NCBI GenBank assembly: GCA_016191815.1
Contig: JACPVI010000080.1
Location: 62,001 to 126,000 of the forward strand
Source: Myxococcales bacterium
GTDB lineage: Bacteria > Myxococcota > Myxococcia > Myxococcales > Myxococcaceae
Length of the DNA stretch: 64,000 bases
Reading direction: 5' to 3'
Within the stretch, counting starts at the first letter, position 1, and every line of letters starts with the position of its first letter. The translations under genes and the position numbers were made by a program. Of this stretch, positions 1 to 64,000 are shown one piece after another. The notes under the pieces were generated by a model. It did no database searches. It had not been told where the DNA came from and worked only from the letters and a program-made list of their open reading frames with translations.

Positions 1-444
1 CAGGGAGGCCTGAGATCGCTTCGCGCTTGCGAGCGCCAGGTCGAGGTGGAGGTCAAGAAGTTCCTCGGCCGCACCGCCGGGCGGACCGCAGAGGCCGGGC
101 GCAAGACCGACCCGCCTCAGCTCTTCCGGCACAAGAAGCTCCTCGCCGGGCTGCGGAAGCTCGCCCGCGAGCAGCCCGCTGCTGCCGCCTGCGTCGGGAG
201 GCTGATCGAGAGCGCGCTGTCGGCGCCTCCTTTCGACCTGGCGGAGACCTCCGCGCGAGAGGAGCGGGTCTACGCCGCGCTCCTCCGGGCACTTCCGTTC
301 GGAGAACGCCTGGGCGTCCTGCGGCAGGCTGCGGAGCTTGCCGCTGGCTCGGGGGCGATCTCCGTCCGGGCCCGGAAGCTCGCGCGGCGGCTACATAGGA
401 CCGCGGCGCTCAGGCGCCACCTCGCCCTGCCCGCCTTCTGGTGA
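1..444 (+). CDS. 3' end of an unrecognised gene (partial)
   Basis: This reading frame is open from the first base of the window and ends in TGA at 442-444, so the start lies upstream; the GTG at 46 is only an internal option. The visible 147 residues are rich in Arg, Ala and Leu, predicted mostly helical, and end in Pro-Ala-Phe-Trp. I see no catalytic motif, membrane segment or zinc site. The gene is followed on the same strand, after 156 bp, by a DnaC-like helicase loader. In many genomes loaders sit next to replication initiator or helicase-partner proteins, so a DNA-replication role is possible, but nothing in this fragment proves it. The codon and GC pattern resembles the neighbours. Confidence 0.6.
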   Translation, partial: QGGLRSLRACERQVEVEVKKFLGRTAGRTAEAGRKTDPPQLFRHKKLLAGLRKLAREQPAAAACVGRLIESALSAPPFDLAETSAREERVYAALLRALPFGERLGVLRQAAELAAGSGAISVRARKLARRLHRTAALRRHLALPAFW

Positions 445-455
445 AGGCGGCAGGA

Positions 456-503
456 TTCTTTTCTGCAACACTCCGCACTTCTGCCCAGTTTTGCAGAAAA
501 GAA
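456..503. repeat. 13-bp perfect inverted repeat upstream of the helicase loader
   Basis: TTCTTTTCTGCAA at 456-468 is repeated as its exact reverse complement at 491-503, separated by 22 bases. It begins 12 bases after the stop codon of the preceding gene and lies 98 bases before the helicase-loader start. It is strikingly A/T-rich for this genome. It could form a terminator-like hairpin, although there is no clear T-run after the right arm on the plus strand, or be an operator for the downstream gene. The bases 504-600 between it and the next start hold no motif I recognise. Confidence 0.55.
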
Positions 504-600
504 ACGTGGGCTGGCGTGGGGAGAGGCCCCTTGCGCGGGATGCCCCGGTTGGCGCAGAAGGTGACCTGGCTCAGCGCCCCCCGAGCCCAAGGAGCAACGC

Positions 601-1512
601 ATGGAAGCCGTTCAGCCCTCGCGCGCCTGCCCCGAGTGCGAGGGGAGGATGTACCGGTTCCTCCGGAGGGAGGAACGCGCGGCCGCAGAGGCCTGCTCCT
701 GCGTCCGGGCGTGCCAGCGTTGCTCGGGGACGGGCTACCTCTACGTCACCCGAGAGGAGACGTTCAGCCACAAGGTCGGACCCAGGACCTACCAGTCCTT
801 GGCTCCGTGTCCCTGCAAGCTGCTCGAGCGCAGGCTGGCGCGCTTCGATCAGGTGGGCATCCCGGCGGTGCACGCGGGCGCCGACTTCGAGCGCTACCGG
901 CCGGCTTCCTCCGAGCAGGCCCGGGCCAGAGAGCTGGCCGTCGACTTCGCCCACCGGTACCCGTCGGCCCGCGGCTTCGTCATCAGCGGACCGGTCGGCA
1001 CCGGCAAGACGCACCTGCTCGCGGCCGCTCTCGCCCACTCGGTGATCGAGTCGGGCGCGCGCGCGAAGTACGTGGAGATGTCGCTCCTGTACGCCACCAT
1101 TCGCCGCGGCTTTCAGGAGGGAAAGAGTGGAGGGGAGATCATCGGCCCCTTGTCGGAGGTGGACCTCTTGGCCATCGACGAGCTGGGGAAGGGGCGCGGC
1201 AGCCCCTTCGAGCTGGAGACGCTGGATGAGCTGATCGCCCGCCGGTACAACGCCGGCCGGACCACGCTCTTCGCCACCAACTACTCGCTCCGGCCGCCGG
1301 AGCAGAAGGCGCGCCTGGGCTACGAGTCGACCGAGGAGCGGAAGGAGGCCGGCAAGGAGTCACGGCTGCTCTGCGACCGCGTGGGGGACCGCATCTACAG
1401 CCGCCTCTTTGAGATGTGCGAATTCGTCGAGTTCCTGCTTGACACGCCCGACTTCCGGCGGCACCGGCAGGAGCTTGCGCCCGCCGCGACCCGGAAGCCC
1501 GCGCGGCGCTGA
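601..1512 (+). CDS. DnaC/IstB-like AAA+ ATPase (helicase loader-like) with N-terminal zinc-binding region
   Basis: The 303-residue protein has a Cys-rich N-terminus (CPEC at 10-13, then CSC, CQRC and CPC clusters up to about residue 75), resembling the DnaJ-type or zinc-ribbon segment seen in many DnaC/DnaI-like loaders. It is followed by an AAA+ module with Walker A GPVGTGKT at about 130-137, Walker B LLAIDEL at about 189-195 and a sensor-1-like ATNYS segment. Proteins of this family hydrolyse ATP to load the replicative helicase or assist transposases. No transposase is next to it, so a helicase-loader role is the better guess. The ATG at 601 follows AAGGAG with normal spacing. The length fits DnaC-like proteins (about 250-330 residues). 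Confidence 0.85.
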   Translation: MEAVQPSRACPECEGRMYRFLRREERAAAEACSCVRACQRCSGTGYLYVTREETFSHKVGPRTYQSLAPCPCKLLERRLARFDQVGIPAVHAGADFERYRPASSEQARARELAVDFAHRYPSARGFVISGPVGTGKTHLLAAALAHSVIESGARAKYVEMSLLYATIRRGFQEGKSGGEIIGPLSEVDLLAIDELGKGRGSPFELETLDELIARRYNAGRTTLFATNYSLRPPEQKARLGYESTEERKEAGKESRLLCDRVGDRIYSRLFEMCEFVEFLLDTPDFRRHRQELAPAATRKPARR

Positions 1513-1560
1513 CCCCGGCCGATGGAATGCCGCCCCTGGGTGCGAGCTCCCGCGGGGGTT

Positions 1561-2460
1561 TCAGGCCGCCCGCCGCAGCTCCGGGCGGACGCGGGTCTCG
1601 GCGCGCCGGCCCAAGCGCCACAGAGAGAGGCGAGCTTCGGGCGCACGGTCATACGCGAGAATCCGCTGGAGGTCGTCCACGCCCCTCAGCTCCTCGCCGT
1701 TGACCGACAGCAGCAGGTCCTCCTCTTTCAGCCCCCCGCTCGAGGCCGGGGTGCCAGAGCCGACGCCGAGCACCCGCACCCCGCGCAGCTGGCCGATCTG
1801 GCCGGCCAGGCCCGAGGGAAGCGACTCGCTCCTCGCGGCGATGCCGAGGTAGCGGCGCCGCACCGCCCCGTCGTGGATGAGCAGCGCCGCCACCCAGCTC
1901 ACCGTCGAGGCAGGGACCGCGAATCCGATTCCCTGCGCGAAGGGCAGCATGGCGGTGTTGATGCCCACCACCTCTCCGCGGATGCTCAGGAGCGGCCCTC
2001 CGGAGTTGCCGGGGTTGATGGCCGCGTCGGTCTGGATGAGCCCGTCCAGCACCACCTCGCGCGCGGGGAGCCGTCGCTCCAGGGCGCTCACCACCCCGAG
2101 GGACACCGAGCGCTCGAAGCCGAAGGGGTGGCCCACCGCGACGACGAGCTGCCCGACCTTGACCTTGGACGAGTCCGCCAGAGGTAGCGCCCGCGGCGCC
2201 GAGCGGCCGGAGCGGAGGACCGCCAGGTCGCTCTGCGGATCGCTCCCCACCACCTCGGCGGCCGCCTCCTCTCCGTCGGCGAAGCGAGTGCCCACCTTCG
2301 CCGCCCCGCGCACCACGTGGGCGTTGGTGAGGAGGTAGCCATCCTGCGCGAGCACCACCCCGGTGCCGTGACCGCGGGAGTGCTCCAGCGCCACCACGCC
2401 TGGGGCGACCTTCGCCACGAGCTGTTCCAGCTCCTCGGAGAGCGTCTCGAGCAAGGTCAT
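1561..2460 (-). CDS. HtrA/Deg-like trypsin-fold serine protease with PDZ domain, no signal peptide
   Basis: The 299-residue protein carries a complete S1C triad: His48 in TNAHVV, Asp78 in SDLAVL and Ser153 in GNSGGP. A single C-terminal PDZ domain follows at roughly 205-295 (GLKEEDLLLSVNGEEL). Unlike classical DegP/DegS there is neither a signal peptide nor an N-terminal membrane anchor, so it is probably cytoplasmic or exported by an unusual route. Its ATG overlaps the stop of the upstream protease gene as TGATG, implying translational coupling. Family members degrade or sense misfolded proteins; the substrate is unknown. The start is set by this overlap. A frame extending further upstream only reads through the neighbouring gene. 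Confidence 0.9.
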   Translation of the reverse strand: MTLLETLSEELEQLVAKVAPGVVALEHSRGHGTGVVLAQDGYLLTNAHVVRGAAKVGTRFADGEEAAAEVVGSDPQSDLAVLRSGRSAPRALPLADSSKVKVGQLVVAVGHPFGFERSVSLGVVSALERRLPAREVVLDGLIQTDAAINPGNSGGPLLSIRGEVVGINTAMLPFAQGIGFAVPASTVSWVAALLIHDGAVRRRYLGIAARSESLPSGLAGQIGQLRGVRVLGVGSGTPASSGGLKEEDLLLSVNGEELRGVDDLQRILAYDRAPEARLSLWRLGRRAETRVRPELRRAA

Positions 2461-3344
2461 CAGCTTCGCTCCCCGATGGTGATCGAGAGGTCCACCACCT
2501 GGCCCGAGCGGTAGAGCTTGACTGGCACGGTCTCCCCCAGGTGGCCGGCGCGGAGGAACGCTTGCAGGTCGGCGAGGCTCTGCACCTCGTCGCCGCCCAG
2601 CCGGAGGATGGTGTCTCCGAAGTGGATGCCGGCTTTCTCCGCGGGTCCTCCCGGTTCGACGGACAGCACCAGCAGGCCCACCTCCTCGCCGGTCTGGCCG
2701 CGGACCGAGTCGGGCAGCGCCAGCGGCTGTGCGCTCAGGCCGAGGAACCCTTTTTTCACCGCTCCCTCGGCGAGGAGCTGATCGGCGATTCTCTTCACAG
2801 TCTCCGAAGGCACGGTGAGGCTCACTCCGCGGAGCAGGCCGCTGGTGTTGATGCCCAGCGCCTTCCCGTCGAGTCCGACCAGGGGTCCGCCGGAGTAGCC
2901 CGGCTGGTGTAGCGCATCGGACTCGAGGTAGCGGGCCAGCTCGGCGCCGCTCGGGGCCCTCCACGGACGCTCGCCGAGGGCACTCACGATGCCGGAGGTG
3001 GCCCGGACGGTCATCCCAGGCCTCGCGAGCATGAGCACCAGGTGGCCGACCTTGAGGTTCGCGGCTTCGCCGAAGGCGGCAGGGCTGCCCAGCTCCGAGT
3101 CCAGCTTGAGCACGGCGAGATCCACGCCCGGGTCCTGGCCAGCCAGGCGGGCAGAGACGGACTTCTCGCCGAGGGAGACAGCGATGTCCTCAGCCCGCTC
3201 AAGGACATGCGCGGCGGTCACCACCGCGCCTGGCGAAAAAACCACTCCCGAGGCGGGACGGTGGCGCCGGCCCTCCACTCGGACCACGCTCTTGCCGGCC
3301 GACTCGACCGCCGAGGCCAGCTTCTCCGATAGCTCGTGCACCAT
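2460..3344 (-). CDS. HtrA/Deg-like serine protease paralogue with PDZ domain, no signal peptide
   Basis: This is the first gene of a two-gene protease unit. The 294-residue protein has His46 (TAAHVL), Asp75 (VDLAVL) and Ser151 in GYSGGP, so Tyr replaces the usual Asn before the serine, and one C-terminal PDZ domain (AEKAGIHFGDTILRLGG) from about residue 205. It starts directly with a charged helix and lacks an export signal. It is clearly paralogous to the downstream protease but diverged. The ATG at 3344 gives a natural N-terminus; longer frames run into the divergent Uma2 gene. The two proteins may form mixed oligomers, which is an inference from the overlap and shared fold. Confidence 0.9.
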   Translation of the reverse strand: MVHELSEKLASAVESAGKSVVRVEGRRHRPASGVVFSPGAVVTAAHVLERAEDIAVSLGEKSVSARLAGQDPGVDLAVLKLDSELGSPAAFGEAANLKVGHLVLMLARPGMTVRATSGIVSALGERPWRAPSGAELARYLESDALHQPGYSGGPLVGLDGKALGINTSGLLRGVSLTVPSETVKRIADQLLAEGAVKKGFLGLSAQPLALPDSVRGQTGEEVGLLVLSVEPGGPAEKAGIHFGDTILRLGGDEVQSLADLQAFLRAGHLGETVPVKLYRSGQVVDLSITIGERS

Positions 3345-3479
3345 GACTTTCCTCCGGCGCAAAGGGTAACGAGCGCCCTCCGGCGCCACATCGCCCGAAC
3401 GGGGAGGAGCGACCTGGCCAAACGGGCAGGCTCGGGCTGGCTGGATGCGCCCGACGGCGCGTGCCATCATCCTTGGTAC

Positions 3480-4088
3480 ATGGAGACCCATGACGTTGAG
3501 GACACGGTTCCCGTCCCCAGGCGGGTGGTGAGGTTCCCGATCGAGCTTCGCCTGCCTCCAGGTTTCCGCCCGGAGGCTCCGGGCACCTGGCCGAAGATCC
3601 CGGGGAGACTCGAGTACGTGGGAGGGAGGCTGCTCTACATGTCCCCTTGCGGAGACGTGCAGCAGATCGTGTCCGTTGCGCTCGTGACACTTATCGGAAA
3701 CTGGCTCGAGCAGCATCCCGAATTCGACGCCGGCGGCAACGAAGCGGGAATGATGCTTGGGGAGGACGTGCGTGGAGCCGATGCGGCGATCTGGCGCGTC
3801 GACCCATCCGAGCGCCACACCGGAGGGTTCAAGCGGAAGGCCCCGATCCTCGCCGCGGAAATCGCCGGCCAAGACGAAGACGAAGCGGATCTCCGCAAGA
3901 AAGCCCGCTGGTACTTCGAGCATGGCGTCCAGATCGTCTGGAACATCCTCCCGGACACCAGGGAGGTGGCCGTGCTCCGGCCCTCCGGCGAGCAGCGCTA
4001 CGGCGAAACGGACCTCGTGCCCGCGCCTCCGGAGATCCCCGGGCTGGAACTGCCGGTGGCCCGCCTCTTCCGCCGGCTGCGCCGCTGA
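3480..4088 (+). CDS. Uma2 family (DUF820) PD-(D/E)XK-like nuclease
   Basis: The 202-residue protein matches the Uma2 pattern: LEYVGGRLLYMSP near residue 42, a central acidic strand in DVRGADAAIWR, then ILAAEIAGQDEDEADLRKKARWYFEHGV and a terminal WNILPDTREVAVLRPSG. Uma2 proteins have a restriction-endonuclease-like fold. They are abundant in cyanobacteria and myxobacteria, and their biological role is largely undefined. The ATG at 3480 was chosen because the homologous core begins shortly after it and the longer frame would cover the divergent protease promoter region. No cognate partner gene is adjacent, so it looks like a stand-alone accessory gene. Confidence 0.8.
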   Translation: METHDVEDTVPVPRRVVRFPIELRLPPGFRPEAPGTWPKIPGRLEYVGGRLLYMSPCGDVQQIVSVALVTLIGNWLEQHPEFDAGGNEAGMMLGEDVRGADAAIWRVDPSERHTGGFKRKAPILAAEIAGQDEDEADLRKKARWYFEHGVQIVWNILPDTREVAVLRPSGEQRYGETDLVPAPPEIPGLELPVARLFRRLRR

Positions 4089-4133
4089 GGCAGGCGCCCG
4101 CTCGGTGATGGGCTCCACGGCAACGCCGCCGAT

Positions 4134-4715
4134 CTATAGCTCGATGATCCCCATCCGCGCCGCGCGCACCACCGCCTCCAGGCGCTTCTGCGCGCCCAGC
4201 TTCCCGAGCACCGAGTTCACGTGGAACTTCGCGGTGTGCTCGCTGATGGAGAGCCTCGCGGCGATCTCCTTGTTGGACAGCCCCTCCGCGAGCAAGAGCA
4301 GCACCTCGCGCTCGCGGGCGGTGAGCGGCTCGCGGACCTCGGCCGCGCCGGCGCGTGCGCCTCGAAGGAGCGCCAAGTAGTCCCGCTCGACCACCGCCAG
4401 GCCCGCAGCGACCGCACAGAGCGCCTTCGTGAGAAGCGAGGGACCGACGCCACGGTCCAACACACCCGCCGCCCCCGCGGCCAGCGCGACCTCTACCTCC
4501 TCCGGGCCGCGCACCAGCGCCAAGACCGGGGCACCCTCCGCCAGCTCGAGCGGGCCTGCCGGCCCCACCTCCCACAACACCACGTCGTGCGGCTCGCCCT
4601 CCGCAACGGCGGCCGCCTCCTCCCCGAGCATCCCGCCCAGCGCAAGGCGGACGAGCGGATCCGCCGAGAGGATGCGGACCCGCAGCGACTTGCCGTCGGG
4701 AAACCCTGCGCGCAC
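4134..4715 (-). CDS. LuxR/NarL-type regulator with degenerate receiver domain
   Basis: The 193-residue protein has an N-terminal receiver-like half and a C-terminal LuxR helix-turn-helix, with [21 protein letters not shown] followed by [19 protein letters not shown], typical of the NarL/FixJ family. At the end of strand 3, where the phosphorylated Asp normally sits (DVVL-x-D), the sequence reads DVVLWEV, so the acceptor is apparently Glu. It may therefore be constitutively active or regulated without phosphorylation. The likely start is GTG at 4715, preceded by a G-rich stretch; there is no ATG at the right place. It lies 116 bp downstream of the second ccsA on the same strand, and no kinase gene is adjacent. 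Confidence 0.8.
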
Positions 4716-4831
4716 CCCCGATGAATAACCGCGCGGCGCCGTCCGGCAAGCGTGTTGACTCTCGTCCTGATCCCAGAGTCCCGTCCGGCCGAGAGCGGAT
4801 CGAGCCGGATCGTTGCAAGCAAACACCGCGG

Positions 4832-5632
4832 TCAGCGCATCACGTGCTCGCGAAGGTTGATGTCGAAGATGTGGTAGGTGCTCCAGCCAGGGAAGTAGAC
4901 GATCCCCCGGTATGAGATGACTAGCAGGGCAAACACGAACAGACACCATCCAGCCAGCCGCTTGCCCTTCCAGCCGGCGAACAGGTGCATGTGCATCACT
5001 GCGCCGTAGGCGAGCCAGGCGATCAAGCCGAGGATCTCGATCGGGTCGAAGCTCCAAGCCTTGCCGAACAGCAGGAACTTGTAGAAGGAGCCGGAGGCCA
5101 TCATCGCCGAGTGGAGGATGAAGCCCACCTCCAGGGTGCGGGGAACGGCCAGTCCCGCCGCCTCCTCCCGCATCAACGCCCGCAGCGAAAGTCCCGCATT
5201 CAACGCGAGCGCCCCGAACGCGGCCCAGGCCACCACCGCATGCACGTCCACCACCCAAGATCGCTCGGAGATGGTCAGCGCGTAGGCCGTGCGGTCGTAG
5301 CCCAGGCCATGGGCGAGCAGGCCCCCCGCGATCGCGGCGGCGATCGGAGCCACGCCCAGCCGGAGCTTGGCTCGAACCTCCCAGGCGGCGCCGGCGAGGA
5401 GCACCGCGACGGCGAGCGAGAGCGCGCTCTCGTACGTCCCGAAGATCGGAAGGTGGCCCGCAAAGACCCACCGGGCCACCCAGGCGGCCACGGCCAGCGC
5501 GCACAGCGGCAGGCAAGCCCCGAGGACGAGGCGCGAGAGCCCCGAGCCGCGCCGCCGCCACGTCAAGAGCCCCGCCAGAGCGACCACCGCGCACGCCACC
5601 GCCAGCACCCGGTAGAGCGCCTCATCGAGCAT
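4832..5632 (-). CDS. ccsA: CcsA-type cytochrome c maturation protein, second copy
   Basis: The 266-residue polytopic membrane protein has a CcsA/CcmC-type tryptophan-rich haem-handling motif, here [18 protein letters not shown], with conserved-type histidines before and after it ([21 protein letters not shown] and the C-terminal YHIFDIN). About eight membrane spans are apparent. In System II, CcsA presents reduced haem together with ResB for attachment to apocytochrome cysteines outside the membrane. The ATG at 5632 shares one base with the TGA of the resB gene in front (TGATG). The motif is less canonical than that of the first ccsA (WSFDP instead of WSWDP), so the two may differ in substrate. 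Confidence 0.88.
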
Positions 5633-6900
5633 CAGCGGCGCTCCTCCTGCTCGAGCAGCTCTCGTGGAGGCGCCGATCCTCGCCATCCGCGCAGGGTCCC
5701 CCCCACCCAGATCGCCTCTGCCCTCGGCCCACGCAGCTTCATCCAGAGCCCCAAGAGCGCCAGCGCGAACCCCACGAAGAGGATCGGCGCGCCCGCATCG
5801 TGCACCAGCGAGAATTCTCCCCAGTAGCGGATCTCCGGGAACCGCACCGAGAGGCCTTCGAACTCGAAGTCCTCGCCGAGCCGCAGGAGCCGCTCCCCCA
5901 GGTCCAGCTTTCCCCGGAAGAGGTGAACGCGGATGGCCGGGTTCGCGAGGTTGAGCGAGCGGATGACCGGCTCCGCGCCCTTGGGATCCAGGTCGGGGAT
6001 CACCTCCACGTACGCGCGGTGCGGAGCGCGCTGGGGCCTGAAGAAGTCCCGCTGCCCGGGCGGAAAGACGTTCATCTTCACCACCGCGGTCTCGAGGAGC
6101 CGGCCCTGGCCGTCCCGAAGCTCGTAGCGCGGCGCATAGCCGAACCCGGACAGCCTGAGGAAGGTGCCAAAGCCGGTCCAGAGCGGGCGGTTGATGCGCG
6201 TTCGAGCCTCTCGGCCGTCGGGGAAGCGCACGCGCGCCTCGAGCGAGGTGAAGAGAAGCTGATCGCGCCAGAATTCGGGTGAGACCTCCTCCACGCTCAG
6301 GCGCGGGGGCGCAGGCCCAAGGCCATACGCGTCCAGACCGCTCCGGGAGAGGACCTGCTCCTCGGCGAAGGTGAGCTCCTCGCCGACCGCCGCCCAGGTC
6401 TTGATCTCCCCGCGACAAGCCATCGAGCCGAGGAACCCGAGCGCGATGAGGAAGAAGGACCCGTGAAAGAGGAAGGTCCCCAAGGCGGAGAAGCGCCTTC
6501 TCGTCCCGTAGGCCGAGCCATCGGGCCGCGCCCATGAGGAGTACCCGAGGCGGCGGAGCGTCGCCCGTGCGGCGGCGGCGGAGGCAATCGGGGCCGGGCA
6601 CTCCCAGTCGGGCTTCCCCGGTGCGACCGGCTCGCGGCCGATCTCCCGCGCAAGCGACGGGAGCCGCTTCCACAGGCACCAGGCCGCGTTCACCAAGAGC
6701 AGAAGGTACGCGGCCCAGAAGGGGGCGAGCTGGGCGATGTTCCTCACCACTTGGGAGGGTGAGGTGTACGACCAGCCGGCCAAGAGCACGTAGTAGAGGA
6801 TCGCCGCCACCATCACCACGACCGACGTCTTCCAGGAAGACAAGAGCCGGCCCGCGCCGGGCAACACGCCTCGGAGGGCGAGCTGGAAATCAGCCCACAT
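5632..6900 (-). CDS. resB: ResB-like cytochrome c maturation protein, second copy
   Basis: The 422-residue membrane protein shows two N-terminal spans (about 23-45 and 60-78), a third with the ResB-type histidine in FLFHGSFFLIALGF, a large periplasmic beta-rich region (about 165-375) and a final span PILFVGFALALLGLWM. This is the topology of ResB/Ccs1, the System II partner of CcsA. It overlaps the upstream ccsA by 11 bases and is followed by its own ccsA by a TGATG overlap. The N-terminus is longer than in the first ResB, and the sequence is quite diverged. Confidence 0.85.
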   Translation of the reverse strand: MWADFQLALRGVLPGAGRLLSSWKTSVVVMVAAILYYVLLAGWSYTSPSQVVRNIAQLAPFWAAYLLLLVNAAWCLWKRLPSLAREIGREPVAPGKPDWECPAPIASAAAARATLRRLGYSSWARPDGSAYGTRRRFSALGTFLFHGSFFLIALGFLGSMACRGEIKTWAAVGEELTFAEEQVLSRSGLDAYGLGPAPPRLSVEEVSPEFWRDQLLFTSLEARVRFPDGREARTRINRPLWTGFGTFLRLSGFGYAPRYELRDGQGRLLETAVVKMNVFPPGQRDFFRPQRAPHRAYVEVIPDLDPKGAEPVIRSLNLANPAIRVHLFRGKLDLGERLLRLGEDFEFEGLSVRFPEIRYWGEFSLVHDAGAPILFVGFALALLGLWMKLRGPRAEAIWVGGTLRGWRGSAPPRELLEQEERR

Positions 6901-7702
6901 TGAAGGTGTGGGCGGTCGCGGTCATCACCAGATTCACGCCCCAGTAGGTCATCAGCACGGTGATGATCGCGAAGACCAGCACCCATGCCAGCCGGCGGCC
7001 CCGCCAGCGGAGCGTGGCGCGAAGGTGGAGGGCCAGCCCGTAGGTGAGCCAGCTCAAGAGCGACCAGGTCTCCACCGGGTCCCAGCTCCAGTAGGAGCCC
7101 CACAGCTTCTTGGCCCAGATCGCCCCGCCGGCGATCATCCCCGCGTCGGTGATGAAGCCGAACACGGTGGAGCGAAACATCAGCTCCTCCAGGCGGGCAA
7201 GCGCCTGGGGCGGGGGATTCTGTCCCCGGCGGCTCTTGGCGAGGTAGACCACCCCCGCACCGCAGGCCACCGTGAAGGCCCCGTAGGCGAGCCAGGCGAA
7301 GAAGACGTGGATGTACATCCAGAACGATTGCAGCGAGGCCACCAGGGGGCCCGCTCTGGTGTCCGACACCCCGCCCCAACCGAGGATCACCAGGGCAAAG
7401 GGCAGCGCTCCGGCGGCGAGGAGCGGGTGCCGCTGCTTCCACCCCGCCCACAGCGTCATCGCCACGATGAACCAGCCGCCCGAGAGCGCGTTCTCGAACG
7501 TGCCCATGGTGGGCACATGGCCGGTGGAGATCCACCGCCAGGCCAACAGAGCGGTGTGCAGCGCGGCCCCGAAGAGCAGGCCGTAGCTGGCCCTGCTGTT
7601 CCAGGCGGGCCGCTGGAAGATCTGCCCGAACAGCTGCGCGGCCACCACCAGGGCGTAGACCACCAAGGTAGCCCAGAAGATCGCGGCGAACGGTGTGCTC
7701 AT
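6890..7702 (-). CDS. ccsA: CcsA-type cytochrome c maturation protein, first copy
   Basis: The 270-residue protein has about eight membrane helices and the canonical CcsA signature GSYWSWDPVETWSLLSWLTYG. Histidines in MYIHVFFAWLAYGAF, LALHLR and TATAHTF are expected haem ligands. It would work with the ResB encoded just upstream to attach haem to exported CxxCH proteins, such as those encoded further up this window. ATG at 7702 overlaps the resB stop by four bases (ATGA). An alternative extended N-terminus is not needed, because the family starts with a short leader before the first span. Confidence 0.92.
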   Translation of the reverse strand: MSTPFAAIFWATLVVYALVVAAQLFGQIFQRPAWNSRASYGLLFGAALHTALLAWRWISTGHVPTMGTFENALSGGWFIVAMTLWAGWKQRHPLLAAGALPFALVILGWGGVSDTRAGPLVASLQSFWMYIHVFFAWLAYGAFTVACGAGVVYLAKSRRGQNPPPQALARLEELMFRSTVFGFITDAGMIAGGAIWAKKLWGSYWSWDPVETWSLLSWLTYGLALHLRATLRWRGRRLAWVLVFAIITVLMTYWGVNLVMTATAHTFNVG

Positions 7703-9051
7703 GCGGCGGCTCCCGGCTCCTTGGCCCCGCGCGAGAGGAGCAGCTCGCCGATGGTCTTTAGCTCCTCGCGGAACCGAAGGGGAAAGTACTCGGTGCGGCC
7801 GCAGAGGGTCATCCCTCGCTCGTCGAAGACCACGCCCACCTCTCGCCGGTGCCAGACCATGCGGAAGGTGATGCCTAGCACCGCCAGCAGGAATCCGGCG
7901 ATCAACAGCGCGCCTCCCCGCTCCTGGATCAGCCGGAGGAACACCCAGTAGCGGACCTCCTCCAGCGCGAGGAAGTGCTCTCCCACGCGCACGACTTGCC
8001 CCGGGCGAAGCTGGCCATCGAAGAGCAGCTCCCGCTTGCGCTCGACCCGGACCTTGACCGCGAAAGTCGCAAGCTGCTCGCGCATGGGAAAGTCCGGGCC
8101 CACCTCGACCGGCTGGACGGCGACGTCGATCTCGTCCTGGTCGAGTCGAACTCCTGATGGCCGGCCCTCGGAGTTGAACATGGCGACCACGCTGAAGCGC
8201 TGGACGATGAAGCCCCTCCCGTCCTGGAGCCGGAAGACCGGCGCCAGCCCGGCCCGCTCCACCAGCACGGAGAGCCCTCCCCACTCCGCCGGGCGGTTGA
8301 TCCACGCCGTCTGCGGCGGGCCCGCCCCGGGCTCCTCTAGCTGAAGCACGGCGCCGAGTTGGATCGGGCGTCCACCCTCGAGCTTCGGGTCGACACGGAT
8401 GAGCCGAATGCGCTCGGGCCGCGGCTCGCCGAGCGGGGAGTGGCGCGACACCTGGCCTTCGATGCTGGAGAAGGCCTGCCCCTCGGTGGCCACCGTCGCC
8501 ACCGCGTGTCGCGTGTAGTAGATGGCCACGCCCCCGGCGCAGAGCACGAAGAAGCTCAGGTGAAAGAGGGGGAAGCCGAGGAGGGCGAGCCGGTTCTTCA
8601 CGCCCCAGACGCATCCCGGCCCCGGTCGGACCGCGCGATAGCCCAGGGCCTCGAGCACCGCTGTCGCACGCGCGGGCTCCATCCCCTCGGGCAGCGGAAA
8701 CGAGACGGCCTGCGGACCTTCCGCCAAGGTCCCAAGCTGCGCCACGGTGGGGGGATGGGCCGAAAGCCTGAGCCAGGTGGTCCGCGCGCGGTCGCTCAGC
8801 ACGCAAGCCAGATTGAGGAAGAAGAGCGCCAAGGCGGAAAGGAAGATCGGGCTTCTCGACAGCCGGCCCAGCTCCAGCGTCTCGAGGAAGAAATGGCTCA
8901 GCGCGTTCCTGGACGCCAGCTCCGCGTAGACCTCCGCGGGGGTGGTCGCCTCCTGAGGAACGACCACGTTCAGCAGGAGCAGCCCCGCCAGCACCGCCAG
9001 CACCAAGGCGGTGGTGCGCATCGAGGTCATCAGAGCCCAGGCCCGGCGCAC
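7699..9051 (-). CDS. resB: ResB-like cytochrome c maturation protein, first copy
   Basis: The 450-residue protein has spans near residues 11-30 and 70-88, a third containing the characteristic histidine (FPLFHLSFFVLCAGG), a periplasmic domain of about 200 residues and a C-terminal span LLIAGFLLAVLGI, matching ResB/Ccs1. Start choice: GTG at 9051 lies directly after the stop of the upstream gene, while ATG at 9030 would remove seven residues; both keep the first membrane span. It is coupled to ccsA by an ATGA overlap. Role: holding and reducing apocytochrome and receiving haem with CcsA. Confidence 0.9.
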   Translation of the reverse strand: MRRAWALMTSMRTTALVLAVLAGLLLLNVVVPQEATTPAEVYAELASRNALSHFFLETLELGRLSRSPIFLSALALFFLNLACVLSDRARTTWLRLSAHPPTVAQLGTLAEGPQAVSFPLPEGMEPARATAVLEALGYRAVRPGPGCVWGVKNRLALLGFPLFHLSFFVLCAGGVAIYYTRHAVATVATEGQAFSSIEGQVSRHSPLGEPRPERIRLIRVDPKLEGGRPIQLGAVLQLEEPGAGPPQTAWINRPAEWGGLSVLVERAGLAPVFRLQDGRGFIVQRFSVVAMFNSEGRPSGVRLDQDEIDVAVQPVEVGPDFPMREQLATFAVKVRVERKRELLFDGQLRPGQVVRVGEHFLALEEVRYWVFLRLIQERGGALLIAGFLLAVLGITFRMVWHRREVGVVFDERGMTLCGRTEYFPLRFREELKTIGELLLSRGAKEPGAAA

Positions 9052-9612
9052 TCAGCCGCTCCGCTCGCCATCGGCGAGCTGCCAAGCGTGGATGCGCCAG
9101 CTCGACCCTTCTCGCCGCACCATGTACTTGACCTGGACCTCCTGGGCGCGGACCGGCGCGAGAAGCCCTCCGTCCAGGAGATCGGCGAGGCGGAACACCC
9201 AGTGCTCGCGGGTGCGGACCTCCACCAAGCCCTCCCCCAATTCGCGCGCGTCGACCACCTCGAGGCTGAGCAGCACGGCGTCCTGCCGGCGGAGCGAGTG
9301 CTGCAGGTAGGCGATGTCGGCGAGCATCTCCTGCCCCACCTCGTCCGAGGCGGGAAGCCTTTGCGCGAAGCGGCGGTCTCCCCCACTGGAGTAGAGATGC
9401 CGGGCCACCGCGTTGAATACCCGGACCGCGTCTATAGCACCGGCGGTGTCGCCACCCGCCGACTGGCCGGGGGGAGGCGGTGATCTCGGGAGGAAGGGAC
9501 GCACCACCGTGTCCCATTCCTCTATTGCCGCGGCCAACATGAAGAAGAGGAAAGCACCCAAGAGTATCTTGAGCACGCCCTTCACCGCCGCCGACCTACG
9601 CGCATGATCCAC
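9052..9612 (-). CDS. membrane-anchored protein of unknown function in the ccs operon
   Basis: The 186-residue protein has one N-terminal membrane helix (about 11-29, ILLGAFLFFMLAAAI), a Pro/Gly linker, then a soluble domain. The latter ends in alternating beta strands (VDARELGEGLVEVRTREHWVF and SWRIHAWQLADGE) that look like an NTF2-like or IMS-type fold. I do not recognise a family. The GTG start at 9612 lies three bases after the stop of the PIN toxin gene, and its stop abuts the resB start, so it is part of the maturation operon. It may be an extracytoplasmic accessory factor for cytochrome assembly, inferred from context only. Confidence 0.72.
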   Translation of the reverse strand: MDHARRSAAVKGVLKILLGAFLFFMLAAAIEEWDTVVRPFLPRSPPPPGQSAGGDTAGAIDAVRVFNAVARHLYSSGGDRRFAQRLPASDEVGQEMLADIAYLQHSLRRQDAVLLSLEVVDARELGEGLVEVRTREHWVFRLADLLDGGLLAPVRAQEVQVKYMVRREGSSWRIHAWQLADGERSG

Positions 9613-9615
9613 TGC

Positions 9616-10020
9616 CTACGCGAATGGGTTGAAAACCGAAACCCCCAGCCCATCGAAATGGCCGGTGTTCCGCGTCGCCACGATCGACCCGCTGATCTGA
9701 GCGGTGGCGGCCACCAGGAGATCCTCGAGCGACCGCGGCCGGCCTTGACGCTCCACCACCCCCCTGAGCCGCCCCGCCGCTCGAGCCACCGCCGTGTCGA
9801 TCGGGACCACCCGCACCGCCGGCGAGGCGAGCAGCGCCTCGAACCACTGCTGGAGGAGCTTCCGCCTTTGCTCAGTCGACCGCTCCACCCCGAATTCGAT
9901 CTCCATCAGCGAGACCACGCTCACTGACAGCGCCTCCTGCCCCGCCAGCCAGGCGGTGACGCGGGGTGAGGGGCGCTTGCGGGTCGGCTCGCACAGGACG
10001 TTGGTGTCCACCAGAAACAT
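9616..10020 (-). CDS. vapC: PIN-domain (VapC-like) ribonuclease toxin
   Basis: The 134-residue protein begins MFLVDTNVLCEPTR and contains the PIN acidic residues: Asp5, the conserved Glu of VVSLMEIEFGVERS, the Asp in SLEDLLVAATA and a late ATRNTGHFDGLGV motif. It is a full-length VapC/FitB-type RNase expected to cut tRNA or other RNA when not held by its antitoxin. The ATG overlaps the antitoxin stop (TGATG). Unusually, the gene directly downstream starts three bases later and leads into the cytochrome maturation genes, so the toxin pair appears to head that operon. Confidence 0.9.
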   Translation of the reverse strand: MFLVDTNVLCEPTRKRPSPRVTAWLAGQEALSVSVVSLMEIEFGVERSTEQRRKLLQQWFEALLASPAVRVVPIDTAVARAAGRLRGVVERQGRPRSLEDLLVAATAQISGSIVATRNTGHFDGLGVSVFNPFA

Positions 10021-10310
10021 CAGCGCCCTCGGCCGAAGGGATCGCCACGCCCGGAGCGGGGCACCCGCCGGGGCGCTCGAAGCTCCAGCTCCCCCTCGCG
10101 CTTGAGCTCCTCGGTCTTGGCCAGCCACGCGGCGATCGCTCCCGGACCGCGCTCGGCCGCGCGTTCCTTGAGCTGCGAGTACTCCTCGACGGGCAGGACC
10201 ACCGCGATGGGCTTGCCGCGGCTCTCGATGACCTGCGGGGCCTCGCGGGAGCGCACCAGGACTTCCGAGAACTTGGCCTTCGCTTCTGCCACGCTCCAAT
10301 TCATGACCAT
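10020..10310 (-). CDS. Phd/YefM-family antitoxin
   Basis: The 96-residue protein has the Phd/YefM N-terminal fold signature (WSVAEAKAKFSEVLVRSREAPQ, then RGKPIAVVLPVEEY), with a basic, disordered C-terminus that would wrap the toxin. It neutralises the adjacent PIN toxin and should repress its own promoter. Two starts are possible: ATG at 10310 or ATG at 10304 (Met-Asn-Trp); the family usually starts close to the Trp-Ser-Val segment, so the second may be used. Repeats just upstream look like its operator. Confidence 0.9.
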   Translation of the reverse strand: MVMNWSVAEAKAKFSEVLVRSREAPQVIESRGKPIAVVLPVEEYSQLKERAAERGPGAIAAWLAKTEELKREGELELRAPRRVPRSGRGDPFGRGR

Positions 10311-10342
10311 CTAGATAGTAGAAATGACCATTCAGAAGGTCA
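10303..10342. promoter_or_regulatory. candidate operator of the antitoxin-toxin genes
   Basis: ATGACCAT occurs at 10303-10310 and again at 10324-10331, exactly 21 bases apart (two helical turns). The second copy is followed by GGTCA at 10338-10342, making TGACC-N8-GGTCA an inverted repeat. The array overlaps the antitoxin start and its upstream region, as expected for autoregulation by a Phd-type antitoxin. The remaining gap up to 10419 shows nothing else I recognise. Confidence 0.45.
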
Positions 10343-10419
10343 ACTGGGCGCAGATCCCGTTTTCGGCCCGTTTCGCACCGGAGCGGGTCCGCGCGGCGGC
10401 GCGAGGAGCGCCAGGACGC

Positions 10420-11496
10420 TCAGCCCCGCCGCGCTCTTTGGCGCGCCTGGACTCCGAGCAGGAGCAGGGCCCACAGAGGAGCCGGCGCCACCTGGCACCC
10501 GCACGAGCCCAGGACCGGGTCGGCGGAGGACACCGGCTCGAGGCCTGGACCTTCCACGCGGGGAGCTCCGGCTCCACCCGGCGCCTCGGTCCCCACTGGC
10601 GGCTCCGCCCCGGCATCGGCCGCGCACGCCTCCCCTTCGTCCGTCGTGCCATCGCAGTCGTCGTCGCGCCCGTTGCAGCGCTCGAGCTCGGGCTGTGCCG
10701 CCTGCGCACAGGTGTGCACCCCGCCGTCGCCGCAGTGGAGCACTCCCGCCGCGCAGGCCCCGCTCTCGCCGGTGTCGCAGGGACCGAGGCCTCCGTCGGG
10801 CTCGACCGCCTGGCAGCCGCCCCAGGCCTCCCAGCTGCAATCGGTGCGGCACGCGCGGCTCTCCACCCCGCAGTCGCCGCAGGCCAGCGACTCTTTCTTC
10901 CCGGGGCTGCAGACGCCCTGCGCCGAGCACGTCCCCCACGCGCCCCACTGGCCGTCCTTCCCGCAGCCTCGCGTCTGCTGCCCGCAGTTGCCGCAGCTCT
11001 GCGTCTGGGTGTCACCCGGCCGGCACTGAATGGTGCCGGTGCGGACGATGAAGCCCCCGGTGAACGAGGCCGTGGAGTACGTCGCCGAGCGCGTGCCGTA
11101 GTTGCCCCAGCAGTTCTGCTCGGTGACGGTCACCTGGCTCGTCGAGAAGCCCGTCACCCACGCCACGTGCCCGTACGTGCCGCTCGCGTTGCAGGCGATG
11201 CTGCTCGTCACCGGGTACGAGAGCGCGTCGTACGAGGGGTGGCTCTTCGCGTTGCCCGCCCACTGGTTGGCGTTGCCCCAGCCGGGCAGCGCCACCTTCC
11301 AGCTGCAGCAGGCCGAGTCCCACGCGGACCAGGTGCAGTTGCCGCCGTTGTCGCAGCAGGGATAGGGGTTGTTGCCGCCGCAGGGGCAGTCGTCTTTCCT
11401 ATCGCCGCACTGGTACACCGCCTGCGCGGGGGCGGCCCACAGCGCCGCGGCGAGCGAAGCGGCCAGCACCAGCCAGCGGCGCCTTTGGGGGCTCAT
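10420..11496 (-). CDS. secreted CHAP-domain protein with MYXO-CTERM-like sorting tail
   Basis: The 358-residue protein has a signal peptide (to about AQA at 26) and a CHAP amidase/peptidase domain at about 30-150. The domain contains the catalytic-type Cys in GNCTWSAWD, His in GHVAWVTG and an Asn/Glu segment TEQNCWGNYG. A Cys-rich stretch with TSP-like CGNCGQQTRGCGKDGQWGAW repeats follows, then a MopE-like motif RCNGRDDDCDGTTDEGEAC. The C-terminus is SCGC, hydrophobic LWALLLLG, then RQRARRG, matching the layout of the MYXO-CTERM signal. It is probably exported, cell-surface anchored or released, and may cleave peptidoglycan. The ATG overlaps the preceding gene by four bases. Confidence 0.88.
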   Translation of the reverse strand: MSPQRRRWLVLAASLAAALWAAPAQAVYQCGDRKDDCPCGGNNPYPCCDNGGNCTWSAWDSACCSWKVALPGWGNANQWAGNAKSHPSYDALSYPVTSSIACNASGTYGHVAWVTGFSTSQVTVTEQNCWGNYGTRSATYSTASFTGGFIVRTGTIQCRPGDTQTQSCGNCGQQTRGCGKDGQWGAWGTCSAQGVCSPGKKESLACGDCGVESRACRTDCSWEAWGGCQAVEPDGGLGPCDTGESGACAAGVLHCGDGGVHTCAQAAQPELERCNGRDDDCDGTTDEGEACAADAGAEPPVGTEAPGGAGAPRVEGPGLEPVSSADPVLGSCGCQVAPAPLWALLLLGVQARQRARRG

Positions 11497-12023
11497 CTCC
11501 GCCCCGCCTCTTCGAAGGTGTCGAGCAGCCGCTCCCACGCGGCGAGGGTGTTCCGGTCGTCGCGGTTCACGCAGGTCACCCGGAACACCCGCTGGCCGAG
11601 CGTGAAGAAGGCCACCTTCCGGGCGAAGGCCTGCCCGGTGCGCGGCTGCTCGAGCACCAGCGCCTCGACCTTCTGCCGCGTCGCGCTGCGGGAGAGGACG
11701 GCGGTGTCCTTCTCGAGCAGGAAGGCCTGGTGCTCGTGGAACCACCGGCTCAGCTCGAGGCGCCGAGGGTTGGTCCACACCTCCACCGCGACGGTGGGGC
11801 CTTCCTGGCCGAAGAGGGTGAGGGCGTGCTCGAGCATCTGGCCCGCCGGGTCCGGCTCGAAGTGCCGGGACTCGAAGAGCACGCCGGTGAGCGGCAGGTC
11901 GAAGCGCAGGCCGGTCACCTCGTCGGTGTGGCTGCGGAAGCTGAAGCCGTCCCACCCGGGGCCGGGCACTCCGCCACCGCCGGCCTCGACCACCAGCAAC
12001 ACGGTGAAGGCGATGCGCACCAC
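11493..12023 (-). CDS. hypothetical exported protein preceding the CHAP gene
   Basis: The 176-residue product starts with a short hydrophobic leader (IAFTVLLVVEAGGGG), suggesting export, and continues with a beta-rich domain (DEVTGLRFDLPLTGVLFESRHF and later RVFRVTCVNRDDRNTLAAWERLLDTFE). The final part resembles PsbP/Mog1-like or DUF1795-type proteins in pattern, but I cannot assign a family. Start codons GTG at 12023 or 12020 are equally possible. The ATGA overlap with the CHAP gene indicates that they are co-expressed. Confidence 0.7.
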   Translation of the reverse strand: MVRIAFTVLLVVEAGGGGVPGPGWDGFSFRSHTDEVTGLRFDLPLTGVLFESRHFEPDPAGQMLEHALTLFGQEGPTVAVEVWTNPRRLELSRWFHEHQAFLLEKDTAVLSRSATRQKVEALVLEQPRTGQAFARKVAFFTLGQRVFRVTCVNRDDRNTLAAWERLLDTFEEAGRR

Positions 12024-12147
12024 GAAGAGAAGGGTACAGAGAGCTGCGCGCGCACCCCAACCCGCGCCCGGGCCGGGTGAAACCCCACGGAGTCAGGAGG
12101 CCACCCCACTCGCATTTTCAACCCGGGAATCGGGAGCTGCACCCAGG

Positions 12148-13131
12148 TCAACTCACCTGAGACCGGCGCCTCCGGAAGGTGGCGACCAGCCCCAAGAGGC
12201 CGACCGCGGCGGCCAGCGCTCCCAAGAGCACCACCTCTCGATAGTTGCGGCGGGTGAAGTCGATCTCCGACCACCGGCCCAGCCCGGCGAAGCCGACTCG
12301 ATAGCCCCCTTCCAGCTCCACGAAGTGGCCGAGGGTGAGCTCGCCGTGCCCCAGCCCCTTTTCGCCCTGCCGGACTTGCACCCTGAGCACGGGGTGGCCC
12401 TTCATCCGCTCATCGAGCGAGGAGATGTCCAGCGCGCCTTCGACCTGCAGGCCTTCGCGCTCGATGGCCAGCTCACCGCTGAAGGTGAGCGCGCCATTCC
12501 CCTGGGGCAGGGTGCGGAACGGCACCGGCTGATCGAAGAGCTTGGCGCCGGATTTCTCGACCACGATGCGCGGGGCGAAACCGAAGGCGCCCTGGTAGAA
12601 GCGGAGCCGGCCCTCGCCACCGACCTGGGAGTGATCCACCTCCAGCTTCGTCGGCGTGCTCGCGCCGGGCCTGAGCAGTTGGAGCTTGCTGCGCGGATAA
12701 AAGAGGCCGCCTTCGGCCGGCAACAGCTCCAGCTTCTCGAGCGCGATCGTCATCTCCAGCTCTTGAGGCCAGGCCAGTGGCCCGAGGCGGAGCTCCAGCG
12801 CGTGGTGGCGATCTCCCAGGGGGACCGGCTCCCGCTCGAAGAGGATGATCGCTCCGCGAATCTGGAGGACCCAGTTGGCGAGCCCGCCCGCGCCGACTGC
12901 GACGAGACCGCCCAAGAGGAGCAGCTTGGCCCCTCCCCGCGCCGGCCGCTCCGTTTTTCGGCCCAGGGAAACGGCGACCAGGCTGGCGTTCAAGAGGAGC
13001 AGCGCCAGGGCGCCGCCGACCAGCGCGGCGAGCACCTCCGGGTGCGAGGGGAGCCAGTCCCGCCTCATGGCGAACCAGTACGCCACCGAGAGGGCGATCA
13101 GCGCGGCCGGGCCGAGCTTGAGCCACCGCAT
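12148..13131 (-). CDS. membrane protein of ResB-like topology, unknown function
   Basis: The 327-residue protein has three N-terminal membrane spans (about 7-25, 34-56 and 71-90), a beta-rich extracytoplasmic domain (about 95-285) and one C-terminal span (VVLLGALAAAVGLLGLVATF). This topology, and the final RWSEIDFTRRNYRE segment before the last span, recall ResB/Ccs1, but the family histidine in span three is not evident. It may be a divergent ResB relative that helps cytochrome assembly; this is an inference. The ATG at 13131 lies five bases after the stop of the spermidine-synthase-like gene. Confidence 0.7.
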   Translation of the reverse strand: MRWLKLGPAALIALSVAYWFAMRRDWLPSHPEVLAALVGGALALLLLNASLVAVSLGRKTERPARGGAKLLLLGGLVAVGAGGLANWVLQIRGAIILFEREPVPLGDRHHALELRLGPLAWPQELEMTIALEKLELLPAEGGLFYPRSKLQLLRPGASTPTKLEVDHSQVGGEGRLRFYQGAFGFAPRIVVEKSGAKLFDQPVPFRTLPQGNGALTFSGELAIEREGLQVEGALDISSLDERMKGHPVLRVQVRQGEKGLGHGELTLGHFVELEGGYRVGFAGLGRWSEIDFTRRNYREVVLLGALAAAVGLLGLVATFRRRRSQVS

Positions 13132-13135
13132 CGGG

Positions 13136-14833
13136 CTAGTGGTTCCGCTCTGTGGCGCGGCCGGGCTCACTCTGGGCTCCCTCTTCGACATGCTCGGCGA
13201 GGAGGTTTCTCGCCACATGCTCGGCGAGGAGGTTTCTCGCTACGCTGAACTCCAGAAGGGGCCGGTCGTCGGTGTTCAACTCTCCTGGCTCGCTGCGAAC
13301 GATCTGTTGGATCTCCTCGTCCCCGCGGGAGAGCACGAACTCGAGGGGAATCCCACGCCAGTTCATCGCCCGAGCCCTCGAGGCGATCTCCTGCGGGGAG
13401 CGGCGGAAGGGAGACTTGGAGCCGAGGAGGATCAGGTCCAAGGTCCCCGGCACCTTCCACAGCAAGGCGTGTGGGAACGAAGCGGTGAACGTCCGCAGCA
13501 TCATCGTCACATCGTCATTGTCCATGAAGTAGTACGGGAGCCACTGGCAGAAGACGCCTTCCTCCGGGAGGCGCTTGGCCGCAATCCCGTAGAACTCGCG
13601 CGTGAAGAGGTTGGCGGCCGCAGCATCGGTCGGGTAGGACGGCTCGGAGGTGATGACGTCCCAGGTCTCCGATGCGCGCATCAGCTCATTGCGCGCGTCG
13701 TTCAACCGGATGCCCACGCCGTCCAGCACTCCCGGGGGGCCAAACCGGCGCACCGCCTCGACCACCCCGGGGTTGATCTCGATGAGGTCGACGCTCCTCC
13801 CGCTTTCCCTTGCTGCCGCGAGTGTCACTCCGGCCCCGAGGCCGATGACCAGCACTCGCGGCGGCTCGGGCAGGGCCGAGACGGGCAGGTAGGCAAGCAA
13901 GAGCGTATTCTGCACGTCCCGGACCGAAGTGCCCTCCGGCTTGCCGCCGACCTGGACGATCAGATTCCCCGCCTCGGCCCGCAAGGCCCTCACCGAGCCT
14001 TCCGCGTAATGCCGCTCGGATAGCTCGGACACCGCCCGTCGTTCTCCCGCCTCTATCTCCCGAAGAGAACCAGTCCGCAGGTGGCGGTACGCGCTGTAGT
14101 AGCTCACCGTGCGCGGAGGCTCCCCGGCGGCGAGCGCCCAGGCGGCGGCAGGAAGGAAGGCGGCGGCGAGGATCAGGACCGAGGCCCGTCGGCCCGCTCG
14201 GGCCGCGGCGGTCATGGTCACCCCCACCAGGAGATTTAGCGCTCCGGCGGCGATCACCGCCCCCGTGAGCCCAGCGGTGGGGATGAGCACGAAACCCCCC
14301 AGCACCGATCCGAACACGGCACCGACGGTGTTCAGTGTGTAGGCGGCGCCCACCCGCGAGCCCATTCGCTCGAGAGAAGTCGTGGTCGCCCGGCTGACCA
14401 GCGGGAAGGTGGCGCCCATCAGCGTCGTGGGAAGCAGCATCACCAGCACGCACAGCGCCATCTGCGCACAGAAGAAGAGCACCGGGATGCCGTGGAGGGC
14501 ACGAAACAGGGCGAGGTACGCTCCCGGAAGGGAGTGGATCAGCGGCACGCTGACGATTCCGGCGACGGCGATCCCCAGCTCGCACAGCCCGAACGCGAGG
14601 ACCAGGTTTCCACCGCGGTCCGCTCGCCGTCCGCCGAGGTGGGCCCCGAGGGCCAGTCCGCCCAGGAAGGTGGCGAGCATCGTGGAGACTGCGTAGGTCG
14701 TGCTGCCAAGGACAAGCGACAGCGCTCGCGTCCAGGTGACCTCGTAGATGAGCGAGGAGGCGCCCGAGACGAGGAACGCCGGCAACAGCAGGCGCGCGCC
14801 CGCACCACGCTCGTCTGGCGCAGTGATTCCCAT
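13136..14833 (-). CDS. membrane protein fused to spermidine synthase-like domain
   Basis: The 565-residue protein has about seven membrane spans in its first 250 residues (starting LLLPAFLVSGASSLIYEVTWTR, typical of fused MFS/spermidine synthase-like proteins). A Rossmann methyltransferase-like domain follows, with VLVIGLGAGVTLAAARE, an acidic strand DLIEINPGV and a later DVITSEPSYP. The polyamine-binding residues cannot be confirmed. Members of this group often occur in delta-proteobacterial multihaem cytochrome loci, and the substrate is unknown. Near the C-terminus the nonapeptide ARNLLAEHV is present twice in tandem because of a 27-bp duplication. Confidence 0.82.
   Translation of the reverse strand: MGITAPDERGAGARLLLPAFLVSGASSLIYEVTWTRALSLVLGSTTYAVSTMLATFLGGLALGAHLGGRRADRGGNLVLAFGLCELGIAVAGIVSVPLIHSLPGAYLALFRALHGIPVLFFCAQMALCVLVMLLPTTLMGATFPLVSRATTTSLERMGSRVGAAYTLNTVGAVFGSVLGGFVLIPTAGLTGAVIAAGALNLLVGVTMTAAARAGRRASVLILAAAFLPAAAWALAAGEPPRTVSYYSAYRHLRTGSLREIEAGERRAVSELSERHYAEGSVRALRAEAGNLIVQVGGKPEGTSVRDVQNTLLLAYLPVSALPEPPRVLVIGLGAGVTLAAARESGRSVDLIEINPGVVEAVRRFGPPGVLDGVGIRLNDARNELMRASETWDVITSEPSYPTDAAAANLFTREFYGIAAKRLPEEGVFCQWLPYYFMDNDDVTMMLRTFTASFPHALLWKVPGTLDLILLGSKSPFRRSPQEIASRARAMNWRGIPLEFVLSRGDEEIQQIVRSEPGELNTDDRPLLEFSVARNLLAEHVARNLLAEHVEEGAQSEPGRATERNH
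13188..13241. repeat. 27-bp tandem duplication inside the spermidine synthase-like gene
   Basis: Bases 13188-13214 and 13215-13241 are identical except for the last base. The repeat is an exact multiple of three, so the reading frame is kept and ARNLLAEHV is doubled near the C-terminus. The near identity suggests a recent slippage event. Confidence 0.9.
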
Positions 14834-14986
14834 TCCTCGCGGGCAACTTACCGCAGCCTCCTCGCGCCGATCGGGGAAAGAACCTTCCGCAGCCGCCGCT
14901 CGAACGCCCGTTTGCCCGGAACACCGATCGCAGCAGGCAGGCCCCCCGACCCGTTCGTGATCGAGGGCGTCATTCAGCTCGCGCCC

Positions 14987-16240
14987 TCACCGCTCGAGGT
15001 TGGGCGGCGGCCGGAAAGACATGGCGACCGGCCGCAACGGCGCGAACCGAAGACCCTGGCCGGTGGCCAGGAGGTACAGGGGCATGCTCGCCAGCACCAC
15101 CGCGACCAGGTAGACGGCGACAGCGCGCCCGCGCGCCTTCGACGCCAAGCGCGCCGCCGCCGCCGCGACCGCCGCCAGCGCGAACGGAAGCACCCCGTGC
15201 GCGGTGTGCAGCCAGATCGGCCGTCCGACGAAGACCAGCGGCACATAGGACGCCAAGAACAGTGCGGCGAGCAGCAGGTGGCGTTCGCAGCGGAGGCGCA
15301 CTCCAGTCATCACCACCCACCCCATCGCGGGCAGGACGAGCATCCACACCAGCGGGTTGGTGATCGCCACCACCGCCACCGGCTCCGGGCCCGGAGCGAA
15401 GTCCGCGTATCCGACCGGGCGGATGAACCAAGTCCAGGGACGGTGCTCGAAAAAGGCGTCCGCCGGGCTGAGCCCCTGGTGGACGATATTCTCGGCGAGC
15501 ATGGCCCGCTGCAGCGCGAACCACTCGCCGGCCGAGTGGCCCGCCGAAAAGTACGGCGTGAACGTCGCCAGGTAGACGGCCAACCCGATGAGCAAGAGCG
15601 CGCAGGTCCGGAAGACGAGCAGCGGCACGGCGCGCTCCTTGACCGCCCTGGCCGCGAGCCAGATCCACAGCACCAGAGGCGTGGCGAGCGCGTGCCACTT
15701 GGAAGCGACCGCCAGCCCAAGGCAAGCGCCGGCCAGCAAGAGCGGAGAGGCGCGCCCTCGGTCGCGGTGCCACAACGCCAACCCCACCCCGGCCACCGTG
15801 AAGAACGGCAGGTAGACTTCCTGGATCGCCTGCCGCGAGTAGTCGATGTGCAGCGAGTCCAACCCGAGCAGCAACGCCGCCAAAAGTCCCGCGGTGGCGC
15901 TGCGAAAGAGGGCGCGGGTGACGACTCCGAGCAGCGGGACCGAAAGCACACCCAGCAGCATGCTGAAAGCGGTCAGGCCGATCTTCCCTGGGCCGAGCAA
16001 TGAAACAGCGAAGTACACCAGCAGGTCGCGCAAGTGAGGGTGCTGCCACATCGTCGGCCCGAGCCGCCCGCGTTCGACGAAGTTGATGGCCGAGACCCTG
16101 ACCCCGACGTCGTCGGCGAAGAGGGGCAGCTCGGCGAGCCCCCATGCCCGCAGGCCCAGCGCCGCCAGGCTCAAGGCAGCCAGCACCACCGCGAAGCGCT
16201 GCTCGGCCCAGCCGGAAGATTCCTGGCTTGCCGGCGTCAT
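14987..16240 (-). CDS. GT39/ArnT-like membrane glycosyltransferase
   Basis: The 417-residue protein has about ten to twelve membrane spans and the GT-C pattern: an acidic motif in the first loop (LPLFADDVGVRVSAINFVERG), followed by HPHLRDLLVYF and a central DSLHIDYSRQAIQEVYLPFF, as in dolichyl/undecaprenyl-phosphate mannosyl- or ArnT-type transferases. It would use a lipid-linked sugar to modify an exported protein or lipid. The ATG at 16240 overlaps the upstream stop by four bases. Its position just downstream of the giant cytochrome suggests that it could glycosylate that protein or its partners, which is speculative. The 153 bp to 14834 hold nothing I recognise. Confidence 0.8.
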   Translation of the reverse strand: MTPASQESSGWAEQRFAVVLAALSLAALGLRAWGLAELPLFADDVGVRVSAINFVERGRLGPTMWQHPHLRDLLVYFAVSLLGPGKIGLTAFSMLLGVLSVPLLGVVTRALFRSATAGLLAALLLGLDSLHIDYSRQAIQEVYLPFFTVAGVGLALWHRDRGRASPLLLAGACLGLAVASKWHALATPLVLWIWLAARAVKERAVPLLVFRTCALLLIGLAVYLATFTPYFSAGHSAGEWFALQRAMLAENIVHQGLSPADAFFEHRPWTWFIRPVGYADFAPGPEPVAVVAITNPLVWMLVLPAMGWVVMTGVRLRCERHLLLAALFLASYVPLVFVGRPIWLHTAHGVLPFALAAVAAAAARLASKARGRAVAVYLVAVVLASMPLYLLATGQGLRFAPLRPVAMSFRPPPNLER

Positions 16241-16941
16241 CGCACCGCCCCGAGCGTGCTCCACCCGCGCGCCAGCTCCTGCAAGCGGGCCCGGGCTGCC
16301 TCGCTCACGTCCGGAGCGCCCTCAGACAGGCACAGGGTGACCACCGCCGCGCGCAACTTGGCCGCTCGGAGCGCCGCGACCAGCGCCGCCTCGTCGCTCT
16401 CGTCGAACCAGGAGGCGCTGATGTCCAGAAGGACGGGCTCGTCCGTGCGGGGCGCCCGCAGCCCCATCGAGCGGGGGAAGCCTTCGAAGCTGATCTCCGC
16501 CTCCGCGGCGGAGGCCGGCCGGCCCAGTGCTTCCAGCCTGGCCCGCAACGCCGCCGGAGGCGAGAGGTAGTCCACCCGGCGGGCGACGCCGGTCTCGGCG
16601 GCGACCCAGAGGTAGTTCTGGTGATCGACGCGGCCTGCGAACGCGCGCAACAGCCGAGGCGTCGAGCCGGGCCGGTCGAGCAGCGCGACTGCTTGTGCGG
16701 AGGCTTCGGGCGGGACGACGAAGTGCAAGAAGCGGCCCGCGTGGACCACCCTGCGACCTCGTTGGCCGGAGTTGGCCCAGATTCCATAGACCTGCGCCCC
16801 GTCGCGCGTGAGGTGAACTGGCGCGACAGTAGGAGTCACCGCCGCTCGCGACGCGTGTCCCCAGGCGTCGAGCAGGATGAAGGCACCTGCCACCAAGAGC
16901 ACGCAGGAGGCGGAGAGTGTCCAGCCCAGCCAGGGACGCAT
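16237..16941 (-). CDS. anchored hypothetical protein
   Basis: The 234-residue protein has one N-terminal membrane segment (WTLSASCVLLVAGAFILLDAW) followed by a soluble extracytoplasmic part. The segment LLDISASWFDESDEAALVAAL near residue 175 recalls the thioredoxin-fold lead strand of DsbD-like proteins, but no CxxC is present. I cannot assign a function. It lies between the giant cytochrome gene (70 bp upstream) and the glycosyltransferase (ATGA overlap), so it belongs to the same transcription unit. Confidence 0.7.
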   Translation of the reverse strand: MRPWLGWTLSASCVLLVAGAFILLDAWGHASRAAVTPTVAPVHLTRDGAQVYGIWANSGQRGRRVVHAGRFLHFVVPPEASAQAVALLDRPGSTPRLLRAFAGRVDHQNYLWVAAETGVARRVDYLSPPAALRARLEALGRPASAAEAEISFEGFPRSMGLRAPRTDEPVLLDISASWFDESDEAALVAALRAAKLRAAVVTLCLSEGAPDVSEAARARLQELARGWSTLGAVR

Positions 16942-17011
16942 CGGGGCGGTGCAGCCTAGCCCTTCCAGGGCCGGACGGCGCGGAGCGGCCGAGGCCCGCC
17001 CGCCGCCCAGG

Positions 17012-20000
17012 TCAATACTGCAGTGGCCGCGTCATCGGGTCTGTGGAACTGGGGCTCACACCGGAGCCACCGTGCTTGACGCACCCGCCGAAGTTGTCGG
17101 CGTCGGTGCCGGACTTGTCGGAGTACACCGTCCAGCAGGTCCCGGGGCCATTCCAGTTGGTGGCCGGAATGTAGTACCTCATGCTGTTGCCGTTCATGAA
17201 CCGGTACGCCTGCCGGGTCCCGCTCCCCCCCGCTTGCCCCGTGTTGATGATCTGGCTGGTCCCGTGGATGGTGCCGAACTGCGGCGTCGGATCGCTCGGA
17301 CCCCCTGCCTCTTTGCCGCCGCCGTGGCAATTCCCGCAAGCGAAGCCGTAGATGTTGCCAGACGGTGCAGCCGCGGTGGTCCGATTCGTGCCATTGCTGG
17401 TGCCGGTGTCGTACCAGTTGGACGCATTTCCCGAGTGGCCTGCCCCCGGTGTGTAGCCCGCGCTCGTGCTGTCCGAATGGCAGCGGTAGCACACATAGGT
17501 GGGGCGGTAGCCCTTGTCGACGGCGGCTTCGGCGGTGCCGCCAGCGTTGTCCTTGAGCATGTACTCGGTGTTCGAGCCGTGCGCGTTCCCGAGGACGCCG
17601 TTGGCCCCGTCCACGGTGTGGCAGTCGGCGCAGCCCATCACCGCGTTCGAGCCCCAGAGGCTGGTGTTCATCCAGTACGTGGAATTATCCCAGAGGGAGG
17701 TCTGCAGCCCCCCGTAGACCGACGGCGCCATGTTGAAGTACGTGCCGGTGGTCGCCGGCGGGCGAATCGCATGCCGTGAGTAGACTCCCTCGGGCGGGTC
17801 GTAGCGGGTATCCGTGCCTCGCGGCTCGGAGGACAGGTCTCGGTAGGTCTGGGCGTAGGCCGCCCCGCTGGGCGGGCCGTTGCTCCAGGCGCTCGCCACC
17901 CGAGAGGCGATGTCGACGACCCGGCCGTTGGTCGCATACCCGCCGTCCGGGGCCGCCCGAACTACCTGGTCGTAGTTGTTGATGATCTTGTTGTCGTTGA
18001 ACGGGTTGAGCGAATTGCCCCCGTCAACCCAGAAGCCGCGGGCGCCGTTGAAGTCGTGGCAGGACAGGCAGAACGGATCGAGGTTGTCCCGGGTCTGCTC
18101 CACCCAGGTCGCGTTCTGGCTGCCCCAGCCGGCGACGTTGCCCCACGGGGTGGGGTTGCTCTGGATGGAGGCGGTGATGCAGTCGGTCTCGCACTGGGCC
18201 TGCGTCTTCCCGCCCGCCTTGCACACCTCGACGCAGACCTTTCCCTTGTTGAAGTAGAAGACGCCGCCGTCATCGACGTTGCGCAGGTTGATGCAGTGGC
18301 CGCCGTCGCAGCCGCCCTCGTTGTGGTAGGACGTGGTGTTGGGGTTCCCCTGGGCGTCGATGGTCCCCTCGGCGTGGCAGACGATGCAATCGTCGTAGGT
18401 GAGCGTCCCCTGCAGGGTGTTGGTGCTGCCGCTGCCCACGTGGTGGGAGCGGAAGCCGTCGGTGGTGCCGGCGTCCAGGTCGCGGAAGTCGCCGTCCGCC
18501 GAGGCGAGGGCGCGGCGCTTGCCGCCCTGGATGTTGGAGTGGCAACCAGAGCAGTTGCCTCCGGCCGGCGTGAACGCCTTGTTGGAAACCTGGCTGTGCT
18601 TGTGGCACGACTCGGTGCACCGGGTGCCCTGGTTGTGGGGGGGATTCTCGGGCGGCCAACCGTCGGTTTGCCGGAAGCGGGCGGTGTTCCAGTGGCAGAC
18701 CTGGCAGACGCCCCGGTACGTCCCGCCAGTCTGGGTGCTGATCACGTAGTCCTCCCAATCGAAGGCGGCCAGGTCTCCGCCTCGTGCCTTGCGGAAGTCG
18801 GGAGCGGGAGCGAACTGAATGGGGATGCCGTCGCCACCTCCGTCGTGCAGCTGCGTCGGCCGCTCCTGGATCATGTACCCGAGCCGCACGGAGGAGCCGT
18901 AGTTGTAGTCGCCATGCGGGTCGTGGCAGTCCCAGCAGAACCGACCGGCTGAGCCGCCGTCCGCCGCGGAGTGATCGTCGCCGAAGTGATAGGAGTTGAT
19001 CTTCACGGTGACGCCGGTGCTGACATCGCTGATCCCGCAGACCGCTCCGCTCGCGGTGGAGCTGTGGCACTGCAAGCACGCCCCGTTCTTCCCGTCCGAG
19101 CCGCCGACGTTAGACAGACGGAAGTAGTTGGTGGAGTCGCCGTGGTTGACGCTGGCGCTGTGGCAGCAGAGGCAGCCGTTGCCGCTGCTGCGGTTGTCCA
19201 GGTTGGCCATCGCGTTGCCGGACTCGACGTAGGCGCCGCCGTCGCGCCCGTGGCCGTACAGCCCCCAGTCCTCCGCGTCGATCACCGCCGCGGTGCCGGT
19301 GCCCGTGTTGAACTTGTCGCTCCAGGTGAAGTCGTCGACGTCCTGGTTGCCGGCGCCGGAGGCGAGGTGGCAGTCGCGGCAGGTGGCCGAGGACTTGCCC
19401 CACTTGATGAGGCCGTTGTTGTGGCAGGCGGCGCTGCACTCCTTGGTGGTGTTGTTGTAGCTCGCGATGTAGGTGGTGTTGTTCACGTCGCGGCTGCCGT
19501 TCAGGTGGAAGGTCGGGTCGGTCCCGTTGATCGCCGCTCCCGTGCTGGTGGTCTTCTGATGGCACCTGGTGCAGGGGAAGCTCTGGGTGTCCACGTGCAT
19601 CTGGTGTGAGTTCGCGTCGATCGCGCCCTCGCCGCCGTTGGCGTAGTCGGGTCGCCCCGAGGAGGTACTTGGGCCGTGGCAGCCGTTGCACTCGAGGGTG
19701 GTGACCTGGTCCCACTCCGGAGCCCGGTACACGCGCACCGTGGGGTCCTGCCCCGAAGAGTGGCAGTAGACGGTGCAGGCCATGGTGCTGGTGTTGTAGG
19801 TGCCTCCGTCGGCGAAGACCACCGTGGACAGCCCGTTGTTGTGGTTGCCGTAGTTGGCGATTTGCTGGCTGGTGTTGTTCACCGTACTGCTGTGGCAGTC
19901 GTAGCAGACGCGATCGACACCGATGATGCCGGCGTTGTTGACGTGGTTGGTGTGCTTGCCACTCGACATCACCGGCCCCCCAGCGTCCACCGTGAAATTG

Positions 20001-23000
20001 TGGCACGACGAGCAAGTCTTGCTGGTGCCCCAGGCAATCGACGGCCCCGAGGTGTACGGCGCCGACTTGTCCTGGCCATCGGAGTGGCAATAGGTGTTCG
20101 AGCAGGTGCGGGTGGCGCCGCCGCCGTCGGCGTAGCCGCCGGAGTTGTTCACCCCGCTGCTGTCGAAGTACACGTCCTTCACGCCATTGGCGTGGTAACA
20201 CTTGTCGGCGATGCTGCTGCCGGTCGTGGTGGTGTTGATGTGGCAGCGCGGGCAGTTGAAGGCGTACTTGGTGGTGTCGGTGTGGATCTCGTGCGTGGGC
20301 GAGAGGGTGGTGGAGGGCGCCGCCTGCCCATGGCAGGAGGTGCAGGTCATCGTCTGGCCGCCCGCGGTCCAGGTCGGAATCGCGCCGCCGTTGGCGTAAG
20401 CATTGACCGCGCCAGGCCCGTACGGGTTCGCCCGGGAGTGGCAGTAGTTTTGGCAGGTCCCGTCGCTGTACTGGAACCACCTGCTGTTCGGCCCCTGCTC
20501 GGCGGTCGGCGACGAGCCGGCGTCGTAGTAGTTGCCCAGGTCCGAGCTGAGCAGGAACGTCAACTGCACCACGTATGGGTCGGCCTGCACCGCGCCCTTC
20601 GAGGCAGGCTCGCTCTGGTGGGTGGCGTTGTGGCACCTCACGCAGGGGTGGCTGTACAGCGTCGTGGTGCAGTTCGACGCCGTGCCTTGGTAGCTCATCT
20701 GGTCGGCAGGGAAGGGGTTCTCATCATGCTTGGGATGCTTGCCGATCGTCGGCGGGGCGTTGTGGCAGGAGTCGCATCGAGGCGGCGCGAAGCCGCTGTT
20801 GTGCAGGTGGCACTCGGTGCACCGGTCGTTGGGAGCATCGCTGGGCCGGCAACCGTTCGACGAGTTGTGCTTGTCGTCCTGGGTCTGGTTGTAGTGGGCC
20901 GGCAGGGTTGACCCGCCGTCGTAGGCGTGGCAGTTCCTGCACAGCCCGCCCACCACGTAGTCGCGGAAGTCCAGCTTGGTGCTGTCGGTGGTCGCGACCG
21001 TCGGAGGAGTGTTGCAATCTCCGCTGGCATTGCCGCCGATCGCCTTGTTGAACTCGATCGCGTTGGCGAACTTGGTGGGTAGCCCGGCGTCGTCGCTCTC
21101 CTGCCACGGCCGGCTGTGCAGCATGTAGAAGATGGGGCTCCCGCCGTCGCTCATGTCGCCGTGCGGCTCGTGGCAGTCCCAGCAGAACAGACCTCCCTTG
21201 TCGTGGTTGTTCGCCCCGCCGTGCTTGGTGCCGAAGTGGTTGCTGTCGACCTTCCGCGATGGGTTGATCAGAGCGTAGGCGGTGCCCGTCCCGTCGGGGT
21301 CATAGCCGCCGTTCGAGCTCTTGTGACACTGGAGGCAGACACCGATCTTCCCGTCCGGTCCGTCGGCGTTGGCGAGCCGGAAGTAGTTGGAGAGCTGGGT
21401 GTGGCCCACCTGGTCGGTGTGGCAGTACTTGCACCCGCGGTCCCCCAGCAGCGCGCCCTGGTCGTTGAAGTTGACCGGCGGATCGGGGTTGCCCGAGGGG
21501 AAGCCGCCTCCGTCGGGGATGCGGCCGTGCCCGTAGGTCACCCACTCGCCCTCGTCGATCCTGGCGCCCGCATCGTCGTCGGCGAAGTTGTCCAGGTCCC
21601 CGACACCCAGGTGGCACTCCGGGCAGCCGGTGGGCTTGAACCCCTTCTGGTGGGTGTGGCACTCGGTGCAGTCCTGGGTCCCGGCCGAGAGGGAGTAGTG
21701 GTTGTCGGTCCCTCCGTCGTTGCGCCAGCGTGGGGTGCCGTCGAGGTTCTGGGTGCGCGTGTGGCAGACCTGACAGGGGCCGGTGTTGTCCGGGTTGACG
21801 TAGCTGAACGTCCCTCCGTCGCCGGCCCCCTCCCGGCTCCAGAACTTGACCACCCGCGCGGGCTGGTAGCTCGCCACCGGCGGGGGGGTGATCATCTTCC
21901 GGATGAGGAAGATGTTGGTGGTGCTGTGCGGGGTGTGGCAGTCGCGGCAGCCGACCGCCCAGGCGCCGTACCTGCCGCTGATGTTGGCGCTGGAGTGGGC
22001 CTTCACCGCGTGGCAGTCGAGACAGAACTGGCTCGAGTTGTCCCGCCGGAGCAAGGTGCCGCCGCCCCTCCTCTCCGCGTTCACCACCACCGCGGCCGGC
22101 GAGGAGCGCACGGTGGTGGTCCCGTCGAACGCCTCGGCCACGAAGGTGTAGGAGCCCGGGTTGCGGTTGATCACCTTCTCGAAGACGCGGCTGATGGAGG
22201 TGTCGTGGTTGGTATTCGCGGTCAGGTTCTCCCAGGTGCCGCCGTTGTCGGTGCTGATCCTCGCGCTCAGGCCCGCCACTCCGTCGGTGTCGTTGACCTG
22301 CACCTGCACCAGGAAGTTCGGCCCGGTGACCGAGGCGCCGCTGAACGGGTTGATGATCGCCGCCGCCGGGGAGTTCGCCTCGGTGGCGCCGCCGTCGACG
22401 TTGCCCGCGAGTGCGCCCGCGCCCATGGAGAAAGAATTGCCGCTGATCGGGCCGCCGAGCTTGGTGGAGGTGGCCTGGGTCTTCACGTCGGCAGCGGAGA
22501 CCTTCATCACGAAGGTCCGGCCCACGGTGGCGCCGGTGGACGCGGCGAGCTCGACGCGGACCGTCTTCGGGCTGCCGGCCGGGACGGCGAGGGAGAGGCC
22601 CTTGAAGTCGTACAGCGCGCCCGTCCAGCCGGCGGTGCCCAAAAGGTTCCCGCTGGAGTCGTCGAAGAGCTGTAGGAAGGCCACGTCGTTGGCGGGCAGG
22701 GCCGTGTTGGGGTTGGGGTTCTCCACCCCGATGGAGGTGATGGTGATCGTCCCGGTGTTGGCGCTGAACTTCACCTTGCCGATCGACGCCGAGGCGCCGG
22801 CGTTGATGGTGGCGCCGGTGGGCTGCCCCGGAGCGTCAGGCGAGAGGAGCGACAGCTCCGGCGGGCACTGGGGCGTGGTGTACGGGTCGGAAAGGTCCTG
22901 TGGATCCGCGGGAGGAGTGACCACGCCATTCACGTCGGTGAAGTCCACCCGGTAGTAGTAGGTCGTGCTCTGCGCGGCGGTGGTGTCCTGGCAGACGCGC

Positions 23001-25558
23001 GGGCTGGCGGAGCTCAGGGTGCACACCGTGGTGGGGTAGGTCCCGTAGGCCGTCCCTCTTTTGAAGGCGGTGGAGCTGTTGGTGTTGTTGTCGCCGACGA
23101 ATGGCGCAGTGATGTCGATCCGGTTGCAGCTCACCACGCTGGCGGAGGCCGTTCCGGGCTTGACCCAGTCGCTGAGAACAGTCAGCCCGGTGGATCTGAA
23201 ATCCAGGCCGGTCGCCCCGGTGTCCGGCGAGGCGACCCCGACCGCGGTCACTTGACTCTGGATGGTCTTGGTCACCGCTCCGGCGGGGAGGTCGTAGACG
23301 ATGAAGATGTACTTGGGCGTGGGGTTGGTGACGGTCCTGTCTCCCACCGTGCCGAGGTTCAACGACACCTGCGTCGAGGTCCCGTCCCAGGAGGCCACTT
23401 GCCCGATCAGCACCGAGCCGGCCGGGAAAGACTCGTTGGTGTCGATGTAGATCTTCAGGTTGTCGAAGTCGCCAGTCCCGGCCGTCCCCAGGTCGTTCAC
23501 TGTGATGGTGGAGAGGAGGATGGAGCCGTTGCCGCTGGCGTTCGAATCCACGCGGAAGTGCTGCATGTCCACGCCGGTGATCGGAGCGACCGGGTTGGTG
23601 CCCTGATCTGCCACGTTGAGGGAGGCGGTGAGCGCGTCGGCGCAGGCGTCCGTCAGCCGGCTGCCGGTGGCCGGGGTCAGCTTGTAGTTCGCTCCCTGGT
23701 CCACCCCCGCGGTGTCCGCCGTCCCCTGGTGCTCGTACACCGCCAGGTAGTACGTGGTGCCGCAGGTCAGTCCGGTGACCGGAACGCTGCCGCCGGTGCT
23801 CTTGTACACGACGTAGTTGCCGGTCCCGAGCTGCGTGCCGCTGCCGAAGACCGTGTTCGCCGTGTAGGTGGTATAGGTGCCGTCGGCTGGGTTGGAGTCC
23901 ACCGCTGAGGCGGCCTTCATCAGCACGATGACGCCGCTGCCGTTGCCCCGCGTCCAGTTGACCGTCATTCCGGTCCCGGAGACGCCCGTGAAGTTGACCC
24001 CGGAGGCCTGGGTCGCCGGCTCCGTGTAGAAGCTGCCGTCGGGGGAGTAGCCTCGCCCCGTCCCGTTGTCCGCGTAGCCGCGATAGTAGAGCCGGGTTCC
24101 CGCCGTCAGCCCGGTTCTGGCGTGGGTGTAGACCCCCAAGCCGGTGCCGCCCTCGGCCACGCAGTTGCCCGTCGGGTTCGCCGTCGTCCCCCAGCACGTC
24201 CCGCGCTCGGTGATCGCCGACCCGCCGTTGTCCGTGAGGTTCGCCCCCAGCGTCGCCGTGGTGTCCAGGATGGACGTCGCGGTCGGCGAGGTCAGGGTCG
24301 GAGGAGCAGCCGAGCTCGCCAGTTGACTGCCGGTGGCCGGGGTCAGCTTGTAGTTCGCTCCCTGGTTCACCCCTGAGGTGTCCACCGTGCCCTGGTGCTC
24401 GTACACCGCCACGTAGTAGGTGGTGCCGCTGGTCAGTCCGGTGACCGCCACGCTGGCGCCGGTGCTCTTGTACACGACGTAGTTGCCGGTCCCAATCTGC
24501 GTGCCGCTGCCGAAGACCGTGTTCGCCGTGTATCCGGTATAGGTGCCGTCGGCGGGGTTGGAGTCCACCGCCGAGCCCGCCTTCATCAGCACGATGACGC
24601 CGCTGCCGCTGCCCCGCGTCCAGTTGACCGTCATTCCGGTCCCGGACACGCCGGTGAAGTTGACCCCGGAGGCCTGGGTCGCCGGCTCCGTGTAGAAGCT
24701 GCCGTCGGGGGAGTAGCCTCGCCCGGTCGCGTTGTCCGCGTAGCCGCGATAGTAGAGCTGGGTGCCCGCCGTCAGCCCGGTTCTGCCGTGGGTGTACGTC
24801 CCCAAGCCCGTGCCGCCTTCGGCCACGCAGTTGCCCGTCGGGTTCGCCGTCGTCCCCCAGCACGTCCCACGCGCGGTGATCGCCGACCCGCCGTTGTCCG
24901 TGAGGTTCGCCCCCAGCGTCGCCGTCGTGTCCAGGATCGACGTCGCGGTCGGTGAGGTCAGCGTCGGCACGACAGGGGCAGGCGGCGTGTAGGTCACGAC
25001 CACCCACACCTGAGTGACGAGCACGTCTGGGGCCGCATCGGCGGCCTGGACGCCAATTTCCAAGGTGCTCCACGCCGACTCGGCCAGACTGAGGCTCGTC
25101 CAGGCGTTGGATCGCTCCACGTATGGCGCAGAGTTGAGAGTCGTGATCCCCGTGGTGGTGTTCACCCCGTTGACACGGTAGAGCAGTCGAGTGGAGCTGG
25201 TTCCACCGCCGTTGCTCACATAGGCGTGCACATCGAGCCCGGTGACGGTGCTCCCGGCGGGAATGTTGCCGGCGGTGGTAACGGTGTACGCGTCGAGGTC
25301 GTTGTTGCCCGCGAGGTTGACGTTCGTCGTGGCTCCGTCGTTCGCCGCCGGCGTCCCGGTGGCCCCGTTGCTCGATTGATCGTTGACCGCGTCCCAGTTC
25401 GTAGACGCGCCCGTCGGGGTGCCCATCGTGCTGTAGCCCGCCCCGGTCGGGTGCAGAGTCACGGTGTCGGCCCGCGCCGGTGCCGCCACCCAAAAACCCA
25501 TGGCCGCAATCGCGGCCGCGATTATCACCCGGAACCTGTCGCTGTCCCGGGCGCCCAT
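17012..25558 (-). CDS. giant secreted multihaem cytochrome c with adhesin-like N-terminal repeats
   Basis: The 2848-residue protein has a signal peptide ending near PARA, a beta-rich domain (about 31-190), two near-identical 222-residue units with fibronectin-III-like character (about 198-640), further beta domains to about 1170, then a haem array. I count 29 CxxCH motifs plus CX3CH four times (QNY, TVY, SAA, TES) and CX4CH once (SNTY), from about residue 1179 to 2741. The CX3-4CH sites mostly pair with a following CxxCH, as in the Geobacter CxxxxCH/CxxCH family. It is probably a cell-surface or extracellular electron-transfer protein. No membrane anchor or sorting tail is visible at the C-terminus (RPLQY). 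The start overlaps the upstream cytochrome gene as TGATG. Confidence 0.93.
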   Translation of the reverse strand: MGARDSDRFRVIIAAAIAAMGFWVAAPARADTVTLHPTGAGYSTMGTPTGASTNWDAVNDQSSNGATGTPAANDGATTNVNLAGNNDLDAYTVTTAGNIPAGSTVTGLDVHAYVSNGGGTSSTRLLYRVNGVNTTTGITTLNSAPYVERSNAWTSLSLAESAWSTLEIGVQAADAAPDVLVTQVWVVVTYTPPAPVVPTLTSPTATSILDTTATLGANLTDNGGSAITARGTCWGTTANPTGNCVAEGGTGLGTYTHGRTGLTAGTQLYYRGYADNATGRGYSPDGSFYTEPATQASGVNFTGVSGTGMTVNWTRGSGSGVIVLMKAGSAVDSNPADGTYTGYTANTVFGSGTQIGTGNYVVYKSTGASVAVTGLTSGTTYYVAVYEHQGTVDTSGVNQGANYKLTPATGSQLASSAAPPTLTSPTATSILDTTATLGANLTDNGGSAITERGTCWGTTANPTGNCVAEGGTGLGVYTHARTGLTAGTRLYYRGYADNGTGRGYSPDGSFYTEPATQASGVNFTGVSGTGMTVNWTRGNGSGVIVLMKAASAVDSNPADGTYTTYTANTVFGSGTQLGTGNYVVYKSTGGSVPVTGLTCGTTYYLAVYEHQGTADTAGVDQGANYKLTPATGSRLTDACADALTASLNVADQGTNPVAPITGVDMQHFRVDSNASGNGSILLSTITVNDLGTAGTGDFDNLKIYIDTNESFPAGSVLIGQVASWDGTSTQVSLNLGTVGDRTVTNPTPKYIFIVYDLPAGAVTKTIQSQVTAVGVASPDTGATGLDFRSTGLTVLSDWVKPGTASASVVSCNRIDITAPFVGDNNTNSSTAFKRGTAYGTYPTTVCTLSSASPRVCQDTTAAQSTTYYYRVDFTDVNGVVTPPADPQDLSDPYTTPQCPPELSLLSPDAPGQPTGATINAGASASIGKVKFSANTGTITITSIGVENPNPNTALPANDVAFLQLFDDSSGNLLGTAGWTGALYDFKGLSLAVPAGSPKTVRVELAASTGATVGRTFVMKVSAADVKTQATSTKLGGPISGNSFSMGAGALAGNVDGGATEANSPAAAIINPFSGASVTGPNFLVQVQVNDTDGVAGLSARISTDNGGTWENLTANTNHDTSISRVFEKVINRNPGSYTFVAEAFDGTTTVRSSPAAVVVNAERRGGGTLLRRDNSSQFCLDCHAVKAHSSANISGRYGAWAVGCRDCHTPHSTTNIFLIRKMITPPPVASYQPARVVKFWSREGAGDGGTFSYVNPDNTGPCQVCHTRTQNLDGTPRWRNDGGTDNHYSLSAGTQDCTECHTHQKGFKPTGCPECHLGVGDLDNFADDDAGARIDEGEWVTYGHGRIPDGGGFPSGNPDPPVNFNDQGALLGDRGCKYCHTDQVGHTQLSNYFRLANADGPDGKIGVCLQCHKSSNGGYDPDGTGTAYALINPSRKVDSNHFGTKHGGANNHDKGGLFCWDCHEPHGDMSDGGSPIFYMLHSRPWQESDDAGLPTKFANAIEFNKAIGGNASGDCNTPPTVATTDSTKLDFRDYVVGGLCRNCHAYDGGSTLPAHYNQTQDDKHNSSNGCRPSDAPNDRCTECHLHNSGFAPPRCDSCHNAPPTIGKHPKHDENPFPADQMSYQGTASNCTTTLYSHPCVRCHNATHQSEPASKGAVQADPYVVQLTFLLSSDLGNYYDAGSSPTAEQGPNSRWFQYSDGTCQNYCHSRANPYGPGAVNAYANGGAIPTWTAGGQTMTCTSCHGQAAPSTTLSPTHEIHTDTTKYAFNCPRCHINTTTTGSSIADKCYHANGVKDVYFDSSGVNNSGGYADGGGATRTCSNTYCHSDGQDKSAPYTSGPSIAWGTSKTCSSCHNFTVDAGGPVMSSGKHTNHVNNAGIIGVDRVCYDCHSSTVNNTSQQIANYGNHNNGLSTVVFADGGTYNTSTMACTVYCHSSGQDPTVRVYRAPEWDQVTTLECNGCHGPSTSSGRPDYANGGEGAIDANSHQMHVDTQSFPCTRCHQKTTSTGAAINGTDPTFHLNGSRDVNNTTYIASYNNTTKECSAACHNNGLIKWGKSSATCRDCHLASGAGNQDVDDFTWSDKFNTGTGTAAVIDAEDWGLYGHGRDGGAYVESGNAMANLDNRSSGNGCLCCHSASVNHGDSTNYFRLSNVGGSDGKNGACLQCHSSTASGAVCGISDVSTGVTVKINSYHFGDDHSAADGGSAGRFCWDCHDPHGDYNYGSSVRLGYMIQERPTQLHDGGGDGIPIQFAPAPDFRKARGGDLAAFDWEDYVISTQTGGTYRGVCQVCHWNTARFRQTDGWPPENPPHNQGTRCTESCHKHSQVSNKAFTPAGGNCSGCHSNIQGGKRRALASADGDFRDLDAGTTDGFRSHHVGSGSTNTLQGTLTYDDCIVCHAEGTIDAQGNPNTTSYHNEGGCDGGHCINLRNVDDGGVFYFNKGKVCVEVCKAGGKTQAQCETDCITASIQSNPTPWGNVAGWGSQNATWVEQTRDNLDPFCLSCHDFNGARGFWVDGGNSLNPFNDNKIINNYDQVVRAAPDGGYATNGRVVDIASRVASAWSNGPPSGAAYAQTYRDLSSEPRGTDTRYDPPEGVYSRHAIRPPATTGTYFNMAPSVYGGLQTSLWDNSTYWMNTSLWGSNAVMGCADCHTVDGANGVLGNAHGSNTEYMLKDNAGGTAEAAVDKGYRPTYVCYRCHSDSTSAGYTPGAGHSGNASNWYDTGTSNGTNRTTAAAPSGNIYGFACGNCHGGGKEAGGPSDPTPQFGTIHGTSQIINTGQAGGSGTRQAYRFMNGNSMRYYIPATNWNGPGTCWTVYSDKSGTDADNFGGCVKHGGSGVSPSSTDPMTRPLQY
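23661..24960. repeat. two near-identical 634-bp units with 666-bp period inside the giant cytochrome gene
   Basis: Bases 24327-24960 and 23661-24294 match almost throughout, with the same anchor sequences exactly 666 bases apart; 32 less conserved bases separate the units. They encode the 222-residue repeats beginning PTLTSPTATSILDTTATLG and ending near NYKLTPATGS. The differences are scattered single bases. Repeat expansion or contraction by recombination is likely. Confidence 0.92.
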
Positions 25559-26691
25559 CAGGAGTCCTCGGTCTGCGAGTTGGAGTCAGCGCCATGCGGG
25601 TAGTGGCAGGTCATGCAGCGGACCAAGCCGTTCGGGTCGAGCCTCAGGTCGTTGTGCCCCTTGCTGTCGCCGCCGGCGTCCTGGGCCATCCCGTTCACAT
25701 CGAGGATGCTGCCGCCGTCGCGAATCGACGGCCCCGAGAGCGGAACGCCGACCGGGTGGCTGAACACGAAGCCCCCGTCGCCGCAGCACTCCACCATCCC
25801 CGCGTCCATCACCCGCTCGCGGTGGCACTCCTCGCAGAGCTGGCTCGCGTCGTTGCGGATCCGCAGCATCGGGTAGGAGAGGTAGAAGCGCCACTGGTCA
25901 CCCACCGCCATCGTCCCCGAGAAGCCGACCTTCACGTTCGAGGTCGGCGAATCGTTCAGCTCCACGTTGCTCGCGGCGGTGAGCTTCCCGGTGCTCACGG
26001 CCGAGTCCCAGGGGCCGCTGGGGAGAATCCACCCGAACCAGCTCCGGCCGTTGTCGTTGGAGAGGACGAACCGGGCGGTCCCCACTCCACCACCGGTGAC
26101 GACCTTGAGCTGGTAGGCCTTGGCGTTGGAGCCAGCCGCTGGCGTCTGGAGGGACAGCCGCGCGTCGGTGCCGGCATCGAAGCCCAACGGCGCGTTCCAG
26201 TCCCCCGCCGCATAGGAGGTGTACTGCGAGGCTCCCTGGGAGTTGAGGGTGGCGCCGTTGTGCTGGTCGTGGCAGACGGAGCAGGAGATCTTCCCGCCCT
26301 CGATGCGCTTTGACATCCTCAGGTCGAGCGGCGCCTTGGCGCCAAAGTCGGGGTTTTCGGCGACCGCGTCCCAGCGGTGCGACTTGCCCTGCGAGCCTGG
26401 CACTGCCTGATCGCCGCTGGTCCACGGGAAGCCAAAGATGCCGGTCCCCGCGTCGGCGCCGGGGCGGTTGACGTGGCAGCTCTGGCAGAGGTTGGCGTTG
26501 CCGGCCACCGAGGTGAGCGTCATCCCGGGCGCGTTGTGGAAGGTGTGGCAGCTCTTGCAGCTGAAATCGAGCTCGGTGCCCGCCCAGTGCGGCGGGTCCA
26601 TCGCCCACGAGGGAGAGGAGCGCACCGCGAAGGTGGCGAGGCCTGCCAGGGCGAAGAGGAACGCGGCGCGCAGCAGGAGGCGGGCGCTCAC
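25558..26691 (-). CDS. exported cytochrome c with five CxxCH motifs
   Basis: The 377-residue protein starts with a signal peptide (LLLRAAFLFALAGLATFAVRSSPSWA) and has five haem sites: CKSCH, CQSCH and CSVCH in the first 130 residues, then CEECH and CMTCH near the end, separated by a beta-rich insert of about 150 residues (TARFVLSNDNGRSWFGW). The haem arrangement recalls the doubled-CxxCH or NapC/NrfB-like small cytochromes. It is probably a periplasmic or outer-surface partner passing electrons to the giant cytochrome. The start is GTG at 26691, overlapping the preceding stop as GTGA; it is coupled to the next gene by TGATG. Asp-Ala-Gly and Asp-Gly-Gly triplets recur in loops. Confidence 0.88.
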   Translation of the reverse strand: MSARLLLRAAFLFALAGLATFAVRSSPSWAMDPPHWAGTELDFSCKSCHTFHNAPGMTLTSVAGNANLCQSCHVNRPGADAGTGIFGFPWTSGDQAVPGSQGKSHRWDAVAENPDFGAKAPLDLRMSKRIEGGKISCSVCHDQHNGATLNSQGASQYTSYAAGDWNAPLGFDAGTDARLSLQTPAAGSNAKAYQLKVVTGGGVGTARFVLSNDNGRSWFGWILPSGPWDSAVSTGKLTAASNVELNDSPTSNVKVGFSGTMAVGDQWRFYLSYPMLRIRNDASQLCEECHRERVMDAGMVECCGDGGFVFSHPVGVPLSGPSIRDGGSILDVNGMAQDAGGDSKGHNDLRLDPNGLVRCMTCHYPHGADSNSQTEDS

Positions 26692-29600
26692 GGCGAGGCA
26701 CCTCCGGATTTCGGGAAGACCGTCACGCCCACCGTCGCCGGGGCGCTCCGCACCTTTCCGTCGTCGACCACCAGCTCGAAGACGTACACGCCCGGGGTCC
26801 GCGGCTCGAACCGCGCCAGCGCGTCGTCCCAGTCGTCGATCCCCACCCAGGGCCCCGACACCTGCCGCCACCGGTAGCCGAGCAGCGCGCCGTCCGCGTC
26901 GGAGGAGGTGGTGCCGTCGAGCTCCACCTGCTTGTTGACCGTCGCTACCGAGGGCGCGGTCGCCCTGGCCACCGGCCGCGCGTCTCCGGCCGCGTCGGCG
27001 TCGACCCGGACGAAGACCGGAATGCTCTCGGCGCCCGTCTCGAAGACCGTCAGCTCGAAGACCGACGTTCCCGCGGCGAACGGAACCACCGTGGCGACTG
27101 CTCGATCAGCGTCGGTCAACCCCACCGCGGGGCCATAGACCTGCCGCCAGCGGTACTTCAGAGGATCGCTCCCGGCGGCGGTGCTCGCCCGCCCGTCCAG
27201 CTCGAGCGGAACCCCCACCAACCCGCTCAACAGCGAGCCGGCCGAGGCCACCGGCAGCGCCAGCTTAGCCTTCGAGACGAACACCGACACCTTGTCCGGC
27301 GGCGAGGAGAAGCCTCCGGCCGAGGCGACGACCTGGAGGTCGTAGCGGCCAGGCTTCGGCGCGACGAAGGACGGCCGGGAAGTCCCCGAGCCCGAGAGCG
27401 ATACGGTCGGTCCGCCCACCTGGGTCCAGGCGAACTGGAGGTTGCCGTTCGGCCCCACGCTGTCGGACGCATCCAGCGCCACCGTCTGGCCCTCGGCGGC
27501 GAACACCGGCGTCACCGCCAGCGCGGTCGGCGCCTGCTGCCCGGAGTTGACCACCACCACCGGCATCTCCGACGAGGCGGAGAGCCCCGCCGGGTCGGTG
27601 GCGGTGAGCTGGAACGAGAGGAGCCCCGGCTGCTTCGCGTGGACCGAGGCGGCCGGCGAGAGAGTGGTGCCGAGCAGCGCCGGGCCGAGCAGCTGATCCC
27701 ACTCGAGCGAAGGCGCTCCGCCGTTTGCGTCCCAGGAGAAGCCGCCCTCGAGCTGGAAGGACTTCCCCGCGTGGATCGCAGAGGGAGCGATCGCCACCTC
27801 GCGGGGCGCGACGTTGCGAATGGTGGCTACCAGCTCCGCCGGATCGCTCTGGAGGCCATTGCAGTCGGCCACCCCGGTGAACCGGTAGGTGTCCGCAGCG
27901 CGGCCCACGAAGCTCGGGGTGGTGGAGTTGCCCCCGCGCAGCACCACCGCCGGCCCTGCGTTCTGCGTCCAGCTCACCGAGCAGCTGCCGCGCCCCGAGA
28001 GCGTGGAGAACAGCTTCAAGAGCCCCGGGTCGCTCGTCACCGCCGAGCCGGCCACCAGGACCGGCTTGTGATCCAGCGGATCGAGCGGATCGAACCCGTC
28101 CCTGACCTCCTCGCCGTCCGAGTAGCCGTCGCCGTCGCTGTCGGCGCTGCCTGGGTTGGTGCCTCGCTTGTACTCGTCGCGGTTCGACAGCCCATCGCCG
28201 TCCTTGTCGCCGAATGCGTCGCGCGGATCCTCGGGGTTGAGCCCGTTGGCCTTCTCCCATGCGTCGGGCATCCCGTCGCAGTCGGAGTCGCCGGCGCAGC
28301 TCGGAAGCGGCGCTCCGGTGCCGAAGCGCTCGAGCTTGCCCGCATCCAGGTTCGCCACCAGGAGGTCGCCGTTCGAGAGCCAGGACAGACCCTTGGGTAG
28401 GCGGAGATCACCGTCGCCGGTCCCGAACTTGCCGATCTGCCCGACGTAGGCCCCCGCGGAGTCGAACACGCTCACCGCGCCCTGGAAGGTATCCGCCACG
28501 TGGACCTTTCCGCCTGCGCCCACCGTGACGCCCCCGCCGCGGGTGAGGCCCGAAGGTGGCGTCCCCCACGGCACTGCCGAGCGCAAGTGAGCCCCCGACA
28601 GGGAAAAGGCATGCAGCATCGAGCCCAGCTCGTTGCTGTCGAGGAGCACCCAGAGCGCGCCGGAGGCCACGTCCACCGCCACGTCCGCCGGCACCAGCAG
28701 CGCCGCGGTGCCCGCCGAGGTGAGCATGAAGTCGGTCGTGCCGTCAGGCTTCACCGCGCGCACACGGTTGACTTCCCGCTCGGCCACGAAGACTCGCCCG
28801 GTCGCCTCGTCGCAGGCCATGCCCACGGGCCAGGCCAGCGGGCCGTCGGCGAGCCCCACTTCTCCCAGTTGCCCGCCGTGCTCCGGATCCAGCCGGAGCA
28901 GCCGCCCGTCCTTGGTGGAGACGTGCACCGCCCCCTTGCAGTAGGCCACCGCGGTGGCGTGCTCGGCGGGGATCGGCGCCGCCATGATCTCCCCGCGGCG
29001 CGTGAGCAGCCAGAGCCGGCCGTCCGAGGAGTCGACCACGAACAGCTCGCCGGTGGGGGTGGCGGTCAGCCTCGAGGGCGCCCGGAAGGAGGCCCCGAGC
29101 GGGCCCTGCTGGAACTCCAGCTCCACGCTGATCGCCGCAGAGGCGGTGGCGGAAAGCCCGGTGGGATCGGTGGCGGTGAGCTTGATGGTCTGCGCGCCGG
29201 TGGTGGCCGGGGCGACCCAGGTCGCCTTGGTTCCGCTCGCCTGGAGCGTGCCGCCGGTGGCGGTCCAGGCGTAGGTCAACGCGTCTCCGTCAGGGTCGCT
29301 CGCCGCGGCGTCGAACAGCACCGTGCCACCCACCAGCACCGCGCTGGCCGACGGCGCGAAGGTGCTGATCACCGGCGGCTTTCCGAGCGGCGCCGAAACC
29401 ACCACGCTCACCGTCTTCTGACCGATGGCGTAGCCTCCGAACAGGCCGCCGTTGTCCTGCGCCTTGCAGGTGATCGAATAGGTCCCCGCCGCCGGGGTGG
29501 ACCAGGTCCAGGTGGAGGTCACCGTCTGCGCCGAGAGCACCGTGAGCGTCTGCCCGGTCAGCCCGTTCGGCAGAAGGCCGGCCGAGACTTCGATGCGCAT

Positions 29601-29783
29601 CTTCACGATCTTCCCGTCCGGGTCGCGGGCGGTGCAGCTGATCGTCGCAGTGGAATTGGGCGGCGCCGGATCCGGAGCGATGGAGATCGAATCGATCACC
29701 GGAGCGCTGTTTCCGTAGGCGGCGGCGGAGCCCGGGCTCGCGAGCACGAAGGCCGCACACACCAGCCCCATGGCTGACCGCAT
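26688..29783 (-). CDS. secreted multidomain protein: Ig/PKD, beta-propeller, calcium-repeat and PKD domains
   Basis: The protein (1031 residues from ATG 29783) has a signal peptide ending AAA-YG and an Ig/PKD-like pair (about 25-230). An NHL/SMP-type propeller region follows (about 230-490; repeated phrases such as PVGMACDEATGRVFVAE), then a thrombospondin-3-like calcium segment rich in DSDxDGxxD (about 495-575) and four PKD-like domains to the C-terminus. No haem motif or enzyme signature is visible. It precedes two cytochrome genes with a four-base overlap and may be a surface scaffold for them. A GTG at 29789 is an alternative start, but it is only three bases from the AGGAGG. Confidence 0.85.
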   Translation of the reverse strand: MRSAMGLVCAAFVLASPGSAAAYGNSAPVIDSISIAPDPAPPNSTATISCTARDPDGKIVKMRIEVSAGLLPNGLTGQTLTVLSAQTVTSTWTWSTPAAGTYSITCKAQDNGGLFGGYAIGQKTVSVVVSAPLGKPPVISTFAPSASAVLVGGTVLFDAAASDPDGDALTYAWTATGGTLQASGTKATWVAPATTGAQTIKLTATDPTGLSATASAAISVELEFQQGPLGASFRAPSRLTATPTGELFVVDSSDGRLWLLTRRGEIMAAPIPAEHATAVAYCKGAVHVSTKDGRLLRLDPEHGGQLGEVGLADGPLAWPVGMACDEATGRVFVAEREVNRVRAVKPDGTTDFMLTSAGTAALLVPADVAVDVASGALWVLLDSNELGSMLHAFSLSGAHLRSAVPWGTPPSGLTRGGGVTVGAGGKVHVADTFQGAVSVFDSAGAYVGQIGKFGTGDGDLRLPKGLSWLSNGDLLVANLDAGKLERFGTGAPLPSCAGDSDCDGMPDAWEKANGLNPEDPRDAFGDKDGDGLSNRDEYKRGTNPGSADSDGDGYSDGEEVRDGFDPLDPLDHKPVLVAGSAVTSDPGLLKLFSTLSGRGSCSVSWTQNAGPAVVLRGGNSTTPSFVGRAADTYRFTGVADCNGLQSDPAELVATIRNVAPREVAIAPSAIHAGKSFQLEGGFSWDANGGAPSLEWDQLLGPALLGTTLSPAASVHAKQPGLLSFQLTATDPAGLSASSEMPVVVVNSGQQAPTALAVTPVFAAEGQTVALDASDSVGPNGNLQFAWTQVGGPTVSLSGSGTSRPSFVAPKPGRYDLQVVASAGGFSSPPDKVSVFVSKAKLALPVASAGSLLSGLVGVPLELDGRASTAAGSDPLKYRWRQVYGPAVGLTDADRAVATVVPFAAGTSVFELTVFETGAESIPVFVRVDADAAGDARPVARATAPSVATVNKQVELDGTTSSDADGALLGYRWRQVSGPWVGIDDWDDALARFEPRTPGVYVFELVVDDGKVRSAPATVGVTVFPKSGGASP

Positions 29784-29792
29784 CGGCACGAG

Positions 29793-29798
29793 CCTCCT
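29793..29798 (-). promoter_or_regulatory. ribosome binding site deciding the start of the PKD/propeller gene
   Basis: Reading the minus strand, a perfect AGGAGG lies nine bases before ATG 29783 and only three bases before GTG 29789. The spacing favours the ATG. Confidence 0.75.
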
Positions 29799-30088
29799 AG
29801 AATTTTATGGCTGCAAGCGACACACCCCATGGGTGCGGCTAGACGCGGCGCGTTGGTCGTCTAACCAGCCTCAACCGTTGGGTTTGTATGTGTTCGGTTG
29901 CCCTCCAGCCGCCTACGTGGCTGCGCGATATGGCGCAGGGTGGGTGATTTGGCGCAGCTGCTTGACACCATCGGCGAGTAGGGATCGGCTTTCGTCGTCT
30001 GGGCCGCTCGCGTCGAGCGCCCATCGCTCGTGCGGCGGACACCTCTGCGGCCTTCCAGGCGAGGGTCAGTTGCGGTACAAATAGGGGC
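29799..30088. other. intergenic region between divergent genes
   Basis: About 290 bases separate the divergent PKD/propeller gene and the FixH-like gene and must hold both promoters. I see a TTGACA at 29962-29967 without a convincing -10 at the proper distance, and TACAAA at 30076-30081 immediately before the GTG at 30089. I see no coding sequence, RNA gene or strong hairpin. Confidence 0.5.
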
Positions 30089-30514
30089 GTGCGCGGAATC
30101 GCCCTTCCCGCCCTGATCTCGCTGTTGGCGTGCACCAGCACGCCCCCGATGGACTGTCCCGAGCCGAACCCGAACGACGATCCGGACGCAGGGGCGTTCG
30201 ATCTGGTGGGGCCATTCAAGCTCGACCCGGTGATAATCAAACCTGATCCGGCGAGGCTCGGCCGCCACGTGGTGAACCTGGACGTGAAGGACGCCCGCGA
30301 ATCGCCGGTGCGGGGTGCGCTGGTCACGATCGACCCCGAGATGCCTTCGATGGGCCATGGCTCTTCGGAGCAGGCGGTGGTTTCCGAGCTGGGCCGGGGC
30401 GCGTACCAGGCGTGCCCGGTGACTTTGCAAATGCCGGGGCCGTGGGTGGTGACGATCAAGGCGGCGCGGGGCGGCGCCAGCGGCGTGAGGGTTGTAAGCT
30501 ACGTAGTCCAGTGA
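30089..30514 (+). CDS. FixH/YtkA-like domain lipoprotein
   Basis: The 141-residue protein has a lipoprotein signal (LISLLAC, acylated Cys near residue 15) and a beta-sandwich with the YtkA/FixH-like pattern: HVVNLDVKDARESPVRGALVTIDPEMPSMGHG, then RGAYQACPVTLQMPGPWVVTIKA. Such domains occur in CcoH/FixH and in copper-related export proteins; the Met/His-rich MPSMGHG loop could bind metal. GTG at 30089 follows TAGGGG. It overlaps the next gene by one base (TGATG), so a lipoprotein, a barrel and a redoxin are made together. Confidence 0.78.
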   Translation: MRGIALPALISLLACTSTPPMDCPEPNPNDDPDAGAFDLVGPFKLDPVIIKPDPARLGRHVVNLDVKDARESPVRGALVTIDPEMPSMGHGSSEQAVVSELGRGAYQACPVTLQMPGPWVVTIKAARGGASGVRVVSYVVQ

Positions 30515-31452
30515 TGCGGCTCATCGGCCAATGCATTCTATTGGGGATCGCTCTCTGCGCTGGCCGCGCCGAGGCAGCGGCCTGCTGCCGTTCCGCCAGC
30601 ACCTTCGGGGTGGGGCGGCTGGCGATCTGGGAGCAGGCAGCGGTGATGGTCAACGCCACCGGCTCGGTGGGATTCGGCCGCTGGGACGCCAGTGGAACCT
30701 GGAGCTCCAGTTCGGCCGGCACCGTGGAGAACGAGTGGCGGGCCCAGGTCGCGGGCATCGGTATGCTTCACGAGAAGGTCCAGGTGTACGGCCGGGCCCC
30801 GCTGGTGATGAACCAGCGGGCCTACTACGGGCAGGCGGATTTCTTCGGCGGCTTGGGAGACGTGCTCCTCGGCGCGAGGGGGGAGCTACTGGCGATCGGC
30901 GAGTACACCGAGCTCCCGGGAGTCGCGCTCTCTTTGGGGCTCAACATCCCGACCGGGCGCGCCACCTTCGATGCCCGGCGCCCGATGGCCACCGACGTCA
31001 CCGGCCGCGGCTCCTGGGACATCCTGGTGGGCAGCACTTTCGACTGGGCCCAGGGCCAGTGGTACCTGCAGCTCGGCGGCGGGCTGGTGGTGCCGCTCCC
31101 GATGCGCAGGCCGGATACCGGGAGCGTCCAGCGTTACGGCCTTGGCCTGGAGGCCTTCGCCGCCGGCGGATGGGAGTTTGGGGAGAAGCTCATCCTCTCC
31201 ATGGTCGCGCGCGTGTCGAAGGCGAGCTGGATCCGCGACTGCGGGCCAAGCCCGACTTCGCCGCAGACGTGCTTCGTGGTGCCCGAGTCCGACACCTTCG
31301 GGGTGTACCTCGGTCCGACCATCGCCTGGAGGGTGACGCCTCACTGGACGGTGCAGGGGGCGCTGGAGGTCCCTCCTTTCGGGACCGGCTTCGGAGACAA
31401 CATCCCCGGGCAGCTGGCGATGAGCCTGGGGATCCGCCACGGTTTCTTCTAG
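30514..31452 (+). CDS. outer-membrane beta-barrel-like protein
   Basis: The 312-residue protein has a signal peptide (CILLGIALCAGRAEAA), many alternating amphipathic strands with aromatic ends, and a C-terminal GIRHGFF ending in Phe, typical of outer-membrane barrels. A CC pair follows the cleavage site. Segments such as LSLGLNIPTGRATFD and YLQLGGGLVVPLP resemble the transporter/MetA-pathway-like barrel group, but I cannot name the substrate. It is translationally coupled to the FixH-like lipoprotein and followed after nine bases by the redoxin lipoprotein. Confidence 0.78.
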   Translation: MRLIGQCILLGIALCAGRAEAAACCRSASTFGVGRLAIWEQAAVMVNATGSVGFGRWDASGTWSSSSAGTVENEWRAQVAGIGMLHEKVQVYGRAPLVMNQRAYYGQADFFGGLGDVLLGARGELLAIGEYTELPGVALSLGLNIPTGRATFDARRPMATDVTGRGSWDILVGSTFDWAQGQWYLQLGGGLVVPLPMRRPDTGSVQRYGLGLEAFAAGGWEFGEKLILSMVARVSKASWIRDCGPSPTSPQTCFVVPESDTFGVYLGPTIAWRVTPHWTVQGALEVPPFGTGFGDNIPGQLAMSLGIRHGFF

Positions 31453-31461
31453 GAGGTCGCC

Positions 31462-32115
31462 ATGCGCGCGCTCCCCGTCGTGTTGTCTATTCTGGGCTTG
31501 GGTTGCGCGGCGGGAAGGAGCACCACCATCGCCGGCTCTTCCTTGCCGCCGAACCACAAGCTGTATGACTTGCAAGGCAAACCGGTGGAGCTGGCCAGGC
31601 TGGTGGCCGACAAGGACGCCACCGTGCTCGTCTTCTGGGCTTCAGTCTGTCCTTGCGTGAAGCGTTACGATGGCCGGGTGGCGGCGCTGCCGGCGCATTA
31701 CCCGAAGGAGAAGGTCCAGGTGGTCGCGGTGTCGAGCAACGCGGACGACGACATGGAGGGACTGCGAAAGGAGGCCGCCGAGCGCAAGCTGACCGTGCCG
31801 CTGCTGGTCGACCTGGACGGCACGCTTGCCACCGCGCTCAAGGTGAGGAGCACTCCGAGCGTGGTAGTGCTGGACCGCGCCGGCTCGCTCAAGTTCAAGG
31901 GCTGGATAGACAACGAGCGGCTGCCGGGGGAGCCCGACCGTGAGCCGTACCTGGAGCGCGCCCTCGATGGCCTGTTGGCCGGGCGCAGCGATTTCTCATC
32001 GACCTCGCCGACCTACGGCTGCCAGATCACCAAGAGCGTCGACTTCGCTGCGCGGACGCTTGCGCCACCTCCGGATCCCCACGCGGAACACCGCGCGCCG
32101 GCGCCGTCGAACTAG
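31462..32115 (+). CDS. redoxin/TlpA-like lipoprotein with CPC motif
   Basis: The 217-residue protein has a lipobox (LGLGCAAG) and a thioredoxin-fold AhpC/TSA-type domain with VLVFWASVCPCVKRYDGRV, VVAVSSNADDD and STPSVVVLD (cis-Pro region). The active site is Cys-Pro-Cys rather than CxxC, seen in a subset of redoxin proteins. A partner CGQITK-like region (YGCQITKSVDF) near the C-terminus adds a third Cys. It is likely periplasmic and membrane-tethered, serving thiol or metal handling for the two preceding gene products. GGAGG precedes the ATG. Its stop TAG shares CTAG with the convergent peptidase stop. Confidence 0.83.
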   Translation: MRALPVVLSILGLGCAAGRSTTIAGSSLPPNHKLYDLQGKPVELARLVADKDATVLVFWASVCPCVKRYDGRVAALPAHYPKEKVQVVAVSSNADDDMEGLRKEAAERKLTVPLLVDLDGTLATALKVRSTPSVVVLDRAGSLKFKGWIDNERLPGEPDREPYLERALDGLLAGRSDFSSTSPTYGCQITKSVDFAARTLAPPPDPHAEHRAPAPSN

Positions 32116-34118
32116 CCCTCGTCCAGGTAGGCCCGGTAAGCCTCGAACGAGTAGTCGCGGCCGAGGAAGTCCCGCACCAGCTCGGCCGCCGGCTTCGAGC
32201 CGCCCGGCTGCAGCACCGTCTGGCGGTACCGGGTGGCGGTCGGGGCGTCCAGGTAGCCCTTCTCTTGGAACAGCGACTCCAGATCCTTGGCGATCGCCGT
32301 GGACCAGACGTAGGTGTAGTAGGCCGCCGAGTAGCCGTCGAGGTGCCCGAAGGCCGCCTGGAAGTAGGTGCCCTCGCGGTGCTCGTGCCGGAAGGGCGAG
32401 AGCTTCTCCTGGATCGCCGCCATGGAGGCGGTGGTGTCGAAGCCGGGCTCACGGCTGAAGTAGTCCAGCGCGACCGCGGCGAGGAACATCTGCCGCCTGG
32501 TCCACATCCCCTTGCCGAACTCCCTGGAGGCCCGAAGCTTCTCCACCATCTCGGCGGGGATCGGCTCGTCGGTCTTCTGGTGGCGCGCGAAGAGGGCGAG
32601 CACCTCCGGCTTGCTTGCCCACTGCTGGAGCAGCATCGAGGGGGTCTCCACGAAGTCCCACTCCCGCACCACGGTGAGGCCGTGCCAGCCCTGCCGCCCG
32701 CAGAAGACGAAGTGCAAGAGGTGGCCGAACTCGTGGAAGAAGGTCTCTACCTCTTCGTGGGTCATCAGCTCGCCCGGGCGGGGGAAGTTGCACACCAGCG
32801 CTCCTTCCGGTTGGCGCTTGGCGCGCTGCCCCACCACCACGTCGAACTGGGCCGCGTGCTTGTACTTGTCCTCCCGAGGGTGCATGTCGAGGTAGATGCG
32901 CCCGAGCACCGCGTCGCCCTCGAGCACGTCGTAGGCCTCGACCTCCGGGTGCCACAGCTTCGCGTCGGCGACCCGGCGGAAGCTGATGCCGAACATGCGG
33001 GAGGTCACGTCCATCACTCCCTGCTTGACGCGCGAGTACTCCAGCCACGGGCGGATGGCCTGCGAGTCGAAACCGAAGCGCTCGGCCCTGAGCCGGTCCT
33101 GGTAGAAGTCGACGTCCCACGGCTCCAGGGTGGTGGCGGTGGGCTCGTCCTTGCGCTTGCGGGCGAGCAGCTCGTCGTGCTCCCGCACGGCTCGGGACTC
33201 CGACAACCTCGTCACCTTGTCGATGAAGTCGGCGGCCGCCTGCTGGGAGCCGGTCATCTTCGTCTCCATCACGTAGGCCGCCCAGGTGGTGTAGCCGAGC
33301 AGGCCCGCCAGCTCGTGCCGCTTGGCGATGAGGTGCGAGAGCGCTTCCAGGTTTTTCGGGTAGGCGCGCAGGCGGTAGGTGCGCCAGTACCGCTCCCGCG
33401 CCGCGGCGCTCTTGGCGTAGGTCATGAAGGGGAAGTAGTCGGGGTAGTTGGTGGTGAGCGTCACCTTGCCGGTAGGGCCCGGGGCGTGGGCCTTGAGGTA
33501 GTCCTCCGGGAGGCCATCCAGCTCCTCCGGCTCCAGCTCGACGGTGCGGACGTCGGAGGCGATGTTCTTCATGAACTCCTGCCCGAGCTTTACCAGCTCC
33601 TCATTGAGGGCCCTCACCTTCGCGCGGGTGGCTTCGTCGCGGTCCACCCCGGCGCGGCGGAAGTCGAGGAGCGTCCGCTCCATCCAGTAGCGGGTTTCGG
33701 CGTCGTACCGAGACAGGTCCACCGTCGCGAGCGCGTCGTACACCGGGCGGTCCTGGGAGATCTCCACGTTCGCGGCCTCGACCTTCTGCTCGCAGTCCCG
33801 CGCCGCGTCGCGCATCCGGGCGTCCGGGTGCACCTCGCGCGTGAGGCTGGAACGGACGCCCGCGTTGCCGAGCGCCGCGGTGGCCTCGTCGTAGGCCTTG
33901 AGCACGGAGAGCCCATGCTGCTTTGGGTCGATCCGCTTGAGCGAGGCGATCTGGGCGCGCGCGGTGTCGAGGGCGCTGGCGCAGGCGGCGGCGAAGGCCT
34001 CGGGACCGGAGACGAGCAGCCGGGCGCCGTCAGGAGCGGGAAGCGAGCCGCCCTCCTGGTCGGCCCGGCGCACGCAGGCGGCAAGACAGAGGAGGAAAGT
34101 GAAGGCGATGGTTCGCAC
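32112..34118 (-). CDS. M3-family metallopeptidase lipoprotein (oligopeptidase-like)
   Basis: The 668-residue protein has a lipoprotein signal (TFLLCLAAC) and the zinc motif HEFGH at about residues 462-466 inside FFHEFGHLLHFVFCGRQ, with the downstream helix typical of M3 thimet/Dcp-type oligopeptidases. These cleave short peptides. A lipid-anchored version would act in the periplasm or on the outer membrane, perhaps in peptide scavenging. The start GTG at 34118 was chosen because GGAG sits seven bases upstream and it gives an immediate signal peptide; an ATG ten codons earlier is less likely. Confidence 0.9.
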   Translation of the reverse strand: MRTIAFTFLLCLAACVRRADQEGGSLPAPDGARLLVSGPEAFAAACASALDTARAQIASLKRIDPKQHGLSVLKAYDEATAALGNAGVRSSLTREVHPDARMRDAARDCEQKVEAANVEISQDRPVYDALATVDLSRYDAETRYWMERTLLDFRRAGVDRDEATRAKVRALNEELVKLGQEFMKNIASDVRTVELEPEELDGLPEDYLKAHAPGPTGKVTLTTNYPDYFPFMTYAKSAAARERYWRTYRLRAYPKNLEALSHLIAKRHELAGLLGYTTWAAYVMETKMTGSQQAAADFIDKVTRLSESRAVREHDELLARKRKDEPTATTLEPWDVDFYQDRLRAERFGFDSQAIRPWLEYSRVKQGVMDVTSRMFGISFRRVADAKLWHPEVEAYDVLEGDAVLGRIYLDMHPREDKYKHAAQFDVVVGQRAKRQPEGALVCNFPRPGELMTHEEVETFFHEFGHLLHFVFCGRQGWHGLTVVREWDFVETPSMLLQQWASKPEVLALFARHQKTDEPIPAEMVEKLRASREFGKGMWTRRQMFLAAVALDYFSREPGFDTTASMAAIQEKLSPFRHEHREGTYFQAAFGHLDGYSAAYYTYVWSTAIAKDLESLFQEKGYLDAPTATRYRQTVLQPGGSKPAAELVRDFLGRDYSFEAYRAYLDEG

Positions 34119-34201
34119 GTTGGCACTCCGGTGGAGAAGGGAGCGCACTGTAGCGGCGGCCGCCGCGAGGCGCAGCAGTCACGAGATGCCTCGCGCCCTG
34201 C

Positions 34202-35338
34202 TCATGGCGGGGCGATGCCCGAGTAGATGGCCAGGTGGTCGGACCCCGAGGTGTTCACCGACTTCCCGGGGACCGAGGTAGTGCCTCGATAGAAGATCCA
34301 GTCCAGCCGCTGGGGAAAGATGCCGAGGCCGAGCTGGGTGTACCCGTTGAAGCCGGCGGTCCCGTCGAGCCAGCCGGCGGCGAGGAAGTCCTCGACGAGC
34401 TGCTCGGCGGCTGGCGCGGTGGTGCAGTCGGCGACCGCGGGGTTGCACTCGAAGGTGTTGAGATCCCCGCCGACGACTTGGTGAGCGGGCCGGCCGGGCG
34501 CCGCGGCATCCGCGCGGATCTCCGCCGCCTGCTTGGCCCGAGCGGCCTGTCCTCCCCGAGTGCAGAGATGGCTGGAGTACACGCGCAGGCGCTTGCCGCG
34601 GATCAGCAGGTCCGCCCCGAGGGTAATCCGGCCGCCGTAGCGCTGGTCGTCCTTCCACCAGTCGATCGCCGGCGTGTGCCGGATCTGCGTGGCGTTGCCG
34701 ATGGGGTACTTGGAGAGGATCACCACCCCGTGCTCTCCCAGCTCGGAGGGCTTGTTCCTCAGGTCCCACTCCACCGCGAAGGCGTAGTCCATCCGCATCG
34801 CCTGGGCGATCGCCCGGGCCATATCGACGTTGTCCGGGTTGGAGGTGAGACTTTGGCGAGCCACCTCGCTCATCAGGAGCACATCGGCGTCCTTGATCTC
34901 CGCGCGGGTGGTGAGCTGGCTCAGGACCTGCGCGTGGTCCTTGCCGTACTGCACGTTCCAGGCGACGACCTTGAGGAGCGAGGGCGCCGCCGCCGGGTCC
35001 CGGTCGCTGAACCGGTCGCCGCCGACGCGGCAGTCGAGGTAGGCCGCCTCCAGTCCACCGTCTGGCACCCATCCGGGCGGGATGTCGCACAATGGCCCCT
35101 GAGGCGCGTAGACGGGGACTTGGGCGAAGTCCGCGGGGCCGGCATCCGCACCGCTGTCCGGCGCATTCTGCACGCCCGAGTCGAGGTCGCCAGCATCTGC
35201 CATCGTTCCGCCGTCTGCGCCGGCACCGCTCCCGCTGTCCGAGCACCCCTCGCACCAGGCGCCATCCGGAGGATCGGTGGGCGCGGGCCGGCCGCAGGCC
35301 ACCAGGCAGATGATCGCCGCCGCGACTTTCCCCCGCAT
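34202..35338 (-). CDS. endonuclease/exonuclease/phosphatase-family lipoprotein
   Basis: The 378-residue protein has a lipobox (ICLVACG), a low-complexity linker full of DAG/DGG/DSG triplets (about 30-70), then an EEP domain. The domain shows LKVVAWNVQYG, the metal-binding Glu in LLMSEV, VVGGDLNTFECN, LDWIFYRG and the terminal SGSDHLAIYSGI. This is the DNase I/sphingomyelinase-like catalytic layout, so it is a surface-exposed nuclease or phosphodiesterase. ATG at 35338 begins the signal peptide. The 221 bp upstream (35339-35559) contain its promoter but no element I can identify. Confidence 0.88.
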   Translation of the reverse strand: MRGKVAAAIICLVACGRPAPTDPPDGAWCEGCSDSGSGAGADGGTMADAGDLDSGVQNAPDSGADAGPADFAQVPVYAPQGPLCDIPPGWVPDGGLEAAYLDCRVGGDRFSDRDPAAAPSLLKVVAWNVQYGKDHAQVLSQLTTRAEIKDADVLLMSEVARQSLTSNPDNVDMARAIAQAMRMDYAFAVEWDLRNKPSELGEHGVVILSKYPIGNATQIRHTPAIDWWKDDQRYGGRITLGADLLIRGKRLRVYSSHLCTRGGQAARAKQAAEIRADAAAPGRPAHQVVGGDLNTFECNPAVADCTTAPAAEQLVEDFLAAGWLDGTAGFNGYTQLGLGIFPQRLDWIFYRGTTSVPGKSVNTSGSDHLAIYSGIAPP

Positions 35339-35559
35339 GGCGGCGCACCCTGCTCCAATCCCGCTCGACGCGTCAACTCGCCGCGCTCTGCACACGCAGT
35401 TTCCGGCCCTCCAGCCTGTTTCGGTGACGGCCAGAAGGAGAGCGCCGGCAGACTCTGGGCCTCTCCGCGGCGGTGATCGATCCGCGCTCGACGGGCCTGG
35501 GGGAGCGAGATTCCGCACGTGAGGAATCGAACTCGGCTTCGGCGCTGCCCCACGCCCCT

Positions 35560-35961
35560 TCAGGGCAGCAACGACTCCTGTTCGAGCCCCGACCAAGGGG
35601 CGATCCGGGTGAAGTCGGAGTCGGCGTGCAGGAGCGACGCAACCGCCTCTAGAGCGTGTGCCGCGACCAGCGCGTCCGGCGCCGGAAGAGTCTGGCCCCG
35701 CGAGCGGGCCTCGGATGCGAGGCGCTGCGCGCGCTCCCAGGTCTCGCGGGAGCACTCGAGCTGCGCCAAGACCGACAAACGCGCCCGCAAGGCTTGAGGG
35801 TCCTCGCCTCGGGCGCGCCCGGCGAGAAGCTCCAGGACCACGATCGGGCAGATCGCCGCTTCACCCGAGGTAATCACCTCGATCAGCCGTTCCTTCGCAC
35901 GGGAGTCCTTCCTCTGCAGCGCGAGCACCCAGGCCGAGGTGTCAACCAGCATCAGTCGCAC
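35560..35961 (-). CDS. vapC: PIN-domain VapC-type toxin
   Basis: The 133-residue protein begins with the PIN strand MLVDTSAWVLAL (Asp7), has the conserved Glu in IVVLELLAGRARGED, the Asp in PAPDALVAAHALE and a terminal SDFTRIAPW. It is a full-length VapC RNase toxin. Start GTG at 35961 or ATG at 35952; the 20-base overlap with the antitoxin gene suggests coupled translation. It probably cleaves initiator tRNA or rRNA like other VapC proteins. Confidence 0.88.
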   Translation of the reverse strand: MRLMLVDTSAWVLALQRKDSRAKERLIEVITSGEAAICPIVVLELLAGRARGEDPQALRARLSVLAQLECSRETWERAQRLASEARSRGQTLPAPDALVAAHALEAVASLLHADSDFTRIAPWSGLEQESLLP

Positions 35962-36160
35962 GTGGCCGCCTCAGCCTGCGCAGGCCCTGCGGAGTCAGCC
36001 CGAGCTTGCCGCCCCGCACCCACTCGATCAGCTCGCGCCGCCGCTGCTCGCGCACCAGCGCCGCCAACCCGAGATTCACCACCTCGCTCGGTGACTTGAC
36101 TCCCACGACGTCGCGGGCATCCTCGAGCAAGCGCTCATCGATGTTGACCGTCGTCCTCAT
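35942..36160 (-). CDS. vapB: VapB-type ribbon-helix-helix antitoxin
   Basis: The 72-residue protein starts MRTTVNIDERLLEDARDVVG with the ribbon-helix-helix pattern of the VapB/DUF2191 family (one strand, two helices, then SPSEVVNLGLAALVREQRRR). The basic C-terminal half would bind the toxin. ATG at 36160 is immediately downstream of a perfect inverted repeat likely to be its operator. It is expected to repress vapBC transcription with the toxin as co-repressor. Confidence 0.88.
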   Translation of the reverse strand: MRTTVNIDERLLEDARDVVGVKSPSEVVNLGLAALVREQRRRELIEWVRGGKLGLTPQGLRRLRRPRATDAG

Positions 36161-36163
36161 CGA

Positions 36164-36204
36164 GCATCACCTTCGCGCATCAATCTAGCCCTGAGTTGAT
36201 GCGC
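36164..36204. promoter_or_regulatory. candidate VapB operator
   Basis: GCGCATCAA at 36175-36183 and its exact reverse complement TTGATGCGC at 36196-36204 form a perfect 9-bp inverted repeat with a 12-base centre. A further GCATCA half-site lies at 36164-36169, just before the vapB start. The layout fits binding of ribbon-helix-helix dimers. The rest of the gap to 36236 looks featureless. Confidence 0.5.
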
Positions 36205-36236
36205 CGGCAATCGCCTCGCCTGCCAGGCAGCGCGCC

Positions 36237-39200
36237 TCAGCGCTTGACCGTCCCCAGCTCCACGTAGGCCTGGTTGACCATCACCACGTAGGGGCGCTCT
36301 TCGAACCGGAGGCCCCCCTGCCCGTCGTGCTCGATGATCTGCACCTTGCCCATGCCGTACCCCATCGGCCCGATCGAGTAGTAGTGCGCGGCGAGGCGGT
36401 AAGGGTAGGCGCGCTTGCCCGGCGGCAGCCGGATGGTGAAGCACTCGGGCCCGTAGCCCGTGGTCACGTCGGCGTAGAGCTCCCCGCCGCTCTTGAGCGA
36501 AGGCTGGCTGTAGTAGGCGTGCCCTCCGCGGGAGTCGGCGATGTGGAAGTCGACGTCGTTGGCGTCGGTCTCCCAGTTGAGCACGAACCGGAGCGAAGGG
36601 GCTTCCTCCGCGGTGCCGCCCGCCTTGGAGAGCCGCGAGAGGATCTCCGCCCGGCGACCCGGCTCCGCCTTGATCCACGCCGCGGCGGCGAGCCCGAGAT
36701 CCTCGCGGAGGATCCGGTCCACCCCCGCGAAGCGCCCGGATGGATATCGCTGCGCGAGGCCGCGCTCGAGCACTTCGAAGGCCCTCCTAGGCTCTCCCTG
36801 CTTGAGCAGCGCAAAGGCGAACAGCCGGTGGCTCGCGGGGTGATCCGCCCTCTGCTCGGCGGCCTTGGCGAACGAGTCCACGGCCAGCGCGAGCGCCTCC
36901 CTGGCGCTGATTCTCTCGAGGCGGACGCCGGCGAACCTGCGCATGTCTGCGCGCGAGGGGAAGAGATCGATGATCGAGCCGTAAGCCCGCGCCGCGCGTG
37001 CCTCGTCCCCCGACGCCTCCAGCGCCTCGCCGAGCGCCACCAGCGCCATCACGTCGCCCTGTTCCTCCTCGTGCCACCCGGCAGCCAAGGAGAGCGCCTT
37101 GGCCTTTTCCTTCGAGGCGAGGGCCTTCATCACCTGCTTGTACTTCCCGACGTAGGGATCGGCGCCGCGCGGCCATGGCTCGGAGGCCCCAGCGGCATCC
37201 GCCTCGCGCTCGGCGCGGCGCGAGTCCTCGCCGCGGATGATCTGGATCGCCGCCCGCCGCCGCTCCTGGAGCAGCGGAGCGGGCTCGGCAGGTGGGGCTG
37301 CCGGCGCCGAGTCCCTTGCCACGGTGCTCGGCTCCGGTCTGGACTCGGGGGCGGCCTCCGCCGCCGGTGGAGGCGCGGCGTCCTCCTTCGCCTCGGCCTT
37401 CCCCGTCTCCACAGACTCCTCGGACGCGGCGGGCGCGCCGTCTTCATCGTCGCCGTTTCGCGGCCCGGCCATCTTCTTCGCGAGCGCCGGCTTGGGAAGC
37501 GGCGGGGGCTTCTCGACCACCGGAGGCGGCCGGTCGCTGGCGCGCTTGAGGATGGCGATCTTCCCCGCCTCCACGGTGAGGATGTCGGCGAGCGCCCGGC
37601 GGTCGATCTGGAAACGCTGGTAGTCGGCCTCGGTCTCCAGCACCAGGAGCGCGGTGAAGGGAGAGAGCACGCGGTGCTGCACCGAGAGCGCCACGATCTG
37701 TTCCTTGAGCTTGGCGCGCTCGCCCGGGCCGTCAGCCAGCCGCTCGTGCTGCTCCAGCAAGGAGGCGATCCGGGCCTGGGCCCAGGCGCGCGCGAGCAGC
37801 GGCCGCTCCACCGACGCAAACGCCCGGTCCCCGGAGATCATCGCCGCGCCCACCGAGAGCTTCACCGGCGCTCCCGGTGGCAGGGTGGCGTAGATCAGCG
37901 CCTCGTCCCCGGCCTGGATTCCGTCCAGGGACTTGGGCCACACCCAGCCCGCGCCGGGGAGTGCCACCTCCAGCCTCGAGCGCGTCGCGGCGGTCAACTT
38001 CCGGGCGATGGCCGCAGCCTCCAGTCCGCCGTCGATGACCGCGCCGTCGCGCTCCAGCCCTGCGGTGGCCAGCCGCTGGAGCGCCGCCTCGTCGCGGATC
38101 CCGCCCACTGCGATGGTGTCCAGCCTCCTCGCGCCGGCCGGCTTGAGCTTGAGCGCCAGGGAGATCAGCTCCTGGCCGCCAATGGCGCCCGCGGTGGCCA
38201 CTCCGTCGCTCACCAACAGCAGCCGGGCGCGTGGCTTGGCCTTGAGCTGCCCCTCGGCCCAGCGGAGCGCCTGCTCGAGGCTGGAAGCGCCGAGCGCACC
38301 GTGAGCGCGCAGCTTCTTCGCCTCCCCGTCCCCGAACCCGGCGATGGTCCCCTCGTACACCACGCTCACTCCCTGGTCGAAGCTCGCCACCGTGAGCGGC
38401 GCGGCGGGCTCGGACTTGGCGAGCTCCCTGAGGAGCTTCTGGACCAGGGCCACCTGTTGTTGGAACCCGAGCGCTCGGGATCCGCTCGAGTCGACCAGCA
38501 TCAGGAGCGAGCCCACCGGCTCGGGTTCCGTCTTCTCGATCGGCCGCACCCTCGCCACCAGCATGTCGCCCGAGCGCAGGCCCATGCGGCCCGCCCTGGG
38601 AGGGGTGACACTGAAGTCCGAAGGCGGGACGAAGCGCGACTTCTTGAGGCTCGCCTCGGGGAGGTCGAGCCCGGACACCGCCACGTCCAGCTCGCCGATC
38701 TCTGGCAGCCCCCGAAGCGGGACCAGGTACGCCGAAGAGGAGTTGGGAAGCTCGTGCGAGTAGGAGACGATCAGCTCCTTGTGCGCGCGGGGGGGAATGG
38801 GGAACACCCGGGCGGTGAACTCGTTGGCGGCGCCCTGCTCCAGGAGCGCCGGGTCCTGCCTGCGGTGCAGGAAGTCCTCGTAGGCGCGGCGGGCGGCCTG
38901 GCGCTCCACGACTTCGCCCTCCTGCCAGTGCTCGCCGAGCCTCATCGCGAAGCGGCTGATCGCCGCGCCCGGCGGCAGGGTGATGCGGAACTGCCCTTCG
39001 ATTTGGCGGGCCTCGGGGTTCTCGAAGGTGAGCCGCAGCTCGGTGAAGGCGAGCGGGTCCTGCACCACGCCCCGGGCGACCAGGCGCACCAGCTTGAGGC
39101 CGGTGCCGTCGGAGGCGGTGAGGCTGATCGGGGCCTCGGAAGCCTGCGCGCGCGGCGCGAGCGCGAGCAGCGCGAGGACGGTTGCGAGCCGGTATTGCAT
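36237..39200 (-). CDS. exported VIT-VWA-DUF2135 protein
   Basis: The 987-residue protein has a signal peptide (ATVLALLALAPRAQA) and a VIT-like domain (about 20-150; EGQFRITLPPGAAISRFAM, RRAYEDFLHRRQDPALLEQ). A VWA domain follows with a MIDAS DSSGS at about 237-241 in LLMLVDSSGSR, then a Pro/Ala/Glu-rich linker (about 570-690), a TPR-like helical stretch and a C-terminal DUF2135 (RFVLNWETDANDVDFHIAD to the end). It is likely a large surface or periplasmic adhesive or assembly protein. ATG at 39200 is preceded by AGGAGG. Its substrate is unknown; there is no partner gene in the same transcription unit. Confidence 0.85.
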   Translation of the reverse strand: MQYRLATVLALLALAPRAQASEAPISLTASDGTGLKLVRLVARGVVQDPLAFTELRLTFENPEARQIEGQFRITLPPGAAISRFAMRLGEHWQEGEVVERQAARRAYEDFLHRRQDPALLEQGAANEFTARVFPIPPRAHKELIVSYSHELPNSSSAYLVPLRGLPEIGELDVAVSGLDLPEASLKKSRFVPPSDFSVTPPRAGRMGLRSGDMLVARVRPIEKTEPEPVGSLLMLVDSSGSRALGFQQQVALVQKLLRELAKSEPAAPLTVASFDQGVSVVYEGTIAGFGDGEAKKLRAHGALGASSLEQALRWAEGQLKAKPRARLLLVSDGVATAGAIGGQELISLALKLKPAGARRLDTIAVGGIRDEAALQRLATAGLERDGAVIDGGLEAAAIARKLTAATRSRLEVALPGAGWVWPKSLDGIQAGDEALIYATLPPGAPVKLSVGAAMISGDRAFASVERPLLARAWAQARIASLLEQHERLADGPGERAKLKEQIVALSVQHRVLSPFTALLVLETEADYQRFQIDRRALADILTVEAGKIAILKRASDRPPPVVEKPPPLPKPALAKKMAGPRNGDDEDGAPAASEESVETGKAEAKEDAAPPPAAEAAPESRPEPSTVARDSAPAAPPAEPAPLLQERRRAAIQIIRGEDSRRAEREADAAGASEPWPRGADPYVGKYKQVMKALASKEKAKALSLAAGWHEEEQGDVMALVALGEALEASGDEARAARAYGSIIDLFPSRADMRRFAGVRLERISAREALALAVDSFAKAAEQRADHPASHRLFAFALLKQGEPRRAFEVLERGLAQRYPSGRFAGVDRILREDLGLAAAAWIKAEPGRRAEILSRLSKAGGTAEEAPSLRFVLNWETDANDVDFHIADSRGGHAYYSQPSLKSGGELYADVTTGYGPECFTIRLPPGKRAYPYRLAAHYYSIGPMGYGMGKVQIIEHDGQGGLRFEERPYVVMVNQAYVELGTVKR

Positions 39201-39374
39201 GGAGGCCTCCTGGCGACCGCGCAGTGAACGCATGGCGGCTCGGAAACGGTCCGTCGCCGCGGTGATGAGGCGGCGCATCCTAGCGCGGCGCGGGCGAGAG
39301 GCCGGCGGCAATCTGGGCGCCGAGCTATGCTCCTCGCCCGGCGGCGCTCTTTGCCGCCCGCCTCGGAGGTGTTC

Positions 39375-39530
39375 GTGAGCGAGGCAACGCGCGGGCGTGC
39401 CACCATCGCAGGCGTGGGCGCGGTGGTCGCGATCTTCATCCTGATCTCCTGGCAACAGGACGACAGCCCCAACGGGGACGGCTTTTTTCCTCCCCGCCGC
39501 CACGACCCGTGGAAATGGCCGGAGCGCTAG
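39375..39530 (+). CDS. small single-pass membrane protein
   Basis: A 51-residue product from GTG 39375 (GGAGGT ends four bases upstream): short charged N-terminus, one membrane helix ([16 protein letters not shown]), then a tail with [15 protein letters not shown]. An ATG at 39327 would add sixteen residues but has no ribosome site. It is divergent from the VIT protein gene and convergent on lysC, sharing CTAG with the lysC stop. Function unknown; the composition supports a real gene, but not strongly. Confidence 0.55.
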
Positions 39531-40726
39531 CTCTGCCCGGCCACCAGCTCCCGGTGAAGGCGCCGGGAAAGCTCGGGGAGGTGCTGCCGATCCACCAGCA
39601 GAGAGAGCATCAGGGGCGAGGTGTGCACCGCGTGCACCTGGGCCCGCAGCTCCTCGGCCACCTGGAGCGCCCGCCTCAGCCGCGACCAGTCGGAGTTGAT
39701 CCCCGCGCCCACGCAGGTCACCGTGCCCAGGCCCTCCCTCAGCTCCACGCGCCCGGAGAAGCGCACCGCAAGGTCCGAAGCCAAGGCTTCCAGCCCGTGG
39801 AGGTCCTGGGTGGGCGCTGCGATGAAGGCGTCGCCTCCGCCCGCGGAAACCGAGTCGAACGAGAGCACCCTCCCCCTCACCCCGCGCGCGTCGAGGAAGT
39901 CCAAAAGCTCGGGGAGCGACCGGGCCTCACCGCGGGCTGATAGCACCACCAGCTCCGGCTCCGAGGCCACCCCCTTCACACGCCCGTCGGCGCTTGGGCT
40001 GCTCGGGCCGACCACCGTGCCGCTGCCGCCTCCGTGGGCGCTCCGGGCGAGGATCACGATGCCCTTTTGCTTGGCGAACTCCACCGCCTGGGCGTTGAGG
40101 ACCTTCGCCCCGGCCGAAGCCAGCTCCTGCATCTCGTCATGGGAGAGCAAATCGAGCTTCCTCGCCTCCGGCACGACCCGGGGGTCCGCCGAGAAGACCC
40201 CGTCCACGTCGGAGTAGATCTCGCAGTCGGCCCCCAGCGCCGCCGCGAGCGCCACCGCGGTGGTGTCCGAGCCCCCACGGCCCAGCGTCGTCACCTCGCG
40301 CTTGTGCGAAACTCCCTGGTACCCGGCGACGATCACCACCTTGCCTCGCTCCAGCTCGTCCTGGATCCGGTAGGGCCGCACCTCGACGATGCGGGCCTGG
40401 GAGTGGGCGTCGTTGGTGATGATCCCGCTCTGGCTGCCGGTGAAGCTGATCGCCGGAACGCCAAGCTCTTGCAGCGCCATCGACAGGAGCGCCATGGAGA
40501 TCCGCTCGCCGCAAGTGAGCAGCATGTCCAACTCGCGCCGAGGCGGGTCGGGCGACACCTTCTTCGCCAGCGCCAAAAGCTCGTCGGTGGTGTCGCCCAT
40601 CGCGGAAACCACCACCACCGGCTCGTCGCCCGCCTGCCGCCTGGCCTTCACCTTCTCGGCGACCTTGCGGAGTTTCTCCGCGCCGGCGACCGACGAACCC
40701 CCGTACTTCTGCACCACGATCGCCAT
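39527..40726 (-). CDS. lysC: aspartate kinase
   Basis: The 399-residue protein has KYGGSSV at residues 7-13, [43 protein letters not shown] and [11 protein letters not shown], the hallmarks of monofunctional aspartokinase, followed by two ACT domains (from about 265; [17 protein letters not shown]). It phosphorylates L-aspartate in the first step of Lys, Thr, Met and diaminopimelate synthesis and is usually feedback-inhibited through the ACT domains. AGGAG lies nine bases before the ATG. No other amino-acid gene is adjacent, and I see no lysine riboswitch in the 234-bp upstream region. Confidence 0.96.
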
Positions 40727-40886
40727 CGAACGCTCCTCCCGCGGCCCGGCTGCCGCGCCTTATGCCCGAGAGTGCATGCTCCTGGCCAGCAGCACGCCCG
40801 GGAAGCACTGCGGGCGGGTGGCACGAGCTGCACGACCGGCGGCCCGCGATGGGAATTGCCCGAGTCCTCCAGGCGTTTTCGGCGCC

Positions 40887-40914
40887 TTGACAGGGGTACG
40901 GCCACCTCTATATT
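40887..40914 (+). promoter_or_regulatory. sigma-70-type promoter of the ABC/GldG operon
   Basis: TTGACA at 40887-40892 and TATATT at 40909-40914 are separated by 16 bases and lie about 46 bases before the ATG of the ABC ATPase gene. Both hexamers are close to consensus, and they stand out in this GC-rich sequence. Confidence 0.7.
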
Positions 40915-40960
40915 GCGCCGCCATTTTCCTTCGAGGGTCGCCGCGCTCGGGAGGCCGCTC

Positions 40961-41674
40961 ATGGCGATGATCGAGGTGAAGAACCTCACCAAACGCTACC
41001 GTGACCGCGTGGCCATCGACTCGCTCGAATTCGCCGTCGGAGAGGGCGAGATCCTGGGCTTCCTCGGCCCCAACGGAGCCGGCAAGTCCACCGCCATGAA
41101 GATCCTCACCGGGTTTCTCCCTCCCTCCGAGGGCTCGGCCAGGGTCGCCGGCTTCGACGTCTTCGAGCAACCGCTGGAGGTCAAACGGCGCATCGGCTAC
41201 CTGCCGGAGAACCCGCCGCTCTACCCGGAGATGACCGTCCGGGCCTACCTCAAGTTCGTCGGCCGGCTGAAGGGAGTGAAGGACCTGGGGCAGGACATCG
41301 AGCGCGTCGCCAGGGCCACCGGCCTCTTCGAGGCGGGAGTGCTCGACCGGCTGATCCTCAACCTCTCGAAGGGCTTCAGGCAGCGCGTGGGGCTCGCGCA
41401 GGCGCTGTTGGGCTCGCCGCCGGTGCTGATCCTCGACGAGCCGACCGAGGGGCTGGACCCCCGGCAGCGCGCCGAGGTCCTGGGCTTGATCCGGCGCCTC
41501 AGGGGCAAGCACACGGTGATCCTCTCGACGCACATCCTCCCGGAGGTGAAGGAGACCTGCGAGAAGGTGCTCATCATCCACCGGGGGAAGATCGTGGCCC
41601 ACGACGCCATCGGGAAGCTCTCCGGCGGCGAGGCCGGGCTGGAGGACGTTTTCATCAAGCTGACCGCGGCCTGA
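40961..41674 (+). CDS. ABC transporter ATP-binding protein (GldA/NosF-like)
   Basis: The 237-residue ATPase has Walker A GPNGAGKS at 36-43, the atypical signature LSKGFRQRVGLAQAL characteristic of GldA/NosF-type proteins, Walker B VLILDEP at about 155-161 and a switch His in LSTHILPEVKE. It energises the permease encoded next. ATG at 40961 follows GGGAGG, with 40967 as an alternative. First gene of a four-gene unit with very short gaps (16, 9 and an overlap). Confidence 0.94.
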   Translation: MAMIEVKNLTKRYRDRVAIDSLEFAVGEGEILGFLGPNGAGKSTAMKILTGFLPPSEGSARVAGFDVFEQPLEVKRRIGYLPENPPLYPEMTVRAYLKFVGRLKGVKDLGQDIERVARATGLFEAGVLDRLILNLSKGFRQRVGLAQALLGSPPVLILDEPTEGLDPRQRAEVLGLIRRLRGKHTVILSTHILPEVKETCEKVLIIHRGKIVAHDAIGKLSGGEAGLEDVFIKLTAA

Positions 41675-41690
41675 CGAACGCGGAGGGACG

Positions 41691-42485
41691 ATGCGAAACA
41701 CCCTGGCGATCGCACGCAAGGAGCTGACCATCTACTTCACCACTCCGTGGGCCTACATGGTCTTCACGGCGATGGCGTTCATCTCCTCCTTCTTCTTCAT
41801 CGGGTACCTCTCGGAGTTCAAGGAGGTCCAGCTCTGGGCGCGCCAGATGGGCTGGGCCCGGCTGCCTTCCGAGTACAAGAACCTCACCGACGGCGTGGTG
41901 GTGCAGCTGTGGGGGGCGGTGCTGATCATCACCCTCTTCGTGGCGCCGTTCCTCTCGATGAGGCTGTTCGCCGAGGAGAAGCGCCAGCGCACCTTCGAGC
42001 TGTTGATGACCGCGCCGGTCCGGCCGATCGAGATCGTGCTCGGGAAGTACCTGGGCGGAGTGGGCGCGATCTCGGCCACGCTCGGGCTGACCATCGTCTA
42101 CCCGCTCATCCTGGCGGCGTTCGGGTCCTCCGAGTCCGGGAGCACCCTGGAATGGTCGACGGTGGCCCTGGGCTACCTGGCGCTCCTTTTGTGGGGCGCC
42201 ACCTGCATGGGGATCGGGATGTTCATCTCCTCGCTCACCGAGTCGCAGATGCTCGCCGCGGTGCTCAACTTCGCGGTGCTGCTGCCCTGGTGGCTCTTGA
42301 GCTTCCTCACCCGCTCCGCCGAGGAGCCCTTCCGCTCCATCGCCAACCACCTCTCCTTCGGAGTGCAGGTGCAGAACCTCATCAAGGGCGTGCTGGACTT
42401 GAAGGCCCTGGTGTTCTTCGCCTCGCTGATCCTCTTTTCCATCCTCCTCACCCACCGCTCGGTCGAAGCGCAGCGCTGGACGTAG
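41691..42485 (+). CDS. ABC-2 family permease (GldF-like)
   Basis: The 264-residue integral membrane protein has six spans, beginning with the amphipathic TLAIARKELTIYFTTPWAY and spans around 20-40, 70-92, 120-140, 160-182, 195-215 and 240-258. The segment FLSMRLFAEEKRQRTFELLMTAPV is typical of GldF/ABC-2 permeases. With the upstream ATPase and the following GldG-like protein it forms a complete transporter of unknown substrate. In Bacteroidetes the same trio is linked to gliding; in myxobacteria its role is not settled. Confidence 0.9.
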   Translation: MRNTLAIARKELTIYFTTPWAYMVFTAMAFISSFFFIGYLSEFKEVQLWARQMGWARLPSEYKNLTDGVVVQLWGAVLIITLFVAPFLSMRLFAEEKRQRTFELLMTAPVRPIEIVLGKYLGGVGAISATLGLTIVYPLILAAFGSSESGSTLEWSTVALGYLALLLWGATCMGIGMFISSLTESQMLAAVLNFAVLLPWWLLSFLTRSAEEPFRSIANHLSFGVQVQNLIKGVLDLKALVFFASLILFSILLTHRSVEAQRWT

Positions 42486-42494
42486 GAGTCGGCC

Positions 42495-44123
42495 ATGCAG
42501 ACACTCGGAAAGATCCTCGGGGGACTGGGGCTGTTGGCGCTGCTCTCCAGCCCGGTCACCCTGCTCATCTCGGGAAACTCCACCTACGCCGGGATCAAGG
42601 CCCTGGTGGGAGTGGCGCTGATCGGCGCCTTCGTCGCCACCAACTACCACCGGCTCCTCAATGCCGACGCCAAGCGCGCTCCCAAGCCGGGCAGCGAGGA
42701 GGCCGAGGGCCACCACCCGATGCCCCAGAGCTCGCGGGCGAGCTTTTTCTACCTTTCGTCGCTCCTCATCGCGGTGGTGGGGGCCGGCGCGCTGGGCGCC
42801 GCCAACTTCATCGCCGCGAAGAGGAACAAGACCTGGGATCTCACCCAGAAGAAGATCTACTCGCTCGCGCCGCAGACCCTCTCCACGCTCAAGGAGCTCA
42901 AGGAGCCGATGAGGGCGATCGGCTTCTTGACCGCGGGGCACCGCGACTACGAGGCGGTGGAGGATCTGTTCAAGCGCTACGCCGCGGAGTCGGACAAGTT
43001 CTCCTTCGAGATGAAGGACCCGGCGCGAAGCCCTGACCTCGCCGCCAAGTACCAGCTCCGCGAGGGCCAGAACACCGTGGTGCTGGTGCGCGGCCGGGGC
43101 GAGAACGAGAGCCACACCGCCCTGAGCGTGGTCTCCGAGCAGGAGCTGACCAACTCCCTCGTCAAGCTCAACACCGTGGGCGAGCAGAAGGTCTACTTCG
43201 TGGTGGGCCACGGGGAGTGGCCGCTCGAGGCCCCGCCCACCTTGGGCCCCGAGGACCGGGAGCCGCAGAGCCTCGCAGAGCTTGGGCGCAGCCTTTCGCA
43301 GGAGGGCTACACCGCCGAAGAGCTGAACCTGGTGGAGAAGAGGCACGAGATCCCCAAGGACGCCTCGCTCCTGGTGATCGCCGGCGCGAAGGCTCCCATC
43401 ACCGAGCCGGAGCGGAACGCGCTTCGGGCCTTCCTCGACCAGGGCGGGCGGCTGCTCTACTTCGCCGAGGCGAACGCGGACCCGGGGCTGGACCCGGTGC
43501 TGTCGGCCTACGGCGTGCAGGTGGACCAGGGCCTGGTGGTGGACGACAAGCTGAACCCGCTCAACCCCTACGTGATCGTCTCGCCCTTCTTCGGCGACCA
43601 CGAGATGACCCGCATCTTGAAGCAGCTCCGCCTGAACGTGGAGCTTCCGTCCGCGCGCGGGCTGTCGGTGGTCCGCGAGGGCACCGCCGAGGGCGTCACC
43701 GCGAGTCCGCTGGTGCTCACCTCTCCCTTCGCCTGGGTGGAGAGCACCCCGGACGAGCGGCCGTCCCTCTCCGACGGCGAGAAGGCGGGCGCCATCCCGC
43801 TGGTGGTGGCGAGCACCCGGAACACCTCGGCGGCCAAGGACAAGCGCTTCGACGAGGCCAGGCTGGTGGCGTTCGGCGACTCCGAGCTGCTGGTCGACGC
43901 CAACTGGGGCCACGAGGCCAACCGCAATCTGGTGATGAACGCCTTCGCCTGGGCGAGCCAGCAGGTGACCAAGATCACCATCCGGCCGCCGGACCGCGAC
44001 ATCTCCACCATCGACATCGACGAGCCGATGCTCGCCCGCATCCGCTTCATCTCGATGGACCTCTTGCCGCTCTCGCTCATCGGCGTGGGGCTGGCGATCT
44101 GGCTCTTGAGGCGGAGCAAGTGA
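42495..44123 (+). CDS. GldG-family auxiliary transport protein
   Basis: The 542-residue protein has N-terminal spans (about 7-26, 33-50 and 82-100), a large extracytoplasmic domain of the GldG/ABC-type uncharacterised transport family (YSLAPQTLSTLKELKEPMRAIGF, NTVVLVRGRGENESHTAL, LLVIAGAKAPITEPERNALRAFLDQGGRLLYF) and a C-terminal span (PLSLIGVGLAIWLL). It lies between the permease and the DUF4340 gene, whose GTG overlaps its stop. It probably acts as the substrate-side partner of the transporter. Confidence 0.9.
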   Translation: MQTLGKILGGLGLLALLSSPVTLLISGNSTYAGIKALVGVALIGAFVATNYHRLLNADAKRAPKPGSEEAEGHHPMPQSSRASFFYLSSLLIAVVGAGALGAANFIAAKRNKTWDLTQKKIYSLAPQTLSTLKELKEPMRAIGFLTAGHRDYEAVEDLFKRYAAESDKFSFEMKDPARSPDLAAKYQLREGQNTVVLVRGRGENESHTALSVVSEQELTNSLVKLNTVGEQKVYFVVGHGEWPLEAPPTLGPEDREPQSLAELGRSLSQEGYTAEELNLVEKRHEIPKDASLLVIAGAKAPITEPERNALRAFLDQGGRLLYFAEANADPGLDPVLSAYGVQVDQGLVVDDKLNPLNPYVIVSPFFGDHEMTRILKQLRLNVELPSARGLSVVREGTAEGVTASPLVLTSPFAWVESTPDERPSLSDGEKAGAIPLVVASTRNTSAAKDKRFDEARLVAFGDSELLVDANWGHEANRNLVMNAFAWASQQVTKITIRPPDRDISTIDIDEPMLARIRFISMDLLPLSLIGVGLAIWLLRRSK

Positions 44124-45625
44124 GACAGACCACCCGGACGCTCTGGATGCTCGCCGCGCTGGCTCTCTTGGCGGCCGGGCTCGGGCTCTACGCCTACTAC
44201 GGCGTGGAGAAGGGCGACCAGCGCGAGCAGGAGCGCAAGGAGGTCACCGACCTCCTCTTCTCGCTCAGGCGGGAAGGAGAAAAGGCCGCCGACGGGAGCG
44301 CGCTCCAGCTCGAGTTCACCTCGATCACCGTCTCCGCCAAGGGCGAGACCACCGTCCTCGAGCGGGAGGGCGGCGAGTGGCGCATCACCTCGCCGATCCG
44401 CGCCAAGGCGGACAAGGTGACGGTGGATTCGCTCACCAGCCAGATCCAGACCGCCAAGCTCAATGCCAAGGTGGAGGAGAACCCCGACCAGGCGGCGCTG
44501 GCCAAGTACGGCCTCGAGCCTCCCGCCTTCACCGTGAGCGCCTACGCCTACGTGCCGGACGAGAAGGGCGGAGGCAAGGACGATCCCTCGCGCCGCCGCG
44601 AGGCCACCGTCCACGGCGGGATCGAGAACACCTTCGACGGCTCGGTCTACCTCAAGAAGGAGGGGGACCCGGCGGTGTACTCCGCGGCCGGCGGAGTGCG
44701 CTGGTCGCTCGAGAAGACCACCTACGAGCTTCGGGACAAGGAGGTGATGTCGGTCGACGAGGCCAAGCTCAAGTCGATCGAGGTCCGGGCCAAGGCCAAC
44801 TCCTACGCGCTGGAGCGGGACGAGAAGAAGGCCTGGAAGATGATCCGGCCGGTGGCGATTGAGGTGGATGCCTCCGCGGTCACCACCATGCTCAGCTCCA
44901 TCCGCTACGACCGGGCGACCGCCTTCCCCAAGGACACCCCGGAGGAGCGCGCCGCCCTCGGCCTCGAAGCTCCACAGAGCGACGTCACCTTCACCCTGGA
45001 GTCGGGTGAGAAGGTCCGCCTCCGGCTCGCCAGGCGGGCGCTCGATGCCGGCGAGAAGGCCCACGCCCTGCGCGAGGAGTCGAGCGGCGCCACCCTGGCC
45101 GAGGTGAGCCCGGTCGCGGTCTCGGCGCTGGACAAGTCGCCCGCCGACCTCAAGGACAAATCGCTGCTCGCCTTCGACAAGGAGCAGGTGGCGCGCATCG
45201 CCTTCAAGCTCGCCTCCGGCCAGGAAGTCCTGGTGGAGCGCTCGCCCACCGACGCCGGCTGGTCCGAGGACTGGCAGGTGGTGGCGCCCGAGCGCGGGCC
45301 GGCGAAGAAGTGGAAGCTCTCCTCGCTCCTGTGGAGCCTGGCCTCGCTCAAGGCGGCGCAGCTCGGCGAGGTGCCCAAGGACTGGAGCAAGTACGGCGTC
45401 GACGCGAAGTCGCGCTCGGTGGCGCTCTTCGGGCGCGACGGCCAGGAACTGTCCCGCCTTTGGCTGGGCAAGGAGGTGGACGGCAAGCCCGGCACCCTCT
45501 ACGCCCGCGGGGTGAAGCCGGAGCTGGGCGAGGTGGACTCGGGCAGGCTGAGCGAGCTTCCTTCCGCCTTGACCGACGTCCTCGACCGGCCCGCGCCCAC
45601 CGATGCCGGCCCGCCCTCACCCTAG
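44120..45625 (+). CDS. DUF4340 domain protein of the ABC/GldG operon
   Basis: The 501-residue protein has one N-terminal membrane helix (TLWMLAALALLAAGLGLYAYYGV) and a long beta-rich exterior containing the DUF4340 pattern (ITVSAKGETTVLEREGGEWRI, then KADKVTVDSLTSQIQTAKL), apparently repeated in its second half (IAFKLASGQEVLVERS and WQVVAPERGPAKKWKLSSLL). The start is GTG at 44120, overlapping the GldG stop as GTGA. DUF4340 proteins commonly accompany GldF/GldG systems; the molecular role is unknown. Confidence 0.88.
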   Translation: MRQTTRTLWMLAALALLAAGLGLYAYYGVEKGDQREQERKEVTDLLFSLRREGEKAADGSALQLEFTSITVSAKGETTVLEREGGEWRITSPIRAKADKVTVDSLTSQIQTAKLNAKVEENPDQAALAKYGLEPPAFTVSAYAYVPDEKGGGKDDPSRRREATVHGGIENTFDGSVYLKKEGDPAVYSAAGGVRWSLEKTTYELRDKEVMSVDEAKLKSIEVRAKANSYALERDEKKAWKMIRPVAIEVDASAVTTMLSSIRYDRATAFPKDTPEERAALGLEAPQSDVTFTLESGEKVRLRLARRALDAGEKAHALREESSGATLAEVSPVAVSALDKSPADLKDKSLLAFDKEQVARIAFKLASGQEVLVERSPTDAGWSEDWQVVAPERGPAKKWKLSSLLWSLASLKAAQLGEVPKDWSKYGVDAKSRSVALFGRDGQELSRLWLGKEVDGKPGTLYARGVKPELGEVDSGRLSELPSALTDVLDRPAPTDAGPPSP

Positions 45626-45674
45626 GCCCCGGAGGATCCAGTAGGATGCGCGGCCCCGTGCGCGGGAGGATCCG

Positions 45675-47459
45675 ATGAGAGACAGGCCGCTCAACGAAAC
45701 CGACAAGCGAAACCTGGTCGCCCAGTGGGCCTTCGACACCCGGCCGGTGCTCCTGCGCTTCCACCTCTGGCTGGAGGACGTGGAGATCGAACGCGCCCAG
45801 CAGGAGCCGGTCTCCGCCTTCACCTTCGCCCCCCGGGGCATCGCCCGCTGCCTGGCGATGACCTCCGCCACCACCGCCCTCGGCACCAGGCTGTTCGGCG
45901 AGTTCGGCGCCGGCATTGGCGCCGACAAGAACACCTACAACCAGGTGAAGAAGGCCGCCGACGCCATCTCCGCCTACGTGATGAGCGAGGGCCTCTGGCA
46001 CCTCACCCGCACCCTGCCGGAGAACCACGCGATCATGGTCAGCCTTGGCGAGGGGCTGATGCCCAAGGCGGGAGAGACTCCCGAGATGGGGGCCAACCCG
46101 CTGCTCGGCTTCGGCCGCGTCTACGCCAGGCCCGAGGTGGCCCGCTCCGTGGACGGGGCGGTCCGCCGGCTCCTGAACGACCCCAACCATAGCTGGTCGG
46201 ACTTCTACGGCGGGCTCAAGCAGGCGGGCATCACCGTGTGGGGCGCGGCGGTGGACACCCTGGAGAACACCTCCCGCTTCGCCGAGGGGCGCACCACCGG
46301 CCCCATGTCGGTGCTCCACCTCTTCGACTCGCCGCTCACGATGACCCGGCCCTACGAGTCTTACATGGGCTGCCTCACCGTCCCCCGGAAGGTCACCGAG
46401 GCCGCCGAGCGCAACTCGGTGCTGCTCGACTACCGCACCCCCCGGGCGAGGCTGGTGGAGGCGATCGAGCTGGCCTACCCCGGCATCAAGCGGGAGAACA
46501 TCCACGTCTGGACGCTCCGGGGGAAGAGCCGCGCCCAGAGGCTCGCGCGGCTGTGGGAGGAGTGGAAGGCTTTGGGCGCGCACCTGGTGGACGAAGGGTG
46601 GAAGGCGCCGTCGGGGATCGAGGTGTTCACCGACTCCGGCACCTACGCCCCCACCTTCATGGTGAAGAGCTGGAGCGATCCTTCGGGAGCCACCCACATC
46701 TTCATCTGCGACGGATACGCGGCCACCGCCGAGGCGATGCAGGCGGCCAGCCTCTCGGAGGTGCTCGAGGTCGACTCCACCATGGCGGTCTTCTCGCCGA
46801 AGTTCGAGCTGCCTCACGACGAGGAGTACCGCTTGATGAGGCTTGCGCCTGACGCACCGGACTTCGCCCAGAGACTCGCCGAGGTGCTGGGGCAGAACCC
46901 GGTGGCGCCGGAGCGGGTGGAGTACTACGGCTCGGCGCTGCGAGAGGCCGAGCAGTCGAACATGCCGCTGGGGCGCAGGGTGATCCGCGCCGACGACTTC
47001 CTCCCCGAGAAGCAGTGGCGGGTGCTCGCCTGCACCGGTTACATGTGCGACGACCCCTACACCGGCACGCCCGGGGTCACCAAGCTCGACGAGAACCGCT
47101 TCCAGGTCACCACCCAGCTCGCCACCCGCAACGCCAGCGCGCGCATCACCTTCACCTTCCGGCTGATGGAGGACCTGCCCGGGAGCCGGCTTGTGTTCAG
47201 CCCGCTCCTGGTGCGCTTCCTCACTGGGGTCGACTACACCAAGCGCGCGGTGAAGGTGTCGGACTCCGGCAGGATCCGCAACGAGCTGCAGACCATGCTC
47301 TCGCAGGCCCTGGAGTACGTGGGCGAGCGCATCCGGGTGAGGTTGGACCGGATCGACGAGAGGGTGATCCCCAAGGAGAAGCAGCAGATCATCCGGCGCG
47401 CGCTGGAGTGGTACAAGGCCAACCACCCGGTGTGGTTCAACTGGCTGGAGATCGCCTGA
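45675..47459 (+). CDS. conserved-looking protein of unknown function (594 residues)
   Basis: I do not recognise a family. The product is soluble, without signal peptide or membrane helix. It has a helical N-terminal part (LLRFHLWLEDVEIERAQQEP, MTSATTALGTRLFGEFGAG), a middle rich in glycine loops and charged helices, a segment SGTYAPTFMVKSWSDPSGATHIFICDGYAA and a C-terminus of long helices (RNELQTMLSQALEYVGERIRVRLDR). Codon use is the same as in its neighbours. It begins 49 bases after the DUF4340 gene with GGGAGG before the ATG, so it may be the last gene of that operon. Confidence 0.8.
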   Translation: MRDRPLNETDKRNLVAQWAFDTRPVLLRFHLWLEDVEIERAQQEPVSAFTFAPRGIARCLAMTSATTALGTRLFGEFGAGIGADKNTYNQVKKAADAISAYVMSEGLWHLTRTLPENHAIMVSLGEGLMPKAGETPEMGANPLLGFGRVYARPEVARSVDGAVRRLLNDPNHSWSDFYGGLKQAGITVWGAAVDTLENTSRFAEGRTTGPMSVLHLFDSPLTMTRPYESYMGCLTVPRKVTEAAERNSVLLDYRTPRARLVEAIELAYPGIKRENIHVWTLRGKSRAQRLARLWEEWKALGAHLVDEGWKAPSGIEVFTDSGTYAPTFMVKSWSDPSGATHIFICDGYAATAEAMQAASLSEVLEVDSTMAVFSPKFELPHDEEYRLMRLAPDAPDFAQRLAEVLGQNPVAPERVEYYGSALREAEQSNMPLGRRVIRADDFLPEKQWRVLACTGYMCDDPYTGTPGVTKLDENRFQVTTQLATRNASARITFTFRLMEDLPGSRLVFSPLLVRFLTGVDYTKRAVKVSDSGRIRNELQTMLSQALEYVGERIRVRLDRIDERVIPKEKQQIIRRALEWYKANHPVWFNWLEIA

Positions 47460-47520
47460 TCCACCCGGCCGCGCGAGCTGAGGCTTCCGCTGCGGCGGGC
47501 GGCCGGCTAGCTTGCCGGCG

Positions 47521-48111
47521 ATGATCGCCGTCGAGTTCTTCTACGACTTCGCCAGTCCCTACTCCTACCTCGCTTCCACCAGGGTGGAGGAGGTCGCCCG
47601 GAGAGCGGGTGCCGCGGTGCGCTTTAGGCCCTTTCTCCTCGGCGGCGTCTTCAAGGCGACCGGAAACCACCCGCCGGGCGAGGTGCCCGCCAAGGCGCGC
47701 TACCTGCTCGTGGACCTCCACCGCTGGGCGGAGCGGTACGCAGTCCCGTTCCGCTGGCCGAGCACCTTCCCGATCCCTTCCCTGCTCGCTCTCCGGTCCG
47801 CGCTGGTGGCGGAAAAGCACGGGAAGCTGGTGCCCTTCACCCACGCCGTCTTCCGCGCGATCTACGAGCAGGATCTGGACGTGGCACGGCCCGAGGTGGT
47901 GGCGCGGATCGCCGACGGCGTCGGCCTGGCCGGCGAGGCAGTGGCGAGCGAGGCAGAAAGGATGCGCGAGGCCCTGAAGGCCCAGACTCAAGAGGCGGTC
48001 GACCGCGGCGCCTTCGGCGCGCCGAGCTTCTTCGTCGGCGAGGAGCTGTTCGTGGGCAACGACCGGCTCGACTTCGTGGAGGAGGCGCTGGCGAGATCGC
48101 GCGGCGGCTGA
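47521..48111 (+). CDS. 2-hydroxychromene-2-carboxylate isomerase-like (DsbA-fold) protein
   Basis: The 196-residue protein has the kappa-GST/HCCA pattern: FFYDFASPYSYLAS with Ser12 replacing the redox Cys, a helical insert, and a late GAFGAPSFFVGEELFVGNDRLDFVEEAL with the cis-Pro. Related enzymes isomerise aromatic-degradation intermediates or conjugate glutathione. A Cys-free active site argues against oxidase activity. The ATG at 47521 is preferred over an upstream TTG at 47512. There are no aromatic-degradation genes nearby. Confidence 0.85.
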   Translation: MIAVEFFYDFASPYSYLASTRVEEVARRAGAAVRFRPFLLGGVFKATGNHPPGEVPAKARYLLVDLHRWAERYAVPFRWPSTFPIPSLLALRSALVAEKHGKLVPFTHAVFRAIYEQDLDVARPEVVARIADGVGLAGEAVASEAERMREALKAQTQEAVDRGAFGAPSFFVGEELFVGNDRLDFVEEALARSRGG

Positions 48112-48157
48112 TCGATCGCGCTGTCTCCGCGGCTTGGGGGTGGGTAGGCTCGGCGCC

Positions 48158-49252
48158 ATGTCCACGACCCAGATTCGCCGCATCGCGATCAACACCGGCG
48201 GAGGCGACGCCCCAGGTCTCAACGCCGTGATCCGCGCCGCCACCCTCGCCGCGCTCGCCCGAGGCTGGGAGGTGTGGGGGGTGCGCCACGGCTACCGCGG
48301 GCTCCTGGACATGAGCCACCTCGTGCCGCTGACCGCGGAATCGGTGCGCGGCATCACCCACCGCGGGGGCTCGGTCCTGGGGACCGCCAACCGGGGAAAC
48401 CCGTTCGAGCTGCCGGTGAAGACCGACAGCGGGACAGTCACCGTGGACCGCTCCGCCGAGGTGGTCGCCAACTTCCGCGCCCGCGGCCTCGACGCCCTGG
48501 TGTGCATCGGCGGAGACGGCTCCTTGCGCATCGCCCACCGCTTCGTGCAGAAGGGCATCCCGGTGGTGGGGGTGCCGAAGACGATCGACAACGATCTGTC
48601 GGGGACGGTGGTCACCTTTGGCTTCGACACCGCAGTGGGCACCGCCACCGACGCCATCGACAAGCTGCACACCACCGCCGAGGCGCACGAACGGGTGATG
48701 GTGGTGGAGGTGATGGGGCGCTACGCCGGCTGGATCGCGCTGAACTCGGGCCTGTCCGGAGGCGCAGACGTCATCCTCATCCCGGAGCTCCCCTTCGACA
48801 TCGCGAAGGTGTGCGAGAAGATCCAGCGGCGCGAGGCGGCGGGAAGGCGCTTCTCCATCGTGGTGGTGGCCGAAGGGGCGCGCCCGCTGGGAGGCGAGCT
48901 GACCACCCGTGGCCCCAAGGAGGCCGGCCGGGAGGTGCTTTTGGGCGGCATCGGCCAGCGGGTGGCGGAAGAGATCGCCCGCCTCACCGGGAAGGAGACC
49001 AGGGCGCTGGTGCTGGGGCACCTCCAGCGCGGCGGTGGCCCCACCACCTTCGACCGGCTGCTCGGGCTCAGGTTCGGCGCGGCCGCCGTCCGCGCGCTCG
49101 CCGAAGGGAAGGTGAACGTGATGGTGGCCCTCGACCCGCCGCAGGTGAAGACGATTGACCTCGGCCAGGCCATCGAGCGGATAAAGACCGTGCCCTTGGA
49201 CTCGGACACCGTGCTCACCGCGCGCTCGCTCGGCGTGTGCCTGGGCGATTGA
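48158..49252 (+). CDS. pfkA: 6-phosphofructokinase (ATP- or PPi-dependent)
   Basis: The 364-residue protein has the PFK signatures NTGGGDAPGLNAVIR, CIGGDGS, PKTIDNDLSGT, VEVMGRYAGWIAL, EGARPLGGEL and GHLQRGGGPTTFDRLL. It phosphorylates fructose 6-phosphate in glycolysis. At the two positions that discriminate phosphoryl donors it combines Gly (GGDGS, ATP-type) with Lys (PKTIDND, PPi-type), a combination also seen in actinobacterial and related PFKs, so the donor cannot be fixed from sequence. ATG at 48158 gives the usual short N-terminus. Convergent with the next gene, only eight bases apart. Confidence 0.95.
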   Translation: MSTTQIRRIAINTGGGDAPGLNAVIRAATLAALARGWEVWGVRHGYRGLLDMSHLVPLTAESVRGITHRGGSVLGTANRGNPFELPVKTDSGTVTVDRSAEVVANFRARGLDALVCIGGDGSLRIAHRFVQKGIPVVGVPKTIDNDLSGTVVTFGFDTAVGTATDAIDKLHTTAEAHERVMVVEVMGRYAGWIALNSGLSGGADVILIPELPFDIAKVCEKIQRREAAGRRFSIVVVAEGARPLGGELTTRGPKEAGREVLLGGIGQRVAEEIARLTGKETRALVLGHLQRGGGPTTFDRLLGLRFGAAAVRALAEGKVNVMVALDPPQVKTIDLGQAIERIKTVPLDSDTVLTARSLGVCLGD

Positions 49253-49260
49253 GCGGAGCC

Positions 49261-50049
49261 CTACTCCACCAACTGGGTGTCCCCGCCGCTCTCGAAATAC
49301 CGGTCGACCAAGGGCTCGAGGCCCCGGTGAATCTCCTCCAGCGTCTTCCCCTGGTTCCTCTCCCACCAGCTCGGCCAGTCGCGCACCTGGAAGAGCTCTC
49401 CGCGCGGCTTGAACACCCGCTCGTGCGGAGAGCGGTAGCTCGGCGTGAGCAGGCGGTGGAGAAGGTCGCGGCAGACGTCTCCCACTCGCACGTCGGCGAG
49501 GATCGGCGGAGGCGGCGGCTTGTGGGCCGGCAGGCCGAGGTAGTTCTGGACGTCGCGACCGCGCTCGTAGATGCGGGCGTCGCCGAGGTGGGCGATGAGG
49601 ACCGGAAAGGCGTCGATCCCGGCGCGGTAGATCTCGCCCTGGACCACGCGCTTGCGCTCCAGCGGAACCTCCTCGCGTCCCAGCTCCTCCACCAGCGCCT
49701 CCACCGTGTCGCGAGCCGGCAGCCGGACGACCTCCGCCGCGTCCAGGTGGCGGACCCGGAACTTCCGACCTCCCCCAGGTCGCGCCGGCTCCGCCTCGAA
49801 CTCGAGGGCGGTGCCGGCGAGCCGCACCCAGGACCCCTCCTTGGGCTTTTGCCCGCGGACGTAGGCCACGAGTTGCCCGCGACCCAAGGTGTCGAGGTAG
49901 ACGGCGTCGCCTCCCCGCCCGTCGGCGATCGGGTGCGCGTGCGGTATGGCGGAGACCCGGCCCTCCACTACCCATCGCTCGCCCGACCTGGGCGGAGCTT
50001 CGCCTCCATCCGCGCCGATCACCAGGGCTAGGAGCAGTGCGCCGGCCAC
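49261..50049 (-). CDS. exported hypothetical protein
   Basis: The protein (262 residues from GTG 50049) has a short signal peptide (AGALLLALVIGADGGEAP) and two parts. The first is a beta-rich N-terminal domain with a pattern similar to OB-fold tmRNA/nuclease-like additions (WVVEGRVSAIPHAHPIADGRGGDAVYLDTLG, SWVRLAGTALEFE). The second is a helical C-terminal region (TPSYRSPHERVFKPRGELFQVRDWPSWWERNQGKTLEEIHRGL). I cannot assign a family. The reading frame continues 116 codons further upstream, but that part overlaps the divergent gene and is not believed. Confidence 0.68.
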   Translation of the reverse strand: MAGALLLALVIGADGGEAPPRSGERWVVEGRVSAIPHAHPIADGRGGDAVYLDTLGRGQLVAYVRGQKPKEGSWVRLAGTALEFEAEPARPGGGRKFRVRHLDAAEVVRLPARDTVEALVEELGREEVPLERKRVVQGEIYRAGIDAFPVLIAHLGDARIYERGRDVQNYLGLPAHKPPPPPILADVRVGDVCRDLLHRLLTPSYRSPHERVFKPRGELFQVRDWPSWWERNQGKTLEEIHRGLEPLVDRYFESGGDTQLVE

Positions 50050-50107
50050 CCGCAGACTGTACCGGCTCGCGCGCCGGACTGCTCGCGGTTGAGGTAACCT
50101 GGGGGCG

Positions 50108-50800
50108 ATGTCCGAGGTCCAGAAGCCGCCGCCGGTCGCTCCAGCTCCCGCCGAGCCGGACGGCCAGGCGATGGCCCGCCCGTTGGTCCTCTCCGCCACG
50201 ATCGCCCCCGCCAACTCCAAGCTCCCGCCCGCCGCGCCGTTCATCCGGATCGAGCTGGGCAACCTCACTCCGGGCTGCCGCGCCGAAGTCTTGAAGATCA
50301 AGCACGACTTCCGCCCGCAGTTCGGATCGGCCGCGGCGATATCGCTCGAGCTCTCCGAGGTGGATCCGAAGGAGAAACGCGGCCTCGCGGCGCTCACTCG
50401 GGAGCAAGCGGCGGCGGCAGGCCTGACCCTGGGGGATCGGATGATGCTCCGCCTGGTAAGCGCAGAAGGGAAGGCCAGCTACCCGGTGGAATTCGCCCTC
50501 GCCCTGGGAGAGCGCGAGTCCCCGGTCGGGTCGGCGCGGTTTCTCCAGCGCCAGAAGGAGCTCCCCGGCCTCGATGAGCGGGAAACCCCTCGGCCGCGCT
50601 CGGGGCAATCCGCCCGGCCAAGCTCAGGACAGTCTCCCCGGCTGCAGGGTGGCAAGCTGCCGGCGGACCAACTGGCTCCCCGGGAGGGCGAAGGGAAAGC
50701 GCCCAAGGTGGTGCTCGATCCGAAGCCCAAGTCGGCCGGGGCCGCTCCGTCCGGGCAGTCGCTCGGGGACGGGAAAGACGGCGTCGTCGACTGGAAGTGA
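50108..50800 (+). CDS. hypothetical protein with Pro-rich and low-complexity ends
   Basis: The 230-residue protein has a Pro/Ala N-terminus (about 1-25), a compact beta-rich core (about 30-140; RPLVLSATIAPANSKLPPAAPFIRIELGNLTPG, LSLGDRMMLRLVSAEGKASYPVEF-like strands) and a Gly/Gln/Ser-rich C-terminal tail with SGQS repeats. No known motif. It overlaps the flavoprotein gene as GTGA, and its start lies 58 bases from the divergent gene on the other strand. Confidence 0.65.
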   Translation: MSEVQKPPPVAPAPAEPDGQAMARPLVLSATIAPANSKLPPAAPFIRIELGNLTPGCRAEVLKIKHDFRPQFGSAAAISLELSEVDPKEKRGLAALTREQAAAAGLTLGDRMMLRLVSAEGKASYPVEFALALGERESPVGSARFLQRQKELPGLDERETPRPRSGQSARPSSGQSPRLQGGKLPADQLAPREGEGKAPKVVLDPKPKSAGAAPSGQSLGDGKDGVVDWK

Positions 50801-52095
50801 GCGCGAAATCGGTGGACGTGGTGGTGGTGGGAGCCGGTTCGGCGGGCGCCGCCGCTGCGGCCGCCTGCGCGCGAGGGGGAATGAGCGTGCTCTGCGTCGA
50901 CCGCGGACCGCTCCACGAGGCAGGCGCGCGGTGGGTGAACGGCGTCCCGGGTTGGGCCTTCGACACCGCGGGGATTGCTCGACCAGCCGGAGAAGAGCTG
51001 TACGGCGCCGGCGACCAGCACTTCCATCTCGTCGCGGGCTGGGGTCCGACCCGGCTGGTGATGCGGGGCCACGGCGTCCTCGAGGTGGACATGCGGCTCC
51101 TGGTGGAGAGGCTGCAGCGTCTCGCCGCCGACTGCGGCGCCCGGCTCGAAGGACAGGTCACTGCGGTACGCATGAAGGGCGACCGGCTGGAGACGGACCG
51201 CGGAGAGGTGAGGACCCGCTGGGCGATCGATGCCTCCGGTCTTGGCGGCGCAACCCTTCTCCCCTGCTCCCCGGTGAGGCCGTCTGATCTTTGTGCGGCC
51301 GCCCAGTACGTGCACGAGGTCCGCGAGCACGCCGCGGCGCGATCGTTCTTCGAGCGGCACCAGGTGCCCCTAGGCCATACGCTCTGCTTCACCGGAATCG
51401 CCGGAGGCTTCTCGGCGCTCAACCTCCGAAGCGACGGGGACCGGGTCAGTCTGCTCGCGGGGAGCATTCCCGCCGAAGGGCACCCCTCGGGAAGCGAGCT
51501 GCTCCGGCGATTCATTTCCGAGCAGCGGTGGATTGGCGCCAGGATCTTCGGCGGGGCCCGCGCGGTCCCGCTGCGCCGTCCCTACGATCGGCTCGCCGGT
51601 GGCCGGGTGGCGCTCTTGGGCGACGCCGCTTGCCAGGTCTTCGCCGCGCACGGCTCGGGAGTCGGTGCAGGTCTCGTCGCGGCGCATCAACTCGCTGCCT
51701 CGCTCCTCGGCGGAGGCGGCGTCGAAGAGTACGCGGCAAAGTGGCACCGGCGATGGGGGGGCCTGTTCGCTTCGTACGATCTGTTCCGGCGTTTCTCGCA
51801 ATCGCTCTCCTCGGCGCAGATCGCGAGGATGATGGACGGCGGTCTGCTCGATGCGGAGCTGGCGACCGACGGGCTCGCGCAGCGGCACCCGCGCATCGAT
51901 CTGCGCGCGTTCCCGCGGAAGCTCTTCGCCCTTGGCCGGCGTCCCTCGCTGGCGAGGAGGCTGGGCGCGGTCGGTGTACGCATGCTCGCGGCGAGGGCGC
52001 TGTATGCCCGGCATCCCCGCGCGCAGAAGGGGCTGAGGAGTTGGTCGAGGCTGGTGGCCTTTGCGCTCGGAGACACGCCCGACCCTATTGATTGA
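50797..52095 (+). CDS. FAD-dependent oxidoreductase (geranylgeranyl reductase/halogenase-like)
   Basis: The 432-residue protein has an N-terminal dinucleotide-binding motif VVVVGAGSAGAAAA (Gly12, Gly14, Gly17), a VLCVDRGPL acidic end of strand 2 and the second FAD motif VALLGDAACQVFAAHGSGVGAGL near residue 275, as in FixC/geranylgeranyl-reductase and tryptophan-halogenase-like flavoproteins. The substrate cannot be deduced, and no halogenase-specific WxWxIP is seen. GTG at 50797 overlaps the preceding stop. Likely cytoplasmic or peripherally membrane-bound. Confidence 0.85.
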   Translation: MSAKSVDVVVVGAGSAGAAAAAACARGGMSVLCVDRGPLHEAGARWVNGVPGWAFDTAGIARPAGEELYGAGDQHFHLVAGWGPTRLVMRGHGVLEVDMRLLVERLQRLAADCGARLEGQVTAVRMKGDRLETDRGEVRTRWAIDASGLGGATLLPCSPVRPSDLCAAAQYVHEVREHAAARSFFERHQVPLGHTLCFTGIAGGFSALNLRSDGDRVSLLAGSIPAEGHPSGSELLRRFISEQRWIGARIFGGARAVPLRRPYDRLAGGRVALLGDAACQVFAAHGSGVGAGLVAAHQLAASLLGGGGVEEYAAKWHRRWGGLFASYDLFRRFSQSLSSAQIARMMDGGLLDAELATDGLAQRHPRIDLRAFPRKLFALGRRPSLARRLGAVGVRMLAARALYARHPRAQKGLRSWSRLVAFALGDTPDPID

Positions 52096-52281
52096 GGGAG
52101 TCGGGCGCGGCGCATCGCGTTGCGCGCGCGCACTCCACCGTCAACCGGATGCGACACCTGCCTGGTCGCTTCCAGGTGCCCTCCCCCAGTCCTTTCGAAC
52201 GGTTGCGACGCCGCCGACCGGCGACTGTCGCTGGCCCTGCAGTTGCGATGGGCGACTCCGCCCCCTTTCGCGGAGGAGTCC

Positions 52282-53607
52282 ATGCGCACCTCATCGCTCT
52301 CGGCGCTCGCCAGGCCGCTGTTGGTCCTGCTCTGGCTGTCGGGGTGCGCCGGGGTGGTCGACTCCGCGCAGGAGATCGACTACGCCGATGCCGACGAGGG
52401 CACGCCGACCTCCGACACCACTCCGCCGAGCGTGGCGATCACCAGCCCCGCCTTCGACGCGACGTTCGCCGCCGCCCAGACGGTCGCCATCGACGTCACC
52501 GCCTCGGACGACGTGGGGGTGGCGAAGGTGGAGCTGTTCGAGGGCTCCACCCTCAAGGGGACGGACACCTCCTCGCCCTTTGGCTTCTCCTGGAGCGTCA
52601 CCAGCGCGGAGAACGGGAGCCACACCTTCACCGCCAAGGCCACCGACGCCGCGGGGAACTCGGCCAGCTCCGCCCCGGTGACGGTGGTGGTGAGCATCAC
52701 CTCCACCGGGACCGGAATCCCAACCCAGCCAAGTCTCAAGGTGGCCTTCATCGGCGACTCCGGCGCCGGCAGCAACTTCAAGAACGTGCTCAACCTGGTC
52801 AAGTCCGAAGGAGCGGACTTCGTGATGCACCAGGGGGACTTCGACTACCAGAACAACCCGAGCGCCTTCTTCAGCGCCATCGACAGCGTGATGGGGCCGG
52901 GCTACCCCTACTATTTCGCCTCGGTCGGCAACCACGACGCCTCCCAGTGGCCGAACTACGCGGTGGAGCTCAAGAAGCGGTGGACTGCCTCGGGCGCGGC
53001 GCTGGACGACCCGAACCTCGGCGACGAGATGTACACCCTCCAGTACAAGGGCCTGTCGATGGTGATGGTGGGGCAGAACGGGAGCAACACCACCTTCGCC
53101 AACTTCCTCAAGACAAAGCTCGCCGCCGACAACCACGTCTGGAAGATCTGCAGCTGGCACAAGAACCAGAACGCGATGCAGGTGGGCGGAAAGAGCAACG
53201 AGATGGGGTGGGACGTCTACGAGAACTGCCGGCTGGCGGGAGGCATCCCGGCCACCGGCCACGAGCACTCCTACTCGCGGACCAAGACGCTCACCAGCAT
53301 CACCAACCAGACGGTGGACTCCACTTGCAACGACCCGAAGACGGTGTGCGTCGGCGCCGGGAGGACTTTCGTCTTCGTCTCCGGCCTGGGAGGCGTGGGC
53401 ATCCGCAACCAGGACCGCTGCCTGCCCTTCACCTACCCCTACGGGTGCAAGCAGGAGTGGGCGATGATCTACTCCAGCGACCAGGGCGCGAAGTACGGGG
53501 CGCTGTTCATCGACTTCAACGTCGACGCCAACCCCAAGAAGGCCAGGGCGTACTTCAAGAACATCTCGGGCCAGGTGGTCGACAGCTTCACGATCCTGAA
53601 AGATTGA
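52282..53607 (+). CDS. metallophosphoesterase lipoprotein with Ig-like domain
   Basis: The 441-residue protein has a lipobox (LLWLSGCAG), one bacterial Ig-like domain (about 45-140; VAITSPAFDATFAAAQTVAIDV), then a calcineurin-like phosphoesterase with FIGDSGAG (about 156), MHQGDFDYQ, GNHDAS (about 217), SWHKNQ and GHEHSYSR (about 325), giving all metal ligands. It is a secreted phosphatase or phosphodiesterase on the outer surface. ATG at 52282 follows GGAGG with five-base spacing. The 186-bp upstream region (52096-52281) is unremarkable. Confidence 0.9.
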   Translation: MRTSSLSALARPLLVLLWLSGCAGVVDSAQEIDYADADEGTPTSDTTPPSVAITSPAFDATFAAAQTVAIDVTASDDVGVAKVELFEGSTLKGTDTSSPFGFSWSVTSAENGSHTFTAKATDAAGNSASSAPVTVVVSITSTGTGIPTQPSLKVAFIGDSGAGSNFKNVLNLVKSEGADFVMHQGDFDYQNNPSAFFSAIDSVMGPGYPYYFASVGNHDASQWPNYAVELKKRWTASGAALDDPNLGDEMYTLQYKGLSMVMVGQNGSNTTFANFLKTKLAADNHVWKICSWHKNQNAMQVGGKSNEMGWDVYENCRLAGGIPATGHEHSYSRTKTLTSITNQTVDSTCNDPKTVCVGAGRTFVFVSGLGGVGIRNQDRCLPFTYPYGCKQEWAMIYSSDQGAKYGALFIDFNVDANPKKARAYFKNISGQVVDSFTILKD

Positions 53608-53611
53608 CGGC

Positions 53612-55222
53612 GTGAGCAAGCCCGCCCAGCGGTCCGCCGCCGTCCCTGGGCGGGCGCCCGAGCGCTTGGCGGTCGCGCTGCTCGCGGTGCTCTGCCACCT
53701 CCCGGTGCTGTGGGGAGGTTTCATCTGGCTCGACCATGGAGACATCGAGCTGGGGACGGCGATCGCGCCTCCCTCTGGGTGGCTCGAGTTGTTTGCCCGC
53801 GGCTTTGCCAGGACCGGCTTCTACCGGCCGGCGATGGCCCTGTCGCTCTCGCTGGACGCGCTTGGGGGAGCGCCGTGGGCCTACCACCTCGACAACTTGC
53901 TGTGGCACGCCGGTGCCGCGGTGCTCGTTGTGGCAGCAGGAGAGTGCCTGGGCCTGAGCCGCCGGGCCGCGGTGACGGCGGGGATGCTCTTCGCCGTTCA
54001 CCCGGTGACCGGGCTGGTGGCAAACGCCATCTCCTACCGCGCCGACGCGATCGTCGCGGTGGCGCTGCTCGGGCTGTTGATCTCCCACGCGCGCGGCTGG
54101 GCGCCGCTGGCGGCGGTGGCGATGCTCGGAGGCTCGCTCGCCAAGGAAACGGCCCTGGTGCTGGGCCCGGCGTTCGTCCTGGCGCTGGAGATTGGCTTCG
54201 GGGGGAGGCTCGGGCCCTTGCGCCAGCGGGCGAGGCTGCTCGCCGCTGAGGCGCTCGGGCTCGGGGGAGCGCTGGCGCTGAGGCTCGCCTTTGCACCGCC
54301 ATGGCGCGCCAGCTTCCACGCGCTCAGCCCATCCGAGGCGTTCGGAGCTCGCGCCGCGGCGCTGGCGAAGAGCGCGGTGCGGATGCTGGTCCCGTTCGAT
54401 GCGAGCATCTGCGATGCGTTCCCCATCGTCGGGGCGCTGCACCCTACGGCCTTGGCCGGGTTGGGGGTCGCGGTGGCGATTGGCTCCCTCGCCGCGCGGC
54501 GCCGCGGCCCCGCATTGCTCTTCGGCCTCGCGATGCTTCCGTCGCTGAGCTTGGTGCCGGTGCCGCGGTTTTGGTCGCCTCATTACCTGTACCTGCCGGC
54601 CGCGTTGCTCTCGTGGATGGTGGCGGAGCAGATCGCCCGTGCGGCCCAGGGGAGGTTGCGGTCCGCCGCGTTCGGAGCCTTTTCGGTTGTCGTGCTCGGA
54701 CTCGCTTGCTTCTCGGCCTACGACGCGAGCAGGTACGTGAGCGATCGGACGCTGTTCGAGCCGGAGGTTGCGGCGCAGCCGGCGTGCCGGGAGGCTCACC
54801 TCTACCTCGCCGATGAGCGGCTGCGGGGCGGCGACCTGGAGAACGCGGCAGAGGGGTACCTGGCGGCGGCGCGGCCGGCGGTGGGGTTCATCTCCTACTC
54901 GAGCGAGGCGACCGCCTGGCAGAACCTCGGGCTGGTGCGGCTGAGGCAGGGCCGCCTGGAGGAGGCGGAGGAGGCTGTGCGAGCCGCCCAGGCCTACCCG
55001 GGGGAGGAGTCGGAGCGGCGAAAGTTGACGCACAACCTGGCAGCGGTGGAGGCGGCGCGGGGCAGTTGGGAACAGGCCGCCCGGTTGCTCTCGGCCGAGT
55101 GCGACCGGGAGGACGCGCTGGCGGAGTCCATCCTCTTGCGGGCGCGAGCGCTGCACGAGCTGGGTCGGGCCGAAGAATCGCGGGCGCTCGTATCGCGGCT
55201 TCGCCAGCGGATCTCCCAATGA
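53612..55222 (+). CDS. TMTC-like GT-C membrane protein with C-terminal TPRs
   Basis: The 536-residue protein has about ten membrane spans. It shows the TMTC-like acidic loop (FIWLDHGDIELGTAI) followed by FYRPAMALSLSLDALGGAPWAYHLDNLLWHAG, then AVHPVTGLVANAISYRADAIVA, as in eukaryotic and bacterial O-mannosyltransferase-like proteins. The final 150 residues form TPR-like helical pairs (AWQNLGLVRLRQGRLEEAEEAV, LRARALHELGRAEES). It may transfer a lipid-linked sugar onto exported proteins. GTG start at 53612, four bases after the preceding stop, suggests coupling. Confidence 0.82.
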   Translation: MSKPAQRSAAVPGRAPERLAVALLAVLCHLPVLWGGFIWLDHGDIELGTAIAPPSGWLELFARGFARTGFYRPAMALSLSLDALGGAPWAYHLDNLLWHAGAAVLVVAAGECLGLSRRAAVTAGMLFAVHPVTGLVANAISYRADAIVAVALLGLLISHARGWAPLAAVAMLGGSLAKETALVLGPAFVLALEIGFGGRLGPLRQRARLLAAEALGLGGALALRLAFAPPWRASFHALSPSEAFGARAAALAKSAVRMLVPFDASICDAFPIVGALHPTALAGLGVAVAIGSLAARRRGPALLFGLAMLPSLSLVPVPRFWSPHYLYLPAALLSWMVAEQIARAAQGRLRSAAFGAFSVVVLGLACFSAYDASRYVSDRTLFEPEVAAQPACREAHLYLADERLRGGDLENAAEGYLAAARPAVGFISYSSEATAWQNLGLVRLRQGRLEEAEEAVRAAQAYPGEESERRKLTHNLAAVEAARGSWEQAARLLSAECDREDALAESILLRARALHELGRAEESRALVSRLRQRISQ

Positions 55223-55380
55223 CCGGCGCCCTCGGCTCCTTCGGCAACTGGCGGGTCCGGCGAGCGATGCCCCCCGGCCGCCGGCCGCAGGAGCGTGCGC
55301 CCGGCCCCCAGGAAGAGCGCAAGGCGTGCCTTGTCTGCAGCGAGGGGGTCGGCATCTTCTTGGCAATACGGAGGTCGCGC

Positions 55381-55743
55381 ATGGCTTCGTCGCCAAGAGA
55401 GCGAGGAGGAACGCCTCGCGGACGGAAGAACAAGGGCAAGCCCTCCCCTGCCGGCAGAACGACCCGCCGCTACTGGTCGCGCGAGGTGACCGAGCGCAGC
55501 CACGCGCTGGACCTCGAGGAGCGGGTGTTCTCGCGTTCGCCGAAGGAGCTGGCCCGGTCGCTGAAGCGCTCCGCGGAGCGCAGCACGAGACGGAAGGCTT
55601 CTCCTTTCCAGTCGGCGATGTCGATGCTGACCTTCTACGAGAATCGCGCAGGGCGAAATCTATCGCCTTCCCGAAGAGAGGCCGTCCGCTCAGCCAAGGA
55701 GGAATTGCGTAGGCTCTTCGGCCGCGCGCCCGAGGGTCGCTGA
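55381..55743 (+). CDS. DUF3175 domain protein
   Basis: The 120-residue basic protein matches the DUF3175 family: RRYWSREVTERSHALDLEERVFS, then SPKELARSLKRSAERSTRRKASPFQSAMSMLTFYENRAGRNLS and a C-terminal helix AKEELRRLFGR. Function is unknown; the very high Arg/Lys content suggests nucleic-acid binding. ATG at 55381 follows a good GGAGG. The 158 bp before it hold no recognised element. Confidence 0.88.
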   Translation: MASSPRERGGTPRGRKNKGKPSPAGRTTRRYWSREVTERSHALDLEERVFSRSPKELARSLKRSAERSTRRKASPFQSAMSMLTFYENRAGRNLSPSRREAVRSAKEELRRLFGRAPEGR

Positions 55744-55788
55744 CGCCTGGGCAGCCGCAGTACCCTGGCCCCGAGCGAGGCGGAAGAG

Positions 55789-56232
55789 GTGGAGGCTGTC
55801 ATCTTCATCGGCATCCAGGGATCCGGAAAGTCGAGCTTCTACCGCGAGCGCTTCTTCGACTCGCATGTCCGCATCAATCTGGACATGCTGCGGACCCGCC
55901 GCCGAGAGGGCCTACTCTTGAAGGCGTGCGTCGCGGCCGGGCAGAGGTTCGTGGTGGACAACACGAACCCCACCGTCGAGGACCGTCAGAGGTACATCCG
56001 CCTCGCGAGGGAGGCGGGGTTCCGGATCACCGGGTACTACTTTGATCCGGACATCGACGGAGCGTTGCAGCGCAACGCTCGGCGCCCCGAAGGCAAGCGG
56101 ATTCCGGTAGGCGCGATTCGAGCGACGCGGAAGCGACTCCAGGCGCCGGCGCGGGCGGAGGGGTTCGACGAGCTGTTCCACGTCCGCGTGGGGGAATCGG
56201 GTGACTTCTTGGTACAGCCCTCGGAGGAGTGA
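55789..56232 (+). CDS. P-loop kinase (polynucleotide kinase/zeta-like AAA family)
   Basis: The 147-residue protein has Walker A GIQGSGKSS (about 8-16), a switch-like RINLDMLR, then FVVDNTNPTVEDRQRYIRLAREAGF and an Arg-rich late segment, resembling the kinase half of polynucleotide kinase-phosphatase and related small P-loop phosphotransferases. The substrate could be RNA/DNA 5' ends or a small molecule. GTG at 55789 is preceded by AGAGG. No ligase or phosphatase partner is encoded next to it. Confidence 0.83.
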   Translation: MEAVIFIGIQGSGKSSFYRERFFDSHVRINLDMLRTRRREGLLLKACVAAGQRFVVDNTNPTVEDRQRYIRLAREAGFRITGYYFDPDIDGALQRNARRPEGKRIPVGAIRATRKRLQAPARAEGFDELFHVRVGESGDFLVQPSEE

Positions 56233-56294
56233 CGCTTCGTGCTGGGCCAGCGGCTTGTCGCCCGATCCCGGGTTGATGTTTGTTCGGCTCCAGG

Positions 56295-58394
56295 ATGCGC
56301 CGGAGACTCACAGCGTTCGCCGTCGCCGCCGCCGTGGCGCTGGCGTGCCGTGGGCCTCCCGACACGGGTGACCCGCCGGCGGACGCCGGGCTCGAGCCGA
56401 GAATCTGTGCGAGCCGGTTCCGACTCTCTTCCTCGGGGCTGAGCTGCGAGCCTTTGCTCCCCACGGGAGACTGCGCTCCCGGGACCCTCCCGATCCTCGG
56501 CTCGGAAGAGTGTCAGCCGGTGGGTTGGCGCGCTTGCCCCGCCGGGTTCGAGCCGGATCCGTCGGGCTGGGGCTGTGTCGAGGTGCTCCCCACCGCGGTC
56601 TGCGCGGGCGCCTGGATGGAGAGGCTCGGGTCCCCCACCTGCCAGCCCATCGGCGACTGCGCGCGGGTGTTTCCTCCAGCGCAGGCAACCCTATTCGTCG
56701 ACGCGCAATACGCCGACTCGCAGCTCGACGCCACGCACTTCCGCACCCTCGGCGCTGCGTTGGCTGCCGCACCCGCGGGCGCCACGGTCGCGGTGTACGA
56801 CGGCAGGTACTTCGAGCGGCTCAAGCCCGTGCAGAGCTTGAAGCTGGCCGGCAGGTGCGCCGAGAAGGTCATCATTCAGAGCACCGGCGCCGACCTCTCC
56901 GGAGTCCGCGCCTCCGGTCCGATCTCAGTCGAGATCAGCGGGGTGACTCTCATCGGCCACCGGGTCGGCGCCTGGGTGGACAGCGGCGGCTCGCTCACCT
57001 TGCGCGAGGTGCTGGTCGGCTCGAACCGCGAGCTGGGCATCTATGTCACCGGCGCGGGGAGCAAGGCGGTGGTGGAGGCCTCAGCGATCCGGGACACCTT
57101 GAACCCACCCGGGGCGAGCCTGGGCCAGGGAGTGAACGTCGAATCGGGAGGCACGCTGGAGCTTGGCGACAGCGAGATCCGCTCCAACCGCAGCCTTGGG
57201 CTCTACTTGACCGACGTGGGAAGCCGGGCCGAGGTGACGGGCACGGTGATCCGCGACACCATGCCCGACGGGCTGAACGAATCTGGCATCGGCGTCCTCC
57301 TCGAGAACGGGGCAGCTCTCGTCGCGTCGCGGACCGCCCTCATCGCGAACCTGGAGCGCGGCGTGGACGTGGTGGGCGGCACGATGGACCTCACCGACTC
57401 GGTGGTGCGGGACACTCGCTCGAACCGGCCGGACCTGCTCTCCGCGTCCGGAATCAACGCCGAAGGAGGTGCCCGCCTCCGCCTGAGCCGGGTCTCGCTC
57501 GTCTCGAACAGCACCATCGGCCTCGTCCTGCGCGGCAGCGGCACTACGGCCACGCTGCTCGACACGGTGGTGCGCTCCACGAAGCCTGGCCCCTCCGGCC
57601 GGGGGGCGGGCATCGAGCTGGTCGAAGGCGCCGAGCTTTCCCTCGGGGGCTCCGCGCTGGTGGACAACCCGATGGTCGGCCTGGTGCTGGTCGGCTCGAG
57701 GGCGACCGTGACCCGCTCGCTGGTGTTGGGCACGGTGCCCACGCAAGCCATGCCGAGCGCGGCCGGAGTCAGTGCGGAGACGAGCTCCTGCGTGAGCCTT
57801 GCGGACACCGCGGTCGTCGGCAACTGGGGCCTTGGAGTGCTGCTCCACGAATTAGCCGCCGGTTGCGAGGCGCAAGTAACAGGAAGCCTGATCGCCCACA
57901 CGCGGCCCACGCTCGATGGCCTTCGCGGGCGAGGCTTGGCCGCACAAGGCGCAAGGCTCACGATGAGCGACAGCGCGGTGGTTTCCAACCGGGGCATCGG
58001 CCTTATGGTGTCGCGGCCGTCGAGCCGGCTGGTGCTCGAGCGCTCCGCGGTGAGGGGCACCGTCCCCGAGCTTCCCCAGCGGTTCGGCCACGCGGTGGTC
58101 GCCTTCCCGGATACTTTCGTGAAGCTTTTGGACACCGACCTCGAGGCCAGCGCCGGCGTCGGCCTGGCGGTGTCGGGGGCGTCGGCCGCGGTGGTGGCGG
58201 GGGCGATCAGCGGCAACTCGGTGGCCGTGCACGTTCAAGACGGCAGCGAGCTCCAGGTAGCCGACATGGTGCCCGAGCAACCCGGCCCGCGCGAGGTGGT
58301 GATCTCCGAAGGGACAAGGTTCATCGACAACCTGGCCAGGACCGGAACGGGGGTCATCCCGCTACCGGAGCCGGTCGGTCCGCTGAAGCAGTGA
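56295..58394 (+). CDS. right-handed beta-helix lipoprotein
   Basis: The protein (699 residues from ATG 56295) has a lipobox (AVALAC), a Cys-rich N-terminal region with paired cysteines (CxP repeats such as CPAGFEPDPSGWGC) and, from about 130, a long array of repeating VVxxNxxxG-type strands typical of parallel beta-helix (DUF1565/pectate-lyase-like) proteins. No catalytic residues are obvious. It is probably a surface protein binding or structuring polysaccharide. A TTG at 56280 would add five residues. It converges on the VWA lipoprotein gene 42 bases away. Confidence 0.85.
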   Translation: MRRRLTAFAVAAAVALACRGPPDTGDPPADAGLEPRICASRFRLSSSGLSCEPLLPTGDCAPGTLPILGSEECQPVGWRACPAGFEPDPSGWGCVEVLPTAVCAGAWMERLGSPTCQPIGDCARVFPPAQATLFVDAQYADSQLDATHFRTLGAALAAAPAGATVAVYDGRYFERLKPVQSLKLAGRCAEKVIIQSTGADLSGVRASGPISVEISGVTLIGHRVGAWVDSGGSLTLREVLVGSNRELGIYVTGAGSKAVVEASAIRDTLNPPGASLGQGVNVESGGTLELGDSEIRSNRSLGLYLTDVGSRAEVTGTVIRDTMPDGLNESGIGVLLENGAALVASRTALIANLERGVDVVGGTMDLTDSVVRDTRSNRPDLLSASGINAEGGARLRLSRVSLVSNSTIGLVLRGSGTTATLLDTVVRSTKPGPSGRGAGIELVEGAELSLGGSALVDNPMVGLVLVGSRATVTRSLVLGTVPTQAMPSAAGVSAETSSCVSLADTAVVGNWGLGVLLHELAAGCEAQVTGSLIAHTRPTLDGLRGRGLAAQGARLTMSDSAVVSNRGIGLMVSRPSSRLVLERSAVRGTVPELPQRFGHAVVAFPDTFVKLLDTDLEASAGVGLAVSGASAAVVAGAISGNSVAVHVQDGSELQVADMVPEQPGPREVVISEGTRFIDNLARTGTGVIPLPEPVGPLKQ

Positions 58395-58439
58395 CGCCCG
58401 AGGGAGGCATGGAACGGGGCCCGGGCACGCCCGGCGTCA
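58392..58439. terminator. possible bidirectional terminator between convergent genes
   Basis: Between the two stops, TGACGCC and GGCGTCA (58392-58398 and 58433-58439) are inverted and include both stop codons. Inside, CCGGG-cacg-CCCGG (58421-58434) can form a small GC hairpin. No T-run follows, so the call is weak. Confidence 0.3.
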
Positions 58440-59408
58440 TTCACGGCAGGACTGATACTCGATCCTCACCGTGCCGCCCTCGGGCGGGCACGGCTGGACT
58501 TCGATGCTTCCCTCCCCGTACTGCTCGTCCGGAGGCCGGTACAGGTACTCCGCCGGCTCGCCGTTCACCTGCACGGAGATCCGCACCTCGGGATCAAGCC
58601 GCCGCCTCAAGGGGACGATGCACGGCGAGTAGGCGATCCGGCTGCTCACCGCCTCCAGCGTGCTGGTGTAGTCCGAGGTGCAGGTGGAGACGAACCCCCG
58701 CGGCCCGAAAGACCGCGCCAGGGCGACGAACCTCCAGCTCGACTTCGTCGCGTCGCAGCCCAGGTACCACCGCATGTCGAGGATCGCCGCCACCGTCACC
58801 GTGTCCGGCCTCTGCTTGAGGCCCCGCAGAAAGCCCGAGAACTCCGCGACGGTGCCGGTCGACTGGTCGTCCTCGTCGGCGACGTAGAGCACCGCGAGAT
58901 CCGCCGAGGGACGCAAAAAGCCGCGGTTGTCGTTCGAGGTCAAAGGCTCGCTGAGCGCGGCGCGGGTGGCGGCCAGCCCCTGCTCGCGCGCGCTGCCGCG
59001 GGTGCCCACGTTCACCATCTGCTGAAAAGCCGCCTCGAGGTTCGTTGTCTGGGGAGTGAGGTAGGGCGCCACCAACCTGCCGCTCCGCGTGCTGCTCCGC
59101 ATGTCGGTGGTGACCGCGCCGAGGTGGAAGTCGAGCTGGTGGGCGCGGAAACGCGAGATGAACGCCTGGAAGTTGGAAGCCAGCACCGACTGGTCGTTCC
59201 GCATGCTGCCGGAATCGTCGATCACGAGCAGCACGTCGACGGGCCGGCGCTCCATCGGCGGGAGCGTGAAGCTGTCCTCACCCCAGGGCTCGCAGTCGCT
59301 GCGCAGCTCGTCGCCCCCGTCGGACGCGTATCGAAGCGGCTGGGTGCGGCCGCACGCCGACAGGGCCAGGACCACGGCACCGAGCAGGATGGCGGCTCTG
59401 GACGGCAA
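58437..59408 (-). CDS. VWA-domain lipoprotein
   Basis: The protein (323 residues from TTG 59408) has a lipobox (LALSACG) and a VWA domain with the MIDAS DDSGS (about 62-66) in VDVLLVIDDSGSMRNDQ, then SADLAVLYVADEDDQSTG and a beta-rich tail ending RIEYQSCRE. The TTG is chosen because GGAG sits nine bases upstream and it gives a normal signal peptide; another TTG at 59480 would add a Trp/His-rich stretch unlike a leader. Such myxobacterial proteins are exported and metal-binding; the partner is unknown. Confidence 0.78.
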   Translation of the reverse strand: MPSRAAILLGAVVLALSACGRTQPLRYASDGGDELRSDCEPWGEDSFTLPPMERRPVDVLLVIDDSGSMRNDQSVLASNFQAFISRFRAHQLDFHLGAVTTDMRSSTRSGRLVAPYLTPQTTNLEAAFQQMVNVGTRGSAREQGLAATRAALSEPLTSNDNRGFLRPSADLAVLYVADEDDQSTGTVAEFSGFLRGLKQRPDTVTVAAILDMRWYLGCDATKSSWRFVALARSFGPRGFVSTCTSDYTSTLEAVSSRIAYSPCIVPLRRRLDPEVRISVQVNGEPAEYLYRPPDEQYGEGSIEVQPCPPEGGTVRIEYQSCRE

Positions 59409-59496
59409 CTGAGCGATCTCCGGCGTCCGGCCGACGCAGTGGCGGTTCCACTTGTAGCCCGGTCGCGACGGCCGCGGCAAATTGTCCCGGAGGCCC

Positions 59497-59681
59497 CTAG
59501 CCCGGACTACTCACCCGGCTGGCTACTGCGGCCGACGATCTGCCGCCTGCGCCGGGCGCTTCCGCCGTCCGCGCCTCGACGTGCCCACCAGCACGCCTGC
59601 GGTGCTCCGGCGTCCAGCGCTCCGGCTCGGCTGGCATCTCGTCGGCCTCGCGACGCCACCCGGGTGAATAATCCGGGCTAG
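59497..59681. mobile_element. MITE-like element with 22-bp terminal inverted repeats
   Basis: Bases 59497-59518 and 59660-59681 are inverted copies with two mismatches, beginning CTAGCCCGG at each outer end and enclosing about 140 bp of GC-rich DNA without a convincing gene. The right arm supplies the TAG stop of the App1-like gene. No transposase is encoded. The size and structure fit a MITE or a solo remnant of a transposon; the target duplication is not clear. Confidence 0.6.
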
Positions 59682-60808
59682 CCTCCCAGCATGCGATCGA
59701 TGTCCTGAACGCTGATCGCCAACCCTCCGGCCTTGGCGCTCTCCATCACGCGCCTGGCGGCGGCTTTCTCGAGCACTCCCTGCCCATGGAGGATGCCGGC
59801 CGCCTCCGCATAGTTGGAGACGAGGTGCATGCCGGCCACCCGCTCCGGCGGCACGGTCGCGGTGACCTTGTGGATGAACACCGCGGTGATCCGGCCCGGG
59901 TACTTGTCGAGGATCTGCCGATACACTTCGGGATCCTTGTGGTTCGAGTCCCCGAAGAGAACGAACTTCTGCCCGGGGTTCGCCTCCAGCACGCGCGAGA
60001 TGTCCGCCACCTTCTCCTTGAGGGCCACCCACGGGACGGTCGAAGTCCCTGTCTCGATCGGCCCCGCGGGAAGACCGTGGTCGGCCAGATACTCGTCGAC
60101 GTCCTCCGTCCGGTCCGGTGAACGAGCGGTGACGTAGGTGACGTCGCCGGCACTGCCCTCTCGCGCGAACTCCAGCTCGTGGAAGAGCTGGGCCACGCCC
60201 GGGTACGGCGAAGGCATCGGTTGTCCCAGCCGGTGCGCCGGGATGACCGTCTTGTCGAGGTCCGAGACGACGCCCAGCTCCGGCTGCGCGCCGGCCAGGG
60301 AGCGGGCGGCCGCCTCCAATTCGGTGCGGTTGAGGTACCCGTTGGTGTCGCCGACCCGCGCGGCCTCCAGGAGCGCCTGCAGGTCGGTGAGGCCGTGGGC
60401 CGCCATCACCTCGCGCACCACGTTCTCGCTGTAGCGCGGAGCCGAGACGTTGCTCAGGTAGTTGAAGTCCGCGCGCAGGCCGGAGGGAAGCCGCGCCGCG
60501 TCCGCCTTGGACAAGACGCCGTCGCTCCCGGCAGCGGCGGCGGCCGCCTCGAAGGCGTACTTGCGGCCGGCCGCGAGCAGGGTGCTCACGCTGGCCCGCG
60601 TGGAGACCCCGGTCGCTGCGAACACGTCGCGGGTGTTATCCGCCGCGAGCCGCGCGGCGCCGGTGAGCGAGTCTCCCCGCGCGGCTTCGTTCGCGGTCAG
60701 CTTGCCGTCGGCACCGGCGAGCTTCCGGATGGCCGGCTCGAGCACCTCTTTGGTCCAGGCGTCGGCGAAGGCCTGCGGAGTGGGCTTGGGCGGGAGCTTC
60801 ACGGGCAT
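59678..60808 (-). CDS. App1-like HAD-type phosphatase with EF-hand-like loops
   Basis: The 376-residue protein has Asp-rich loops resembling EF-hand/dockerin motifs in its first half (GADGKLTANEA, GSDGVLSKADA, DTNGYLNRTEL). A HAD-like/App1 catalytic domain follows, with VVSDLDKTV at about 180-188, YVTARSPDRTEDVDEYL and KFVLFGDSNHKDPEVYRQILDKYPGRITAVFI. App1 is a phosphatidate phosphatase; the true substrate here is open. ATG at 60808. The stop codon lies inside the inverted repeat of a MITE-like element, so the natural C-terminus may have been changed. Confidence 0.82.
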   Translation of the reverse strand: MPVKLPPKPTPQAFADAWTKEVLEPAIRKLAGADGKLTANEAARGDSLTGAARLAADNTRDVFAATGVSTRASVSTLLAAGRKYAFEAAAAAAGSDGVLSKADAARLPSGLRADFNYLSNVSAPRYSENVVREVMAAHGLTDLQALLEAARVGDTNGYLNRTELEAAARSLAGAQPELGVVSDLDKTVIPAHRLGQPMPSPYPGVAQLFHELEFAREGSAGDVTYVTARSPDRTEDVDEYLADHGLPAGPIETGTSTVPWVALKEKVADISRVLEANPGQKFVLFGDSNHKDPEVYRQILDKYPGRITAVFIHKVTATVPPERVAGMHLVSNYAEAAGILHGQGVLEKAAARRVMESAKAGGLAISVQDIDRMLGG

Positions 60809-60902
60809 GCGGCACTCCTGTAGGGGCGTGAATCATACGCCGAAACGGCACCCGCTTCCCCTCGCACCTCGGGCGAGGGAGACTTGCCGCGCTGGGGGTG
60901 TG

Positions 60903-61982
60903 ATGGTCTGCCCGAAATGCGGACACGAACAAGACGATCCGGCCCGTTGTGAGCGTTGCGGCACCGCTGCGGAGCCGACCTTCGTGCCTGAGATCACCGA
61001 CGTCGATCCGGCCGGTGAGCTCTCTTCCGAGCCGAAACGGACGGTGAGGAAAGCCTGGCGGTTACCGGCCGTGCTCCTCGCCCTATTCGCCGTAGCGGCC
61101 GCGGGGGTTGCCGCCCTCCTCGCACCGGAGGAGACGCCGCCGCCGAGTCCCCCCTCCACCGCCTTCAAGCCCGTCGTTCCGACCCGGTGGTTCACCGGTC
61201 CGGACGGCCTGGCCGAAGCCGAGCGCCTCCAAGGGCCGGCCGGCGCCCGGCTTCTCGTCCTTTTCACTTCGGACGTGTGCGCCGATTGCGAACGGGTCGA
61301 TCGCTTCCTCTCCTCGGATCCCATCGCGGGCAAGCTCGAGCGAGTGGCCAAGGTGCGCATCTCCGTGGGAACCAGTCCCGCCGAGACGGCGGTGGTAAAC
61401 CGCTTCAAGCTGCAGGACGTGCCGGCGGTGTTCCTCATCGCGGCAAGCGGGGTCACTCCGGCCCCGCTCCCGGCCTCCTCGTTCTCCTCGCCGGACGAAT
61501 TCGTGGCGGCGCTGGAGACCGCATCTGCGGCAGGAGCGCAGGAGCTGGTGGTCGGCGGGAACCGGCTGGTCGAGAACGGGCGGGTTCAAGAGGCTTCGGA
61601 GGCCCTGAGCCGGGCCATCGAGCTGGACGCAGGCAACGCCGAGGCCCACTACTGGCGAGGCGTGGTGCGCGCGCGGCTGGGCGATAAGGCGGCGGCGGTC
61701 GAGGACTTCCAGCGGGCGGTGGAGCTGCACCGAGACTACGCCGAGGCGTACGACTATCTGGGATACCTGCTCATCGACGCTGGCCGGCTCGACGAGGCCA
61801 TCGCCAACCTCGACCGGTTGATCGCCCTCCGCCCGGAATACCAGAAGGGCCGGGCCTACTACCTCAGGGGCGGAGCGCACTTTAGGAAAGGCAACCTCGC
61901 GAGCGCGCTCGCCGACGCGGCAAAGGCGTGCGAGCTGGGCAGCGACGAGGCGTGCCGGGTGCGCGGCAGCGTCGGGCAGTGA
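60903..61982 (+). CDS. zinc ribbon - membrane helix - thioredoxin fold - TPR protein
   Basis: The 359-residue protein has a zinc ribbon (CPKCGHEQDDPARCERCG, residues 3-20), a membrane helix (about 53-72; LLALFAVAAAGVAALLA), a thioredoxin-like domain with LVLFTSDVCADCERVDRFL (CADC) and VPAVFLIAASG, then TPR repeats (LSRAIELDAGNAEAHYWRG, FQRAVELHRDYAEAYDYLG). The orientation would put the ribbon in the cytoplasm and the redox and TPR parts outside. It abuts the convergent gene with no spacer. ATG 60903 or GTG 60900. Confidence 0.83.
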   Translation: MVCPKCGHEQDDPARCERCGTAAEPTFVPEITDVDPAGELSSEPKRTVRKAWRLPAVLLALFAVAAAGVAALLAPEETPPPSPPSTAFKPVVPTRWFTGPDGLAEAERLQGPAGARLLVLFTSDVCADCERVDRFLSSDPIAGKLERVAKVRISVGTSPAETAVVNRFKLQDVPAVFLIAASGVTPAPLPASSFSSPDEFVAALETASAAGAQELVVGGNRLVENGRVQEASEALSRAIELDAGNAEAHYWRGVVRARLGDKAAAVEDFQRAVELHRDYAEAYDYLGYLLIDAGRLDEAIANLDRLIALRPEYQKGRAYYLRGGAHFRKGNLASALADAAKACELGSDEACRVRGSVGQ

Positions 61983-63224
61983 CTAGTAGAGGGACGCCCG
62001 CCGCCTGCGGTACCTCCTGATGGACTCCACCGCCGCTCGTGGCAGCACCCGCTTGGCCACGCCGCGGAGGAGCCGTTCCGCCGATTCCCCGCGCGAGAGC
62101 CATCGGCCCCTGCCACCCTTCTCCCACACGCGCACCGCCACGGTGCGCCGCTCCTGGGTCGTCCAGTCCGCCTTGTAGGCCTCGGTGCCGCGGAGGAAGT
62201 CGTACTCGGAGAGCCCCGATTCGATCGCGTCGCGGAACGTCTCGCCGGTCAGCACCAGCCCCACGCTCCTGGACGCCCAGGTGGGGTCGAAGCCCGACTG
62301 GTAGTAGATGAACTTCGAGCGGTGCGCGATTCCGTAGACCGACGCTACCACCTGCTTCCCCACGAGGAGCGTGAACAGGCGCAACCAGCCCCGCTCGGCC
62401 AGGTACTCCGCCGCGTCCCGGTGGAACGCCTCCACGCTGGGGCCGTTGATGCCCTGCGAGCCCCCGTCCCTCGCCCACCTCTGCGCGTGCAGCCGCAACA
62501 GCTCCGCCAGCGGACGCGAAACCTCGGACGGCGCGACGGTCCGCTCGATCCGGAAGCCCTCCTGGCTCGAGAGCCACTTGCGCCTCCTGAGGAAGTTGTC
62601 CCTCCGGCCGGTCTTGCGGAGGAAGTCCTCGAAACGCGTCCCGGAGGCGAACGTCTCGAAAGGACAGGTGAACCGGTCAGACACCTCCACCTGCCAGGCC
62701 GGCGAGACGAAGGCTTCGCGGAAGGCCCGTAGCGCCCAGGAGTCCTGGTCGACGTCCGAAAGCTCGAGGACGTCCCAACCCGCCCTGGCGTCGCGCACTG
62801 CGCGCGCGAAGGACGCCGCCACCAACGGCTCCATTCCCGCCCGCGCCACCACGTCGAGGTAGTCGCTGCCAACCCGGCTCTCGCCTAGGAAAGACAGCCG
62901 CCGCAGCCTCCGGCCGGCGGCCCAGGTCCAGGAGAGGCACAGCGGCAAGAGCCCGACCAGCTCTCCCGCTTCATCGCGCGCGAGGAGGATCATCAATTCG
63001 CGATCGGGGCCGATGCGGTGGTACCAGGGGTAGAGCCACTCCCAGGAATTGAAGACTCCCGCCCCGCTCCTCTCGAGCAAGGCATCCCATTCGGGCCTCA
63101 GGCGGGCGAAGGAGAGTCCGTCTCGCACCGACACGAGACGCAGCCTGCCCTCACGCCCACCCTCACCCTGACCCTCTCCCGCCAGCGAGAGAGGGGATGG
63201 AGCTAGCTCCTCTGCCTTCCTCAT
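61983..63224 (-). CDS. GNAT/FemAB-like acyltransferase (CelD/BcsL type)
   Basis: The 413-residue protein has the two-domain FemAB/CelD pattern: FARLRPEWDALLERSGAGVFNSWEWLYPWY, then FLRRRKWLSSQEGFRIER, a helical HAQRWARDGGSQG segment and FDPTWASRSVGLVLTGETFRDAIESGLSEYDFLRGTEAYK near the end. It acetylates or transfers an acyl group in polysaccharide or antibiotic-like pathways, consistent with the upstream sugar aminotransferase. The start (ATG 63224) overlaps the DegT gene stop by four bases. Residues about 5-20 are encoded by a REP-like hairpin sequence, unusual for this family. Confidence 0.85.
   Translation of the reverse strand: MRKAEELAPSPLSLAGEGQGEGGREGRLRLVSVRDGLSFARLRPEWDALLERSGAGVFNSWEWLYPWYHRIGPDRELMILLARDEAGELVGLLPLCLSWTWAAGRRLRRLSFLGESRVGSDYLDVVARAGMEPLVAASFARAVRDARAGWDVLELSDVDQDSWALRAFREAFVSPAWQVEVSDRFTCPFETFASGTRFEDFLRKTGRRDNFLRRRKWLSSQEGFRIERTVAPSEVSRPLAELLRLHAQRWARDGGSQGINGPSVEAFHRDAAEYLAERGWLRLFTLLVGKQVVASVYGIAHRSKFIYYQSGFDPTWASRSVGLVLTGETFRDAIESGLSEYDFLRGTEAYKADWTTQERRTVAVRVWEKGGRGRWLSRGESAERLLRGVAKRVLPRAAVESIRRYRRRRASLY
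63172..63195. repeat. REP-like hairpin within a coding region
   Basis: CCCTCTC at 63172-63178 and GAGAGGG at 63189-63195 pair as a 7-bp stem, with two further inner pairs around a CCAG loop. A CCCTCACC-rich stretch precedes it, as in proteobacterial REP/ERIC-like palindromes. A separate perfect 12-bp palindrome GGAGCTAGCTCC lies at 63199-63210. Confidence 0.55.
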
Positions 63225-64000
63225 CGCCGCTTTCCTTCGGCGAGCGACCTCGGCCGCGAGGCCAAAAGCGCCTCGCGCACCACCAGCGCCAGGCGGGCCA
63301 TGGTCTCGGAATCGAGATCCTGATGGCAGGGCACCTCGACCACTGTCCTGCGCAGCGCGGCCACCTCGGGGAAGCGAGCCGCCTCGCAGGCCGGGTGGAA
63401 GCGAGACCAGAAGTCGATCGCCTCCACGCCCTTCATTCGAAGCCGCGCGAGCAATTCGGCCTTTCGCTCCACCACCAGCGGGTAGAAGAGCGGGCAGACG
63501 CCGGGCGGGAGCTGGTTGTGGACCGGCGGCGAGAGATCCCTCAACCTCCCCATGAGGAAGAAGTAGTTCCGCCGCCGCGACTCGACGATAAACCTGAAAT
63601 CCTGGGCCAGGGCGATGCGCCGCGCCAGCTGACTCATGCCGAGGTCCACGTGCGCGCGATCGAAGTGGGCGGTGCCGGTGGCGACTCTCTCCAGGCGCGT
63701 GGACTCGGCGGTGCGGCGGCCCAGCGCGCGAACGAGCAGGCGAACCGCCCTTCCCAAGGTGCCTCCGCGCAACTCTAGATTAGAGAGGAGCGAGGAGAGC
63801 GCGTGGCTCACCGTGGAGGCCCAGGGCGGAGGCGGCGGCTCGGGGAGGGCGTAGCCGCGTCGGCCGTTGACCACCAGCGCCCCTCCGTTCGGCACCGGCA
63901 GCGTCTTGTACAGGCAGAAGATGCCCACCTCGCCGGTGGAGCCGAGCGGCCGATCCCCATCCGCAGACAAGAGCGAGAGGGCGCAGTCCTCGAACAGGAA
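63221..64000 (-). CDS. DegT/DnrJ/EryC1-type aminotransferase (5' end outside window)
   Basis: The frame is open to the last base of the window, where it already reads LFEDCALSLLSADGDRPLG, so the start is beyond it; the TTG at 63970 is not believed. GIFCLYKTLPVPNGGALVV contains the PLP-binding lysine of the DegT/DnrJ/EryC1/StrS family. The visible part ends with a C-terminal domain (LQDLDSETMARLALVVREAL-like). It would transaminate a keto-sugar, giving an amino group for the downstream acyltransferase; its stop overlaps that ATG. Confidence 0.85.
   Translation of the reverse strand, partial: FLFEDCALSLLSADGDRPLGSTGEVGIFCLYKTLPVPNGGALVVNGRRGYALPEPPPPPWASTVSHALSSLLSNLELRGGTLGRAVRLLVRALGRRTAESTRLERVATGTAHFDRAHVDLGMSQLARRIALAQDFRFIVESRRRNYFFLMGRLRDLSPPVHNQLPPGVCPLFYPLVVERKAELLARLRMKGVEAIDFWSRFHPACEAARFPEVAALRRTVVEVPCHQDLDSETMARLALVVREALLASRPRSLAEGKRR

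Follow-up and report, generated by a model that had tools for sequence, protein, structure and literature searches.

The window, i.e., the whole 64,000-nucleotide stretch analysed here, carries a run of four overlapping System II genes in which a canonical ResB-CcsA pair (ResB1-CcsA1, unit 1) is followed by a second pair (ResB2-CcsA2, unit 2) whose CcsA, although related to standard CcsA proteins, belongs to a type of its own. The reading we favour, with confidence that is about evenly balanced, is that these genes form a System II module dedicated to a giant multihaem cytochrome encoded in the same window, and that the divergent unit would work together with the canonical one. The features concerned are given below, with start codons being the likely ones as predicted.

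9051-7699, minus strand: ResB1, 450 aa (PF05140, 65 bits)
7702-6890, minus strand: CcsA1, canonical CcsA, 270 aa (PF01578, 120 bits; cut-off 29.9)
6900-5632, minus strand: ResB2, 422 aa (PF05140, 54 bits)
5632-4832, minus strand: CcsA2, divergent CcsA, 266 aa (PF01578, 57 bits)
9052-9612, minus strand: small anchored protein, 186 aa (family alignment and profile matches)
12148-13218, minus strand: ResB3, third ResB-like protein (hhalign to ResB profiles and predicted fold)
13136-14833, minus strand: fused MFS/spermidine-synthase-like protein (NCBIfam NF037959, 101 bits)
17012-25558, minus strand: giant multihaem cytochrome, 2848 aa (PF09698, PF14522; TIGR01904, 70 bits)
25558-26691, minus strand: pentahaem cytochrome beside the giant one (five CX2CH, PF09699)
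26688-29771, minus strand: PKD/NHL-repeat surface protein beside the cytochromes (Pfam)

Gene content of the block and of its genome

Pfam labels the four genes, in run order, as ResB, Cytochrom_C_asm, ResB, and Cytochrom_C_asm, and neighbouring genes overlap by 4 bases (ATGA, ResB1/CcsA1), 11 bases (CcsA1/ResB2), and 1 base (TGATG, ResB2/CcsA2); labels and junctions bear out the earlier note, which had described two contiguous, overlapping ResB-CcsA pairs in tandem. Sequence identity is 28% between the two CcsA proteins and 26% between the two ResB proteins, and the window CcsA and ResB proteins are 39 to 72% identical to their counterparts in other lineages. Against TIGR03144, CcsA1 scored 168 bits, which is under that model's own cut-off of 187.6.

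ResB3 was recognised by profile and structure comparison. Its family matched the ResB2 profile (hhalign, 97.4%, E 1.3e-11) and the ResB1 profile (94.2%), and its predicted structure aligned with the CcsB part of 7s9y with Z 11.0 and an rmsd of 5.1 over 211 residues, above the unrelated rows; it has a ResB fold, with a Pfam score of its own under the cut-off. TM-His2 is absent, with leucine in the window protein and the histidine missing in five of the six family members. The small anchored protein, for which the Pfam search gave no match and which by eye resembles NTF2/IMS, belongs to a family encoded ahead of ResB1, ResB2, or both in related loci of several phyla (profile matches beside ResB in L085, L086, L087, L089, L092, L094, L097, L098, L186, and L188), and homologues of the MFS-spermidine-synthase fusion adjoin the block in L085, L087, L088, L098, and L143. 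With these three block members of related genomes, the block in the window is larger than originally described. Here, ResB3 and the small protein are separated by other genes: a pair made up of a PIN-type toxin and a Phd-type antitoxin was seen by eye at 9616-10310, between ResB3 and the System II parts, and a CHAP-domain protein with a Cys-rich tail lies at 10420-11469, between the two block parts, while loci L092 and L188 are without the toxin-antitoxin interruption. As regards thiol partners of the CcsX/ResA and CcdA/DsbD kinds, a thioredoxin-like protein encoded at 31462-32115 was the only candidate seen in the window. In two other genomes, a B12-binding radical SAM protein adjoins paired CcsA genes (L097:5295-6791, a gammaproteobacterium; L101:4707-6167, a Bacillota bin).

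The window genome (6.77 Mb, 98.8% complete, 2.4% contamination) contains six Cytochrom_C_asm genes. Those outside the run were rejected as further System II pairs, being CcmC and CcmF of the Ccm cluster carried by contig C22 (CcmABCEFGHI, as judged from translations), a HemX-like gene beside hemA on contig C58, and a standalone anammox-type CcsA on contig C7. ResB1 and ResB2 are the only strong ResB matches, a third, weak match being located within the CcmF frame. The genome consequently holds a complete System I (Ccm) and two System II pairs. Across the phylum, CcmE was found in 113 of the 195 genomes, among them most genomes of the window's family, and ResB2 matches occur in seven of 195, one of these being G054, whose pair is canonical. 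For this family, a System II block is hence uncommon, and is most simply explained by a putative transfer. Elsewhere in the genome, a second PF09698 cytochrome (670-aa open frame) was noted on contig C55 at about 28600-29300. The one NrfA found (L105:906-2291, contig C63, preceded by an NrfH-like gene) carries CLNCH, i.e., CX2CH, at its active-site haem; a CX2CK lyase is accordingly not needed, and assignment of a window CcsA to NrfI with a CX2CK client was rejected.

Haem-site residues of the two CcsA types

In System II, the inner haem site is formed by TM-histidines of ResB and CcsA, and the outer site by periplasmic CcsA histidines together with the WWD region (PMC11322641). With CcsBA of Helicobacter hepaticus as the reference for residue numbers, CcsA1 possesses a complete WWD site in the region WAKKLWGSYWSWDPVETW, as well as P-His1, TM-His1, and P-His2 (histidines in the alignment columns of H761 and H858, P-His2 placed by within-family alignment), which places it among the System II CcsA proteins. 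CcsA2 likewise retains P-His1 (H131), TM-His1 (H214), and P-His2 (H254). ResB1 and ResB2 each combine a ResB domain with TM-His2, located in an FH motif (PLFHLSF and FLFHGSF, respectively) that matches H83 of H. hepaticus in the alignment, and all four haem-handling histidines are therefore present in both pairs.

The tryptophans of the CcsA2 outer site are largely replaced. Trp828 is Tyr, Trp833 and Trp839 are Phe, and Trp845 is Leu, so that a single tryptophan of five, Trp837, is left and the site is not tryptophan-rich; Asp840 and Glu843 are retained. The motifs WSWDP and WSFDP are as they had first been reported. In H. hepaticus CcsBA, Ala or Cys at positions 828, 833, and 843 abolishes function, and at positions 839 and 840 leaves less than 25% (PMC6299221); because Trp828 and Trp833 are essential in that protein, CcsA2 may be no synthetase. 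Its fold is nevertheless that of CcsA, as the predicted structure aligned with CcsBA (7s9y) with Z 26.3 and an rmsd of 2.3 over 254 residues. A PDB search with the CcsA2 sequence alone returned chance matches only, whereas CcsBA was matched once the family profile was used.

Compared with System II CcsBA and ResB-ResC (H. hepaticus 7s9y; Bacillus subtilis ResBC), the window proteins share the same ResB and CcsA folds, the TM-His and P-His pairs and, in CcsA1, the full WWD site, but differ in having two pairs per operon, a tryptophan-depleted second WWD region, a third ResB, and small anchored proteins. Anammox genomes also encode two CcsA-CcsB complexes, in the second of which the haem-binding motif is modified and CcsB is short (Ferousi 2013, PMC4222556). 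That motif, WGXXAWGXYFLWDAK(V/L)(V/L)W, retains Trp828, Trp833, and Trp839, however, and CcsA2 of the window does not fit it and represents a different type; the two Kuenenia pairs, moreover, are not adjacent, judging from their locus numbers, whereas the window pairs are. A near fit to the anammox motif is provided by the standalone CcsA-like paralogue on contig C7 (L012:5509-6294), which carries WGVLAWGAYFLWDPKVIW and whose type recurs in L166, L171, L172, L173, L176, and L177. Wolinella succinogenes resembles the window genome in having several System II enzymes (CcsA2, CcsA1, and NrfI) with different clients, NrfI being encoded in the operon of its own client, but Wolinella CcsA1 and CcsA2 carry WWXD (PMC6299221), unlike CcsA2 of the window, in a comparison made by description. 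The CcsA2 type was not found described in the open literature searched, nor were known relatives with this pairing of CcsA types.

Phylogeny and recurrence of the paired CcsA types

In the CcsA tree, the 15 sequences with Tyr828 and Phe, His, or Gln at position 833 group as a single clade (100/100), which is recovered again from the alignment stripped of its motif columns (100/99). A tree uniting both window CcsA proteins was rejected (p-AU 5e-11), which discards a recent tandem duplication; the two proteins thus do not cluster together in the phylogeny that had been proposed as a check, in agreement with the earlier claim that the pairs are diverged and not recently duplicated. An LTISE motif is a further mark of the CcsA2 type in the wider alignment, and many clade members retain Trp839. 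In a scan of named genomes, the type was found in at least seven phyla, with records from Acidobacteriota, Spirochaetota, Pseudomonadota, Nitrospirota, Actinomycetota, Bacillota, and Deltaproteobacteria/Myxococcota.

Within the set of 16 genomes with CcsA2 (the window genome, the scan genomes, and G163), a CcsA1-type gene lies no more than about 10 kb from CcsA2 in 13, in several phyla and varied gene orders (the window genome, G192, G165, G195 to G201, and G203 to G205), the surveyed genomes not being independent samples. As for the others, the CcsA1-type gene is on a different contig in G202, the two types are split in G163, and in G206, where CcsA2 sits at the end of a contig, no neighbouring CcsA1-type gene was seen; such absences are weak evidence because most CcsA2 genomes are metagenome bins. 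The four closest loci branch in the same order among the CcsA1 sequences of the tree as among its CcsA2 sequences, as would be expected if both genes had travelled together. The ResB tree is weakly resolved: a ResB2 clade (96/98) takes in 16 of 17 members, and perfect ResB1 and ResB2 clades were rejected, with ResB2 of L143 falling outside. In L089/L143, the ResB2 copies are without TM-His2, and no CcsA2-type gene was found in the 100% complete genome concerned (G087); this loss of the histidine from a ResB2 without CcsA2 fits ResB2 and CcsA2 being a working pair.

Further Myxococcota and one acidobacterium likewise have the block together with giant CX2CH/CX3-4CH cytochromes. In L085, from another Myxococcota family, the giant cytochrome, the spermidine-synthase fusion, ResB3, the small protein, ResB1, CcsA1, ResB2, and CcsA2 form one run, and L188/L091 of Candidatus Polarisedimenticola (Acidobacteriota) contains the same series except for the fusion, its CcsA1 being 70% identical to that of the window. 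The series from ResB3 to CcsA2 is unbroken in L092, and L086 has the order small protein, ResB1, CcsA1, small protein, ResB2, CcsA2. Variants without CcsA2 at the locus are found in L087 and L089/L143; the genome of L087, G163, has a CcsA2-type gene on another contig (L178), near homologues of the pentahaem cytochrome (25558) and the PKD/NHL-repeat protein (26688) of the window. Giant cytochromes with both motif classes adjoin the block in L085, L087, L089, and L091/L188, and these loci thereby support a physical tie between block and giant cytochrome in several lineages. Most relatives outside this close clade have no giant cytochrome nearby.

Possible roles of the second unit

We infer that the giant cytochrome, which contains 29 CX2CH, 4 CX3CH, and 1 CX4CH motifs, is the likely client of the System II block, and System I of the window genome could by itself mature it as well. 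A link between maturation genes and multihaem conduits is known from mtrCAB loci, where the linked machinery is System I (Ccm), while it is System II in the window; some of those genomes have both Systems, four mtrCAB-Ccm strains also carrying System II genes beside other cytochromes (PMC8805035). ResB and CcsB are likewise among the genes of Geobacter ppcA neighbourhoods (PMC11434368).

The earlier interpretation had combined an ancient divergence of the pairs and a link to giant cytochromes, both of which are supported, with a dedication of pair 2 to non-canonical motifs, for which support was not found. According to this explanation, the units would be motif-specialised isoenzymes, unit 1 for CX2CH and unit 2 for the CX3CH and CX4CH motifs of the giant cytochrome, as in the three Wolinella isoenzymes. 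Wolinella NrfI and CcsA1 do serve unusual motifs (PMC12285233; PMC6976685), the haem pocket of CcsA2 is altered, and five CX3-4CH motifs are present in the window protein and further ones in the homologous giants beside the block; the Wolinella client motifs, however, are CX2CK and CX15CH, and no CX2CK client is apparent in the window genome, given the CX2CH of its NrfA. PF09698, the domain with the CX4CH...CX2CH arrangement, offered a means of surveying the question. Every one of the six block-bearing Myxococcota has it, compared with 55 of 195 genomes overall (chance about 4e-4 by a simple draw calculated by hand, which ignores relatedness), but it is missing in 11 of the 12 CcsA2 genomes of the named scan, Polarisedimenticola being the only one to have it. 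Conversely, at least seven PF09698 genomes of Myxococcota possess System I (CcmE) and no ResB match (G003, G006, G017, G069, G076, G108, and G194), and in many genomes of family f5, PF09698 is found without a ResB2 match. Genomes can hence have CX4CH-type cytochromes and no System II, or CcsA2 and no CX4CH-type cytochromes. System I is able to handle CX4CH in tetrahaem cytochromes c3. Specialisation by motif is thus unlikely, and the presence of CcsA1 and CcsA2 together in most genomes suggests partners more than independent isoenzymes.

Alternatively, unit 2 might be a haem exporter or delivery channel that no longer attaches haem, a reading suggested by the TM-His and P-His pairs being kept while Trp828, Trp833, and Trp839, which are important for attachment, are replaced. 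Three of the replacements in CcsA2 are aromatic, however, Asp840 and Glu843 are kept, and Trp839 is retained in many clade members, so that the pocket may still work; we regard pure export as rather improbable. That two redundant pairs merely meet the need for about 30 haems in a single protein would suit the very large client and the intact core histidines of both pairs, but side-by-side, motif-distinct clades across phyla are unexpected for redundant copies, which makes a dosage effect very unlikely.

Joint action of the two units remains the most likely reading, at about even strength, because the two CcsA types are steadily paired; the neighbourhood itself is an association, not proof of cooperation. 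The module would comprise two non-equivalent haem channels, each ResB-CcsA pair presumably passing cytoplasmic haem to the TM-histidine site of ResB and CcsA and from there to the outer site. Unit 1, with the residues known from working synthetases, probably attaches haem to CX2CH sites. Unit 2 would hold haem in an outer pocket with Tyr, Phe, Phe, and Leu at positions 828, 833, 839, and 845, and most likely cooperates with unit 1 on a shared client, either supplying haem or serving as a second synthetase, rather than acting as an independent enzyme for a single unusual motif. For ResB3 and the small anchored protein, a subunit role as scaffold or in handling the client is probable.

How dozens of haem sites are filled in giant surface cytochromes is poorly understood, and the block represents System II genes kept with a likely client in a genome that already holds System I. 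We tentatively suggest, as a possibility well short of our preferred reading, that CcsA2 and ResB2 constitute a class of haem channel not described before, in which the outer site is depleted of tryptophan and which works only in partnership with canonical CcsA and ResB; System II of these bacteria would then be a machine with two channels, serving multihaem cytochromes of very large size. A naturally occurring CcsA that lacks most of the WWD tryptophans, and stands beside a standard CcsA in at least seven phyla, provides a direct test of the role of these tryptophans, and also of whether one System II enzyme can partner another.

Follow-up and report, generated by a model that had tools for sequence, protein, structure and literature searches.

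A hairpin element with IS1380-type ends at the stop codon of an App1-like gene in a Myxococcales genome

Within the window, which is the whole 64,000-nt stretch of a Myxococcales contig that we analyzed, the end of an App1-like gene overlaps a short inverted-repeat element that we regard with good confidence as a non-autonomous, MITE-type element of ~180 bp, in which IS1380 ends enclose a 133-nt core that was probably re-ended; the element as a whole most likely owes its movement to an IS1380 transposase supplied in trans. The element has the ends of IS1380 elements, occurs in two copies, is bordered in the window by CTAG on both sides, carries a core that belongs to a wider family, and leaves the frame of the neighboring gene unchanged when its flanks are joined. 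Its movement would have occurred by transposition in trans, and its core would descend from one with different ends, perhaps of IS1182 type, that were later replaced by those of IS1380. Throughout, G000 denotes the genome of the window, other G numbers denote compared genomes, C numbers denote contigs, and L numbers denote extracted loci.

The element, its copies and its IS1380-type ends

The element is situated between the App1-like gene and a second gene on the same strand (Table 1). Its inverted repeat consists of positions 59497-59518 (CTAGCCCGGACTACTCACCCGG) and 59660-59681, which are 22 bp in length with two mismatches and which an inverted-repeat search extends to 27 nt at 89% complementarity. 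The first-pass annotation had described 22-bp termini with two mismatches around about 140 bp, and this description was borne out, with an interior of 141 bp and a fold in which the whole 185 nt forms one long hairpin at -144.2 kcal/mol; dinucleotide-shuffled versions average -88.0 (z -13.9), and none of the 200 reached so low an energy. The middle had also been called empty, which is accurate insofar as the ORF list shows no transposase ORF (including DDE_Tnp_1_4) within 59497-59681, but the same middle is a conserved hairpin core containing a nested inverted repeat (59530-59555 and 59622-59647) that prolongs the hairpin.

Table 1. Features of the element and the adjoining genes (window coordinates).
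Feature	Position	Strand	Basis
App1-like gene, 376 aa, PF09949 (E 5.7e-18)	59678..60808	-	ORF list, domain match
Next gene, 347-aa ORF; weak CglD/MIDAS-adhesin similarity, below cut-off	58437..59480	-	
CTAG, left copy of presumed target duplication	59497..59500	.	sequence, equals 59678-59681
CTAG, right copy, contains App1 TAG stop (59680-59678, minus strand)	59678..59681	.	sequence
Left IS1380-type end, CCCGGACTACTCACC, two changes relative to IS end	59501..59515	+	sequence
Right IS1380-type end, CCCGGATTATTCACC, identical to IS1380 ends of L134, L135 and L437	59663..59677	-	
Left 24-nt arm, 21/24 positions paired with 59656-59679	59499..59522	+	arm pairing, L001
Right 24-nt arm	59656..59679	+	arm pairing, L001
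Hairpin core, 133 nt, member of widespread core family	59523..59655	+	fold, homology searches

Further genomic copies, for which a search had been proposed, are represented by a second copy in the same assembly (6.77 Mb) at G000:C12:14383-14562, which is 96% identical to the first and whose neighbors, a PilZ gene and a DnaJ/TPR gene, each end at its edge. The 16-nt end occurs at 51 places in this genome when up to three mismatches are allowed, and when at most one is allowed the only matches are three of the four ends of the two copies; matches to the core model described below number at least 17. Two IS1380-ended copies were all that we found in G000, which counts against the reading as an IS1380 MITE, and so does the second copy, which lacks CTAG and has the edges GCAG and CTCA. 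The window copy has CTAG at both edges, where a duplication of TA and one of CTAG are indistinguishable because CTAG is palindromic.

The characterization of the element as MITE-like is supported by the second copy, by CTAG on both sides, and by the presence of its ends on full-length IS1380-family elements elsewhere. Aligned with the end of L134, the right end in the window is identical at 19 of 19 bases, a stretch that includes the four of CTAG. L134 and L135, each 1.43 kb long with perfect ends and flanked by CTAG left and right, encode transposases of the IS1380 family (NF033539; 390.7 and 357.4 bits, respectively). A genome of the same bacterial family as the window, G006, contains a full IS1380 element (L276/L437) that matches exactly at either end and is bordered by two CTAG copies, and in G034 a locus (L280) displays both ends, one with a mismatch, together with a partial transposase match. 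Public genomes contain the end pattern TAGCCCGGAYTATTCACC in no fewer than 116 stretches, from Planctomycetota, Balneolia, sphingomonads, Chloroflexota and others, and a search of viral contigs yielded just three chance-like matches. Among the first 80 of these at least 116 public loci are 26 distinct two-ended elements of 61 to 1436 bp; TA flanks 23 of the 26 on both sides and CTAG flanks 10, in a search whose pattern forced TAG on the left. The annotation had also called for a transposase with the same ends, and full-length IS1380 elements in other genomes provide one, but in the assembly of the window (89 contigs, 98.76% complete) our searches turned up no IS1380 that is intact and carries these ends, a point against our reading. 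The sole PF13701 locus in that assembly is partial, with ends that differ at 3 of 15 bases.

We propose that the arms act as handles for the transposase and the core as a constant body. An IS1380 transposase provided in trans would have cut at the 15-bp ends of the element and inserted it at a CTAG. The target here would have been the CTAG that contains the App1 stop, and its duplication would have left both the stop and the protein unchanged.

We separately considered whether the element is a MITE formed by internal deletion of an IS1380 element and rejected this origin: in a comparison of the element with the 300-bp ends of three such insertion sequences, matches were confined to the ends save one, a 52-bp, 81% match of L134 that includes the end.

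One core family under different ends

Queried with the whole element, 3 of 96 genomes of the family gave matches at E up to 1e-6 (G000, G050 and G081), and across the order the middle alone turned up in 13 of 145. With a covariance model of the core and an E-value cut-off of 1e-5, the phylum-wide count is 34 genomes out of 195; the model was trained on 25 of these very elements, its E-values are rough, and its counts per genome cover the best 17 places at most. In 36 of 37 elements the arms pair at 16-23 of 24 positions (the exception is L403), compared with shuffled means of 9.9-12.8. Pairing at 18-24 of 24 positions was likewise observed for 36 of 40 further loci identified with the model, and the arms of the remaining four (L496, L512, L520 and L522) are unpaired.

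The arms of the core, which are ~24 nt long, vary in sequence by group. Sorted greedily with a cut-off of 13 identical bases in 17, on which the count depends, 64 elements fall into 17 classes, with L229 left out; classes 2, 14 and 15 are mutually similar, as are 8 and 9. Two of the 17 classes match IS ends, one of IS1380 and one of IS1182, and the other 15 showed no match among the IS loci compared, with a match rate about that of reversed controls. Arms of the second kind, GAGCRCCGAACAGGTT, frame the same core in G050, in G047 and at several places in the genome of the window, and they are the ends of the IS1182-family element L435 (540 aa; NF033551, 329.7 bits; CTAG edges). The genome of the window therefore contains the core under both IS1380 and IS1182 ends, the element in the window being of the former type. 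Further arm sequences are GTGCTCC.CCC.GG, GGAGGCTGGTGTGAAATGG, GAGCAGTTTCCTCTTGAA, AGCGCCGC... and TGGCGACACCC.... Among the IS1182 transposase loci examined in 22 core-bearing genomes, the ends of the local hairpins were absent; the IS1182 elements of G124 and G130 have ends that differ from the local hairpins, and those of G108 are also non-matching. Both the small number of matched classes and these differing IS1182 ends count against our reading. Short palindromes with the same ends and no core, 24 to 64 bp in length, occur as well (L365, L366, L378, L389, L400, L227 and L239); forms of this kind would be produced when long palindromes lose their center.

When mapped onto a tree of the cores, the arm classes require at least 21 changes, relative to a minimum of 16 and a shuffled mean of 47.3, which indicates that arms are mostly inherited with the core yet have changed many times. 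The two IS1380-ended copies form one branch of this tree (100/100). That branch is long (0.38) and falls, with weak support (81/90), in a set made up of same-family cores with IS1182 ends and further cores, a position that counts against our reading. A change of ends could have proceeded by exchange between palindromic elements or, alternatively, by capture of a core between two IS ends inserted at neighboring CTAG sites. It is also conceivable, but in our judgment unlikely, that arms were never exchanged and instead drifted slowly and jointly with diverging IS ends, the IS1380 match being a late convergence of one lineage. The constant arm length and the clustering of classes on the core tree are consistent with such drift, which may account for part of the classes but hardly for the exact IS1380 end, because identity over 15 bp is unlikely to arise by drift from an unrelated IS1182 end.

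If arms are exchanged, the core may be a passenger that switches transposons, with its outer 16-24 nt repeatedly replaced in Myxococcota-type genomes and with unrelated transposases (IS1380, IS1182 and probably others) moving the same hairpin, a generalization that we advance tentatively and at somewhat less than even odds. Such a core would have to possess a feature that favors passengers, e.g., a fold that joins both ends. MITEs are usually viewed as deletion remnants of one insertion sequence whose fate they share; a core that persists within the ends of different IS families would instead make the ends, and not the body, the disposable part. Its persistence under different IS ends would furthermore offer a natural series for testing what transposases need beyond the end sequence.

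Several known systems resemble the element in part. REP/BIME palindromes, which are moved by RAYT transposases, are likewise hairpin-forming, intergenic and multicopy, but the element is much longer and features IS-type ends and presumed target duplications. It shares 15-bp ends and CTAG edges with the IS1380 family (NF033539, PF13701), from which it differs in lacking a transposase and in having an interior without a clear IS match beyond the ends. MITEs with IS ends are already well known, and PMC4133298 describes bacterial MITEs (Correia elements, TIMEs of Tn3) that are similarly short, lack a transposase and have IS-like inverted ends, short direct repeats at their edges and a stably folding transcript. 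In contrast to those MITEs, the middle of the element does not stem from the IS to which it owes its ends, and its core occurs inside the ends of two unrelated IS families. In PMC3281130, the direct repeats tabulated for one element each of the IS1380 and IS1182 families measure 5 bp and 4 bp, respectively. A literature search, from whose scope subscription papers and ISfinder were excluded, returned no description of the core, nor of one core under the ends of different IS families.

Two further explanations for the hairpin appear improbable to a similar degree. The first is that it persists for its function as an RNA or 3'-end structure (a terminator or mRNA protector), with incidental mobility, as could be argued from the very stable fold, from arms that remain complementary despite sequence differences from class to class, and from the location of both copies at gene ends. 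However, complementarity is a property of the inverted ends of every transposon and needs no RNA role, Rfam yielded 0 matches in L001, L002, L061 and L003 at E up to 1, and RNAalifold of the core alignment predicted 25 pairs with a small covariation term of -1.67, though the arms were poorly aligned by MAFFT. The overlap with in-frame stops described below, moreover, is just weakly above that of other frames. The second is that the core itself is the mobile unit, which enters the center of palindromes made of two IS ends, such that the arms are its target. Core-less palindromes of the required type exist, among them a 24-bp IS1182 one in the genome of the window (L227) and others of 50-62 bp in G111, G113 and G116, but central deletion of a long palindrome explains these shorter forms equally well. 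Arms that stop at ~24 nt in class after class are also unlike random palindromes, and no enzyme for the core is known.

The App1-like gene and overlaps with stop codons

The TAG of the App1-like gene had been placed inside one terminus of the element, and the codon indeed lies in the right terminus. The accompanying claim that the element supplies this stop is correct only in the sense that the TAG belongs to the duplicated target CTAG: in a simulated empty site, in which the flanks are joined with one CTAG, App1 ends at the same TAG with identical 376 residues. Because of this result, the suggestion that the insertion truncated or rewrote the C terminus of App1 is not supported and is very improbable, even though the stop sits in the terminus and the nearest homologue (G052; 56% over residues 175-374) extends about six residues further, as that homologue aligns up to residue 374 of 376, past the PF09949 catalytic domain match at residues 199-313. 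The tails of App1 and its G052 homologue do differ slightly, but the sequences compared, none of which is a close homologue with an empty site, give no ground for attributing this difference to the insertion. Whenever an element enters a CTAG containing a TAG stop, the upstream gene gets its stop back, and a target that contains a stop (CTAG here, TGA in other lineages) would therefore permit a harmless mode of insertion, in which duplication restores the stop. Farther along, the 347-aa ORF is adjoined by a 704-aa ORF with right-handed beta-helix repeats (PF13229; window 56280-58394).

Counts across genomes are suggestive of enrichment for, or targeting of, stop codons, although the signal is weak. 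For IS1380 ends from public genomes, the junction TAG terminates an open frame of 100 or more codons on 20 of 109 sides, relative to 15 and 11 in the other frames and to 10.7% for control TAGs. For IS1182-type ends in G050 and G000, the corresponding numbers are 12 of 34 in frame versus 8 and 5 (control, 20.5%). Hairpins ending in TGGCG, whose hosts we take to be Anaeromyxobacter-like (the genus name is our guess), show 24 of 32 TGA sides in frame versus 19 and 10 in the other frames, and in 21 of 32 the two edges carry an identical triplet, TGA or TCA among those listed. G111, with 86 arm matches, carries TGGCG-ended hairpins by the dozen; they measure 50 to 221 bp and mostly have TGA or TCA edges, and a transposon with TGGCG ends was not seen in that genome. 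We also observed that in L135 (L135:1152-2450) the frame of the IS1380 transposase reads across the right end of the element (…VNNPG) and is terminated by the TAG within the CTAG target.

HNH endonuclease genes near the core

HNH endonuclease genes were evaluated as a possible autonomous partner and rejected, since at 26 of 30 HNH loci a core half is absent. Two long elements of G111, L364 (G111:C121) and L387 (G111:C89), have an HNH-like ORF between the core halves. Of the remaining loci, L404, which is the same place as L364, contains both core halves, L414 has a whole core alongside, and L407 and L419 each show one weak core match. At L380/L381 (G112:C56), an HNH unit occupies the loop of a hairpin with CCTTACAGG on both of its edges, which we interpret as a nested insertion. 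The family of HNH-endonuclease-like genes has 14 matches in G000 and 10 to 37 in each of the nine related genomes with matches.
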